Source: Parelaphostrongylus tenuis
Lineage: Eukaryota > Nematoda > Chromadorea > Rhabditida > Metastrongylidae
Length of the DNA stretch: 64,000 nucleotides
NCBI GenBank assembly: GCA_019055375.1
Contig: JAHQIW010000499.1
Coordinates: forward strand, 1-64,000
Direction of reading: 5' to 3'
Shown: positions 1-64,000 of the stretch, piece by piece
Position numbering within the stretch: position 1 is the first letter of the stretch
How the letters are laid out: each line of letters starts with the position of its first letter
Position numbers and translations under genes: made by a program
The notes under the pieces: generated by a model
Told to the model about the DNA's origin: nothing
Database searches by the model: none
Seen by the model: the letters and a program-made list of their open reading frames with translations, nothing else

Positions 1-855
1 CCAGTTGTGACTTTGACCTGCTTTATATGCCGCTATGAATGCTTGAGCAAGCATTGTAATATTAATTTCATAGTATTCGTACATTACAAATTTATTCAAA
101 GGTGTTTGAACGACTTTTCCCGGCCGGCCATTAACATCAATTTCAAGAAACTTTACGAAGTGTGAAGTACGCATAGAAAACTCACGACGTCGCGGCTATC
201 GCAGTCCGTAATCTGAAATTATTAGAACTTTCATAGTTTCTAACTCTGACTTAAGACATACAAAATTCAACTAGTAGGCTCAAAATTACCACTCACACTT
301 CTGAATGGACGTACGGTATCGCTTCCTTCAAGCAGTGGCTCTTTATATGATAGATTCTTATCTAGAAGTGTTTTGATATTTCCGTGCTCCGCTAACGATT
401 GCTCATTAACTGATGAATATATGTCACCATTTTTGTATCCACCGATGAACGTTCATGAAGTGGTAAGTTTATGAAGTTGTCGCGATTCTCGGGATACAAT
501 TATTGAAGATTTGTTGATCCACTTCCCGATCACTCATCATCACTTAAAAATCCCATGGGCATATCTGTTGCTTCGGTTTCCGAACAATTGTCATGAATTG
601 GTGAATATATGGGAAATCAGTTGTATCGCCACCCGAACAATGGTCGTACGTTAATAGGCTCGTAACAGTGTTTCCGTGTTCGGAAGTCTTTTCACCAGAT
701 AGTAAACCGTTTTCTCTCCTTTTGTTGCCCGTTCTTGCAGCCTATAAAAGGCAAACCATATTCGATAATTCTCCGATTATTCGATTCGATTATTTGATAA
801 CTGTAGTTGCCTTCCTGTTGGTAGAAAATTGAGCGTCTTCACTATACCTAGCTTT
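1..855. other. Unassigned sequence
   Basis: No gene, RNA or repeat can be named here. On the minus strand two short stretches (near 690 and near 400) both read Glu-His-Gly-Asn in frames broken by stops. That could be an old duplication or a decayed coding segment, but nothing recognisable surrounds it. Confidence 0.4.
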
Positions 856-900
856 TTAACCCTTTCAGGGCCACGTGTACCACGAGTGGTTATTTTCGTG
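856..900 (+). mobile_element. One end of a TTAA-type MITE
   Basis: TTAA at 856-859 is followed by CCCTTTCAGGGCCACGTGTA. This resembles the terminal sequence of the MITE at 1214-1459 (TTAA, then CTCTTT, then a variant of ACGTGTACCA). TTAA target sites with C-rich short termini are typical of piggyBac-like elements. The matching right end was not found with confidence, so this is a solitary or nested end. Confidence 0.4.
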
Positions 901-1213
901 ATTTTTCGTTAAGCCACAGAGTTATCTTCTATATATTTACATACTCGTTCTAGACATGACATACCGAAAATGTTCTGTTATGAAGAAGTGAAGAAGCACT
1001 CTTAGGTATGATAATGCTTCAAAAAGAAAAAATAGCGAAATGAATGGAACGTAATGGTGACTGACTTAGTGCTTGTCTTATTACTACCAACTGCTCACGT
1101 TATTCCATAGGAACTTTTCGATTTCAAAAGTTTCCATGCGATCCGAAAGTACGAATGCAGTTATAAAGAGATAATATTGACAAAAATTTCACCACAAACG
1201 AGTCTGCCTTAGT

Positions 1214-1459
1214 TTAACTCTTTTAGGAGCATGTACACTACTCATGGTACAAACTTGCTTTTTGGTAGTTTTCTCGTGGTGCACAAATTTTTCATCAGAC
1301 CTTTAGTAACCAATCGATAGCTGAAAAATTCGCTGCTCTGAAGATACGCCTTGTTTCTGAAACACATTTTGAAAGCAATGATGAAAAATTTGAGCACAAC
1401 ACAAAACCACGAAAAGGTACGTGTAACATGAATGATACACGTGATATCGAAAGAGTTAA
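1214..1459. mobile_element. piggyBac-type MITE with TTAA at both ends
   Basis: TTAA at 1214-1217 and TTAA at 1456-1459 bracket about 238 bp. The inner termini are inverted repeats: the left reads CTCTTT, then a degenerate GTACACTACTCATGGTACA; the right, reverse-complemented, reads CTCTTT, then GTGTATCATTCATGTTACA. About two thirds to three quarters of terminal positions agree by eye. There is no transposase, so the copy is non-autonomous. The TTAA duplication and the CYCTTT start point to the piggyBac class; the superfamily call is inference. Confidence 0.5.
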
Positions 1460-2285
1460 AAAGATAAGTACGCAATGGCTATGAGCTTAACCGGGTTCAG
1501 TGAGATATATTCTCATCCGGTCAAATCTGCTGAAACTTGGTTAGTGGTTGCTACGATAGGAATACACCGAGGAAGAGTGGTGACAAAGAGATGGCTGCTG
1601 TGGGAGCAGTGATAGCATCTCTATAAATTGCGTAAAATGCAGATTCAACTCTCACCCAAAATCGAATCTTCACTATACATCAATTATCTATGGGGTCTAC
1701 TTTTTCGATATAAAACTATTGGATAATGTGCTTTCTCCAAGCAAAATATATTATCTAACAAATAAATGATTTTACTGGTCCATATCGTACCTCGACTCTT
1801 ATAAAGTCTCCCCAGCGTTTGAATCCACAGCGAAGGTTCCTGGTGAGCCTGTACAAGGTTGTAATCAGCCCTTACATTACTGGCTGACCTTGTCTTGGCC
1901 GCTTTCGCCTCCTTCCTTCACAAACTCTGAAAGGGTCAAGATAACGTGCAATCTATTCAATCAGACACCTCCATCAACTCAGCTTGAGGAAAAAAACTTG
2001 ATGGAGTGATTTGACTTTGTGCCTAGCCTGATAACATATCTAAAGCATTTCATTTTCACGGGGTCAATTATGCCGCTTATATGGTGCTAAACGTACGTTT
2101 CGTACTTTCAACTTATCAGCGCACAGTGCCTTTTGAAGGCTGGAAGGCTAGACACTTACGTCTAGCGCTATATAAGTGCCATAACAGACCTCACGAAAGG
2201 CTCGAATTACGTTCTAAGACAATAAGCTGTTTTGATCAAGTTCAAGCCCCTTCAGGTCTACGTTGCCAGTTGACATAATTTTTCT
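1460..2285. other. Unassigned sequence
   Basis: No recognisable gene or repeat. An AAAGGGTCAAG near 1930 faintly resembles an inverted TTAACCCTTT end, but the flank does not match the MITE arms. The open frame at 2081-2278 has no recognisable features and no neighbours that support it. Confidence 0.35.
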
Positions 2286-2640
2286 CTTAAATTAGGTAAC
2301 CATTCGAAAGCTTAAATCTCTGCGGTTTCAGAAATGTATTTGATTTTTGAAATCGCAGAGATCTGGCCTCTTTACACGCTGTAGCAGCGAAAATAAAATC
2401 ACTTTTCATACTCAGTCCGTTTTACTTGTTTGGCTAGGGTTTTTTTATGGTTCTTCGCTAAACTCTGACTGGACATTCGATGGTCAAATCTCGGAAATTC
2501 AAATCTACGATTGTTTTCTTGAAAAGGTTATTACAGAGCGCTATAAGAGCGAAAAGCATATTACATCTTACGTCTACATTGTTATCCCAGCGCTTGGACC
2601 TTATGACTACCATACTGATAATTATGAGTGAAGTTCTTAG
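2285..2640 (+). repeat. Old dispersed repeat, family F
   Basis: This is a member of a diverged AT-rich repeat family found many times in the window. TAACCATTCGAAAGCTTAAA near 2299 recurs exactly near 28289. It is followed by the family signature: a GCTGTAGC-like block, then an AAAATAAAAT run and CACACTCAG-like sequence. The 94-residue open frame inside (2347-2631) runs through repeat sequence and is not supported as a gene. Confidence 0.5.
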
Positions 2641-4250
2641 GTAAGAAATGACTAATCGTCACAAAAACAGTGGAATTTTAAGGATTACATGGATAAGAAT
2701 GACTTCATTTCCAACTGCTGTTGAACAATATTTTCTCATTCAATTTCTATTTTTGTCATCAATCAATAACTTATGTAATGTTGATATTGCTACTAGACCT
2801 TTTATGTATAAAAAAAAACTTCAATATACGTGCTCACAACCGACCACATGCATGGTTTCAAAGTAACAATTAAAAATATCAGTAGTTCTGTACAACCTAA
2901 AAAATAGAGAATTCAGTAGTGAGCTTGTTTCTCCAAAAAACGTTCCTAGTGAGAGGTGAAAAGAAGAGAAATGTACTCGTTACTCGTAGGATGGCAACGT
3001 ATTGGGCGAACGGGCTTTGTCGGTAACTTTATAACAAACTTTGTACGTTGGGTTAGCGTCGTAAAACATGGAATATCACCGAAACAACTTTCCTGCAGTT
3101 ATTATTAGCAAAGAACTCTCTTGCATCTAAAGAATTCATGCTTTTCAATGCAAAAACAACACCCTTGAGAAATGAGTATGTTCCCTGCTCTTGATGCGTG
3201 TTCTTCTATCTTGTGAGAATAACAGCCTTTTTTAGGCATCATACTTCCGATGGTCATAGTTATGTCAATGCTCAACTCAGCTTTTAAAATCGCTCATGTA
3301 GAGTACTTAGAGGTCAATTATTTTATCGCACCTGAGCCTCAGATTTTCTTGAACACCTCCAATCGTCACCAAAGAGTACATAAGATTCTGGGTGGCAGCA
3401 TCATTCACGACCAATTACCAATTATCTCTTCTTCATTGCTCTTTCAATGTAGTCAGGCATAAAATCATGCAATATTGGCTAAAACTTCTAAGGCTCTCCC
3501 TTTTGTCGGAGCCCAGGAAGGTCAAATTAGCTCGCATTTCCTCGAACACTTCCGAAGCCACACTTCCAAAGAAGCGAATAGTGAGTCACGAGAACGAACA
3601 AATAAGAAATGCGCCAGGCAAACTGCCCTTTATAACTAACTCTGTAGCTTTTTCACAGAGCTTTTCTTCGCCCAAAAGTATACGACTCGGCCTCGTATGT
3701 ACGACCATAAATGAATCGTGAAATCCAGCATAGTGTATGCATGCAAGCGCTGAACGTAAAGACGATATCCATGAGATGTAGAGGAAGATCACGTCTGTGG
3801 TTTACTGATGAAGGACTACGGCCACCTGCACGTGATAGCACTGGATTATTTTGAGCTCTTGGAATTTGAGGGAGGTATCTGGAATCGCCTTGAGGGCACC
3901 AACTATCAAAGTACATTAGAATAAGCAAGATAAGTCACATGTACATTGACAAAGGCTGCAACGACGAATAATGCTCACAGTAAAAAATGGACATACAACA
4001 GAAAAATCTCCATAGAACGATAGATTGAAATCTCTTCTACAATCTACACAACATAACACTTGAAACATGCTAATGACTCAGATTACTGGATGTTATCGAT
4101 AAATTAAAATCATATCCAGTATGCAGGGTCAGTATTGACCAACTACTCATTGTTTTTTGATCTGTATTATTTGTGATGAGTTTTGAGCCCTCTATATAAT
4201 GAATATTATTTGAGACTCTGAGATTTATATCGCAATATCCTTCAAATAGC
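2641..4250. other. Unassigned sequence
   Basis: About 1.6 kb with several chance-length open frames on both strands (up to 109 residues) and no recognisable domain, RNA or repeat. The overlapping frames on opposite strands at 3392-3928 are what random AT-rich sequence produces. Confidence 0.35.
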
Positions 4251-4254
4251 GCAA

Positions 4255-4619
4255 TAGCGCTATGAAAGCCGAGAGTCATAAGATCACGAAGAGACGCTTG
4301 TCTCCGCAAACACTCGAGTTGACACGTTAACGTGGAATTGCACGAGATACAGGCAACCAAAACCTAACGTCCGAACTTGGGAAAGCTGCAGGGAAGCGAT
4401 AAAAGAAGATCTCAGAGAGAGACGAGCACCAGTTATGGCAGAAGCTGCAGAAGCTGGGAAGAGCATTCCCAAAGTCCAGCCAGGCTTCGCCAATTATATG
4501 ACCAAGATGATTGCACTCCGATGCCCTGACGGGACACATACAGTTTCCAGAAGGGCTATGGAAAAAATCGTCCACCAGTACTACACGGATCTCTTTGTTA
4601 GCCATGTCCTCCTAGGATA
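4255..4619 (+). pseudogene. RTE-clade LINE fragment, linker between endonuclease and reverse transcriptase
   Basis: The translation resembles the segment of RTE retrotransposon polyproteins upstream of the reverse transcriptase. It reads AESHKITKRRLSPQTLELTR in one frame, then after a stop near 4327 and a frameshift near 4386 continues as REAIKEDLRERRAPVMAEAA and on to ALRCPDGTHTVSRRAMEKI. The last part is an open 61-residue stretch at 4435-4620. The match to hookworm-type RTE proteins is from memory of that family. The fragment stops abruptly where the SINE at 4620 begins, so it is truncated on both sides. It is not functional. Confidence 0.7.
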
Positions 4620-4917
4620 AAAAGGACAAAGCTCTCGGCGTTGATCAATCCCTGAGGGATGAGCCATGCATTCGACTTCAATTTTTGACTTCGTCTGAGA
4701 TGATTGAATGCATATCTGGCCTTTACAATGACTCGCGGTGGCCTCCCGCTGAACCGAGACAGTGCTGCTTATCCTCCCAGGCAGGTCTGAGACATGCATG
4801 CCTGATACCAACTTGCCGACCCCGGAAGGATGCATGGCTTGGTGAGCCATGAGTGCGAGATCGCACCATTGACCTCGTGTGTGACGCAGAGCACCTCTAA
4901 CCACTGCGCCACATAAA
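4620..4917 (-). mobile_element. tRNA-derived SINE, family A
   Basis: On the minus strand the element starts at about 4917 with a perfect RNA polymerase III A box (TGGCGCAGTGG, 4911-4901). A B-box-like GGTGCGATCTC follows, then a long body ending in AACGCCGAGAGCTTT. Four longer or near-full copies lie at 4.6, 9.9, 18.5 and 39.5 kb, with a 3' fragment at 37.5 kb. A minus-strand 122-residue frame across it is spurious. The copy separates a LINE fragment from a PLE fragment. Confidence 0.75.
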
Positions 4918-4974
4918 AATGTATCAAATGACCCTGCGATGCAAGCCATTTCGAACTTTTAACAGAAAATTAAC

Positions 4975-6130
4975 AAAAAGTAAATATGTATGGCTTCTCA
5001 ATTCAACAACTAATGACCCTCCTAAAACAATGTCTTAATTATTCAATCTTTCGGTGGTCGTGAAAATACCTCACACAACTCATGGGGTTAGCCATGGGTA
5101 AACGTTTAGCATCTCGTCTTGCCATCGCTTCTATGTATAATATAGAAGCTCCAGTTCTCGTTCACCGCCCATTGCTCTACTGTCGTAATATAGACAATTG
5201 CTTCTCTGTCTGTTCCACACAAGAGGAAATGGACAAGTGTTTTGAACCTTGAACGGACAGTTAGAGCATATGAAATTTACGCGAGAAAGTCCAAACGGGA
5301 GCTGGCTTCCATTTTTGAAAATCTAAGTAAAGCATTTGGATAGTGGCTATAGCACAAAATGGTATCGAAGACCATGTAACAGTAACATTTTGCTTAATCA
5401 CCTTTCTCTCATCCTTCACACATGGGAAAATCACTTATAAAAAACATGTTTCAGACGGTTATAATTGTGTGCACAGGAGAAGAGGAAAGGAACGAATCGT
5501 TAAACTTGGCACGAAAAATTGCCATTTCCAACGGCTACAATACATTCCCACTCGGGAATATTCAAAAAGTGGTATTAGATCCCGAAAGAACAATACTTCG
5601 CACTTGAGTAGAATTCCTTAAAAGTGCCATTTATATCAAATCAGCAGCGCGGTTAAAAAGGACCTAAAAAGATGCGGTCTTGAGAATTCCGTGGTAGTTA
5701 TTGAAATCCCACCTCCCACCCTGCGCCTGCAACAGACTTTACGATTTATTGCGCAACACCAAAAACTGTATGATCCGCGCTGACGGAAAGGAGGGGGATT
5801 GTATGAGATTGGGCAGAATTAGGTTTTAACATGTAAGCCATGCGGGGAAGAATATATAGGCGAAACGGGTAGACCACTTTTCATTCGCATAAAGAAACAT
5901 CTAAATAGTAAATCTGAAATAGATAAAACCATACCTTTGGGTTCACATAGGGCACAAAAACACAGCAGCAGAGATTTTGATGTGATTGTCACAATTCTAG
6001 CGCAATAGTCAAAAACATCCACGCGCAGAACTCTTGAGGCAGTATGGATAAACGCCAAAAACCCCGAAATGAACTGGAAGGATGGATGCGTCACTGTCAG
6101 ACAAGATCTCACGCCCTTCCTTCGTTTGAT
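4975..6130 (+). pseudogene. Penelope-like element, reverse transcriptase 3' half plus GIY-YIG endonuclease
   Basis: This is a 5'-truncated PLE that is largely colinear with the better copy at 40.1 kb. From about 4981 the translation gives the RT block that includes GLAMGKRLASRLAIA (5090-5140). The catalytic YIDD box is degraded to NIDN near 5190. Next comes the linker with CTGEEERNESLNLARKIAIS (5422-5607 frame). The GIY-YIG endonuclease follows at 5825-6110, reading EEYIGETGRPLFIRIKKHL and then a conserved SHRAQKH segment. Several stops and frameshifts break it, and the loss of the second catalytic Asp also makes the RT dead. It is followed by its own 3' hammerhead-like motif and then by an RTE LINE. 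Confidence 0.85.
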
Positions 6131-6199
6131 CTTTTACCTGACCTAGGAAGCATATAAATAAAATCCTCCGAATCATCCACATAGATTAATAGGCCGAGG

Positions 6200-6246
6200 C
6201 CTTGAAGAAGGCGGGTCGTCGAAACGTCAGCCGAATTACTACGACT
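6200..6246 (+). ncRNA. Hammerhead-like motif at PLE 3' end
   Basis: The sequence TTGAAGA, then GGCG-loop-CGTC (a four-pair stem II), then GAAACGTCAGC matches the hammerhead layout CUGANGA, stem II, GAAA, minimal stem III, UH. The first core base is changed (C to T) and stem I is poor, so this copy is probably inactive. The position just after a PLE endonuclease matches the known occurrence of minimal type I hammerheads in PLEs. Confidence 0.5.
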
Positions 6247-6274
6247 AGTCTACCAACCTCGAAACAGCTAATCA

Positions 6275-7064
6275 AGATAAGTTTTCTCAATTTTCAAATA
6301 TCACCATTGATGTAAGAAGAGCGGTTCGACAAGGCGATAGAATTTCGCCAAAACTTCACCGCCTCCCTACAAAACGTCATGCGAGGATTAGAATAGGACG
6401 ATAAGGGAGTGAAAATTGACGTTCGACAAGTAAACCATCTTCGCTTTTCTGACGATATCGTCCCCATAGCACCAAACATCAACCAAGAGGAACGAATGTT
6501 GACCGAATCGATAACGCCTGTGGAAAGATTGGTCTCCAACTAAATCTAACGAAACCGATGTTCCTGAGGAACGGAGATGTTCTGAATGCCCTATTCACGC
6601 TCGGCGGAACGACAATCTCCGAATGCTCCAGTCGTGTCTACCTAGGTCATGAAATCAACATGATGAACGATCTACCTCCAGAGTTGAACAGGAGTAAACG
6701 AGCGGTTAGGGCAACGTTTAAGAGCATCGAACATGTAATAAACAGGACAAAGAACATCCGACTCCGTGTCCACCTTTTCGACTCGACGATTATTCCTGCC
6801 CTAACGCATGCAGCTGAAACCTGGTCGCTACTCAAGCCGGATGGAACATCACTTGGCGTTATGAAACGCGCAGTCGAAAAGTCAATGCTTCCTCACGAAA
6901 GCTATAGAACAAAGATATGACGCTCAGCGAATCCCTAGAGTGAGGAGGACCCACTGGGCAACTTTTGCACGCGGTGGGGAAAAATGGAAGTGTTGCTGGT
7001 ATCTGCTGGAGTCATTCGACGATCAGCGGGACGAGAGGTTATACAGGTGATACAGGTGATCTTT
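6275..7064 (+). pseudogene. RTE-clade LINE, reverse transcriptase 3' half to 3' end
   Basis: This is a 5'-truncated RTE copy. It opens with RRAVRQGDRISPK (RT block), then a frameshift and the catalytic FSDDIV box near 6445-6462. A 120-residue open stretch at 6558-6920 reads YLGHEINMMNDLPPELNRSK and then the conserved HLFDSTIIPALTHAAETWSL. After a gap, RRTHWATFARGGEKWKCCWY and DDQRDERLYR mark the C-terminus. The element ends in a short tandem repeat of TACAGGTGA (7045-7062), the usual RTE 3' tail. Stops and frameshifts make it non-functional. It lies immediately downstream of a PLE tail and butts against the left edge of the duplicated block at 7.06 kb. Confidence 0.85.
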
Positions 7065-8099
7065 CGCACAACTTGTTACATTTGATCAAATGCCAAAAGC
7101 AGTATGACTGCGTAGTAAACTAGAGTTTTGCTCCACACATAATACCCATACGTGCTTCAAAAGCATACGAGCGAGTAGAAAACATTGTGTACTATCAGAT
7201 GAAAGCAAGAAACCCAAGAATTTTAATAGGACAGAGAAATTATACCTTGTCAAACAAGGAAAATCGCTCAGCTCTGCGTTCACAATTTATATAGCCGTCA
7301 TCTAAAGCGGTAAAAATCAGTCGAATACAAAGATAAGTCTGCATATTAAGGAAAAGTTTACTCGTCGCCCAAGAGCCATCCAGTGGCCAATGGCACAATA
7401 ATTTTGAATTTACTCTCTATCAAAGCTGTTTACTGCGCTACAGTAACGACGTACAAATATCACGTTTTGCTTTCAGAGTCATTTACATGCTTCGCTATCT
7501 TTATGTGTGCTTTACAATAGAGTTTTGATCATCATATAATAGCTCGAAAAATGCAGTTCTAAAAGCTGGTCTGCTTTTCAAATGCTTTTTTAATGCGCTA
7601 TAGTAGAGAATTTGAAATCACGCCTCACACTCTGATTAGTCCGCCGTTTGAACTTCACAATGGGGTGCACTGGCAATTGTATAGTCAAATTCATACTCTG
7701 GAGAGAATACATGATCAGAAAAAGTGATATTACTGAAGGCCTCCTACAGAAGTCTTCTATTGTAAAAAGAACGCCCCTTTATCCCAATTTCCACTTCCAG
7801 TACGGAAGCTACATTAATGAGGATAGAACGCTTCTCCATTTTTACTTCATACGTCTTGACGATAAGCAAAAATGTAATTCAAAAAAACACATTTTCTTCA
7901 GTGTATGACTTTTTCAAAAAGCTTGTGCCTTGTACTTTGAACGCGCAGTATTACAAAGTACAAGAAAGGTTAAAAAATGGACTAATTGGTGTTATAAAAA
8001 CTTAGGGCACTTTTCCCTCATTCGCACGTGACTATCTAATAGCATGACTCCTGGAGGTGTATTCTATTTCTTAAATGTTTTTTATATTATGCTGAACAG

Positions 8100-8830
8100 A
8101 GAAAATAAAATTTTATTTTACACTCAGGTATCTTTCGTTGGACACAGTTTTTTATTCGCACGTCCAATAGCATTTCGATAGAACAGATCTCAACAATTTC
8201 AAAAACATGTTTCCATTAAACCTTCTTAGTGCCTAGTTACAGCTAAATGAATATTGAGCTCGCACTCGGCGCCGTGTTGACCGCGCAGTGCTATTCATAT
8301 GCGGTTTGCGCCCAGTGGGAAAACCAATATTCTTCTAGCTATCAACGCTCGGAGAATTTTACTCAAAACCAGACATACCACTGGATTTGCTAAAAATTAT
8401 GCCATCGAATGGTAATCGAAATGAAAAGATGTGTCGAGCAAAAAGTACTTAAGTATGCAACGCAATTTTATTCTTAGTGTACAACGAGTTCAGGACTTCT
8501 TTTCAAAAAGCAAACACAACATTGAGATTTTCGTGATTCATACTAAAGATTGGTTATCGAAAGTTAATGGCTTGATGACAGTGCTGCTTTATCCATCCAC
8601 ATAGTGGATGAGAGTATGCGCAGCATATGATATGAAATCTTTATTTCAGTGTTGCGGCGCAGCAGAAAGTTCCTTTGTAAAATCAAAAACACTGTTAGAT
8701 TTGCCAAAATTTGCACTATCGAAATATTACTAAGTTTCTTGAGAAAATGCTTTGCTGACGAAAAATGTTTGAATGTGGAATAAAATTCCACTTTTACTGC
8801 TACAGCATAGTACAAAGGCCATTGAAAAAT
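8100..8830 (+). repeat. Family F repeat cluster inside block 1
   Basis: An AAAATTTTATTTTACACTCA block precedes ATTTCGATAGAACAGATCTC, then AACCTTCTTAGTGCC near 8219 and further conserved sequence to about 8830. The same succession occurs at 33.3-34.0 kb (other copy of the block) and partly at 31.66-32.19 kb. It also has diverged relatives at 52 kb. No coding potential is convincing. Confidence 0.55.
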
Positions 8831-8919
8831 AAAATACTCCGTTCAGTTTCTTGAGATTTGACATATCAAAATGTCTAGAAAGAGCGAAAATTCCGTGTTC
8901 CTAAATATAGGAGCCAGAC

Positions 8920-9240
8920 GATTAAATTGGCGAAACGGGTAGACCATCAACATTTCTGTAAATTAACACTTAGCTGGGAACACGTAATTCTCATCTAAAA
9001 ACTCCCCAGGCACATATCAGGAACAAAATCAAAGGAGTAGATCTCGAACTGAGAACCTCTGTTCCGCACAGGAGCTCAAAACATCCGCGCGTAAAGGTCT
9101 GGAAGCCTTTGTGATACATAGTAAAGGTTCAAAATGAAGCGCAAGCAGAATGGGCCTCGCAAGCACGGGTGACCTTGCATCACACCTCAAGCTAATATCA
9201 CGGCCTGAGTCAGGCACAATTTTCTGCACTAAAACTAAGC
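8920..9240 (+). pseudogene. Decayed PLE GIY-YIG endonuclease
   Basis: GGCGAAACGGGTAGACC at 8931-8947 is the codon string for GETGRP, the conserved GIY-YIG core seen in the PLE at 41.16 kb. The following sequence aligns at protein level with that copy through the stretch ending in LEAF (near 9110) and a final LASHLKL-like stretch, but stops and indels are frequent. Only the endonuclease end of the element remains. The paralogous copy is at 34.13 kb. Confidence 0.65.
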
Positions 9241-9339
9241 GGCTAATCTTCAATGAATAATTGAAATGAACATCTATACGGTGAGCGTTCTAAAATGAAG
9301 TTCTTTACTATTTAATCGAGAATTTTGTTCCTTGCGTTT

Positions 9340-9445
9340 TCTGTCGGGGTAATGAACGTGTTTGACTGAAAGGAGTGCAAATCACTCTGACCTTATAAGG
9401 CTCTGAAAAAGGCCGACTAGTAAAAAAGTTAGCCACTGCATTATG
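9340..9445 (+). ncRNA. Decayed PLE 3' end with hammerhead-like remnant
   Basis: The PLE 3' UTR signature (TAATGAACGTGTTTGACTGA) is followed by GGCTCTGAAAAAGGCC and a GTAAAAAAGTTAGCC segment. This aligns with the 3' motif of the PLE at 41.64 kb. The CUGANGA core has lost its G8 (CTGAAAA) and the GAAA box is changed, so it is a fossil. Confidence 0.45.
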
Positions 9446-9906
9446 TTATTGTTTACCTGCATTACTAGTATCTAAAAATACTATTATTATTTTTGCTAAC
9501 CTCAGTACAGCTTATCAGGAGAAAAACCACCAAACTATTCTAATTATTCCGAGGTCAGGAGATAGTTGGTTATGATTGGTAGTTTTCAACGATGTATGTA
9601 CTTTTTTTGTTCAGAAACGATGCCTGCGAAAGGTCAACTGCTTGAATAAAGAGTACTATGGAGGCGTTTTGCTGAGCCTAAATTGAGGAGAGGTCACATT
9701 TTCGTCCATAAGTGGGTTTTGATCCTGAAGAATTGATTGAATTTGATGAGGAAAGCTTCAGTAAGGTCCGTTTTAATCAAAACACTGCTTGTGTTTCCTT
9801 AATGACACTCCTCTCCGTAGGAAATATCAAATATTTGCAAAAATGCTTTTTTAGCTATCTCTTAACTGTTTCATGCTGTTTTATTTATATTTATCCTTAT
9901 TTCGAC

Positions 9907-10211
9907 TATAAATAAAGAATAAAGCTCTCGGCGTTAATTAATCCCTGAGGGATGCGCTATGCATTCGACTTCAACTTTTAACTTCGTTTGAGGTGATTGA
10001 ATGCATATCTGGCCTTTACAATAACTCGCGGTGGCCTCCCGCTGAACCGAGTCAGTGCTGCTTATCCTCCCAGACAAGTCTGAAACCTGTCTGGTACCAA
10101 TTTGCTGACCCAGGAGGGATGGATGGCTTGGTGAGCCATGAGCGCGAGATCGAACCATTGACACCGTGTGCGACGCAGGGCACCTCTAACCACTGCGCCA
10201 CATGCGCTCAC
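9907..10211 (-). mobile_element. SINE family A, insertion absent from the paralogous copy
   Basis: This is a full-length SINE A on the minus strand, with a perfect A box at 10200-10190 (TGGCGCAGTGG) and a near B box GGTTCGATCTC at 10156-10146. The 3' tail reads CTTTATTCTTTA. In the second copy of the block (35061-35080) the flanks join directly, as TTTCGAC followed by CATATTTACG. The insertion is therefore visible against an empty site. No clear target-site duplication can be read. The open frame 9993-10370 runs through it and is spurious. Confidence 0.8.
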
Positions 10212-10487
10212 CATATTTACGTTTTATCTCTAATGTCAATAAAGAAAATTGTCTCTGTAATAGCCGCTATTGATAGTAATCGAGAGATCAATGACATTTT
10301 TCCTATATTTCAACTCAAATACTCCAGTATAAACATTTCAGATCCAACAAACTCTCGCTACTTTTTTTGACTTCTACTTTTCACTAGACGAACCCCAATA
10401 ATTCTAGCAATCAATTCCTTATTTGTCCCCTTCTTAAACGTCGTAGAGTACCAATTGAACGTGTCTCTTTTTAATCTCGAGGAAAAC

Positions 10488-10612
10488 CAGGCTGTGTCAT
10501 TTTATAAGGCATTGTTGCTGACAGCTAGAGGGAGTTGGGCAATGGAGCTGGCTCCACGTGCGCCGCAGCGCGCATCACAACCACTCGGCCACGGCGCCCC
10601 CTCATTCTCCTT
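10488..10612 (-). mobile_element. tRNA-derived SINE, family C
   Basis: Read on the minus strand it begins GGGCGCCGTGGCCGAGTGG, whose GCCGAGTGG is an A-box typical of class II (Ser/Leu-type) tRNAs. A GC-rich stretch with CTGCGGCGCACGTGGAGCC and a GTCAGCAACAA segment follow. Other copies are at 13.5, 13.64, 35.4, 49.13, 60.8 and 60.93 kb. The B box is degraded. Confidence 0.6.
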
Positions 10613-11619
10613 GCATATAGTACACATTTCATCACAGTGATTGTATATTGAGAATCAATGAATGGCTTGCCAAAAATTGATGTCCGTCATTGCAGGCTAT
10701 CCAAGTTCATCGATAACTCTCAAATGCTTTTCGATTATCAATGCACTCGAAGCTGAGTCTCCATTGAATCAGAGGGGAAAAATTTCTTCTATTAGTCCAT
10801 AAGTATTAATTACTATTCGTTTATCTATTAGTGCACGCTTTATCGTGGCTATCTCGATACTGGAAATGGACACACCGATTTTATATATTCTACGTAGTAT
10901 TGTGAGTAATTTCTTTTGACCACTGCAAATAACAATGTGTGGTTTTTGGGGAAAGCGACTTAGACAGTCTACTACAAGAAAGTCATGCTGATACTAGAGC
11001 AGTTGGTGTAGCGGATAGTTGGTAGCTAAATCTATGGTCGCCCAATATTCCCACCCACTTCAGCGAACTAGGGATAGGTCTTCAGAGCGACGTCCCACGC
11101 TACACGCTACTGCAACGAGCCAGTCTATTTCTACGAACTGATCATGAGGAAGTTTGAGAACTGATTATCAATTAGGAAACCATCTATAGCAAGCAGAAAA
11201 ACGAGGTGTAAGAAAAGACTATGACGGATGGACTGAAGAAAATCATTGGCTTGTTGCTTCACATGAGTGTACTGCAACAGCCCGAACTCAAATTTCACTA
11301 AAGTAAACACTCACCTATCCATAACTCCAATTTGAGACCAGATATCATGGTGAGAGCTTGACTTTTGTAAGTCATGAATCACTTATATCTGGCAGATAAT
11401 GAGGGTGTACTACAGCTACATGGGACACCTTTTACACGCTATGCCAGCCGCTGAGCTCGTCATCAGGAATCACAAGGATGCATATGAGTCCAAAACGCAT
11501 CGCAGGAATTGACGAGTCGATGGTGCAACTCGGCTCAAGGAAAGAGCATAATTCCCTACGTCAGTACGAAAATTTGCGATGAAAGAGGGTACACCTTCGA
11601 GGCGATTATTCACGCAGGC

Positions 11620-12090
11620 GCGGACACTAATCCTAGGCCTACCGAGCGTCTTAGAGACGGTGTAGCGATGAATCTAACGACAATCTGCTAAATGATGGGA
11701 GACGTCCCTGTACAAACAACTTGTATTGGAATATTCCCCTATCAGAGGCTTTATTTAAAAAGCACTTTTTGACAGGGATCTGTAAGAAGAATGCAAAGGT
11801 TTGCCAGAAGAATTCGTGCAAGAGAATGGGCGCAGGAATGGATGGAAAGAGATGCAGAACCAAAGTGGTGTAATAGTGCTTAGATGGATGGATAAAAGAG
11901 ACGGTAGAATGGTTCTCACAGCGCACGGCTCAACCATGAATCAGTAGGCGCGAGTTTGAGAAATCACAGATACTATGTATGCTTCGCGAATCTACCACGA
12001 CTTCCTACGTAAAATTAAACTCAAATAGCTCAAGATAGGCGTTTGCAGTGACTATATAGGGTTCGACGCTCCTATTCGGCCGACATCCAG
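11620..12090. other. Unassigned spacer between two duplicated blocks
   Basis: Nothing is recognised in this 470 bp. Overlapping minus-strand open frames (11651-11937) have no recognisable features. Confidence 0.35.
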
Positions 12091-12599
12091 CTGCGTTCTC
12101 AAAGAGCCATCAACCATACCACGACGACGTAGTCGTCCTCCTGAATGCTACCGGATGTTCGCAGAAGTTCGATAACGTGCTTGAGCCCCAAAAAAATCGG
12201 GGAAGTTTTTACGAGATGTAACATTGTAGCAAGTGGATGTGATTAGAATGCTTTTATACTTTTCCTCTAAACTGTACTTCTAAAAGGGCCAGGTATTTCA
12301 CATAGGGATTGTATATTCTAGGTGAGTATCATAATGTACATTGTAGTCTGTATTGGTCACAGATAGGTTTTTTAAGGTAAGAGGAGTGTCCTTTGCATCT
12401 GTCATAGCACTTTGTTGGATCCATGATCACAATGTTCTTTTTTTCCACTGTGCCGATCCCAGTACTTCCAATATTCAACCCGATCTTCGTCTTCTTCTTG
12501 AACGGTGTGAAATATTGGCTGACCGAGTCTCCTTGCAATCTGGCGGATAGATTAGCTGTGGCGTCCCATACGGCGCTGGTGCTGACTGCCAGAAAGAGT

Positions 12600-12908
12600 T
12601 AGGGGGTTGAGCACGGCTCCACGCCTATGGCAAACCTCCCAAAGGAGTTTTGCAATCTTTTCGGGAATTACATGATAATTTAGGCAGCGCAGACGGCCCA
12701 TGACTCTAGAGAGCAAGTGGTGTCGCAGAGGTCCGAGGACCTTAGACAGAAAATGGTCCAAGTGGCGAGGGCAGCTGTCACCAACCTCAACAGTCAGTTC
12801 GATCGTGGGGCATTATTCGAACGGTCGCTTGACTTCATCCGGAGCACTCTATCTCAAATCGTAATTGATCCATTATTGCTCTCTCCACACAATCTCGTTA
12901 TCGTGTAA
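12600..12908 (+). pseudogene. Conserved unrecognised coding-like segment, copy 1
   Basis: Both copies of block 2 keep an open frame here. The last 63 residues (12717-12908) include QKMVQVARAAVTNLNSQFDR and an IRSTLSQIVIDP end. Just upstream in the same frame is MANLPKEFCNLFGNYMII, followed by a stop shared with the other copy. The opposite strand is also open over part of this stretch (12552-12761), so the coding strand is not certain. I do not recognise the family. It is most likely a remnant of a protein carried by the duplicated element. Confidence 0.35.
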
Positions 12909-13154
12909 CTGACTGCTATCATAAGGTTGCGTTCATGCAGCTGACTGTCAGATGAACTCAATAAAATTGTGAGCGGAACATAGCGCTTCCGTCACTTAGG
13001 CTATGCTCGGCCCACCACCGCGGTTTCGAGTTCGGCCCATATATAATCAGTGGTGCCCCACTGCTAACACTAAACACTCACCCACTGGATCCCACCACTG
13101 GCTTGTTATTTCAGGACCGAAACAGGCTCCGCCTCCATGTCATGCTCCGTCCGT

Positions 13155-13275
13155 TACAATAACATCTTCATTCACAATAACACCGTCAGCTACAATAACA
13201 TCATCACTTACTATAACACCGTCACCTACAATAACACCACTTACCATAACACTGTCAGTCATGATAACATTCATA
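13155..13275. repeat. Minisatellite of ACAATAACA units
   Basis: Six to seven degenerate units of about 17-18 bp follow the pattern ACAATAACAYCNTCANYT. They give the Thr/Ile/Ser-rich end of the open frame at 13003-13305. The same array, almost unchanged, is in the second copy of the block at 60436-60555, so it predates the duplication. Confidence 0.65.
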
Positions 13276-13489
13276 GTATCGACATATGACGATACTTCTC
13301 ATTAATCGCCACTCACATTAACTTAGTCATATGTTCGCATAACGATATGTCGTAATCAAGTATATATTATTTTTGCGCTCTTGTTATAGTGATACATGTA
13401 TATTGTTGGTTGTTTGGTATAACCCATATGAAGAATTTGAACTTTGCGCTCTTGTCCGTTGAGAGACGCAAGTTGACAGCTGGTCAAAA

Positions 13490-13560
13490 CAACAAGACCG
13501 CTGAACCTTCACCACAACGCGTGTCGCAACGAGCATCACAACCACTCGGCCAAATTGTAT
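13490..13560 (-). mobile_element. SINE family C fragment
   Basis: On the minus strand GGCCGAGTGGTTGTGATGC matches the 5' end of SINE C. It is truncated after about 65 bp. A forward copy lies 75 bp downstream, so the two make an inverted pair that is also present at 60.8-61.1 kb. Confidence 0.5.
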
Positions 13561-13632
13561 TAGAATGTACAAAGTGGTTAAATAATGTACAATGTACAAA
13601 TCAGTTGTTTCGTTTGATGTTGCTATAATAAA

Positions 13633-13800
13633 TGGAGGCGCCGTGACCGAGTGGCTGTGAAGTTGGTCGCGGCGCACATAAAGCCGAGCTCCATACCTCA
13701 ACCCTCTCCGACAGTCAACAACAACGCCTTATGGGGCGCTATAGCTAAACTATCCTTAAGATTGCAAGGACGCTCGCCTAACCATCTACAACGATGAAGA
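13633..13800 (+). mobile_element. SINE family C copy
   Basis: It starts GGAGGCGCCGTGACCGAGTGG (A-box core CCGAGTGG), then GTCGCGGCGCAC, GCCGAGCTCC and a GTCAACAACAACGCCTTAT segment. The tail reads CAAGGACGCTCGCCTAACC. Its length of about 165 bp is the longest form seen in this family. Confidence 0.6.
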
Positions 13801-16081
13801 AGACGAAAAACGAAGTGAATGTTCGCAGTTGCTGGTATAACCCATAGAAAAAAACGCTGTGAAGATAGATCAATAAAGTGTCTAAAAGTGATATGACAAA
13901 TGGTTGATCCCAGAAGAAATATATTGAGTGAGACGTTTATAATAATAGCGTTATGTAAAACATGACTTAAAAACGTGCATTTTTTCGAAAAGTTGGAAAT
14001 GCGTTTTCTCAGAGTAGTAGCCTTCGTGTTGAAAAGTAACGATTTCTAAAACAACTGGGCGCTCTTTGGACTAGATTTGCGTTTACGGAAATTTCTCTAA
14101 TAAAAATCAACTTTCCTTTCTGTAGTCACGAGGCTTTTTATGGAATCAAAATCCTACCATAAGCATAGTAAATTCGCGTTGAGGTTGAAAGGGTGGGCTG
14201 ACTGCTGTGAAAGCAAGATGTTACCGTTCTTGGCAATGGCACAAATAGAAATTGTCTTTTCTGGAAGCCGTACTTGGCACTGAAATCTTCATTTTCCAAG
14301 GTTTCAAATGGCTTTTCTAGTGATAAAGCTCTTTCTGGAAGGGCCAAGGACTCGGGACTGATTCCACGGAAATCGATTGCATGTGACAGGAATGTTATTC
14401 AAGAACAAGGATTTCAAAGACAATCAGGTGTTCTTCCAACCGTAAAATTGAAAAATTGGACTCCGATTGCAAAAGGTTATCTTTTTTTCATTAATGAATC
14501 GTACTAGAAAATTTTGTACATAAAACAAAACTGGTGCTGAAATCAGAAATTTTCAAGCTATTGGCTGACTATAAAAATATGAACAAAATAAGAAAATATG
14601 TTTAATAACACTTGGAAATATGCTCCCATTTTTTTGCAAAATCATCGCTTTGCCCTTGGAAATTGTACGTTACAAAAAGGACTGAACTTCATTTTACCAA
14701 GATTATTCATACGGAAGTCTTCTTAGTGATAATGCATTTATTGCTAGAGTTGGTGCTTCTTTGAAGTCTAAATGAAATGGAATTTTTTGGATCGCGCACT
14801 AATCTTCGCAAACGTGCAGACGAGGTGCTCAGCTGAGGATCAAAATGATTTTTACCGTCCACATAAAGCGCCAATAGCATTTATCACAAAGAGCAGAAAG
14901 GAGACGTAAAGGCGTTCAGAGCGCCATTTGGAGAGCTGGTAAAAATGTCATTGCAGTTCTGAAGACTTCAATCGTCAGAAAATGATGTGGGCAAAAAGAT
15001 TATGCGCAATCAAAAAGTGAGAGTTTGAGACTTGCATATTTTCGTCTAACTAAGCTCGGGAACACGTTGGCAAATGCACGATCTTCACTAAGAGATCGAC
15101 TACAGTTTGCTTTCATAGAACAGATTTATTAAGAAAAATGTTTTACCAAGAAGATATAGTAATGAAAGGAATCAGAGCTTAGATAATTAGAGACAATCTC
15201 CGTGAAATTTCAATCATCGCTTCAATTTTTCTACATTTCTCACTTGAAGACTCATGAATAACGAAAAATAGAAAAAAAATAGTATCAGTGCTTGTGATGA
15301 CTCACTCATAAACGTAAAGATCAGAAGGGAACACCAGTTATCGACGCATAGACCGTGTGAAAAGTAAGTATGAAATGTCTAATGTCCTGTCAATAAACTC
15401 ACTTTTGTGCTTTGGAAGGCATGCTTTTTCCATGTTTTCCTTCTCCGCTTGATGTTTCGCCTTCTTGTGGTGCGATTATGGTGGAGCGGCTCCTCACAGA
15501 AGAGCTTTTGCGTGATCCTTAGCGTCACGCTGACACATCGCTCTTGTTAAGGTCTAAGTGAACCTCAATCAACTTCACACTTATGAATGAAATCTGAAAA
15601 TAAAAATTTACCGTTTTGTTGACATACATGGGGGCGGCTACTTTTGTCGAATTACACCAGTAGATGGGCCACACATGCAAAACAATCTTTGGCGATAGAG
15701 CGAAGTAACGCTTATCAAACAAAATTTAGGCGTAATATGAAAAGTGTAGCCCGCAAAGCCGCGTCACTGGCGCGTTAACCACGCGAAATATAAAGATTTT
15801 AATTAATGCTTATGGAGAGTTTTTCGCTATGATATATGAACGATCTTCTTCAGAGTAGTTTGGTCGTAAATATGCATTTATCAAAGCACTTAAAGAAAGA
15901 CTCAAGTGAGGAGGTTTGTTGTGAATAATTGAGCAAGAATTACTGAGAGCACAGCTTTTTCTTAAGCTGAATTGATTTTGAATCTGCAATTGTTAAGATG
16001 TTAGTTGATTGCAAGTATATCCAAGGGGAAGCCTTTTCGATTAAATAATAAACCAGTTTAAAAAGGTGAAATTTATAAAGT

Positions 16082-16330
16082 TCATGTGGTAGCGTGCATC
16101 TTGTGAGCAAATATGAAGGTTTTTTTTCTATCATATCGACAACCACTTACTAGACACATCAACTTGTTTACAATTTTAAATAGGAGTAGCGCATCTGTCA
16201 GAGACAGGGACACTGAAGTTCGCATCTGCTGATAAATTACTGGAATCAAAACAATTAACACCAGATTTATCCACAAGATATCACTAAAATTGCTTAACAA
16301 CATTATTCAAGGTATGCACCATCAGCCTTA
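16082..16330 (-). pseudogene. ORF-like repeated segment, copy 1
   Basis: The minus-strand translation gives GRACRNELRLMVHTLNNVVK, a stop-containing stretch, then VDKSGVNCFDSSNLSADANF. The same segment is open in the copy at 63437-63649 and partly open at 23599-23724 on the plus strand. Three copies keep a similar protein reading, but nucleotide changes are not clearly concentrated at third codon positions. It may be coding or just a repeat. No family is recognised. It abuts the hammerhead motif at 16348. Confidence 0.35.
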
Positions 16331-16347
16331 ACTCATTTCTACAAGCT

Positions 16348-16392
16348 CTGCCCAGCTGACGAGATCGCAAGTTCGAAACACGTGTATCGGTC
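16348..16392 (+). ncRNA. Type I hammerhead ribozyme motif, block 2 copy 1
   Basis: The intact core CTGACGA (16356-16362) is followed by stem II GATC-GCAA-GTTC, with one U-U mismatch and a GNRA tetraloop. GAAA (16375-16378), a minimal stem III CACGTG and TA at the cleavage position come next, then TCGG. Stem I pairs CCCAG with TCGG through one A-C mismatch. Downstream, about 190 bp present in the paralog at 63.69 kb is missing, including the conserved arm, so this copy is truncated on its 3' side. Confidence 0.65.
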
Positions 16393-16599
16393 GTTTTTGT
16401 AGGTTTTAGTAGCCTTGAACCAGCGGCAGGGCATAATGTTTTCTACTCCATACGCCCTTGAGACATTGCTTAGTCAGTAAAAACGACGAGGGCAAGAACT
16501 GGTAACCTAGCACGCCCTTCATTGATTTTGTGTTCATTTGTGATAACACCAAAATTTTGCGTGATCTCGATAGGAGCCTGTACGAGTTCAAAAATCAGC

Positions 16600-18280
16600 A
16601 CACATTCTTCATCACACTTTCACAATTTTAGAAATTTCCAAGAGTTTTATTTTGAAGCTTTTTATCATTCTTAATCAATTCGTTCTCGTTGATTCTTTTT
16701 AGTAGGCTTAATTTTAATGAATGGACATTAAGCTGTCCAGCAACTATTTCTGCATTCAAAAAGTTGAGAAAGTTCAACAGTAAATTACTTAGGCTCTTAA
16801 TGTACTTGTAAGAATGGTAAGAATGTTAAGAATCGTAATACTGGCAGACACAGCAAGAATTGACCCGATCAATAATTATTGAGTCTTTGTAATACCCATA
16901 TCAGGTTCTGTTCAAGAAGTCATTTTGATAAGATTATTTGAAATCTGACTACAATAATTCTATTTTCAGTACCTGAAAGATAACGGTTCTTTTTTTGAAT
17001 GACTCTGACTGTCCTGTACCATTAATTGAAGAGCAGTCCTCCCGATAGGGAATAAACCGTAACAAATGATTTCTTAAGTCTAGAATAGCTTGCTAGTAGT
17101 AATAAACTGCTTTGCTTGAAAACTATTCTGCTTGTGAACCATTGTGATTATGACAATGTTTGAAAGTGCTGAGAGTTGCTCCTTTATGTAAGAGAAACGA
17201 TAATTTCCATAGACATATTTGCGTTTCATAACTTTTCAAGAAAACTTGCTACAACAGTAGTATTGTGTTCAACCCGCAGTAAAGTGGGTTTAAAAAAGCT
17301 CTACGCAAAACAAAATGATCTCGTCAAAGCATCAAAGGAAAACGAGAGAGTGCTGAACGCAATCGGAACCTACACAGGAGTTATGGAGCTGGCACTAACG
17401 AAGCTAACAATCGAGTCAAGGTAACCGGAAAAATTGCGAGCGGTCTTATTTAAAATTAAAGCTAGATGATGATTAAAACAATGACTGCAACATCTTAACT
17501 TTATCTCCCTCTCGCCTGCAATACCGACGACCATAATGAAAAAAATTTTTGCTATGCAGAAGGGTGTTAAACTCTTGTATGTGGGGAAACAGATACGCAC
17601 TTGGACTAGTAAGCTTAAAGTAGTTGGAGAAAAATGAGAAAGCATTGGTTACTGAGTATTCAGTGCAAATGCTCTTTATGAAATCCATCACTTTCATGCA
17701 ATAAATAAGTATTGGTGATTACTGTATTATAGATGAATTCAGCTTTTCTCAGTTAGAAAAATGTTTATGCTCTTGGTCTATAAGCGCTATTTACCTTGAC
17801 ATAGATATTATCCTATCAAAAGAGTCTATTCTAATAGCAAAACCACCCTTACAGTTATGGGATACTCTTCTAGACACCGTTACAGTTATGTTTAGTGTGC
17901 TTCTGATTGGCACCAAGTTGACAGCGGTTATTCTTTTACATTCGCCTTCTGTAGTAGCCTCTGTTGTGGACAGGTGAACATAGGCATTTTTGAATTACAT
18001 GGAACCTTTTTGATAGTACCTTCAAACGTTCCATCAATAAAATCCATAGAACTGAAAAAGAAATCGAAATAGCTCAATTTGTCAATATTGGGTAAAGAGG
18101 TATAGCATTTCACCACTGCTCAACAAAGCCGTTAACAAAGTATTCGCTTTCATTTTTATATATCCTATAACTGTCAGCGTGACTGCGTTCATTACCGATA
18201 TCTGCATACCACTCCAAAGCGTTGACTGCTGATTGCTGACCACATCGATACGTTGTAATGATGAAAGAGGGATGGCAGAA
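16600..18280. other. Unassigned sequence with one coding-like stretch
   Basis: No recognisable repeats. The frame at 17260-17424 is locally Lys/Glu-rich (KKLYAKQNDLVKASKENERV and onward), which would suit a coiled coil and resembles gag-like sequence. It ends at a stop and no domain can be named. An apparent continuation after the stop (PEKLRAVLFKIKAR) hints at a decayed frame. Confidence 0.3.
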
Positions 18281-18283
18281 CAG

Positions 18284-18400
18284 GAGCTCCTGTAGTGCAC
18301 TGGTTAGGAGTCGATTGTGGAAAAGTGAGGCACGAGTTCAGATGCCGCGCGAGGCTCGGTTTTTGCACATTACTTACATTACTGAAAGCACGAATAATAG
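18284..18400 (+). mobile_element. SINE family B-like fragment
   Basis: GTAGTGCACTGGTTAGGAG resembles an A box, GAGTTCAGATGCCGC resembles a decayed B box, and the tail TTTTTGCACATTACTTACATTA matches the tails of the SINE B copies at 48.4 and 38.8 kb. Confidence 0.5.
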
Positions 18401-18535
18401 TAATGATCATTAAATGTTGTTTGACATGCTGCTCCAAACTAAGTTGCTGTGTCTAAAAACTTAGAAAAAAGTTTGCGTTATGTTCGCAACTCAAAAAAGT
18501 TTTGTGCTGTTTACTATCATAGCAACAAAAGAGCG

Positions 18536-18830
18536 TGTGAAGCAAGTGGTCAAAGGTGTTTTGCGACACACATGGTCGAATAGTCGACGGTTATGGTTCG
18601 ATTCCGCGCTTACGGCTGACCCAGCTTTCTGTTGCTCCGGAGTCGTCAGTTGGTACTTGACTTACCTGGAAGTATAGCAGCACTGTCTTGATACTTCAGT
18701 ACGCCACGCGAATTATTGTAAAGGCCAGATATGCACTGGATCACCTCAAACGAAGCTATAAATTGAACGAATGCATGGCACATCCCTAAGGGATTGATCA
18801 GTGCCAAAAGCTTTATTACTTATCTTCCTA
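18536..18830 (+). mobile_element. SINE family A copy
   Basis: This is a forward copy starting TGTGAAGCAAGTGGTCAAAGG (diverged A box) with GGTTCGATTCC, the best B box in the family (18595-18605). The body includes AAAGGCCAGATATGCAC and the tail GTGCCAAAAGCTTTATTACT. It is more diverged than the copies at 4.6 and 9.9 kb. The downstream sequence is unassigned. Confidence 0.7.
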
Positions 18831-21800
18831 TCTTAGCATAGTGCTAATGTACTTGCCTGCCAAGAAAGAATTTTGGCTGGTCTTTCTTAAGTCACTGCCT
18901 TGTGAGACTCCATGATCACTTCTGTCTACACGTTCCTTGTATGAGCACTATAGTTTCCATAAACGATTACAGAGTCCTTTGAATTTCACTTTTAACATTT
19001 GCCTTTATCTGACCTGCAGCTTTTTTCTTCCAGTTTTTCTTTCTGTCACCTGAATAATACTGCGATTGCCTCAAAAAGCTCAGGGGACTTATGGAGATTT
19101 TAGACTGATTTTGGTACAAATGGATTTCGCGCTCCAGCAACACGTTTTAGCAACGCTCCGCAACGTGTTAAACACAACCACGGAAACCCCATGCTCTATG
19201 CTTTCAGGAAATTCACCCACTTCCCTGCGCTTATGTGATTTTTTGTCATAATCCACAGCAAGAAGTTTTGTGCTTAGGTGTGACACCGTCGTTAGTACTG
19301 ATTTGCGTACTGTTTAATTTTCTGCAATGCCGTCTCAATTTTATGCGTCATTGTGCTCATCAATCTTCAATTTTGCTCAGTGCGATGGATATCGTATCTG
19401 GATTGGTCATATTCCATGCATGAAGACTGGCTGAACGCTCCAGCTAGCATAACTATACCGTGGCTTTGAATCGCTAAAGAATCTAAGCATCAACACAGAA
19501 CATAGGAGCAAAACTTGAAACTCAAAATGGTTTTGAACATGCGATAATCTCTTTCGGGAGCTCACAACAGCGAGGGCTTTGGTGGTTCAGTGTGTAACAT
19601 TTGCGCTCCGTGAGATCCTTGCAAGAAAAAAACGGTTTATGTTTCTCTAGGCTAGAACCACTGACCACACTGATCGTCGGCCTGACAACTATATTCGCAA
19701 ATTTCGACGTAATACAACAAGTGGCTCTCGATACATCATAAATGAAGATGTAAAATTAGGTGTTGATTTTGTTGAAGGACTGTAATAACAATAAACCACT
19801 CAAACAGTAGCTTTTCTTTTAGATTCACTTCAAAATTGACATATCAACGTTGGTTGTCATGTGCAGTGGAATCGGAATAAAAGCAGTTGCGGAATATTTA
19901 GCATGCTGGTTACCTAATTGTCCTAAGTGAGCCAAGCGCAGTGATTCAAAGACACCCCGCGACAATCATGCTTCGTATCTCTTCCGAGGTCGCAAAAATG
20001 TTACTATAAATCTTCCACTATTCCATTTTTTGAAAGCACCTTTGACGATGTTTAGAAAAGTTTTAGCAAAGGCATACCGCGACAATGGAAAGTTTTGCAT
20101 TCAACAACATTCACAATTATTTTCTCAATATTTTGTGTTATACGTATAGCTAAAAAAATAAACAAAAAATAAGCAAGGATTATTTGTAATAGGCTTAGAT
20201 TTTTTCGGACGGAGAAGAAGATAGCATCAGGCCAAGATGTCGTGACGTGAATGATCAACATACATTCAGCACACATTTAACAAATCAGAGCAGCAATTCA
20301 CATATGATTTTCTTACGATTTGCAGAGAGCATTGGAATTACATGTATCCATACCATATCATTTTCAATTTTAACCAAGACATAAATCTCTATTCAAAAAG
20401 CATTATATGAGGGACGGATCTTTGTGCAGCTTTGAGTCTTCTAGATCGTGTCCGAATGAAATCAGTAAGATTCGTTAACTTTGCCTACGCTTACAAGACG
20501 AACCATTTTTTCATCATTCGTGATAGATGTCCAAGTTCTGCAATCTATTGATTGAACGTTTTAGTATTATTCATTCTGTGTCATTCGCGACTTAGTAACG
20601 TCAGTTCTGTTCTGGCAATCGACCAACGAAGTGATTGTACCACCAATCTTGATGCACAAGCCGGTGCCTACATTGGAGAACGATGTTGGAAATACGCTGA
20701 TCCTATTGGTGCTGAATTAGTTAGGTATGCTTCATATGAATACCCACACTAATTAGAGTATAAATTTCATACTGGAATTTCGCAACTACATATCCCACTA
20801 AAGCATTCTGCGACATTTTTTTTGATAAGCAGCTGGGAGGTTATCAACAGTAGTATTGATTTCATACAATAACACAGTGCTATAATAGTACAGTGGATGA
20901 GGTCTCGACTGTTTCATCTTTTCGAGAGCCGTGAAGAGTCAATTTGGCGTGCAAATTACTCACTCAAACACTTTCAAAATCACAGCAGACAAAACTCAGT
21001 ATATGGACGTTCATTCACTATTCAAATTGTGTCAAGGTTAATATGAAGTCAGTCCTGAGAGTTGTCACATTGATGACATTCATGAAGAGGCGACATCGTA
21101 AAGCAGTAGCCGATATCAACACACAATATGTTGAAAGAGCTTTGCAAAAGTGTATGCTGCACAGTAAATATAGTGACTGATCGCAGCGGATAAAATAATC
21201 TAGTTGCTCGATCAACAGTTTGTTTGTAATTCTGAGGTTGCCACTTTGCCACTTTGCTAATCTATAATTGATCCAATAGCTTGCAGTGTTATACAAAAAT
21301 TCGAACTCTGAGCAGGAGTTGGCCTCACTGCACTACCTGGCTCCATTTCTGCTACGACTCTTTCTGCGATACAATGTATGCATGAAACGTGGTTACAATT
21401 TTTGCAAGAGGTTAAAAATTTTACATGACACTCGACATTATTGATATGCAGTTACGACATCATATGCTGCTAAAGACAAGGTTAAATATAAAATCTGGGC
21501 AATTATTACAACTGATTATTCATTTCAGAGGATTCATCAGCATTGCGCGGTTACCCATTATCAAAGAACAAATGCCGTTGTTGATTGGCAGATCTGCAAA
21601 TCCTCAATTCATGGATGGTATAATTGATTTAGGCTGCGTCTATGCATAATCAAAGGCTGTTATCTCAAATTACATCAATACTTTGATCACATTTTCTTAG
21701 TCAAGCAATATACCAACTTGCCACTACTGAATTTTGTGCAATCAGTGAAAGTCTTCTATGTGATCCGATTTCACTGTAATTTCCAGTTGAGGTATTGTCT

Positions 21801-23120
21801 TAAAATCCGACACTTTTAATTGTATCACTGTTTTTCTGTAGGGTTGTCATCAATCACGACGATCGTATCAAACACCTGGAGACCGTATATGTTTATCACT
21901 TCGACGCCAATTTTCTTGTCAAATTACACGTGATCGGTTGCTTCTTCTCCGCGACTGGTGTTTTTCTTTCAATGCTATCTTAATGAAAAGTAGGATTGTC
22001 CCAGTTTCACTAAACATTTCTTCAATCTGTGGTTGTCTTGTTCTTATAATTACTAGGATATTATTAAATTTCCAAAATTACTGTTAGAATGGATTGTTTG
22101 AATGACCTCTCCTACGTAGACAATTGATCATAGAACATTGAAAGTCTGACCAGTCAAATATCGAACACCGAATGGCAGTTAGTTACAGAGATCTCTGCAC
22201 ATCCTGGATTCTGAATTAACCTTTTTCAGGGGCAGCAAAGTGTATGGTTAGAAAAAACATGTAGTTACACATATATCTTTGGTTCGACCATGCCTGAAAC
22301 CAATCAACCTTTCCATCATTCTCCTGTCTGCAAATCAGCCACAGATTTCTTTTCGCAGAACCTAGAAAACCGGCCAGTGTTTACAGTGTAGACTGGAAAA
22401 TCTTTCACTGGAGCAAACCTAAATTCGCTTACTTCATTGAAAAAGCAGTCGACAGTGGAGCAGTGCAAGTCATTGTTATAGATAGATAAGTATTCAATCA
22501 TCTCCGAGATTCTCAACTAAAATGAATCCATAGCCGTGTTTCTAAGGAATAGATTACTACCGGCCTCCTATTTCCTGTTGGTTTCCGCGTTAAGTCATCC
22601 GCATTTGTTGAACGGTCTTGAATGTTTCGAAACCCAGCTATTCTTCTTATGAACACTGTCACGTAATCGATGAGTGGATCAAAAGCTGAGCAAACATTAG
22701 CACTAAGTTTATAGTTTTCAGGTGATGGATCGTGAATCAAGCTCGGAGAAGCGAACGACGTCTTTGAAACGCTTCACGTGAAACTCGAGCAACATGGGTA
22801 TTTGTGGTATTAGTTGACTGCAGAATATATTTATACGTCAGTGTTTCATTCATTTTATTGATTCTTTAACATACCCTAGCAATATAGGATGCTCACTTAT
22901 TATACTATATCGATTGTTGCCGGTGAAAATCCACTAATCGTTGTTGTTTTGGTACGTGAAGAAACTTCGACGTGAAACAGAAAACATTCTTTTCTCCATG
23001 CTCGGCAAACACTCATAATAGAGCAAGAAGTATGTCGTGACAAAATCTTCCTTCAGAGATAGGATAAGTTTAGCTAGTCCATGGGAGCAAAACAAAACTA
23101 CATAGTCATCGAGCTTGTGA
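18831..23120. other. 4.3 kb without recognisable genes or repeats
   Basis: Many short open frames exist on both strands, none over 92 residues and none with a domain I can name. A TTAACC end followed by TTTTTCAGGGGCAGC near 22218 resembles the MITE terminus at 856 but has no identified partner. The minus-strand frame at 22513-22740 and the plus-strand frame at 20630-20752 have protein-like composition, but no homology or splice evidence supports them. This is the largest unexplained stretch and the likeliest place for unrecognised exons. Confidence 0.35.
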
Positions 23121-23249
23121 ATTCACTTGCGAAATCTTCACGTAAGGCAAGTGCAACATCAGAAAAAAATTTTGAGAGACTTTTGTGAGCAAACATTGGG
23201 TCTTCTCGCAAGTTTTCGCACTAGAGCAATAAACTCCAAATTCATTAAC

Positions 23250-23725
23250 GAGAAGCAATCAAAATCGCTCAACAACACTATTCAAAGTGTGCGTCATCAA
23301 CTTGAATATATTTCTGCCATCTCTCAGACAACATATCAATGCCATTTTATGCATAATTTTCTGAGCTACATTAGTATCAAATTTTTTCCATACTTGACGC
23401 ATCATAGCCGTTCGACGGAGTCTTTATCGCTGTTTGCTGCTCTACGAGTACTAGTTGGGATGAGGTGCACAAGCCGCCTTCGAAAACATCAATCGTGCAA
23501 ACTTTCAAGAATCTGTGTCCAGACGAGCAGAGCTTCGGCTCTTAGCTGAGTTTCGCTATGGCGCCATGCGGTCATGGTGCGGCAAATATGAACCATTATC
23601 GGATTGTTGTCTAAGAGGTTGTAGAAATGAGTTGAGGCTGATGATGCATACGTTTAATAATGTTGTTAAGCAGCTTTATTTATCTCTTGTAGATAAATCT
23701 GGTGTTCATTGTTTTAATGTCTGAA
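23250..23725. repeat. Inverted repeat with ORF-like arms
   Basis: CTCAACAACACTATTCAAAG on the plus strand (23250-23325) is repeated in inverse at 23600-23725. Both arms match the segment next to the hammerheads at 16.3 and 63.6 kb. The right arm reads CRNELRLMMHTFNNVVKQLY and then SLVDKSGVHCFN on the plus strand. The arms stop at the point where the hammerhead begins in the other copies, and no hammerhead is present here. The 140-residue frame at 23127-23549 crosses the left arm and is not supported as a gene. Confidence 0.5.
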
Positions 23726-23739
23726 CTATGAGATGTCTA

Positions 23740-24435
23740 GCGTAAAACTTGCTCGCATACCTGGACGATTTGTTTACACGTACTGCGGGAACCCCAGTAC
23801 ATTCTCCATTCGTTCCTTCTTTTCGCGATTGTCATTTGTGGCGGTGGATTGGTTCGAGCATGGCCGCCGAAGCTTCTCACCAACACTTCAGCCCATTGTT
23901 TAGGTGATAGTCCTCGTAGGCGGGTGCATTCTCAGCACTACTCTACAGTTCTCCTCGTCTATCTGTCGCCCGCCCTTACTATATGAGTGGCTCATCTGTG
24001 TTTCGCTATCGATTCATACTCTTCGGTATCATTACGATGAGATAAGTTTCGCAGATTTGAGCTGAGCTAGCCGGGTAGACGGTGCGATTACGGAACAAAT
24101 TTCAGAAGACACCGCTCAAGTTCTCTGTGACTTGTTGGTAATAGTTTTGACATGGTCAAAGTAACATCGTACGTCTCTGCTGCTTAGCAGAGCGCTGGGT
24201 GGGAGTTGGAAAGCCGAGCGCGTAGTTTGGATCGTCTGTTTGTGCGGTGGCTCCTTAAGAAACCCAGATGCGTCTCACACCGCTCTCCTTCTACGGTCAA
24301 ACTCAATCTTCATGTTATTTCCCACAATCAATGATTTTTCAAGGTACACGCACGTGGTAGTCTCTGTGATAGGAAAACCATCCAGAGATATGGTCACCAT
24401 TGCAGCTTTAGTTTTTACTATCAATGGCATTTGAT
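23740..24435 (-). pseudogene. RTE-like LINE, C-terminal region
   Basis: The minus-strand translation from 24425 reads AAMVTISLDGFPITETTTCV, YLEKSLIVGNNMKIEFDRRR, a stop-rich section and LERCLLKFVP. It then gives KQWAEVLVRSFGGHARTNPP and TIAKRRNEWRMYWG near 23770. This is the region after the RT palm in RTE-type LINEs: a TTxVYLG-like strand, then the terminal W-rich motifs around RW-AEV and RNEW--YWG. Several stops and frameshifts break it. It is distinct from the RTE subfamily at 6.3 kb, whose terminal motif reads RRTHWATFAR. Confidence 0.75.
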
Positions 24436-25400
24436 TGTTGAAAACGGTAATCAATGAATCAAAGTGAACTATTCAACGAGTGTTCAGTGGAAATCAAAGT
24501 TCATTATGAAACATGAGAAAGTACTAGAGATGCTCTTCTTTTGAACGGGATTAGATGAAAAAACAATGTGTTCTTCAAAACATTTCTTTATAATGCTGTA
24601 AAATCCAAAATAATATTATGTTTCGATCAGCCGCGGCCCTTCATTTTTAAAACGCGGGTAATCCTCTAGAAACACCAAAAGCATATGAGCGTGTAAAAGA
24701 GATCTTCGAGTGCCAGAGTTATGCGTTTTATGGTGAGTTTTTTCGAAGGGGAAAAAAGTCTTAAATTCGATAACGAAAATCGCCTCCACATGCAGTCTGC
24801 GCCAGCTCAATCGATTTATTTCCGTATCGATCCATGGCCACTGCACGCACTAGCCGTGAGTAAATGTGCAGCGTATGTGCAACTTAATTTTATTTTTGCT
24901 ACTACACTGGAGTGGTGTGCTCTTTTCAGAAAATAGGAACAGCGTTGGAATGTTGAAGTTTGCTCTACCAAATGATCTCTTATTCAAGGGAGAACCTTCT
25001 TCCTGAAAGGAACACGCGTGTGCATAGCACAGTTTTTCTCCTCTTGCTTTAGCGCTGCAAAGTGTACTTTGTAAAAAGCAAGCAGTTTTTTGAATTTTCC
25101 AAAATTTAAGCTGTCGAGCGATCGTTAGCAGTTTGAAAAAGAGCTCCGTCAAGCGAGATGTCAACGCTATGATGATGAAGGGTGGCATATGAGAAACATA
25201 ACTTATTTGGAATGTGTTGCAGCGCTATAAAAAGCTCGTTAAGAAACGAGCACGTACAAAATTGCCCCAAGCTTCCAGCTTTTGAGTGATTGCAAGCAGT
25301 TCTACGAAAAGTTGCTGCCAACAAGAAAAGTCGTTTCTTCATTTGTTCCCGTTCCACGGAGGAATTATAATTGCTCATAGGTTTTAGGAAAAGTTCGACT
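24436..25400. repeat. Family F repeat copies, both orientations
   Basis: Blocks such as TTTATAATGCTGTAAAATCC, an AACTTAATTTTATTTTTGCT run near 24890 and AGCGCTATAAAAAGCTCGTT near 25210 repeat the family F pattern (GCTNTAGC-like block next to an AAATTTTATTTT tract). Copies are highly diverged and overlap. Open frames here are spurious. Confidence 0.4.
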
Positions 25401-25609
25401 GCATTTCTCTGAAAATGGTTTTTACACGTGGATTTAGTGCGAATCTAAGTTTGTCAAAAAGCTCGTTTTCTTGTGCACCAAACGATATGGCATTTGTCTA
25501 CACAGCCTCTAAAATGGAGCTATCCAAGACAGGTTCGTTTACTGCTCCACTTCCTCTACAGGGGGTGTCAGTGGTGGTGAGGGTCATTAACGAATCTCGG
25601 GACGCATGG

Positions 25610-25885
25610 TGACGAAATTTGAGATTTTCGTATGGCTCAGGGTTTGGTCAAGACATTCCGTGAGGAATGTGATCAGTTGACCGACAAGCCAAGAGAGGGA
25701 CGTCTAAGAGAAGTCGATAGCAAGCAATCGTCTATCGAATCAAAGAATATCTACCAATAAGTCACCAGGTGTTGACTGACGAGTTTGATTTGGATTCAAT
25801 AGCGACTTGGCGCATTCTCCAGTAGACCAGCAGGCAATGCTCGAAGTGCGAATGGGTCACGCGCGAATGGATCATTAAAATTTCA
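25610..25885 (+). pseudogene. Mariner-like transposase, N-terminal DNA-binding fragment
   Basis: Translation near 25690-25860 gives QAIVYRIKEYLPISHQVLTD, then EFDLDSIATWRIL, a stop and KCEWVTREWI. This resembles the second helix-turn-helix of mariner transposases and the conserved WVPHEL linker that follows it. A few residues upstream, LTDKPREGR in another frame fits the usual DKPRSGRP hinge. Only the DNA-binding part remains; the catalytic DDE/D domain is absent. Stops and frameshifts are present. The family call rests on motif resemblance only. Confidence 0.5.
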
Positions 25886-26820
25886 TTTCTTTGGACTCAG
25901 TTTGTATCCAAACTAATTTTTTCGATGCGTTTTATGACATATGACGATCATTTTTCACAACCTATTATTTAGACATAAACGGTATTCATGGTTGTCGTCA
26001 ATAACTATTTTCAGAACGACACAGATTTTTGCCTTGACTAAGCCTAAAAGTTATATAAGTCTTTGCAATTACTGGATAGTCCATAGTGTACATTTTGTCA
26101 CATCCTATGAGAATAATAATGTGGAATACATAAGGCAACCCTTAGGAGTTGATTAATGCCGCTAGGGTTCATTATCCTGCCAGAAAAGGTAGGACAGAGA
26201 AAGCGGAGTTGTTAGAGGTACCGTAAAAACGTAAGGTCCTATTGAGAGCCTTAGAAATCCTACTGAGTCTTCTGCCATTTTGAGAGCGCAAATCGCCACC
26301 AAACTTGTCTAGGTACAAAAGTCCCTTCCCATTGAAGGTCGACGACTGCTCATGATGTGAAAACTCGGAAATAGGTATCCCACAATCACAGGGAAAAACA
26401 AGTTCGACAAAATTCAGTTCAGAAGCACGGTAGAAACATGGGAACACATCGAGTGCATAAATTACTGCAATCCGCTTTGTGTTTGAATAGGCCGATTTGA
26501 AAGATTTCTTGAATTTACTGCTTTCTAACAGTGGTTGATGTTGAAAATACACACTGAGAGTGTTGAATGATATGAGAAGCATTTGATCAAAACGAGAGTT
26601 GAATCCGCATTTGACCCACATCGAAAGCACGTGTTACATCATACCGCCCAGATCACTGGCTTAATACACCTTGCAATGCTGAAGCTAGCCGAGTTAAGGC
26701 GCTTCCTATGGCATTGGGCCAAGGCGTTTCCCTTAGGCTAGTCGTTTATTAATGGCGTGATGAAATAAATTTTTTTATTCAACCGCTTCTAGCGATGGTA
26801 TGATGTTTCATTTGTTTACA
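25886..26820. other. Unassigned sequence
   Basis: A 152-residue minus-strand frame (26172-26630) is the longest here but has no recognisable domain. One such frame is expected by chance in 64 kb of six-frame sequence. A segment near 26640-26760 reads like a repeat end with an ATGAAATAAATT terminus, but its family is unknown. Confidence 0.3.
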
Positions 26821-26824
26821 CATT

Positions 26825-27010
26825 GATGTAGAGTGATGCGCAGATCTTACGCGTCAGGCGGGGCTGGAACTTGCACCTTACTCTTTTAGAGGAACGCGGG
26901 CTCTATCCGTTACATCACTGACGCCCACTTTGCACACTACTCTTGCTACGCTACAGCGCATCTATATGTCAGCCGCCAGCAGTCATCGGCCTGGCTAGGT
27001 GGTCGTTGAT
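26825..27010 (-). mobile_element. SINE family B copy
   Basis: On the minus strand it opens with CGACCACCTAGCCAGGCCGA and CTGCTGGCGGCTGACA, homologous to the leader of the copy at 48.25 kb. GTGATGTAACGGATAGAGC (A-box region) and AGTTCCAGCCCCGCCTGACGC (decayed B box plus the family signature CCTGACGC) follow. Confidence 0.6.
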
Positions 27011-27880
27011 TGACTACCGCAGCGGAGATTGAAGTCGTCTCGTTTTATGCACTAGCGGAAAGTTGATAGATATTAGAGTACTAGTCACTCTAATTTTTGC
27101 TTGACCCATTTCATTATGAAATTTTCCAGAGTTTGTACTTTCATTAACTAATCCGGTTTTTTTTTCATAGGGGCAGCTCTCTATCGACTGTGACAATGCG
27201 AAACAAAATGTGCGCAAAACTTTTCCGTCTGTAAACAATTTTCCCGCTTTGTAGTCGTAGGGAAAAATGAAAAATGATACCCATCTGTTTGCGATAGTGG
27301 TGATAAAAATTGTGGCAATGATGACTTGATAGGAAAAAATCATTAAAAGATTAGCTTATTCATATTGATGGTTTGAGGGGCGTTAGAACACAAAATCAAA
27401 TAAGCTTTTCTACAGTAATCTTACTTTTTTCCAGACACTATACACCTCCCCTTTTTTTTAATCTCTAATAACAAAATACTTCACTGCAGACGATGCTTTA
27501 TTCCTGTCTCAGGTGCACCTGAAATATTTCATATGGGCCTCGAAAATGTGCGTAGCAAAATTAGTGTAGAGCTTAACTACTTTCGCACAATCAATCAATA
27601 CACGTGTTTTAGATTGGTTGCTTAACGAGCCAGATATTATCTACTGTTCCAAACCAGAACAATTTGATGAACCAAGTTTTTGCCTGTGAGTGTTTTTTCT
27701 TATTTTGTTAACGATTTTCCTGGTAAGTGTCAATCGAGGCCCTCGCGTCTTTCTTTCAGCTACTTTAATCATAGCAGTGCAAATCACCAGAACACGCGTC
27801 AAAAAAATAACAGACTTATAAGTACGGTTCGATTCGTCATGCTAGAGCTTAGCTGGATTCAGTGTCGATATGTACTCCTT
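27011..27880. other. Unassigned sequence
   Basis: No recognisable element. The 109-residue minus-strand frame at 27014-27343 has no known motif. Confidence 0.3.
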
Positions 27881-27884
27881 CATC

Positions 27885-28045
27885 AATGATTCAGAGTGAT
27901 GTGCAAACTTTCTGCGCCAGGTCGTACTCGAATCCTGATTTTACCCTATCCGAGGGCTCGTGCTCGAGCTGTTGCACTAACGAGACACATTTCACTGGAC
28001 ATATTGAAACATCATACCACCTTGATAAGCGATTAAATAAAAAAT
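27885..28045 (-). mobile_element. SINE family B fragment
   Basis: The minus-strand reading gives AGCACGAGCCCTCGGATAGGG, a GTAAAATCAGGATTCGAGTA B-box region and a GCGCAGAAAGTTTGCACATC tail. These match the 38.75 kb copy. The flanking CATCATACCACC and GCGATTAAATAAA on the plus strand match the tail of that copy in the opposite orientation, so the unit is partly palindromic. Confidence 0.5.
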
Positions 28046-28279
28046 AGTTCTGTTTCAACTCTCTAGATCATCTGCATCTCCTGATAATTTTCGAAAACAC
28101 CGCTTTAGAAAAGGTACAGTAATGCAGGAGTTGCTCCAATTTCAATATTGCTTAATTCTGTGCACTCTTCGAATGGTGTTTCTTGAGTCGAACGTTACAG
28201 AGTTACACAATGGTTCTTTTCAGTTAGATGGCGGCAAAAAGAAACACCTCTCTCGCCTGAACAAGAGCTTTTCATAGGA

Positions 28280-28745
28280 ACGTTAATAACCATTCGAAAG
28301 CTTAAATCTCTGACAACAGCGCCACAAGACCGCTTTTTACACTCTTTCGTAACGCTGCAAAATTCAGGATAAAATTATGTTTCACGTCTGCAGAGGAATT
28401 CTACTATTACTTCAATGAAAGAGCGAAAAGCATCTCAGCGCATCAAGAAAATCTCGCAGAATCAGAGTCATACATCATATCTGGAGTATCTGTCGAAGCG
28501 GAGAACGAATTCCTCATTGAATGAAAAAAATTACACTTCACATGCGAAGCGTCAGCGTGCTTCCATCGATCGATGGCGTGCAGCCCCATCGAATCTGCAG
28601 TCACCAGACTTTTAAAGCATTGTTTCTGTACAAGCACGCTAAGGATGTGAAACGATCTTATTTTCTCTGTTATAATGCAGTGAGACGGTTTGCTCAGAAA
28701 ATAAGAACAGCTCTGCAATCGTAGAAAATACGCTATAGAAAGACT
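28280..28745. repeat. Family F repeat copies
   Basis: TAACCATTCGAAAGCTTAAA (28289) is identical to the copy at 2299. It is followed by GACCGCTTTTTACACTCTTT, AACGCTGCAAAATTC and an AAAATTATGTTTCACG block. A reverse copy follows at about 28600-28740. Confidence 0.45.
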
Positions 28746-31350
28746 ACTAATACTCTAAAGAGCTCTGTCCTGCATATAATATGCGTCTTGAAACAAATGT
28801 TTCCTGCCGCTGACGCATCATAGAATGGCATCTCTAAAAAGCGGCTAGGCAGCACAGTAGCCAGAGATTGAAGCTTTCAAATGATTACTGAAATTGCAAT
28901 GGAAAATCTTTGTCTAGCAAAAATGATAGTTTCCGCATTTGTCTCCTCGAACAGAAAGGAATCTACACATTTCACACTCGACAGATTATTCTTTCAAATT
29001 GACACTGTTGATTGGGGTCGATCATGTGCATTCTTTCATAAGTTTTGTAATGGACAGTCATCAATCACTGAAACTCTAGTCATAGATGCAAGTGCAATGG
29101 ATAGACTTTTTTACTTGTCTGTGTTGAATTGTTAATTCTCTCATATGAGGGGATTTTAAACTGAGCGTTTTGATAAAAGTCGAAGGGTGGGACATGCTCG
29201 CAAACAAAGGTTGAAGCTGAAAAGTATCTGATGGTTTTGAGCCAAAAAACTGAATGACTTAAAAAGAACAAAGCGGTGTAGGATTAAGGAAGCAACCTAC
29301 TATGGAAACAATAGGTTATACGTCAAACTATTGTCGCTGTGTTAATCAAAGTGTTGAATAAGAAGACTGAGTGATATGGATGGATGTTGCATGCGGATAT
29401 TTGGAAACGAGGCACTTGGCTTGATTAGGTTCACCGCCGTGTTGTGTTCCACAGGTCCGTCCCTTCGTCGGGTTGTTATAACTCGTTGACAACCATATGC
29501 ACCGTTTTCGGTACATAGCGTGGGCCGTTCTCGCTGCGGCCTCGTCGGCCTGCGGAGGGCTGCGGCTTGTTTGTATCGTTACGCCCTTTCATGGAAATAG
29601 GAATTTACTGCCGATTGGGGTTTTGAGGGCACATTGTCGGAATTAAGTGACGAAAGATTACAAAGGGGACTTCGATAGGGGGTTTTCTGGTGAAAAAAGT
29701 CCATCTGGTGGAAACCATTCTTTGATTCAGAGAAAGAACCCCACATATTTTGGAAAGCAAACTTACTTTTGTTTGTCACATGACACTTTCTTCTTTCTTT
29801 TCAATCTATATTTTTGCAGTCTTTGGTGACTTGAGAGATGCCTGCCTTTCCCTAAGCTTGATTTGCTGAAGGACTGCCATATTACATTATTCTGTAATAA
29901 TTCAGTAGCCTGAGAATTGGAGATTTCAGCAAAGAGCTTAGTTTCTGTAAAAAAAAACGATGTCATAACTAAAAAAGGAATTACACTTTTCTTTCGGAGT
30001 AAGCTGTCACAATTTCACAGCGATTTTCTGGGATTATATCGTAAACTTTGATCCTGTGAAACTACGATTTTGATGAAATGTTACAGATGAGGCTTCATAA
30101 ATAGTCTTATAGTGAAGACCACCCCATGTATCAAAATATTCGAATTTCAGCGAGGAAGATACTTTATCGTGAAAGAAAGCATATTTACAGGTGTAATATT
30201 ACAAATCACAATACTTCTACAAACTTGTTTTAGTAGGAAAAGCACCTAGCTCCCCGAAAAATTTTCACTCTTCATTATGAATCGTGCAAACTGCAGTTCC
30301 ATTTTGTGAAATGTGCTCTAGTTTCCTTGCCTTTTCTATTTGGAGGAAATCTTCATCAGACTTTTAGTAATCAATGAATAGCTTGAGGAGTGGTATTTTT
30401 GTAACAGGCTTGATTTATAAAACAAACTTCTAATTGCGCTGCCATAAATGTCACTGCCTTTTGCTTAAGGACTAGTTAGTTCGTTGTCTTAACCTTACGC
30501 TGACGTTTTTGGAAGTTATGCTATTGATTTTTGATTTTTAAGCAAATTTATTGTCGTGAAAAGATAAATTGTTTATTGAACGTTTTCATGCATGGAGAAA
30601 ACCCAACTTCCAATAAATCGTAGCTTTCAAGTTGAAAGGTATATCCTTGAGAAAACCATACTTCCAGTTTCCTTTGTGCGGTCCCATCTCCCATTTCATG
30701 AAAAGTTAACTTGAAAACACATTTTCCACAACCTCAAGAAAGCTCTAGTATGCAGCCAGAGAAAGCATGGGCAGAGCTTGCCTTGAACAAATTTGAGAGC
30801 ACTTCCATGAAATAGAACATTTACAATGTGCCGCCTGCTTTTCAAGTAGATTATTAGTAGTCGTTCGATTGCTAAAGAAATAAAGATCTCAGCACCATGC
30901 CTGGTTTATGGAAAGGCTTTTTACGGAGTAATACTAAAAGGAAAAATGACGCCGCTCCTTCGAGATAGTTATCTCAATGTTAGAACTTCTCCGTGGGTTC
31001 TGCTGACAAGTTATGTAGCGAAATCAGATGGTCTGGGCATTCGTTATCACAAGGGAGCAGCACATTAACAAGGCAGCTACCGTAGGCATTTTCAATAGTA
31101 GTTACGCAAGTACTCCCTAAAATTCCGCGCTCAACAAGAAGGCTACAAATATGGATTTATTTCCAACGTTTACTCCTCATTTCTGTCACACATCTTTTAG
31201 GTGTATGACCGTCTTTTCAGGTAATCATCCCTCCGATTCCCGCAGATCTGAGAATTGAGAATCTGCTAAGAATTGATGCTCTCCATATAGACTATCTCGC
31301 ATACCATATATAACAACTTTCACAGCAATACACTAAATCTCATAGCAGAT

Positions 31351-31355
<5 letters not shown>
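28746..31355. other. Unassigned sequence with a GC-rich island
   Basis: There is no recognisable gene. 29430-29575 is clearly more GC-rich than its surroundings (GGCCTCGTCGGCCTGCGGAG near 29540) and carries CCCTTCGTCGGGTTG, a string partly shared with 45699. Nothing identifies it as coding. Family F fragments occur near 30345-30400. Confidence 0.35.
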
Positions 31356-31381
<26 letters not shown>

Positions 31382-31416
31382 GTATATATTCTAATATACA
31401 TGCATGCGCAAGTATG

Positions 31417-31451
<35 letters not shown>

Positions 31452-31455
31452 AAGT
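31356..31455. repeat. AT dinucleotide microsatellite
   Basis: A CACACACA run leads into two (AT)n tracts, at about 31362-31390 and 31418-31451. They are separated by an imperfect AT-rich spacer containing GCATGCGC. The whole stretch is nearly self-complementary. Confidence 0.9.
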
Positions 31456-31659
31456 CGGAAAATATTACAACCAATGCATTTATGTCCTAAAATTTGATTA
31501 TGGACATAAAATGATAATACGTTTGAGTATTCGACTAGTTATTCATTAGCCACAGTGTATAAAAGTCATTTGTGGCGGACGTAATCAACGAGAGATGGAT
31601 GTGATTGAAATATAAATAAGTGCGTGCACGTCTACACATACATTACACATTATACATTT

Positions 31660-32195
31660 GTTTCCAGGAAACCTTCTTAGTGCCTTGTTACAGCCAAGGG
31701 AATGTTGAGTTCGCACTGGGCGTCGTGTTGATCCGGCAGAGTAATTCATATGTGGCGTGCGCCGAGTGCAAAAACCAATTTTCCTTTAGCTATCAACGCT
31801 CAAAAAGTTCTCCTCGAAACCAGGCATACCACTGAAATTGTTGAAAACTGTGTTATCGAATGGTGATGTAAATAAAATTTGTGCCCAGCGAAAAGTGCTT
31901 AATATGCAAATCAATATTATTCTTAGTAAACAACGAGTCGTGAAACTTCTTTTTAAAAAGGAAGCACAACTCCGAAATTCTCGTGATTTCAACTATCGAT
32001 TGGTTATCGATAGTTAATGGGCTGATGAAAATGCTGCGAAATCCATCCACATGCCAATTCAAAATGCGCGCAGCATGTGAAATGCAATCTTTACTTCACT
32101 GTTGCGACGCAATAGAAAATTTCTTTTGTAAGACCAAAAACACTATTAGATTAGCTGAAATTTGTTCTATCAAACAATTGTGATGACTTTTTAGC
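31660..32195 (+). repeat. Third partial copy of the family F unit
   Basis: AAACCTTCTTAGTGCCTTGT (31668) onward matches 8213-8740 and 33430-33945, including TAGCTATCAACGCTC and the GATTGGTTATCGA-AGTTAATGG segment. It lies just upstream of block 1 copy 2, in the same orientation. Confidence 0.7.
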
Positions 32196-34124
32196 ACTTT
32201 TTATTATAAAGAATTATTAAGACTCGAAGATTTAAATCGCATTGTCCTTCGTACAACTTATTAAATTTGATTCAATACCAAAAGCAATATGACTGCCCAG
32301 TAAACTACAGTTTCGCTCCACGCATAATAACTATACTTGCTTCAAAAGCATGCGAGCGAGTAAAGAAATTGTGTTCTATCAGATTAAAGCAAGAAACTCA
32401 GAATTTCAACAGGGCAGAGAAATAAAACCTTATCAAACAAATAAATTCGCCCACCGCTGCGCTCACAATTTGTACGCCGTCCCTTGAAGTTTTAAAAATC
32501 AGTCGAATACGAAGATAAGTCTGCATGTTAAGGAAAAGTTTTTGTTTGAACACACCATTTTACTCTTTGCCCACGAGCCGTCCAGTGGCCAATGAGGCAC
32601 AATAATTTTAGATTAACTCTCTATCAAAGCTGTTCACTTCGCCGTAGCAACGACGTACAAATATTACGTTCTGCCTTCAGAGTGCTTTACATGCTTCGCT
32701 ATCTTTTATGTGGGCTTTACAGCAAAGTTTTGATAATCATATAATTGCTCGAAAAATGCAGTTTTAAAAGCTTGTCTGCTTTTCAAAAGCTTTATCAATA
32801 TGCTATAGCAAAGAATTCGAGATCACGCCTCACATTCTAATTAGTCCGTCGTTTGAACTTCGTATTGGTTTGCGCTGTTAATTGTATAGCCACATTCATA
32901 CTCTGAAGAAAATACACGATCAGAAAAAATGATATATTACTGAAGGCCTCCTATAGAGGTCTTCTCTAGTAAAAACAACGCTTTTTTGTCCTAATTTCCG
33001 CTTTCAATATGGAGGCTATATCAATGAGGAAAGAACACTTCTCCATTCTTACTTCCTTCTTTTTGACGTTATGTAAAAGATATAATAAAAAAAAACACAT
33101 GTTCTTCAATGTATGACATTTTCAAGAAGCTTATTTAGAAATGCACAAATTACTCTTATAGAAACTTGGGGCACATTTCCCTCATTCGCACCCATCTTTA
33201 AAAAATGAAGCAGTCTTATCTTTTCTGACATTTTAATGACTATCTAATAGCATGGATCCCAGAAATTTGAAGGGTGTTTTTTTTTTTCTCAAATGGCTTT
33301 CATATTATGCTGTAATAGCAAAAATGAAATTTTATTTCACACTCAGTTATCCTTAGTTGGACACAGCTTTTTGTTCACACGTTCAATAACCATTCGATAG
33401 AACAGATCTCAACACTTTTAAAAATATGTTTTCAGGAAACCTTCTTAGTGCCTTGTTACAGCCAAAAGAATATGAGTTCGCACCCAGCGCCGCGTTGATC
33501 GCGCAGTGCAATTCATATGCGGTTTGCGCCCAATGGGAAAACCACTACTCTTCTAGCTAACAACGCTCAAAGAAGTAATCCTCAGAGCCAGGTATACCGT
33601 TGGAATTGTCAAAAACTGTGCCATCGAATGCCAATCTAAATGAAAAGCTGTGTCCAACGAAAAGTAGATAAATATGGAATGCAACTTTCTTCCTAGTGCA
33701 CAACGAGCTGAGAGACTTCTTTTCAAAAGCAAGCACAACATTAATATTCCCGTAATTTAGACCATCGATTGGTTATCGAAAGTTAATGGCTTGATGACAG
33801 TGCTGCGTCATCTATCCACATAGTGGATGAAACTATGCGCAGCGTATGAGGTGAGATCTTTATTTCAGTGTTGCGGCGCAACAGAAAGTTTCTTTGTAAA
33901 ATCAAAAACACTATTAGATTTGCGAAAATTTGCACTATCGAACAATTACTAAGTTTCTTGAGAAAATGCTTTGCTAAGCGAAAAATGTTTGAATGTGGAA
34001 TAAATTTACACTTTTACTGCTACAGCGTAGTATAAAGGCCATTGAAAAATAAAATACTCCTTTCAACTTCTTGAAATTTGACATATCAAAATGTCTAAAA
34101 AGAGCAAAAAGTGCGTCTTCCTAA

Positions 34125-34345
34125 ATATAGGTGCGAGACGATTACATTGGACAAACGGGTAGACCATCTGCATTCCTGTAAATTAATACCTAGCTGCGAA
34201 GCGTAATTCTCATCTAAAACTCCACCAGGCACATATCAGGAACAAAACCAAAAGAGTAGATCTTGACGGAAACTCATTAACCCCGCACAGGAATCTAAAA
34301 CTTCCGAGCCTAGTAATCACGGGTGACCTTTCTCCACACCTCAAG
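34125..34345 (+). pseudogene. Decayed PLE GIY-YIG endonuclease (paralog of 8.92 kb)
   Basis: ACAAACGGGTAGACC near 34151 is the decayed GETGRP codon string. The sequence then follows the copy at 8931 with a deletion after TCTAAAACTTCCGAG that removes about 60 bp present in the paralog. It is fully non-functional. Confidence 0.6.
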
Positions 34346-34499
34346 CTACTCTTCCTGGCCTAAGACAGGCACAATTTTAAGCCTGTACTAAAACTAAGCG
34401 ACCGGTCTCCAATAAATAATTGCAGTGAACATCTATACGGCGAGTGTTTTGAAATGAAGCTCTTTACTAACTGATCCAAAAATTTGTTCCTCGCGTTTT

Positions 34500-34600
34500 C
34501 TGTCGGGTTAATGAAGGTGTTTGACTAAAAGGAGTGCAAATCGATCTGACCTTCTGAGGCTCTGAAAAATGGCCGGAATCGTAAAAACGTTAGCCTTTGT
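34500..34600 (+). ncRNA. Decayed PLE 3' end with hammerhead-like remnant
   Basis: TAATGAAGGTGTTTGACTAA (PLE 3' UTR signature) is followed by GGCTCTGAAAAATGGCC and GTAAAAACGTTAGCC. The layout is as in the 41.64 kb motif, but the core is mutated, as in the paralog at 9.4 kb. Confidence 0.45.
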
Positions 34601-35369
34601 ATTATATTATTGTGCTGTTTTACTGCATTACTAGCATCTAAAAAATATCATTATTAATATTGCTAACCAAGGAACAGCTTATCAGGAGAAAAACCAAGAG
34701 ATTATTCTAACTATTCCGAGGTTAGGAGTTAGTTGGTCGTGAAAGCTAATTTGGTAGTTTTCAACGAAATATATACTTTCTTGTTTATAGACGAAGCCCT
34801 CGAAAAGTCAGCTGTTATTATGAAAGCGTTTTGTTGAGCCTAATTTGAGAAGAGATTACATTTCTGTCCATAAGTGGGTTTTGATCCTGATGAATTGATC
34901 AAATTTAATGAAAAAGCTTCAATAAGGTTCGTTTTAATCGAAACACTGCTTGTGCTTCCTTGCTAACACTCGTTTCTGTAGGGAATATCGAATAATTGCA
35001 AAAATGCTATTTCTAAAACTATCATTTAAATTTTCCATGCTGTTCTATTTATATTTATCCTTGTTTCGACCATATTTACGTTTTATCTCTAATGTCAGTA
35101 AAGAATTGTCTCCGTTATTGCAGCTAATGACAATAATCAAAAGATCAATCACATTTTTCCTACATCTCAAATCAAATACTCCAGTATAAACATTTCAGAA
35201 CCAGCAAACTCTCGTTGCTTTTCTTTATTTCTACTTTTTCACTAGACGAATCCCAGTACTTTTAACAAATATTTCCTTATTCGTCCTCTTCTTAAACGTC
35301 GTGCGGTACTGGTTGAGCGAGTCTCCTTTCAGTCTCGAAGAAAACAGGCCGTGGCATTTTATAAGGCGT

Positions 35370-35470
35370 TGTTGCTGACTGCTAGAGAAAGTTGGGCAGT
35401 GGAGCTGGCTTCACGTGCGCCGCAGCGCGCATCACACCCACTCGGCCATGGGCTTCTCCCCATCCACCTT
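35370..35470 (-). mobile_element. SINE family C copy (paralog of 10.5 kb)
   Basis: The minus strand reads GGCCGAGTGGGTGTGATGC, then GCGCTGCGGCGCACGTGAAGC. It sits in the same place as the copy at 10.5 kb, so the insertion predates the block duplication. Confidence 0.6.
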
Positions 35471-36669
35471 CTTTCATATTGTACACACAATTCATCAAAG
35501 TAATTGTATGTTAAGAGTCAATGAATGGCTTGTCAAAAAATGATGTCCCGCATTGCAGGCTATCTAGGTTCATCAATAACTCTCAAATGCTATTCGATTG
35601 TCAGTGCACTCGAAGCTGAGTCTCCATTGAATTAGAGGGGAAAAGTTTTCTTATTAGTACATAAGCATTAATTATTACTCGTTTATTTATTAGAGCACGC
35701 TTTATCATGGTTATCTCGATACTGTACATGGCGCACCGATTTCGCATATTCTACGTAATATTCTGAGTAATTTCTTTTGACCACTACAAATAACAATGTG
35801 TGGTTTTTGGGGAAAGTGACTTAGACAGTCAACTACAAGAAAGTCATGTTAATACTAGTGCAGCGGGTGAAGCGGATAGTTGGTAGCGAAATCTGTGGTC
35901 GCCCAATATTCCCACCCACTTCAGCGAACTAGGGATAGGTCTTCAGAGCGACGTCCCACGCTACTGCAACGAGCCAGTCTATTTCTACTAACTGATCATG
36001 AGGATGTTTGAGAACTGATAATCAGGGGACCAACTATAGCAAACAGAAAAACGAGGAGTAAGAAAAGACGACGGTCGATGTAATGCAGAAAATCATTGGC
36101 TCGTGCCTACAGATGAGTGTACTGCAACTGCCCGAACTCAAATTTTAGTACAGCAAACACTCACCTATCCGTGACCCCTATTTGTGACCAGATATTGTGG
36201 TGAGAGCTTGAATTTTGTAGATCATAGATCACTCACATTTAGCTGATAATAAGAGTGTACTACATGGGCCACCTTTTATACGATATGCCAGCCGCTGAAA
36301 TCGTCATCAAGAATTGCAAGGATGCATATAAGCCAAAAAGCATCGCAAGCATTGACGAGTCGACGGCGCAGTTCGGTTCAAGAGAGGAATCTAATTCTCT
36401 TTGTCAGTGCCAAAATCTGCGATGAAAGGGTGTGCACCTTCAAGACGATCATTTACGCACTAAAAACAATCTGGAGTTTACAGTCTAAACGCAATGTTGT
36501 ATGTCGTACTTGGGTATGGGTCCTCGGATGTCAAAGGATTGACATGTGAGGAGAAGGCTGTGATAATCTTGTGTTTTGTAATTTCAGCATTGATATAGTT
36601 TCTCTCTTTAATGCTGATGTTTGTATTGAATTCCTTGGATAGTTTTCTTCAAGAACCTGTTATATTTAG

Positions 36670-37480
36670 TTGTCTGTTTTCAGGTGCGCTCAGTTATTGG
36701 TGCAAGATATCAGCGTATCGCAGCAGTTGACTTACACGAGACGGGAATGAAAGCAGCCGGTTATGGTAATATCGAGTGGTTTTGAACCGGTAAGTGTCTA
36801 CAGATCCACGAAACAATTCAAAGAGACTACATGAATTGAGAAATGTCCTCAAAAAGATCGTCCAACCGCCTTGTGTATTTTGGCAAACTTTTAGAAGACT
36901 TACTGCCAAGATCAGCGAAATCTGGAGACTTTGATGGGCAGGATAGCTCGTGAAGCTCGGAATGAGCGAGTGAAAAGTCCGAAACATTGTCAGAAATAAG
37001 CTAAAGCAGCGCAATTACGAGGAAGTCTAGTTTTCATTTTTTGGGCAAAAAGATAAAAGAAAAACGACTTTCAGAGGCTCGGCGAATGATTCATTTGACA
37101 GCTATAAAATATTTGTCAAAAGCGCTTTTTACTGATAAGAATCTATTCACGATCAAACCACTCTGTAACCGCCAGAATCGATGTCAACTTTTTAACGGTC
37201 AGCAGAAGTCTATAGTAGTAAGAACTACTGGCAGGAGTAACTTCCCGACTTCTGTGATCGTCGAGCAGACATTTACGCCACCAAAAAGACGCCGCCGGTC
37301 TTCATTATCGAAAATGTTAAAATCAACACTGCCGGCTATTAGCAGGAAGTTTTACAGAGCGTATTGGAGCTTTAGAGTATTAAACACTTTGTCCTCTGAT
37401 TACACTCAACAGAAATTTGCTACTAGACTTGCCTGGGAGGATGGCAACACTGACTTCATCGATAAGCCACCGCTACTCAC
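36670..37480 (+). pseudogene. Tc1/mariner transposase remnant
   Basis: The N-terminal part (36690-36990) is in broken frames: RIAAVDLHETGMKAAG resembles the helix-turn-helix start and KRSSNRLVYFGK the hinge. The middle is open at 37041-37523 and reads KKIKEKRLSEARRMIHLTAI, then KALFTDKNLFTIKPLCNRQN. FTD carries the first catalytic Asp of the DDE/D domain and RTTGRSNFPTSVIV follows it. The second Asp region is damaged: KINTAGY-QEVLQSVLE appears only in another frame, and the expected QQD triplet is not kept. The third catalytic residue is missing because the sequence ends in a SINE. It is dead. The family within the superfamily is uncertain. Confidence 0.75.
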
Positions 37481-37580
37481 TTTAAAGGCCAGATATGCAT
37501 TCAATCACTTTAAACGAAACTAAAAATTCAAGAGGAATGCATGTTGCATCCTTTACGGATGCACCAATGCCTAGAGTTCT
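37480..37580 (+). mobile_element. SINE family A, 3' fragment
   Basis: AAAGGCCAGATATGCATTCA starts the match to the body of SINE A, and it continues to GATGCACCAATGCCTAGAG. The A- and B-box half is missing. The transposase open frame reads straight into it, which gives the last 14 or so residues of the 160-residue frame. Confidence 0.65.
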
Positions 37581-38590
37581 GTATGTGGGCCCTTGTACCT
37601 TCTGAACACCACTGAGTCCCTGATATGAATCTACATCACTGAGCATTCTGCACTATAGTCACCGACGGTAAAACGTCATCTTAGCAAAAATGCTCTTGGC
37701 ATTGTCTCAGCACACTCCATAGCATTAGTTAACATTCGTCTGCCAATACAGATAACAGTATTGCTTGAATTTTTTGCTGCTGCATGTGCAAGCCTGAACT
37801 GATATAAAAGTTCTCTTTGTCATTTCCCATCAATTCAGAACCTGATCGCAAACATCTAGAGCTCAATCGCGCGATGTGTAGCATTAGCACAAAAACAATG
37901 CATAAATAGTTGGACAAACGCTTTTCACATGTCAGACCGCCCTTTTACATCTTCTAATTATTTTCTTGTCTTTAGACGTCGTGAACGACTGAGCAGCTTC
38001 GGACGCAGCTTGACGATTTCTTGCGAACGTTAGCTAACTGCTCAAAACAACATTGCAGAGTTTTTTTCCGAGATCGTTTTCCTCTTGAAGTGTTTGAGAG
38101 GTCTTCTCTTCTGATAATTATTTTTACTTTCTAGACAACGAGACCATGCTGCTGCTATGTGAGAGGATGCATTCTTAGAAAACAACATTCGAGTGAGCAT
38201 TATTGCCCGCAGTTCATGGTCAGTAGTAAAACCGAAGGATTGCGAAGACTGTTGCGTCAAATCTACGTGACACTCAGTCGTAGTCTGGAGACTGATAGGT
38301 GTTATCCGCCGGAGGCTTGTGAATGTTCTGCATAGCAACTGTGCTTTCGTTCGCGATACCACTTCAATAGTATTAATCAACGAAAATCTACGAAATACTC
38401 CCTTAAGATTCGAAGGGAATTTCCCACCAGTTACACACGTTCTCATCGTTAGGATAACTTCTTCACCCAATGCAAAGTTCCAAAAGAAAATAATTAACAT
38501 TCAGAAAAAAGCTCGTTAGATCGCTTTTCTCTGAATGATATGTCTTTGATGTATTTGATTTGTTGATGATAAAAGCTCAATAGCTAAATG
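37581..38590. other. Unassigned sequence
   Basis: A minus-strand frame of 152 residues (38042-38500) and a plus-strand frame of 66 (38319-38519) overlap here. Neither has a recognisable motif, and chance is a sufficient explanation. Confidence 0.3.
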
Positions 38591-38599
38591 CGGTCAAAT

Positions 38600-38895
38600 A
38601 AAAAGATTCTGTTTGATCATCAGCACCCAATATCTGTCAACACAAGTGGGTTCAATGTCTGTAGCGACTACCAGTGCTATACCGTTGACGATAGGTTGCT
38701 AACAGATAAATGCGTTGTAATTAGAAAGAGTGGTGTCAAAACACGTGACTATAGTGCAACGGTTGAGCACGTGTCCTCGGATAGGGTGAAATGTGGGTTT
38801 GCATCCCAGCTGACGCAAAAGTTTCTGCATATCAGTCTACATCACTAAGCATATTGTCACATCATAGCACCGCTGAAGGCGATCAAACAAACAGA
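38600..38895 (+). mobile_element. SINE family B, long copy
   Basis: The leader (CAATGTCTGTAGCGACTACC, CCGTTGACGATAGG) is homologous to 48.25 kb. The tRNA-like part reads ATAGTGCAACGGTTGAGCAC, then GGGTTTGCATCCCAGCTGACGC. The tail CACATCATAGCACCGCTGAAGG ends near 38895. Its total length of about 290 bp makes it the most complete copy of the family here. Confidence 0.65.
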
Positions 38896-39500
38896 TTTCT
38901 GCTAGATCATCAATTGTTAAAGCCGTTGCAAGTAGGTGAATGCATTGTGATAAAGCTGCATACTATCCATTTGCTCCAGTCTTCAAGGAGGGTATCTCCA
39001 AAGCTTTATGCAGCTGTAAGCTAAATACTCTCGATTTTTAAATTTTAAAATTTTAACAATTTTGAAACGGAATTTATCAGGGAGTTCACCAAAATTTATC
39101 CTAGAATAAAAAATCTATAATCATTGATACAAAATCAGAGTGTGTGAATTCCACTGCTTCTCGTATTCGGTTCGTTACCATGCAATCGTCGTTTCAAAAG
39201 TCTATAAGCATTTCGCATCCCTTTCGGCTGCAGCTCAAATAAGTCGCTCTTTTGTGGAAACCGTAGAATACTGTCGAGCATTCTCATTGTAATGGAAGTG
39301 ATCAGGTTGGGATTTTCCATTTAATAGAACGGAATCTAGAGTGGTTGAATTAGGACACTGTTTTGCAGTACCATGTATCACTTATCACTTGACCATATCT
39401 CCTCCCTCCCTTTCGCCAGATTCTTGTTGTTTTTTTTCGAATTCACTCAATATTAACTTTTTGACGCGATAAGGAGATAGCTCATAGAAAGATTCAGCAA
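38896..39500. other. Unassigned sequence
   Basis: AT-rich with no recognisable repeat or coding region. Confidence 0.35.
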
Positions 39501-39504
39501 ACAG

Positions 39505-39803
39505 AGAGCATGTGGGGCAGTAGATAGAGGTGCTCTGCGCCGCACACGAGATCAATAGTTCAATCTCACTCTCATGACCCGCCAAGACATACATTCCTCC
39601 GGGGTCGGTAAATTGGTACCAGACTGGTCTCAGACTTGTCTTGTAGGATACGTAGCACTGACTCGGTTCAGCGGGAGGCTATCGCGAGTCATTGATAAGG
39701 CGAGATATGCATTCAATCACCTCAAACGAAGTTAAAAATTCAAAACGATGGCATGGCAAATCCCTCAGGGATTGATCAACGCCAAGAACTTTATTCTTTA
39801 TCC
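39505..39803 (+). mobile_element. SINE family A copy
   Basis: Forward copy beginning TGTGGGGCAGTAGATAGAGG (A-box decayed at two positions), then AGTTCAATCTCACTCTCATG (B-box region). The body ends in ATCAACGCCAAGAACTTTATTC. It lies about 280 bp upstream of the PLE at 40.08 kb. Confidence 0.75.
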
Positions 39804-40079
39804 TTTTATACACTAAAGGAAAACTACTGCCTTAAGAAGAGGTTGACAAAATTTAAATTGATGTAGATATGTGAAGTTCATGACCGAAAATGTACAAAAA
39901 TGTATTCTTAATAAGGCGGACTCTGATCACATTACATGCTTGATCCTTGGATGTTCAATATAGATAAAGCAAATAATTTTTCCAAAGCTGATAGTAAAGT
40001 AAGTAATAGCTGATAGTAATAGTAAGTTTCAATTTTCAAAAGCTACCCATCATCAGCTGTGTAGGCTGACCAACGGATA

Positions 40080-41411
40080 GGATAGTATGGTTCTTAACGT
40101 TAATAACATCCCAGTTGCTAGGACACATTCCAGCCTATCTGACGAGCATTCACATTTCCCTGGACGTCTACGTAACTCGAAGCCAAACAGCGCGTACCTA
40201 ATGGAGTCACACGACGTCACTGATCTATATACCAACGTGTCGAATGACTCCGCATTACAAGCCACACATGAGCTTCTGATACAACACCACGGAGCTGTAA
40301 ACGTGTATGGCTTGTCAAAGTTCATGATCCTATTGAAAAACTGCCTGAACTGCTCAATCTTCAAATGGTCCGGAAAATATTATACTCAAATGAGAGAGCT
40401 GGCAATGGGGCAACGACTGGCCTCCAGCCTGGCGATTGCCTTTATGTCTGAAGTCGAAGCACCACTGATGGATCTCCGACCATTACTGTACAGTAGGTAT
40501 ATAGATGATTGTCTGGTCATCTGTTCCAGATTGTTTGATGAACAGTCAGAGTATATAAAATTCAATCGTGAGATACCAAAAGACGACTGGTTCCCATTCT
40601 TGAACGTGCGAATAAGCTTAACTGAGAGCGGCTACATAACGAAGTGGTACAGAAAGCCAAGTAATAAGAGTATCCTGGTTCACTATCTCTCTTCTCATCC
40701 CTCACATACGAAGAAGGCGCTAAAAAAAACATGTTTCGAACAGCAGCCAATGCATGTACCGGGGAGGAGCACAGAGTAGAATCTGTGAAACTGGATCGGT
40801 AAATAGCCACTTCTAATGGATACGAATTTGTAGCCCCTCGCCTTAGGTTTAGAGGAAGTAATGCGCCGCTGAACGAAAACTTAAATGAAAGGAAAGTCTC
40901 GTTTATCCTTTCGTTCCTTTCAAATGAGATTAATACAGCTATAAAGCGCTATTTGAAAAAGGAGGGTTCAGAGAAATCGGTGGCCATTATTGAAATACCA
41001 CCGACTACTCTAAAACTGCAACTAGTTCGCAATCGTTTATATGACCGTCTCTGCATAACGAAAGATTGTAAAATATGTCCTAACGGCAGAGACGGTGATT
41101 GCATGAGCGTAGGTACAGTCTACCTAATCTCCTGCAAAGCGTGACGTGATAAATATATTGGCGAAACGGGTAGGCCGCTCTATGCTTGCATAGAAGAACA
41201 CCTAGCTGGCAAACGTCCTAGTAGACGGAACACCCCGCTAGGGAAGCATAGAGCACAGAAGCAGGACGGAGCTGATTTTGAAATCGAAGTCACTATCCTT
41301 GCGCAGGAGCAGAAAACATCAGCGCGAAAGATCTTGGAAGCGTTTTGGATTAATACGACCAATCCAACCATATAGCGCATGGAAGAATGCCTCGTTATCA
41401 CTCGTGATTAG
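40080..41411 (+). pseudogene. Penelope-like element: reverse transcriptase plus GIY-YIG endonuclease
   Basis: This is the best-preserved coding region in the window. The RT palm (frame 40087-40730) shows motif A as HDVTDLYTNV, then RELAMGQRLASSLAIAFMSE (motif B), RYIDDC with both catalytic Asp (motif C) and PFLNVRISLTESGY followed by KWYRKPSNK. A frameshift in an A-rich run near 40723-40730 moves the frame. The reading resumes from 40731 and includes a Cys-rich CKICPNGRDGDC and VYLISCKA. The GIY-YIG domain is DKYIGETGRPLYACIEEHL (41146-41202), ending in KILEAFWINTTNPTI. Stops lie at 40800, 41142 and 41373. The N-terminal half of a PLE protein is missing. RT copies the element RNA and the endonuclease nicks the target; neither can be made from this copy. 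The few lesions suggest fairly recent activity. Confidence 0.92.
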
Positions 41412-41589
41412 AGTTGGTATATAAGACTGTTGTTTTGCTGGGTAAAGTGCATTACGAGCCTAGGTGATTTCCTTCCGATGATCTCCACTTTGATCATTCA
41501 GTGGAACACATATAAACAGTGGTGAGTATGTTGAGAGTTGATTTTGGGCTTGATGCGATTGAAATCTAGGCCCGGTATTTATTTCCTTA

Positions 41590-41695
41590 AGGAGTAATGG
41601 AGGTGTTTGACTGATTGGATTGCGGACCATTTGACCTTTCCAGGCTCTGAAGAAGGCGAGCTGCCAAAACGTTGGCTGTGAAATAAAGTTTAATG
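41590..41695 (+). ncRNA. PLE 3' end with hammerhead-like motif
   Basis: The UTR signature TAATGGAGGTGTTTGACTGA (41596) precedes GGCT-CTGAAGA (41647-41653), stem II GGC-GAGCT-GCC and AAAACGTTGGC. The CUGANGA core is intact, and the GAAA box reads AAAA, which removes the catalytic G12. GCT and GGC can pair as stem I with one wobble. An AATAAAG signal follows immediately, which may be the polyadenylation signal of the element. Confidence 0.55.
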
Positions 41696-41699
41696 TAAC

Positions 41700-44210
41700 A
41701 CCTCGTGTTCTGCTTGAAAAAAACACAAAAAATTTTGTCGCTAAATTCATTTATAGGCGACATGTTTAAATTTTTTAAGACACTTCACATGTGAGGTTTG
41801 CAGTTTTGATTGAGAGGTTTATATTGAACTGGGCTCAGTATCAACGAATAGCCAAGAAGCTCTAAAATTGGCATTTACAGCAAGATATGTGCTAATCGGC
41901 AACATAAAAGCTTTGCGTACGAGACATTTATCTCAAGCGAGGATTTGCTGCTTCTATAGATAGTAAACACCCCAAAAGGTGCGGTCATTCAGGAGTACAC
42001 AGAGGCGGCTCCGTCGTACTTGGACACGTATGTTTGGCGATCTTAAAGGTTTTGGATATGAAAAGATGACAAATCATTTGTCATACACCTTCATAGTGGC
42101 TCGTCCATTTTCCTCAGATTGTGCATAACAACGTTCCAGCACTGTCCACTTTTATGGGGAGCTACCAGATGTGATTACCACAGTGCATTTTATGATAAAT
42201 TGTTCTTCACCATTTAAAAACTCTAAGGATCGTTCTTGCTCTCAACAGATTAAGTACGACAATGTCACAGCTCTGATCCCGCCGCGCCGTCCCGCGCATC
42301 AGCAGGAAATCAGTAGTATTAAGTGGTTACTATGGCGGCAGTCGTGAAAAGGTTGTTGGTTCAGTACCCAGTACCCTACCACGACGCTTCACAGCAGACT
42401 GTTTAGAGCCGATTAGTGTTATAAGTCTTGCATACGTAATTATCATAGCAAAAAAGTGCTCAGTTGATAACAAATCACTAGTTATGAGATAAAGCAGGTT
42501 GTTGAATAAATGGTTGAAATGGATTTATTGGTTGTGTTGAGGTATTACAAAATGAGATATGGTGTGATAGTGATATGATGCACACTGAAGTGAAAACAAA
42601 AAAAAACCTCTGAGAAGCCTAGTAGGTGCAGCCTATACTAGCAACCTTACTGCCCAATGGCCGGCATAATTGAGCATCCGGAACAATGGACTGCTCATCG
42701 TGTACGGCGGCGGGCAGGCTGCCACCGTGACCCTGCCGTAACCACAGTGTTACCTTTTCAGTGGCCATTTTCGCTAGCTTTTTTTTCACTTAAAATTGAA
42801 GGGCTTAAATTTGAGCAGTCCTACACTGATGAGAACACATTTTCGTATCCCACTTCGCGTTAGCATACACAGATTGTTGGCAGCAAGATTTATTGCAAGC
42901 AATGTTGGCCAACGTCGGTGATCTTACCTTTCAATGTATGGAAGAGATAAATTGACATACAGTCTCCTCAGTCAAGTACTCAAATAACCAGAGGAGGAGT
43001 ATGATGAACAAATATTCTTCGGAGTCAAGACCTTAATGGTTTCATACAAGAGCTCTCTTCCTTAAAGAACTAGGCGCGGTTTAACAAGTTTAGCTCGCTT
43101 TTCCGTGATTGTACTCCTCATTTAGTTTGTTTCAAATCAAACATTTACTCTCGGAAATCAGCCGAATGAAGTTTCACATTGACCTGGGATATAGCTGAGC
43201 CACTATACCAAGAAAAAAAAATCGTCTCTAACTACTACGTCAGGTCACCGCACTCACATGACACTGCTCTTGCGATCGTTTTGCATTTTCAAAATTGTCC
43301 AAAATCCCCCAAGTATTCTTGCGCACGTACCAGGTCTCCGTGGGAGGAAACTGGGATTACGTAAAAATTTTCTTCGTTATGTCTATGTAACCTATTCGTG
43401 TCTCATGGACGCTTGATCTGGCTCCAAAATTCCTTAATACATGCTCTTCTATACAGGCTCAGAGTCCCACCCGTTGTGTTTATTTCCACATACTTTACAA
43501 GAAGGCACCCACACCGTATCTAAATTTGATCTCCATTTCCAACATTAGGGTATGGAATTGTGTCGTTCTTGTAGCTCTTATTTTAGAGCCTCCTGCTCTG
43601 CCAACTTCCTTTTAATTGCTGGTGTTGTTCAGAACAAGTTAGCCAAGAGCGCACTTTTTGTGTGTAAATGGTAAGAGGAGCGATAACGATTATGTTTTAG
43701 TTCACTGACCTGCGGTAGTTGTCTTCGGTAGAAACGTTTGTGCTATAGACAGAAATGAATAATTTCAGTTGAAACTTTGGAAATAGGGACCAAATCGCTT
43801 TTTGCTTCAGCGAGCAAATTTTATGTACTATAGCTATCATAGGAACTCAAATACGTTTCAAGCAAGGTGATGAGCTGGGTACAATTACTGAAGCACTAGT
43901 ATCACATATCAAGGCATTTTACAAAACTTAATGATTGCGTTCAATTGCTAGTTCTCTCATTACTGAATATTGACCTATGTGCCTTGGCAAATAAGTGTAA
44001 AACCGTGTATCCGTGTTTAAGTATTTTTACATAACCCGTCGTCTCACTGGTCTATGTGAATCTCAGCGACCCCATTACTTGATTCGATTTCCTGCTTGGA
44101 CCTGCCACAAAGATTTTCAGGCATTGCGAGTGTTGTTTCTACTGGTCTTGAAGATTTCGTTTACTCTGTGAATAGTGTAAGATGTTGCAGTGAAAATCTT
44201 GCAATCTAGG
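41700..44210. other. Unassigned sequence
   Basis: No gene is recognised. 42650-42745 is locally GC-rich (CGTGTACGGCGGCGGGCAGG) and open on the plus strand, but it is not homologous to anything I know. A tRNA-like stretch near 42340-42400 (GGTTCAGTACCCAGTACCC) is too decayed to classify. Confidence 0.3.
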
Positions 44211-44214
44211 AGCG

Positions 44215-44345
44215 AACCCGAGCTAAGGATTGCGTGAGAACGTCCCTTGACTCATTTCAAGAAAGTGTTAGTGGGAGTCGCAACAGGAGCCCGACTCCTA
44301 ATAGCCTTTGTCAGTAACCACTCGGCCATTGCACCGTCCCTCTTT
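44215..44345 (-). mobile_element. SINE family C-like or Ser-type tRNA-derived fragment
   Basis: The minus strand reads GACGGTGCAATGGCCGAGTGG, then TTACTGACAAAGGCTATTAGG. GCCGAGTGG is a class II tRNA A box. No complete acceptor stem or T arm can be folded, so it is not an intact tRNA. Confidence 0.45.
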
Positions 44346-44800
44346 TTCAGGAATTGAACCATGAACTGAAAGGTAACTGATGAGCTCAAACTAACAACTT
44401 TATGACATAAGAAGAGCAAGGCAGGTGTCCAAGGAAGCTGTATATACTAAGGTTAAGTTACGTATAATTCTAAAAAAATTCGAAAGTGTCTGACTAAGAA
44501 AAAGAGTGCAGTGGCTGAACATGGCAAGCATGTACAACCTCAAGAGTGCTCACATTAGAGCGAAACTCGGAACGGCACGTTTTTGTGTCATGGTCCCCAT
44601 ATGTCACAATGTGACGCCACTCTCATTTAATGGCAAAGTCAATATGTTAGCTCTGCCTATTTTCTTACCTGTGTATGTCCCGAAGACTAAGATTGGTTCT
44701 TTAGTTTCTCGGACGAAGACTGTTCTGCATCTTTTATCTATTAGAAGTTTTCATTGACCGCTTTTAGCTGTGGTCTGAGATTACGAATAAATACCCACCA
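44346..44800. other. Unassigned sequence
   Basis: Contains an 83-residue open frame (44506-44757) with no recognisable domain; nothing else noted. Confidence 0.3.
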
Positions 44801-44804
44801 TTGA

Positions 44805-44992
44805 TGAGTGATATGCAAAATTCCAAGTGTCACCTGGGATTCAAACTCGTACTTCACGCTTCACGATGGCTCATGCTAACCATTGCATTGCCAGTGCGCT
44901 TTTTCCTCTTTGTCCTCTATGCATCCTTTAAAGGGTGAACAGCGAGTTCGAATCCAGTCGGACGCTTTAAATTTTGCATATCACTCCACAGT
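44805..44992. mobile_element. Inverted pair of SINE family B fragments
   Basis: A minus-strand copy (44805-44905) carries GGTTAGCATGAGCC and GAGTTTGAATCCCAGGTGACA with a TTTTGCATATCACTC tail. It is followed by a plus-strand fragment (44940-44990) with GAGTTCGAATCCAGTCGGACGC and the same tail. The pair directly abuts the hammerhead element that begins at about 44995. Confidence 0.55.
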
Positions 44993-45062
44993 ACTGGGCA
45001 TACCTGATAGTCATTTTTTGAGCAACGCATGTCAGTGGTCCGTCAAAGAGGGCTGACTTATA

Positions 45063-45107
45063 GAGCCCGATGGACGTGTTTCGATCTTGCAATCATGTCA
45101 GTCGGAC
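45063..45107 (-). ncRNA. Decayed type I hammerhead, locus 1 copy A
   Basis: The minus strand has CTGACAT where the core should read CUGANGA (two changed bases), stem II GATTGCAAGATC, intact GAAACACG and then TCCATCGGGCTC. Stem I partner sequences are still present. Core damage makes it almost certainly inactive. Confidence 0.55.
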
Positions 45108-45379
45108 AGTTACCCTTTCTCGTCTTTTGCTAATCTCTGTGGGTGCTCTAGTCCTCAGACTAAGAGTTTGCGGCGACGAACGTTTTACACTCTATGTTCA
45201 TTAGAATTTTCACCAAACACAGAGCGTTGCGCACTTGATTGCTCTTAGCTTTCATATTCTGTATATCATATCTTTCGTTTCAAGTGGTTTCTTAAGACCT
45301 CAGCTTAAATTTCAGTGTGCCTAATAATCATTTTGTAAGCCACGCATGTCAGTGGTCTGTCAAAGGGTGCTGATTTATA

Positions 45380-45434
45380 GAGCCCAATACACGTGTTTCG
45401 ATCTCGCGATCTCGTCAGTCGATATATCGGGCTC
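45380..45434 (-). ncRNA. Type I hammerhead ribozyme, locus 1 copy B
   Basis: All core elements are intact on the minus strand: CTGACGA (45418-45412), stem II GATC-GCGA-GATC with four pairs and a GNRA loop (45411-45400), GAAA (45399-45396), minimal stem III CACGTG, and TA at the cleavage position (45389-45388). Outer stem I pairs GAGCCC with GGGCTC, and the inverted arms extend this stem by some 60 bp. An asymmetric internal loop (GATATATC side) separates the core from the outer stem, which is where type I hammerheads make tertiary contacts. Activity is inferred, not shown. Confidence 0.72.
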
Positions 45435-45560
45435 TATAAGTCAGCCCTCTTTGACAGACCACTGACATGCGTGGCTCGAAAAATTATTATCAGGCATATC
45501 GAATTTTGAGCTGTGGTGTCAAGAAAACATTCGAAACGAAAGTACTGGATATACTTTCTA

Positions 45561-48100
45561 AATCTTGTAGAGATCTCGTACTCCGCCATGTAAAAAAAGA
45601 ATAGGCCGAAAGCAAAGGCTGAAATCACGCGATTTAGATAAGTACTTTTGCTTAACTGAGTTTTACACCGTGATGTCCTTCACAGATCAATTCCTTCGTC
45701 GGGTGACTGTAATACGTCGTTCTTCAAATTTTGGCGCTTCACAGATAAGCAAAAAATTTACTGCAAAAAGCAATTGAAACTCCATAATTTTGGTTTATTT
45801 AATCGCTCGTTTTCCTGCGAATATTTTATCATGAACTTTCCTATATATGCTTCAATAAGGCTGTCTTGAGAACACATTTGCTCGCTACTCATGCACGAAT
45901 GGGGAGCAGGGGGAAATGTCTGGAGGATCAGTTCTGCTCAGGCCGTGCACAGGAAGCTCTATCAGTCTTGCGCTACGTTTCACGAGCATTCTCCCCTCAG
46001 CGCCATTCGTGCACAAGTAGCAAGCGGATATGTTCCTATGATAGCTCCATTTTTAAGCATATACAGGGAGGCTATAAACCGAAATATTTGCAAGAAAATG
46101 CGCTATTGAATGATACCAGAATCAAGAGCGTGCAATAACTTCATGTTATCAAATTCGGTGTTCACTGCTCTACAGTCAGAACCTAGGTAACGACCTAATA
46201 TCAGCGAGCGAAAAGAAGACTGATCATTTTTGCCGCATTTCCGACCAAGTGACTTTGTTGCATTTATCGTAGCACTAGATTTCCAACTCAGACTGGTGTA
46301 AGTAAACTATTTATATGCAACATCAAGATTACAATAGAAACTATACGAACGATAACAAGATCTTAGATGGAAAAATCATATAGACAATAAAATGATGTTT
46401 TTATGGGGGTGATTGAGATTATCACAGATTACAACTGCGAGGGACAGACGGATTAAATGCTCTCACCCCCAACCGAGTGACAAAGTGTACATGTTGGAAA
46501 GATGACAGGCAATTAATTTGCGAAAAATTAATAAATCTATTTTGCAATGCAATAAAAGGAAGACAATTTCAGCATAACTAATTATTAGAAAGAAATATAT
46601 CATGTGATAGTGCTTAATTATGCTTACTAGGATGGAGAATATAACAATTTAAGACTATACGATGAGCTGAAGCACAAGGGAAAGATGACAACAGTGATAA
46701 TACAAGGTAACGTTATATATTGTCAGAAGTAAACATTTTCAAGTAGGAAGTATCAGCAATTAAGAAAGTAACTTGTCTATCAAGTAGTTGCTATGCCAAT
46801 AGAGAAAATGAAAGGCTGAGAGAAGGTAGGGCGACAACCTCGGTTGGTGTGGTAGATATCACCTAGGCAGGCTTCGATAAGATTAATTTACGTTCCAAAC
46901 ACTAAGATTTTTACTTTTGCTGACATTTCTGGTTTCCTATCGATGTATTTGAAATAGTATACTGACATAAAAAGAAAACAGAACGTACGTAAAAGTTGAC
47001 ACATCGAGCAAAAAAATTAAGCACTGAGAAGACGATACTGAGACCCTTGCGCGAATTTTCTGATTGATTAATAATATGTAAAATACGATTAGTGAGTTTT
47101 TTTCGTAATTAGTGGCTGAGCACTACCTGAAATCCGAAAAATGGTATCTCACCATAATGTAAGCTTTTTACACTGCATTCACTTGTGAGCAAATGCTATA
47201 GTAAACAGCTGCTATCACAGCAGCTTGTGATCACAGTAATAACTCGTCGTTAACTTGGTGAGTGGAGAAGACTGATGGCGGTCTTTTAAATGATTAGACG
47301 ACACTAAACGAGAAGACGTCGTTGGCAAAGCAGCTATCAGCAGCCGATCGATGATAACTATCGACTGTTTCATTACATTGCCTCCGTTTCTTCCTCTATT
47401 TTTCCCTGATAAATTTTAAAGGAATCCAACCGTGTTACTATGAGACACTGTTAGGAGGCTAAAGTTGGATCTAAACTTATCTTGAGAGCTTTCAACTCAA
47501 TAGCTCTTGCGTAAAGGCACTAAAAATCGAGATTTTACTTATATCCTAATGCTCGCAATTAAAGTTACTACGCACCTTGTCTGATGCGTAGGCTATTCTG
47601 AAAACGTGTGCTACGTGATTTGAACTGACTCTCGACAAAATGATAGGCATTAGTGGTGACATCTCTTGGAAAGGACCTACTTCTACTTCATTCGAGCAAG
47701 CTTCACCGAACAAATTTCCAGTCGAGTGACTACGAAGGTCACCACGCAGGAGCCAACGCCTATCGGAAAATGAATCGAATCAACGGCTATCATAGGACGA
47801 AGACGACATAATATTGCCATCTGGACATTATCTTCTAGTTCGTTTCATCTCTATCTGTTTGTTTTTGAATGCGAAAATGGAAAGGCTTAACTGGAATTCT
47901 TCGTCGTCTGCTTTGCATTGTGGAGCCCATGAAGTCAAAGCTATCCATCTTGTGATGTCATGAAAGCGATTTTAGCAAGTTTGAGATATTTCTGCATTGT
48001 CGTCGTTTGCAATATGACTTATAGCAATATCGAAAAGGGATGAAGTTAACCAAGAAGAAAAAGTGTGTCATCCAATGATATTTACTCTGTTAAAAATAAG
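45561..48100. other. Unassigned sequence
   Basis: 2.5 kb without recognisable genes. A short perfect hairpin stem (GGGGGTGA with TCACCCCC, 46405-46471) and an AT-rich stretch at 46.5-47.2 kb are the only features of note. Confidence 0.35.
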
Positions 48101-48104
48101 TGTC

Positions 48105-48475
48105 GGTAGCGTAAAAGTTCAGCACGCTCAACGGATAGGGTGAAATATGGGTTCGAATCTCACGTGACGCAAGTATGTTATAAGATCACACTACCGCTAA
48201 AGGCTGTCAAATAAGGAGGTGTGATTGATTATCGATAGCCAATATTTGTCAGCTTCAGTGGACTCAGTGTCGATAGCGACCACCCATGCCAGACTGCTGA
48301 CGGTCTGGCCGCTGACGGTTTGACGTGTAGTGGTGTCAAAAAAGGGCCTCGGTAGTGCAATGGTTTAGCGCGCATCCCTGGATAGAGTGAAATGTAAGTC
48401 GACTCCCACCTGACGCTGAACGTTTTGCACATTACTCTTCCTCACTGAATATTTACTCTGTTTAGCCACTACGTA
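48105..48475 (+). mobile_element. Two SINE family B copies in tandem
   Basis: The first is a partial copy at 48105-48210 (CTCAACGGATAGGG, TGGGTTCGAATCTCACGTGACGC, with a good B box GGTTCGAATCTC). A longer copy at 48215-48470 has the leader GTGTCGATAGCGACCACC, then GCCTCGGTAGTGCAATGG (A box) and TAAGTCGACTCCCACCTGACGC. Both end in the family tail. Folding as a tRNA fails in the acceptor stem, so these are SINE heads and not tRNA genes. Confidence 0.65.
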
Positions 48476-49120
48476 GCACAGAGTACAAGCGATTGCGCAC
48501 AGCGGTGGTTAAACCTAATGCCTGTTGCCTGCGAGCAGGATGGTGCGTTCATTAACTACCCGGTATATTCACTCTGAGGAACACGTCAAAATCAGGACAT
48601 ACCTGCTCCTGCTCTCGGCGAATACGGTCCGAGTTGCTCTGCTTTCAACGGCGCTTTTTCTTCTCTTGTACTGGGACTCTCGGTTTTGTTAAATTCATTG
48701 GCTGCTTTAATGAACCGCTTCAGTGCATGAAGAGCACTCGTAGAAAATGAAAAATGAAATCATTGATCCAAAATCAGATCAGCGCAATTGAATCAAAATC
48801 AAAAACTAGAGGAATTAATGAATTCAGGGTAAAATGAGATTCTGTTTATATCTCGATAAAAGAAATGCAGTACTGACCTGATGACTACGGTAAGAAGCCT
48901 CCTGCTTAGTAATTGACTGTCTTCTATTATATCACTTTATTAGTTCGCGGCGAGCGCATAGGCCCAGAGTGATTTGGGCGCTACTGTTGTCTTTGAAGAA
49001 CTATGTAGCTGCACGACATGAAGATGGCTCGAGCTGTAATGAATATACACTTTCTGGGTTACCTAAAAAATTGTGAAGAATAATGAACACATAAAAATGA
49101 TACTACTTATGACGACGACA
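48476..49120. other. Unassigned sequence
   Basis: No gene or repeat is recognised. Confidence 0.35.
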
Positions 49121-49124
49121 GAAA

Positions 49125-49280
49125 GTCGAGGCCGAGTGGCTGTGATGATCACTGCGGCTCGATGCGGAAAAATCCTCACTTCCCGGCACAATTCCACAGT
49201 CAGCAACTAATGCCCTATGGAAGCCACAGCCAGGTCATACTCTACATCTTAGGAAGACGTGCACAACCAGTTTTCACGAC
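49125..49280 (+). mobile_element. SINE family C copy
   Basis: TCGAGGCCGAGTGGCTGTGAT (A box), then CTGCGGCTCGATGCGG, CAGTCAGCAACTAATGCCCTA and GGAAGACGTGCACAACC, in the same order as the 13.63 kb copy but more diverged. Confidence 0.55.
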
Positions 49281-49739
49281 GTTCAAGAAGTAGACGGAAA
49301 TAAACTGAGTTTATTGAGGTACTGAGATCTGCACGCTGAAAAAAACAGCGATAAGCAGTAAGGAATTGCTAAAGAATAAAACTGTATTAATGACAGATAC
49401 ACAAACCTAAGACCGTTGGTATTGCTTGACGAGTAATTCCTTCGAGATAATCTTCTCCGCAAACACCTCATTCGTAAGGGAATTTGTTATCTCCTCACAT
49501 CTCCTAAATCCCCTAGTATCTGCTTCTGGTCGTCATTATGCTTCTTGTCTGTTACAAGCACATCTAACAGAACATTTGTGAATCTGTTCCTCCTTTTCTT
49601 CCTCATGAGGAGATTGAAGTGTGGCAGTAGATAATGCTGATCTGAGATTTCCTTCATATTTCTTAGCGTTACGTATGCCACCAATACTCTGTTTCGCCTT
49701 AACCATCACATTACCAGACTTTTTTGAATCTGTGTCTCA

Positions 49740-50030
49740 CCTTAATCGCGGCAGATGATCACGCATATGATCACCACCTTTAAGGCTTCTTGAAGTGACA
49801 CAGGTTGCCGGTATTTTCCTCTGTCTTGTTCGCTATATTTTTCGCCTTCTTCTGATTCTTTTCCTTACATTATTTTCCTTGGTGCGATTGTGACTTGGCA
49901 GCCAGTGACGGTTACTTGAAATTCTTCTGCTCTTCCCATTTTTTCTGATGTTGCCAAGGTTTTTTCTCAATGTGCCCTTGTACTTAGGCACTTCTCCACT
50001 TCCTTCCCATCGTCTTTTTCCGACATTTTT
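49740..50030 (-). pseudogene. Coding-like remnant, unrecognised
   Basis: From 50024 on the minus strand one frame runs 94 codons with only two stops before its end: MSEKDDGKEVEKCLSTRAH, stop, EKTLATSEKMGRAEEFQVTV and onward, stop, GKESEEGEKYSEQDRGKYRQ, VSLQEALKVVI. The Glu/Lys-rich composition and low stop density look like decayed coding sequence, for example a gag-like region. No domain can be assigned. It lies upstream of, and opposite to, an RTE fragment. A second minus-strand frame at 49487-49684 (SDQHYLLPHFNLLMRKKRRN) may belong with it. Confidence 0.3.
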
Positions 50031-50870
50031 CGCACTTTATTGATCAAATTCATTTTTCATATCAAGGATCTCAGTTTCAGTATCGAGTGGGCCGCAACGA
50101 GCAATACACGTACTTTCTAAGGTCGCTTGAATTTACTAGTAGGCCAACAGAAGGAATAAAAGTGGAAGTAGGATAATGCAAAGAAGGAGAAACCGCTGCA
50201 CTTTGCACACGATCATTGAGAAGACGTTCACGCCAATCATACGGCCGCTGATTGTTATTCCGACGTAGAGACGCCTTGTCTTTTTCGGGCCGATTGATCC
50301 AAGCCGTGCTCCACTAGTTGTTCGTCTTCGTGTGGTCTTCGCTTTCGTCTCTTTCGAGTCGGGTTTTCATCGAAGAAGCACCGCTCAATCATGTGCAGGT
50401 GATTCGGCAGCTGTGTTTTGGAAGCACATCGTTGGTTCTTAAGCCTAAATGAACTTCAATTACAAATACTGTTCCGTAGGAGATCAAAAAATTGACTCAG
50501 GCATTAGCTTACATGGCGCCAGCACCTTTGAAACTCACAGCTATTGATAAGTCATTTCGATCAGATGGTGGGATTTGCCTCATTACGTAGTAAATGATGT
50601 GTATTTTCTGCAGTGCTCTCAAATTTTTCACCGTCTCATGGTGGTTGAGAGGTGTTCATGGGTGTCAAACATCAAGTACAACGAGGGACACAGGATCTCC
50701 TACCGATTCTCTTCCTCTCTCAACAAGGTCACCCAAAATGGGAAGGAGTTCGACGTTTCCACCCTCAAAGACTAACTAAGAGTAATCATGTCAGAAATGA
50801 CCGCCGCTTTGGTAAGGCAATAGTCACAAGTGGTAATCTCCTTCCGATCACAAAAGCCGATGACTACTGT
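50031..50870. other. Unassigned sequence upstream of a LINE
   Basis: Three overlapping forward frames at 50575-50888 are unrecognised. The region could be the 5' untranslated part of the LINE that follows, but nothing proves it. Confidence 0.3.
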
Positions 50871-50879
50871 GATGTGATG

Positions 50880-51760
50880 ATGACTTGAGGGAGTTCTCAC
50901 TAAACTGGCCTCTGAACTCCAAAGAAAAAAAGCTTGTCCAGCAAATAACTTCCACCCTTATACGCCGCACACTAGGTGCTTCTTCTACAGCCTATGATCG
51001 CCATACAAGAAATGAAAAAGGGGGAAAACCGACAGATGGAAATTAGGTGACGAAACCTTTGTTATTCGTGAAGCGAGGTTTTCATCACAAATATCGGACG
51101 CTTTGTTTTGTTGCTCACTCACACGTCCTCTATCTAGTCATTGTGCACGAAGTCCTCAAAGCGTTTGACTTGCCTTCTTCACTAACTTTTGCGTCAAAAA
51201 AGTCACCAACATCAGCTGTTACTCATCTACTTTTACAGCTGATCAGAGCGAAATAGATGCGTTGTATAACAATCTGGAGAAAATCATCCACTGTGAAAGT
51301 CCTCCAACAAGTTTGCTGTTAGAGAATTCAACGTCAGGTTGGAAACGGCTAGCGCAGCGGAAATGAATATAGGGCAAGAAAATTCAAAATGGGAGAACGA
51401 AACGAGAACGGCGAGCGTTTTATAGGACGCCTGTAATGGCACATTTCTTCTATGGAAACTCATTTTTCGAGAAGACGGAGAGCCGTCGGCAGGCACGGCA
51501 GTCTCCCAACGGCAGAACTCATGCCTAGATTTGCCATATATTCACCAAAAGGAAAATGCTTCCTTTTCGACACTTCAGTGGTTGCAGGTTTCTGTACAGA
51601 ATCTGATCCATCTCTTCTGTGAGAAGACTCAAGTCGGCCATAAATTGAAGAACGGCTGTCATCGCTCAAGAAAAGCAATTGTGACTTAGACTTATTAAAA
51701 TTATGAGGAGTAGGCATTTTGGTAATTTTGAAACCACATTTGGACTTGATGACGCGGACA
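50880..51760 (+). pseudogene. RTE-clade LINE, 5' endonuclease (APE) half
   Basis: Broken frames give the AP-endonuclease domain. ETFVIREARFSSQ (51050-51090) corresponds to the strand after the first catalytic region. TADQSEIDALYNNLEKIIHC follows at 51238-51297. NGRTKRERRAF and ENENGERF-like readings near 51390-51420 come next, then HFFYGNSFFEKTESRRQARQ (51433-51490) and SPNGRTHA--CHIFTKRK near 51510-51560. The conserved GDFNAK active-site segment is lost (51300-51340), as is the terminal SDH. Frameshifts and stops are frequent. The RT half is missing, so this is a 3'-truncated or later broken copy. The match to hookworm-type RTE elements is from memory of the family. Confidence 0.75.
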
Positions 51761-54090
51761 TGAGTACTCCTACCTATCAGCCATTTTAAGAACCTTCTAA
51801 AAACACATTTTCGCTTTGATCAAGAGCTTTTATAACCAGCCAATAGTTTTGGTCTTGTGAATTTGAACGGTATACCTTGTATTTTTAATAGTCTTTGTAT
51901 ATTACGACGTAATATGACAACAAAATTTTTTACACTCATGCATTTTCCACTAAACAAAGCTTTTCCTTTAAAAATTCTGTGATCATTCTATAGCACAAAT
52001 CTCGACAATCTAACGTTGTATTTGGTTTTCCAAAAGCATTTTATACGCTGCCACACGTGGTTGCACTGCGCGATCGATGCTAGACAACTCCCACATCCTA
52101 GCTGTCAAGTAATGCGCGCCGATGAAATGTATTCTTTGGCTGTAACAGCGCACTAAGAAGCTCTATTTGGAACCAAGCACATTTTTGATTGTCGAGATTC
52201 ATGCTAACAAAAGGTTTCAGATGCACTTCAGTAGTAAAGATAAAATTCTATTCCACACTCAAACATTTCTCCCTGAGCAAATCGTTTCCACTAAATTCTC
52301 AACATTCGTTCAATGACTTATCATGATGATTTCATTGGTAACTATCCTTTTGAGAAACTTCTTTTTGTACTGTAGCAGCCGAAAGAACACTGTCTTTCTT
52401 AGGTAATCGATGTGCTGCTAGAATAGCGGCAGATTGGGGCCAGGTTGCGAAATCCCATGCACGCATCCGAACAAGAAGTGCGCCCCGAGTGTGAAATCCA
52501 ATTTTGTTTGGGTCACTAGAGCGCAGTGAAAATTTTTTCTACAAAAACTATGTTCGCCATTGAAATTCTGAGTGCTTAAGCTATCAAATAGTTAGTGAAA
52601 GTCTAGAAAAAGGAACTCTGTGCGACTAACAGTGGAAAAGTGTGAAACATAAGATTATTTCTATGGCGACAGGCGAGTCACAAGGTCATCAAGACAAAAA
52701 AATTTGCTCTTAAATTTCTCGAAATTCACGCCACCGAAAGAGTGCCGAAACTCTAACGGAAACCGAAAAACGAGTATTTCCAAGAAATTCAAATAGGGTA
52801 GAGAAAACGTAAAAGGACTTAAAATTATTATGGAATTCAATATATCAACGCTGAGCTTTTGGAGACGAAATATATTCAACTGGATACGCAAATTTTTGTA
52901 GCCTTTCCTCTCTTACAAAAACTTTTCCTTCAGACTTTTAGCAATCATTCCAGAGCTCAAATCTCGACGATGCCAATTGTGTGTCTGGTTTATGAAAAGC
53001 TTTTTAATTTGTGTTGCATCAAAAAATAATACTGTATTATATTTAACACTCACTTTACTTTGTTTCCTCGACGCGGTTGGGTAGATTTGTGCTAAATTAC
53101 TGGCAGTCGATCAATGCTCAGCAACTTTGATGCTATTTTGTTTTTGAAAAGGCTCATATGCAGCTCTGGTGGAGTAAAAAAGATCATGTATCGTACTTGG
53201 AGTAAGTAGCTCATCGCTTGAACATTATGAAGAGTTCACGTGGTGAAACAGATAAAAGTTTGCATCAATATAACGATAAAACATGGTTCTTCTACATTGA
53301 TACAGAAAACTTAAACTCTTCCGATAAAAATAAAAAAACCTCCAAAGAAATGTGAAATCGAGCGCTTCTCGAATGAAGCTGTGCGCTGCGATTCCAACTA
53401 CATTCTCGAATGAGTGTATCGTTCATGAGGCGCGCGGTTTTCGTTAATTACATGGAATTTTCTCACCGACTCAACTGGTTTCTAGGTTTTCTGTATTAGA
53501 ACTGCAGGAAGACTTTGCTGTGCCGTATATAAATATAACATTTATGTTTTGCATTGCCAAATAAATCCGCTTTAGGGTTAAAGAGGCAAACTAGTTACTT
53601 CAAGTGTAAAGCGTGACAATCTTTTTACTCATCAGAGAACTAGGTAAACCTTATGCAAAGTCAATTTTAGCCAGAAATGTTGATCTAGGTGAATCTTTCC
53701 AAGAACCATTTTTTCCCAAAACTGTCATGATTTGAGCTATTGAGCCACCACCAGTATTCATCCACTCACAGACCTCAAGCGGAGATACAAGCAGAATTGA
53801 GTGTGGAACATAATGGTATTTTCGCTGCTATATTGCAATAAAAGAGCACTTTTTAACTCAAACAGTCTATCGAAATCATCGAGATTTAAGTTCTCGACTA
53901 ATTGTGAGAAGGTTAGCTTAAGGTTTTTCCAGCGAGAAAGGTCTCCAAAATCATGTATGCGGATGCATTTATTCCGTCGTGAAAGGATCAAACGAAGTTC
54001 ACATCTGAAGCACAGAGATCCTCATTAGTAATATGAAAAAGATCCTCATGTAAATACGAATTTTGATGAAGGATGTAGGAAATCATCGAA
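51761..54090. repeat. Cluster of old family F repeats
   Basis: At least four diverged copies lie here: near 51935-52060 (ATTCTATAGCACAAATCTCG), 52240-52400 (AAAATTCTATTCCACACTCA), 52920-53050 (TTCAGACTTTTAGCAATCAT, then AAATCTCGACGATG) and a reverse copy near 53780-53870 (TTGAGTGTGGAACATAATGG). They share the order: CAGACTTTTAGTAATCATTC-like start, AAATCTCGAC, a GCTGTAGCA-like block, an ATTTTATTT tract and CACACTCA. There are no coding frames of interest. The family is probably a non-autonomous DNA element, but no termini could be defined. Confidence 0.45.
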
Positions 54091-54745
54091 GCTATTGCTT
54101 TGTTTCATAATTTCTTCTGCACTATTATTATACTCAATTTTACCGGGTTAATGCCAAAAGGCTGCATTAAGTAGGCGAATGTTCTAATAGCTTTCAACCA
54201 CTAGGTCTAGAAGGCACGAGCGCCGCTGGTTAATTCACTGGAAAATCAAAATGGATTAGCGCTAGATAGCTTGATTGTGTTTTGTGAATATAAACTGAAC
54301 ATCACTGTAGAGAAGACAGTCGCAGAGAGTTAGCATTAGGCACAAGCGTCTCGACAAAGGCAATGCGAGCTTTCAATCCAGCACCTGAAATTTGGGAGCA
54401 GGTATTCGGATAAAGCGGTAGCTGCGTCACTTGCCAACTGAGTAAAATGAGTTTCCACGAAGTAATGTCTTAGTGGGCACTTCATGCTTTGATTGACACG
54501 ACCACGCAGAACACTTGACCATCCGCGAAGGTGCTGTGCTGTGACCGCAAAGGAAAGAGTTTCCTAGTCTATCACCACTGAAAATGAGTCACGGATCTGG
54601 TGGGAGAACAGGCGCAACGCCTACAGGATGCTTTGCGGCAAGCGTTTGCCAAACCATTGAATGTTTATCTTTCATGTTCAGCAAATTATGCTCTCGATTT
54701 CCTTGCAGCTGCTGGTCTTGCTGTTTTGGGAACTGCTTCACAGCT
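54091..54745. other. Unassigned sequence
   Basis: No gene or repeat is recognised. The open frame at 54600-54788 has a hydrophobic C-terminus but runs into the adjacent hammerhead element. Confidence 0.3.
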
Positions 54746-54801
54746 CCTTTCATTATTATTTGAGCCAACATGTCATGTGGTCTGGTAAAGGCTCTTGTAC
54801 A

Positions 54802-54844
54802 GCCCGAGACACGTGTTTCGTCCTTACAGACTCATCTGCCGGGC
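54802..54844 (-). ncRNA. Type I hammerhead, locus 2 inverted copy
   Basis: On the minus strand six-pair stem I (GCCCGG with TCGGGC, one wobble) flanks CAGATGA (54838-54832; canonical would be CUGAUGA, so U4 is changed). Stem II GTCT-GTAA-GGAC (three Watson-Crick pairs, one U-G and a GNRA loop), GAAA, CACGTG and GTC at the cleavage site follow. Every other core position is canonical. Confidence 0.68.
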
Positions 54845-55157
54845 AGAACCTGTCGTCTGAAACGAAACACGTGTCTCGGGCTGTAAAGAACCCTCACCAG
54901 ACCACATGACATGTTGGCTCGAATAATAATGAAAGGATCTATTGAAAGTTGAGCGTGGTCTTAGTAAAGCACTCGAAGGAAAGGTATAATATGATAAAAA
55001 TACCAGCCAGCTAGCAATCGAGTGCGAAAACACTCTGTGTTAGGTGAAAATTTCGTCCGACATAGACTGTAAAACGTACGTCGTCGACAACTCTCTGTAA
55101 GGAGTGCAACGCTCTTGAGAGAACTGACTATAAAAAGATCGACAGACGACGGGTTCT

Positions 55158-55200
55158 GCCCGGCTGATGAGTCTGTAAGGACAAAACACGTTTCTCGGGC
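55158..55200 (+). ncRNA. Type I hammerhead, locus 2 direct copy
   Basis: Stem I GCCCGG with TCGGGC flanks a perfect CTGATGA (55164-55170). Stem II GTCT-GTAA-GGAC follows, then AAAA in place of GAAA (G12 changed), CACGTT and TC. The G12 change should abolish cleavage. The lesion is at a different place from that of the inverted copy, so the family consensus has a complete core. Confidence 0.68.
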
Positions 55201-55315
55201 TGTACAAGAGCCCTTACCAGAACACATGACATGTTGGCTCAAATAATAATGAAAAGATCTATTGAAATTTGAGCGTGGTCTCAATAAAGCATTCGAAGGA
55301 AAGGTATTATATGCT

Positions 55316-56275
55316 TCACAGCTAAGATCAGTCAGCGCCTAGGTCTGCGGCGAACAGCTGCGGAGGTTGAATGCAGCAGTGAGTGACAAGCGTTCGGAGG
55401 AAACCACTCTTGCCCTTCTCTGGGGTAATGCGACCTCACAATATGAAGACGACAACTACATCTTGAAAAAAGGGGTGGGGCCACGGTGTTTCCATGCACG
55501 GCTCAGTTCTGACATTGCTTCATCGGAATTTCCTTGCGCGCCAAAGCGACATCTGTGGGAGAACACATGTAGACTACTAGCTTGAAAGTGACCCTCACTG
55601 ACTTCTTAGATCACCAGCTTCATAACTTCTAAGGAGGAGGAGTCCAGTTTTGTCCACTAGTTGACTAATTGGATTACTTCTGATTAGGAGGAATACAAAT
55701 GGAAAACTGATCTGATTCGCTGGAGAGGAATTTTCTATGAAGGGATAGTAATCAATCGAACTGAGACTTGAGAATAATGGTTCACGTCGCCGCTTTTTGA
55801 AAGCACTCTTTACAGCGTTGTAGCATCCAGATAAAAACTTATGCTTCACACTTGCATGAATACCTTGAATGAACTGATAAGCGACTGGACAATCGACATG
55901 TTTAGCTGTATCCCACCCACCATCGATCACATGGAGTTCTATCCACACCGTCAAAATCGGTGTCGCGAATACAGACGCCACATTTTCGAGCCGGCTTCAA
56001 TCAATCGCTGTTCACTGCCACATCTTAATGAGAGTGTAGTGAATGGTGCCGAATTTGTTTATCTCGTGATCATAACTTATGAAACTGCACATGTGAAGAA
56101 CTCGATAGCAGATTAACATTATCGTTAGCAGACTGCTGAGAGCTAGGTTGTTTTGCTGTCCTTTGCAAATAAGAAATATTTAGATTTCGATGAGTTTTGA
56201 GATAGCAAAGCGACATTGCTTTCCAAGGGGAAAACGTTCCTTATAATGGAGATTTCAGCAGGTATGATGAAGAAA
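55316..56275. other. Unassigned sequence
   Basis: A 128-residue minus-strand frame (55595-55981) and a 91-residue plus-strand frame overlap; neither has recognisable motifs. Confidence 0.3.
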
Positions 56276-56279
56276 GATA

Positions 56280-56430
56280 AGAAAGATATGATGCTCAACG
56301 AATTCCCAGAGCGAGGAGGACCCACTGGGCTACTTTTGCACGCGATAGGGAAAAGTGATAGTGTTGCAGGTGCCCGCTCGAGTCACTCGACGATCAACGG
56401 GACGACAGGTGATACAGATGATGGTGAAGA
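56280..56430 (+). pseudogene. RTE-clade LINE, extreme 3' end
   Basis: RIPRARRTHWATFARDREK-like reading (56302-56360), then the ESLDDQRDDR-like end and a GACAGGTGATACAGATGATGG tail. This is the same C-terminus and short tandem-repeat tail as the RTE at 6.9-7.06 kb. Only about 150 bp inserted, which is severe 5' truncation typical of LINEs. The frame at 56216-56434 crosses it in the wrong phase. Confidence 0.75.
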
Positions 56431-58115
56431 ATAAAATAGATGAAATGGGACATGACGATTTGTCGTAGCGTACAGCTCACTTGTATTCTTCTTCAAAAAT
56501 TACAGCGTTACTTAATATCGGTAAGTGATAAAATAACTGCAGACAATGGGCACGTGGAATAGAGACAGCACTTGATTGCCAGTTTATTGACAGTGGGGCG
56601 TCAGAATGGTGTTGAGGTTTTGGAAAACATCCACTCGACTGAAAAGGCTTATGCTCAATATTGAAGAGCTTTTGTCTTCCGGCATCCGGATTATTTACAT
56701 AAAATTTCAATTGCTCTGTAATTAAATATCCATTAATCGAGCGAGCCAAATGCAGCAGACATAAGATTAACTTCCACACATAGCGATCTCACATTGGCCC
56801 TTGCTATAAGCCCTTGATGGAAAGGTTTGGAGAACATTGTTTGTGCGAAGCTTTTCCAACTAAATAGACCACTCTTGTATAGTGCGTACCCTTTGGATAC
56901 TCGCACTTCTAGTAAGCGATCGCACTTTGCGGTCCCAAAATAGGATTTATTTGTAATTCATGCTTTTCCTGGAAGCTCCATTAATCTTGCACTCGGCTTT
57001 ACGACATTTTCCCTATCTGCCAGTCGTGGATGAGCACCAAGCGTAATTGTTTCCACGACAGCTCCATCTTAGAAAATCATGGGCAAGCTGTGTAGTAAAA
57101 CGTTTTCAAAAGAAATGTTCAATCAAGCGATAGTACAATCATGTAGTTCTAATTACTTTTGGTTCACGAATTTGGTGTTTATTGTTCTTATGCCACAGCT
57201 TATGGAGCGACCTAGTACTTGATAAGGAAGCGTCTTCCCAAATTATTTGGCGTGCTTCGCAAAAAGTTTCTATTCTTGGCATCGCATCCTGGATACGCAG
57301 TTACAGTATTACATAATTGAGTACATCATATATATACGCATAGATATGCATCTCTATAATACACAGGGAGAAATTTATTAGTGACGCTGTGCTCATCCCT
57401 GACAGTGAAAATGCCTCAGATATGACAAACACTTATTTCTGAAATAGCGCTCAAAAACGCAATAAAGAAACCTCTCTGACCCACGACGACTTGCCTTTGC
57501 ACAAATAGTTTTCTCCTAAATCCTGAACAAAGAGCGCCCGGAAAAGCAGGAGAGGCTCCATTGCATGTTGAAAACAGTGAGTTTTCAGCGTTACCAAAAG
57601 CAGTCATCTACCAACCTCGGCAACTTCAACAGCTCTCAGTCTTTTCTTTGTAAGCCAATTACGATATTTTTGTTCTATGATTTAATCTGCCCGAGGTTTC
57701 GGCCTCTTCGTCTTCTCTATTGCCCTAGGCAAATCAGGTCACAACCCAGTTAGCCAAGCACCTCCATTACTCTAACATAAAAAGTCACCTCATCTAGGTA
57801 TTGTTTGCATCGAAACGCAAACACGTTTTTAGTTTTAATCGCTTTTTATGTGTCGTCCATTGAGTTATGCAAGTGAGAACGACTCATGAAGAGATCACAT
57901 GGACCTCGATTTCGCATCTCTTATTAAAATAACAGTCTTGTATACACCGTATCACGTCTGATTCTAGGGCATTCTTCCTTGTGGTACACATTTGAATTTG
58001 TGGAGTTTATCCAGAATTCTTTTCAAAATCTCGCGCACTAAGGTTTATGTTTTTGTGCGAGGAGGATGATTTCTAGTCAATAATCCTCATTATGCGTCTA
58101 TTTACCGATCTAAGT
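56431..58115. other. Unassigned sequence
   Basis: No gene or repeat is recognised over 1.7 kb; open frames are up to 100 residues and have no known motif. Confidence 0.3.
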
Positions 58116-58117
58116 CT

Positions 58118-58330
58118 AGTGGAGTGTTCTGTGTTGAGGCAACAGGCAGATGAGGAGGAGGATTCTAAAGTAGAAACGACCATCCTTGCACAGAAACCTT
58201 AATTTCAGCACGTAAGACTCCCGAAGCATTCTGAAAGAATTCCTTGATTCCAACATTAGCCGCAGGGAGGAGCGCCTCATTATCACACGTGATATGACAT
58301 AGTATATGAGACTGTTGGGTTTATGAGGGA
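58118..58330 (+). pseudogene. PLE GIY-YIG endonuclease, C-terminal remnant
   Basis: In broken frames KVETTILAQKP, SARKTPEAF and a RSASLSHVI segment match the end of the endonuclease in the PLE at 41.28-41.41 kb (EVTILAQEQKTSARKILEAF there). The GIY-YIG core itself is missing, so this is a 5'-truncated copy of which mainly the 3' UTR remains (to 58.58 kb). Confidence 0.65.
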
Positions 58331-58477
58331 GGTGCATTCGTAGTCCATGTGGTCTCCAACCGGTGGTCTCACCTTGGGTAACCCATTGGACTCATATAAA
58401 GCGGTTAGTATGTTGAAAAGTTGTTTTGTACTTGAAATGGAGGAAATCTGGGTTTGGTAGTTTTTTTTTGTTTTGGT

Positions 58478-58570
58478 AATGGAGGTGTTAAACTGATGAG
58501 TTGTGGGCAACGTGATTTTTCGATGCTCTGAGGAAGGCGAAACCGCTGAAACGTCAGCTCATCGAAGAAA
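58478..58570 (+). ncRNA. PLE 3' end with the most complete PLE-type hammerhead motif
   Basis: The UTR signature TAATGGAGGTGTTAAACTGA is followed by stem I: TTCGAT (58519-58524) pairs with ATCGAA (58561-58566) and GCT (58525-58527) with AGC (58556-58558), with a two-base bulge. The core CTGAGGA (58528-58534) is intact. One unpaired A leads into stem II GGCG-AAAC-CGCT. GAAA (58548-58551), a one-pair stem III (CG) and UC at the cleavage position complete a minimal type I hammerhead. Confidence 0.62.
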
Positions 58571-58799
58571 TTGTACTATGGCACCCACTCTTATATGGCT
58601 TACAAAGTTGTAGCATTGTTATTTCAAAACAGATTGAGTCTTAGAGTTGGCAAGTTACTATGTCCTGGTTATTGGGGTATGCATCTGCTGATGGATTACT
58701 GCGACGGCGGTCGCCTATCGAAGTTGATCTTGGATCGGGCGACGTTCTTGGTGGTTGATAGCTATGATAGAGAGAAATGAAAGACTGAGTGGTAGCGAA

Positions 58800-58880
58800 A
58801 CGGTGCCTCGATAGGGTAGTGGTAGCACGTGCACCCAGTATGTGTGGAACACGGGTTCCTTTCCCGGCTAAGATTGGATT
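58800..58880 (+). other. tRNA-like sequence (pseudo-tRNA or SINE head)
   Basis: GATAGGGTAGTGGTAGCACG has a D-arm and A-box character, and CACGGGTTCCTTTCCCGG could form a T arm. The 5' GCCTCGA and the 3' flank do not form an acceptor stem. It is therefore a tRNA-derived relic and not a gene. Confidence 0.5.
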
Positions 58881-59368
58881 TTTGCTTGCAACTCAATTTT
58901 CTTAAGTGCTTCTGTAACTTCATAACACTGTGAAAAAAAGCACTAAAAACATAAGAAATACTGACTAATGATTTTTTCACATAATCAAAATGTGGATATT
59001 CCATCGTCTTGCTTACCTTTTCGTCATAGTATTCTTCCTTGAGACATTCTCGACTCATGAAATAAGTAGTGCCTACTTGAGGGAGCTTTTCACTACGTCG
59101 AGAAAAATGACAAGATAGTCCAAAATTAGCAACAACGGCTCGGCTCCAAACTGAACTACCACGAGACAGTTGAAGAAGAACGTTCTGAAAGCAAATTGTG
59201 AAGAAAAGAATGGGGGTCCATTAGATCAAATGAGGATATGGATCAATCGGGAAATGAAAAACATAACGAAAGGAATACCATGCTTGTTAGATCACGGTGT
59301 ATAATCGCCTCAGAATGAAGATATTGCATTGCCAAAGCGATGTCGAGACTGTAGCGAACCCGCTGACA
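58881..59368. other. Unassigned sequence before block 2 copy 2
   Basis: No gene is recognised. Homology with 12.09 kb begins abruptly at about 59370. Confidence 0.35.
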
Positions 59369-59879
59369 CCTGCGTTCTCAAACAACCATCAACCATACCA
59401 CGACGACGTAGTCGTCCTCCTGAATGCTACCGGATGTTCGCAGAAATTCGATAACGTGCTTGAGCCCCAAAAAAATCAGGGAAGTTTTTACGAGATGTAA
59501 CATTGTAGGATGTGAATGTGATTAGAATGCTTTTATACTCTTTCTCTGAACTGTGCTTCTAAAAGGGCCAGGTAATTCGCATAGGAATTGTATATTATAG
59601 GTATGAGCATCATATTCTACATTGTAGTCTGTAATGGTCACAGATAGGTTTTTTAAGGTAAGAGGAATGTTCTTTGTATTTGACATAGCACTTTATTTGA
59701 TCCATTATCACAATGTTCTTTTTTTCTACTGTGCCGATCCCAGTACTTCCAATATTCAGTCCGATCTTCGTCTTCTTCTTGAACGGCGTAAAATATTGGT
59801 TGACCGAGTCTCCTTGCAATCTGCCGGACAGCTTGGCTGTGGCGTCCCATACGGCGCTGTTGCTGACTGTCAGAAAGAG

Positions 59880-60189
59880 TTAGGGAGTTGAGCACGACTC
59901 CGCGCGCATGGCAAACCTCCCAAAGGAGTTTTGCTATCTCTTCGGGAATTACATGATAATTTAGGCAACGCACATGGTCCATGACTCTAGAGAGCAAGTG
60001 ATGTCGCAGCGGTCCGACGACCTTAGACAGAAAATGGTCCAAGTGGCGAGGGCAGCTGTCACCAACCTCAACAGTCAGTTCGATCGTAGGGCATTATTTG
60101 AACGGTCGCTTGACTTCATCCGGAGCACCTTATCTCAAATCGTAATTGATCCATTAATGCTCTTTCCACACAATCTCGTTATCGTGTAA
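59880..60189 (+). pseudogene. Conserved unrecognised coding-like segment, copy 2
   Basis: The reading here is HDSREQVMSQRSDDLRQKMV and then VARAAVTNLNSQFDRRALFE (open at 59974-60189). It is preceded in frame by MANLPKEFCYLFGNYMII and the same stop as in copy 1. Most differences from copy 1 leave the protein similar. The minus strand is open for 129 codons over 59653-60042, so strand assignment is unresolved. No family is recognised. Confidence 0.35.
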
Positions 60190-60435
60190 CTGACTGCTAT
60201 CATAAGGTTGAGTTCATGCAGCTGACTGTCAGATGAACTCGATAAAATTGTGAGCGGAACATAGCGCTTCCGTCACTTAGGCTATGCTCGGCCCACCACC
60301 GCGGTTTCGAGTTCGGCCCATATATAATCAGTGGTGCCCCACTGCTAACACTAAATATTCACCCACTGGATCCCACCATTGGCTTGTTATTTCAGGACCG
60401 AAACAGGCTCCGCCTCCAAGTCATGCTCCGTCCGT

Positions 60436-60555
60436 TACAATAACATCTTCACTCACAATAACACCGTCAGCTACAATAACATCATCACTTACTATAACAC
60501 CGTCACCTACAATAACACCACTTACCATAACACTGTCAGTCATGATGACATTCAT
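60436..60555. repeat. Minisatellite of ACAATAACA units, copy 2
   Basis: Nearly the same array as 13155-13275, with the same number and order of variant units. It has not changed length since the block duplicated. Confidence 0.65.
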
Positions 60556-60784
60556 AGTATCGACATATGACGATACTTCTCATTAATCGTCACTCACATT
60601 AACTTAGTCATATGTTCGCATAACGATATGTCGTAATTAAGTATATATTATTTTTGCGTTCTTGTTATAGCGATACATGTATATTGTAGGTTTTTTTTGG
60701 CATAACGTATATGAAGAATTTGAACTTCGCGCTCTTGTCCGTTGAGAGACACAAGTTGGCAGCTGATCAAAACAACAAGACCGC

Positions 60785-60850
60785 TGAACCTTCACCACAA
60801 CGCGCGTCACAACGAGCATCACAACCACTCGGTCACGGCGGCTCCGTTAA
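60785..60850 (-). mobile_element. SINE family C fragment, paralog of 13.5 kb
   Basis: The minus strand reads GCCGCCGTGACCGAGTGG. This copy keeps more of the 5' end than its paralog at 13.5 kb. Confidence 0.5.
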
Positions 60851-60927
60851 TTGTATTAGAATGTACAAAATGGTTAAATAATGTACAACGTACAGATCAG
60901 TTGTTTTGTTTGATGTTGTTATCATAA

Positions 60928-61100
60928 ATGGAGGCGCCGTGACCGAGTGGCTGTGATGTTGGTCGCAGCGCACATGGAGCCGAGCTCCATACCTCAACCC
61001 TCTCCGAAAATCAACAACAGCGCCTTATGGGGCGCTACAGCTAGACTATCCTCAAGATTGCAAGGACGCTCGCCTAACCATCTACGCCGATGAAGAAGAC
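60928..61100 (+). mobile_element. SINE family C copy, paralog of 13.63 kb
   Basis: Starts GGAGGCGCCGTGACCGAGTGG with body and tail as at 13.63 kb. It is 78 bp downstream of the inverted fragment, so the same inverted pair is present in both copies of the block. Confidence 0.6.
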
Positions 61101-63419
61101 GAAAAACGACGTGAATATTAGAAGTTGCTGGTATAACCACATAGAAAAAAACGTTTTGAAGACGGATCAATAAAGTGTCTAAAAGTGATATGACAAATGG
61201 TTGATTGCAGAAGAAATATATTGAGTAAGACGTTTATAATAATAGCATTATGTGAAACATGACTTAGAAACATGCACTTTTTCGAGGAGTTGGGAATGCG
61301 TTTCCTCGGAGGTGTAGATTGAAAAAAATTCGTATTGTAAATTGATGATTTCCAAGACAACTGGGCGCTCTTTGGACAAAATTTGTGTTTACGGAAATTT
61401 CTCTAATATAAATCAGCGTGCCTTTCTGTAGTCACGAGGCGTTTTGTAGAATCAAAATCCTACCATGAGCATAGTAAATTCGCGTTGAGGTTGAAAAGGT
61501 GGGCTTACTGCAGTGAAAGCAAGATGTTACCTTTCTTGGCATTGGCACAATCAGAAATTGTCTTTCCCGGAAGCCGTACTTGGCACTAAAATCTTCATTT
61601 TCCAAGCCATCAAATGACTTTTCTAGTGAAAAAGCTCTTTTCTGGAAGGGCCAAGGACTCAGGAACGATTCCACGGAATTCGATTGCATGTGATAGGAAT
61701 GTTATTCAAGAACAAGGATTTCAAAGACAATTTGGTGTTCTTCTAACCGTAAAATTGAAAAATTGAACCCGTTTGCAAAAGGTTATCTTTTTATCATTAA
61801 TGAATCGTACTATAGAAATTTTAATCATAAAACAAGACTGGTGTTGAAATCAGAAATTTTCAAGCTATTGGCTGACTACAAAAATATGAACAAAATAGGA
61901 AAATATGTTTAAAACACTTGGAAATATGCTCCCATTTTTTTGCAGAATCATCGCTTTGGAAATTGTGCGTTCCACAAAGGATTGGAGTTCATTTTGATAA
62001 GATTATTCATACAGAAGTCTTCTTAGTGATATTGCATTATTTGCAAGAGATGGTGCTTCTTTGAAGTCTATACGAAATGGAATTTTTTTGGAGCGTGCAA
62101 TAATCTTCGCAAACGTACAGCGGGGTGCTCAGCCGAGGATCAAAATTATTTTTACCGTCCACAAAAAGAGCCAATAGCATTTATCATAAAGAGCAGAAAG
62201 GAGGCGTAAAGACGTACAGAGCGTCATTTGGAGAGCTTGTAAAAATGTCATGGCAGTTCTGAAGACTTCAATCGTCAGAAAATGACGTGGACAAAAAGAT
62301 TATGCGCATTCAAAAAGTGAGAGTTTGAGACTTGCATATTTTCGTCTAACTAAGCTCGGGAACACGTTGGCAAATGCACGATCTTCACTAAGAGATCGAC
62401 TACAGTTTGCTTTCATAGAACAGATTTATCAAGAAAAATGTTTTACCAAGAAGATATAGTAATGAAAGGAATCAGAGTTTAGATAATTAGAGACGATCTC
62501 CGTGAAATTTCAATCATCGCCTCAATTTTTCTACATTTCTCACTTGAAGACACATGAATAACGAAAATAGAAAAAAAAATAGTATCAGTGCTTGTGATGA
62601 CTCACTCACAAACGTAAAGATCAGAAGGGAACACCAGTTATCGACGCATAGACCGTGTGAAAAGTAAGTATGAAATGTCTAATGTCCTGTCAATAAACTC
62701 ACTTTTGTGCTTTGGAAAGCGCGCTTGTTCCATGTTTTCTTCTCCGCTAGATGTTTCGGCTCCTTTTGGTGCGATTATGGTGAGGCGGCTCCTCATTCAA
62801 GAGCTTTTGCGTGATCCTTAGCGTCACGCTGACACATCGCTCTTGTTAAGGTCTAAGTGAACCTCACTTAAATTCACACTCACGAACGTAATCTGAAAAT
62901 AAAAATTTACCGTTTTGTTGACATACATGAGGGCGGCTACTCTTGTAGAATTACACTAGTAGATGGGCCACACTGGCAATCTATGCCGATAGAGCGAAGT
63001 AACGCTTATCAAACAAAGTTTAGGCGTAATATGAAAAGTGTTGCCCGCAAAGCCGCGTCACTGACACGTTAACCACGCGAAATATAAAGATTTTAATTTA
63101 ATGCTTATTGAGAGTTTTTCGCTATGATATATGAATGATCTTATTCAGAGTAGTTTGGTCGTAAATAAGCATTTATCAAAGCACTTAAAGAATGACTCAT
63201 GTAAGGAGATTTGTTGTAATAATTGAGTAAGACTATACTGAGAGCACAGCTTTTTCTCAACCTGAATTGATTTTGAATCTGCATTTGTTAAGATGTTAGT
63301 TAATTGCAAGAATATTCAGGGGGAACCTTTTGATTAAATAATAAACCAGTTTAAAAAGGTGAAATTTATGAAGTTCATGTGCTAGCGAGCATCTTGTGAT
63401 GCAGATACGAAGGTTTTTT

Positions 63420-63649
63420 TTCTATCATAACGACAATCACTTACTAGACACATGAACTTGTTTACAATTATAAATAGGAGAAGCGCATCTGCCAGAGACA
63501 GGGACACTGAAGTTCGCATCTGCTGATAAATTACTGGCATCAAAACGATGAACACCAGATTTACCCACAAGAGATCGATAAAATTGCTTAACAACACTAT
63601 TCAAGGTATGCACCATCGGCCTTAACTCATTTCTACAAGCTCTGCCCAA
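63420..63649 (-). pseudogene. ORF-like repeated segment, copy 2 (open)
   Basis: The minus strand reads MGRACRNELRPMVHTLNSVV, KQFYRSLVGKSGVHRFDASN and SADANFSVPVSGRCASPIYN without a stop for 70 codons. Its paralog at 16.1-16.3 kb has stops. The family is unknown. The left part of the frame ends exactly at the hammerhead at 63650. Confidence 0.35.
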
Positions 63650-63690
63650 CTGAAGAGATCGTAAGTTCGAAACACGTGTATCGGCCTCTG
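63642..63690 (+). ncRNA. Type I hammerhead ribozyme motif, block 2 copy 2
   Basis: The core is complete: CTGAAGA (63650-63656), stem II GATC-GTAA-GTTC with one U-U mismatch (63657-63668), GAAA (63669-63672), CACGTG and TA (63679-63680). The stem I strands GCCCAA and TCGGCC pair with two mismatches, which look like decay of GCCCGA with TCGGGC. Confidence 0.68.
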
Positions 63691-63760
63691 GAAGTCAGCC
63701 CATCTTTAACAGACCACATGACATGCGTGGCTCAATAATGATTCTTTGGCTCTCATTGTA
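63690..63760 (+). repeat. Hammerhead-element arm
   Basis: GAAGTCAGCCCATCTTTAAC, AGACCACATGACATGCGTGG and CTCAATAATGATTCT match the arm at 45429-45495. It follows the hammerhead directly, as at 45 and 55 kb, which shows this is a third, monomeric copy of the same element family. Confidence 0.65.
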
Positions 63761-64000
63761 TTTCAGCCGGACGCCTTTTTTATTTGATAATATACGTTTT
63801 ATATTCTCAGGAGTAAGTTGCACTTCAAAGATCTGATAAAAATCTGTCCACAACTTGTAATTAGTCATCAGCTTTCTAATCAGGTTTCTTTAGGTTTTTG
63901 TAGTCTTGAACTAGCGGCAGGGCATAATATTTTCTACTCATGCGTCCTTGAGACATTGCTTAGTCAGTAATAATGACGAGAGCAAAAACTCGTAAACTAG

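Follow-up and report, generated by a model that had tools for sequence, protein, structure and literature searches.

The 566-bp element at positions 54746-55311 of the window (the whole 64,000-nucleotide stretch of Parelaphostrongylus tenuis DNA analysed here, on contig C393) is probably a non-coding, non-autonomous retroelement that belongs with the animal retrozymes and was inserted by the machinery of a Penelope-like element (PLE) that is abundant in the same genome. Comparison of the copies at sequence level shows that the inverted arm and the tandem units represent a single insertion with one target-site duplication, and that the outer ends lie at two preferred sites of the repeat unit, A (~63 nt past the ribozyme cleavage site) and B (~111 nt past it), almost all two-armed copies having one A and one B end. 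In the literature consulted, PLEs are proposed, not shown, as the movers of animal retrozymes; PMC7229834 names them as strong candidate partners, both kinds of element carrying type I hammerheads, occurring in tandem and co-existing. The coincidence of retrozyme and PLE end geometry in one genome makes this proposal directly testable.

Layout of the element and its hammerheads

The composite is laid out as follows, with unit positions referring to one real unit of the array on contig C885, numbered from the ribozyme cleavage site:

54734-54745: target-site duplication, left copy of the 12-bp direct repeat TGCTTCACAGCT
54746-55311: element proper, 566 bp, a single insertion between the two copies of TGCTTCACAGCT
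54746-54859, minus strand: arm A, an inverted partial copy that runs from unit position 62 (site A) at its outer end to unit position 272 at its inner end
54802-54844, minus strand: type I hammerhead with a mutated core (CAGATGA, read by eye); RF00163, 31.4 bits, E 8e-6
54860-54861: two bases (AA), filler of the head-to-head junction
54862-55311, plus strand: arm B, about 1.4 units head to tail, made up of unit 310-323, one complete unit and unit 1-117
54876-55194, plus strand: one full unit from cleavage site to cleavage site, 319 bp (323 bp in the C885 reference unit)
55158-55200, plus strand: type I hammerhead with a mutated core (AAAA for GAAA, read by eye); RF00163, 25.5 bits, E 7e-4
55312-55323: target-site duplication, right copy of the 12-bp direct repeat TGCTTCACAGCT

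The outer end of arm B, at unit position 117, is site B. The 12-bp direct repeat that bounds the composite is absent from the initial annotation, which had described direct repeats 320 bp apart and an inverted repeat of ~75 bp. The former are real, extending over 108 nt at 91 % identity or, alternatively, pairing 54862-54993 with 55181-55313 at 90 %, while the latter exists at a greater length than given, with 54742-54859 pairing with 55143-55260 over 118 nt at 93 % complementarity. No open frame of at least 150 amino acids occurs in the 566-bp element, and the GC content of the 2-kb stretch around it is 44 %.

Two hammerheads on opposite strands had also been recognised at these coordinates, and both are there, with scores (obtained from a 651-base stretch) below the Rfam Hammerhead_1 (RF00163) gathering score of 34. 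By eye, the CTGATGA of the family is replaced by CAGATGA in the minus copy, while the plus copy reads AAAA for GAAA and GTTTC for GTGTC. With these core changes both window ribozymes look decayed, and they are probably inactive. An Rfam scan of the whole window reported no hammerhead at gathering. With E values up to 5 the minus copy was listed (E 7.9e-4), while the plus copy appeared only as Hammerhead_3 (55145-55192; 26.0 bits, E 0.32, gathering score 48.5). Covariance-model hits, the absence of which would have told against the initial annotation, reach gathering in sibling copies and in neither of the two window copies. Twelve sibling hammerheads reach gathering (34.7-34.9 bits), comprising eight of the nine motif-found hammerheads of the C885 array (L009) and two each at L010 and L026. 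The cores of the C885 array include eight CTGATGA motifs on the minus strand and one on the plus strand. The predicted fold of the retrozyme unit is better than that of 100 out of 100 shuffles (z -5.4).

A hammerhead pattern scan of 327,332 bases of fetched loci, blind to the minimal PLE hammerhead described below and to that of L049, found 100 canonical positions, all of which resemble the retrozyme family. The L049 hammerhead (92-139; 29.5 bits, below gathering) is a different type I hammerhead; it is situated next to a PLE and may point to additional families of retrozymes.

The retrozyme family and its outer ends

A search of the genome (481.5 Mb in 5105 contigs) with the element gave at least 199 scored matches, with 40 of the 5144 first-look candidates scored. 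The unit, 319 bp in the window, is repeated head to tail up to multimers within the family, and the C885 array, for example, contains partial units in addition to seven full ones, each of 322-323 bp. Other tandem copies in the genome and element boundaries shared among the copies, the absence of which would have told against the initial annotation, were both found, the boundaries being ends A and B. Filtering at an identity of at least 84 % and a span of at least 150 left 63 clusters, of which 44 are two-armed, 17 single-armed and two complex; the loci are the top matches to two two-armed queries, so that the two-armed share is too high. L003 represents the window locus a second time, on a different contig, and was dropped from the locus counts, leaving 43 distinct two-armed loci. 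Contigs C393, C1014 and C2980 carry both window retrozyme loci at matching spacing and are probably haplotigs, and copy counts in the assembly may therefore be inflated. The second retrozyme locus of the window is as follows:

45005-45541: Locus 1, an older two-armed relative, the long arm of which (minus strand) ends at A (~67) and the plus arm at B (~114)

The ends of Locus 1 and its imperfect 14-bp duplication (44991-45004 and 45542-45555, two mismatches) were counted by eye, without a control. It belongs to a more divergent subfamily with 5934 first-look candidates genome-wide.

Target-site duplications were called from 8 bp upwards, with one mismatch allowed from 11 bp up, and swapped flanks served as the control. 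They were found at 27/43 distinct two-armed loci against 8/886 swapped-flank pairs, and at a score of at least 12 the corresponding values are 17/43 and 0/886. The 27 duplications are mutually different, 12 bp being the commonest length. All 27 loci have one A and one B outer end, under class limits (A = 30-92, B = 95-132) that were chosen after the ends were seen. The corrected A ends have a median of 63, with 25/27 falling within 57-72 and two at 42-43, while the corrected B ends have a median of 111, with 27/27 within 106-119. When the raw ends of all 44 two-armed copies are taken without the duplication filter, 36 are A/B, five are B/B and three have another end, with no A/A copy among the 44.

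For 16 of the two-armed loci the script reported no duplication. These were read by eye together with L003, and at least four duplications missed by the script were recognised (L010, the first locus of L014, L026 and L030). Two or three of these 16 loci break the A/B rule. The second locus of L028 (4436-5601) and L073 (343-1259) have a duplication by eye and a second end at about unit position 19 rather than at A, and L044 may be a true B/B copy; these ends count against the preferred explanation. The two flanks of L068 mirror each other, and this locus looks like a duplicate created in inverted orientation by the assembly. Five of the seven single-armed copies with a duplication (L017, L019, L022, L027 and L040) start at unit 282-292, within the 5' strand of hammerhead stem I, which is perhaps the transcript start.

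When the flanks of the 2.8-kb C885 composite are joined, five element-free places match end to end (86-88 %) and two further places in part (75-76 %). These are paralogous copies of the flanking repeat, not alleles, and the three of the five that were read (C2171, C2170 and C282) each have a single copy of the duplicated sequence. On this basis the C885 tandem array and its inverted arm were most likely inserted as one event.

The type I hammerhead with a short stem III, the ~320-bp head-to-tail units, the non-coding and dispersed nature of the copies and the 12-bp-class duplications support the initial assignment of the window element to the retrozyme type. According to the available text on metazoan non-LTR retrozymes (Cervera and de la Pena 2020, PMC7229834), these share with it the type I hammerhead, units of ~300 bp in dimers to multimers, low GC, the lack of LTRs and, when present, duplications of more than 4 bp. 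The non-coding element described here has all of these traits, with a head-to-tail unit within ~150-450 bp. The words 'inverted' and 'nematode' are absent from the main text of that paper as available, which describes no inverted arm and no fixed pair of insertion ends, whereas the present element has A and B. The inverted arm had been held to fall outside the usual description; this is true of the retrozymes in that text, but not of Penelope elements, for which inverted copies are known (PMC3846280, available text). Plant LTR retrozymes also have a hammerhead and circular RNA as the proposed intermediate (PMC4918200, available text), and differ in their type III hammerhead, LTRs with PBS and PPT, 4-bp duplications and length of ~600-800 nt (PMC7229834, available text).

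The Penelope-like element and its end geometry

Two decayed PLE fragments occur in the window:

40081-41373, plus strand: decayed PLE, with an RT piece at 40081-40779 and GIY-YIG-like pieces at 40803-41373
4941-6071: second decayed PLE fragment with RT and GIY-YIG-like pieces (tblastn)

The first of these, which from motifs read by eye we take to be a PLE with GIY-YIG, has an RT piece that scores 27.4 bits against RVT_1, below the cut-off of 29.6. The window PLE piece has at least 37 matching proteins among 147 candidates, the named organisms being Angiostrongylus or Parelaphostrongylus, which points to a metastrongyloid-like nematode as the probable host; the genome has no relatives among the bacterial and archaeal genomes compared. 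A genome search with this piece gave 10544 first-look candidates, of which 150 were scored. At least 12 among the 150 have an open frame of exactly 893 amino acids. Tandem copies are spaced at ~2985 bp on C2880 and C2909, and head-to-head pairs are present. The PLE leader carries a minimal hammerhead, recognised by eye, the core of which is identical in the 12 pieces having it, and these span two ~10 % divergent subfamilies. Rfam gave no report for this leader hammerhead at E 0.1, and the predicted fold of the leader has a z of +0.8.

Of ten head-to-head PLE pairs fetched, seven were readable (C406, C360, C240, C4780, C1100, C72 and C3405), the others being left out on account of a match to the contig end (C1257 and C1771) or of one side without a match (C4864). 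In 7/7 the raw ends lie 56-70 and 104-123 nt past the element's own cleavage site, one of each, and most raw retrozyme ends fall at the same distances. The match at C3405 over-runs, and its end B would lie at ~103 if its 11-bp duplication is real. Duplications of 8-13 bp, called without a control, flank the first five of the pairs named above. A genome search with the PLE leader gave at least 43 matches, but it ranks long matches first and thus allows no fair count of A versus B ends. The 12-bp duplication at L079/L080 on C1100, AATAATGAAAGG, is the retrozyme A-site sequence, and this PLE appears to have been inserted inside a retrozyme copy.

Homology between the PLE leader and the retrozyme unit was considered and rejected, as the local score of 10.0 was equalled by 230 of 500 shuffles in one test and by 182 of 500 in a second. 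This lack of similarity beyond chance counts against the preferred explanation; as far as the sequences go, the retrozyme and the PLE share end geometry, not sequence. PLEs furthermore encode an RT and an endonuclease, whereas the present element is non-coding and has a hammerhead with a canonical type I score. Of the hallmarks of an autonomous PLE, it lacks both an ORF with RT and GIY-YIG and homology to the local leader. It does have inverted and direct copies within one duplication and a tail-type difference in end length (27/27 A/B). In this it resembles the GIY-YIG PLEs of rotifers, where Penelope inserts contain direct and inverted pLTR copies in one insert, an optional short tail of 31 bp at one end and duplications of 8-10 bp (PMC3846280, available text). 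Neither two-armed retrozymes nor the A/B pattern is announced in the listed titles and abstract openings on retrozymes, PLEs and hammerheads. Retrozyme insertions with the PLE two-end signature are apparently a new variant, of which an earlier description is possible.

Insertion mechanism, template and alternatives

In the explanation preferred here, tandem copies would be transcribed and the hammerhead would cut the RNA to ~320-nt units, to be ligated into circles. The PLE protein would make a staggered break in the target DNA, and the 3' ends on both sides of the break would prime cDNA synthesis, at A from one side and at B from the other. The two reverse transcriptases would then proceed toward the RNA 5' end, often beyond one round, and their cDNA ends would be joined by microhomology of 0-4 bp or by a short filler. 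Although the initial annotation took the inverted arm to extend stem I, a second unit copy made from the opposite side of the broken target is the better reading of it; the arm would then be the second cDNA of a twin-priming event and not part of the ribozyme. Circles are proposed as the template by analogy with the retrozyme literature (PMC7229834, available text). The stricter version of this proposal, on which our belief is almost evenly divided, holds that there is a near-strict division of labour between the two DNA ends, which start on an RNA circle produced by the hammerhead, one of them at A and the second at B. The retrozyme would then owe its success to copying the spacing of the sites from the cleavage point and not the sequence of its partner.

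The Anolis PAc PLE likewise carries a hammerhead, of the minimal form, and starts reverse transcription internally at two sites, as is proposed for the present element. Its protein cuts the two strands of the target and extends each of them, and cDNA synthesis begins within the RNA at two adjacent sites, the source of the PLE tail (PMC11167929). In vitro, the start site is equal between the strands and ribozyme activity is dispensable for insertion (PMC11167929), so that neither the one-of-each rule nor a need for circles is predicted by the published PLE.

Several properties of the arms bear on the template. The B arm is the longer in 23/27 A/B loci with a duplication, and the arm exceeds one unit in 22/27 loci for B and 7/27 for A, which implies that the template was in most cases either circular or more than a single linear unit in length. 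In 28/38 composites the units resemble one another more closely than they resemble units of other composites, a set in which the window and L003 are both counted, and 87 % of the 703 non-independent pairs from the same set lie above the age expectation (mean excess 1.3 %). The units of C885 diverge by 0.3 %. Divergence between the inverted and the main arm is above that among the main units in 15/23 composites, below it in seven and equal in one, with means over shared positions of 6.4 % and 4.8 %, respectively. The two arms need therefore not derive from one RNA molecule.

That the same PLE machinery used a multimeric linear transcript instead of a circle is a serious possibility, which we rate somewhat short of an even chance. 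Such RNA would yield much the same products as circles, the published PLE inserts uncut RNA with ribozyme mutants having no effect in vitro (PMC11167929), the starts of the five single-armed copies at unit 282-292 could be a transcript start, and the slight excess divergence of the inverted arm fits different template molecules. The very high unit identity of C885 fits one small circle, but a homogeneous donor array would produce it too.

The refined junctions of 35 A/B loci have an overlap of 1-4 bp in 11 cases, none in two and 1-46 nt of filler in 22, and have the look of end joining. Annealing of the cDNA ends via long self-complementary stretches was rejected in view of these short overlaps and fillers. 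Inner stops at predicted RNA stems found no support, the six bases that follow having a pairing of 0.52 compared with 0.57 for random positions. Between the junction positions of a locus, predicted pairing is lower than in permuted pairs, and the hot spots of the inner junctions are not accounted for by the predicted RNA fold. A constant-sum test of the paired inner positions gave p values of 0.02, 0.03 and 0.14 at three tolerances and is not relied on.

Self-priming, in which the cDNA of a single priming event snaps back and copies itself into an inverted arm, has been suggested for the Penelope elements of rotifers, with an antisense template; inverted structures with junction palindromes are abundant there and are read in this way by the authors (PMC3846280, available text). 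It is an unlikely source of the retrozyme arms, since the second end would be expected anywhere or running into the primer, while a second preferred site ~48 nt off is seen in 27/27 loci, and the junction overlap is confined to 0-4 bp in 13/35 refined loci, with filler in the other 22. Two-sided priming fits better because the second end sits at A. For PLE integration, too, the one-A-one-B pattern speaks for priming on either side of the break rather than for self-priming, and two-sided priming would account for the head-to-head copies of both PLEs and retrozymes.

Mobilisation by a LINE, for example of the RTE type, through one-sided target-primed reverse transcription is improbable. Inversion at the 5' end, which could produce the inverted arm, is known for L1, and an RT-like fragment at 6453-6920 of the window looks RTE-type by eye, but this fragment has no Pfam match at E 0.01. 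Furthermore, no poly-A or simple-repeat tail follows end B in the flanks inspected, and the outer end of the inverted arm lies at A instead of being scattered, with an identical A/B pair in the PLE. A foldback or MITE-like DNA transposon carrying a hammerhead by chance would explain why the two ends bear inverted arms and why the target site is duplicated, but is very improbable given the non-equivalent ends (A and B ~48 nt apart), the variable inner junctions, the single-armed copies and the arrays of seven full units.

The window also contains larger repeats. A repeat of at least 4.3 kb (12088-16510 and 59367-64000; 92 % identical) includes an 18/36-bp minisatellite (13147-13258 and 60428-60539) and, near its end, a hammerhead-like stretch (16341-16390 and 63641-63742). 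A dispersed repeat of more than 4 kb occurs at 7060-11616 and 32245-36459 with 80-85 % identity, the former copy being interrupted at 9912-10209 by a ~300-bp repeat that is present at several other places.
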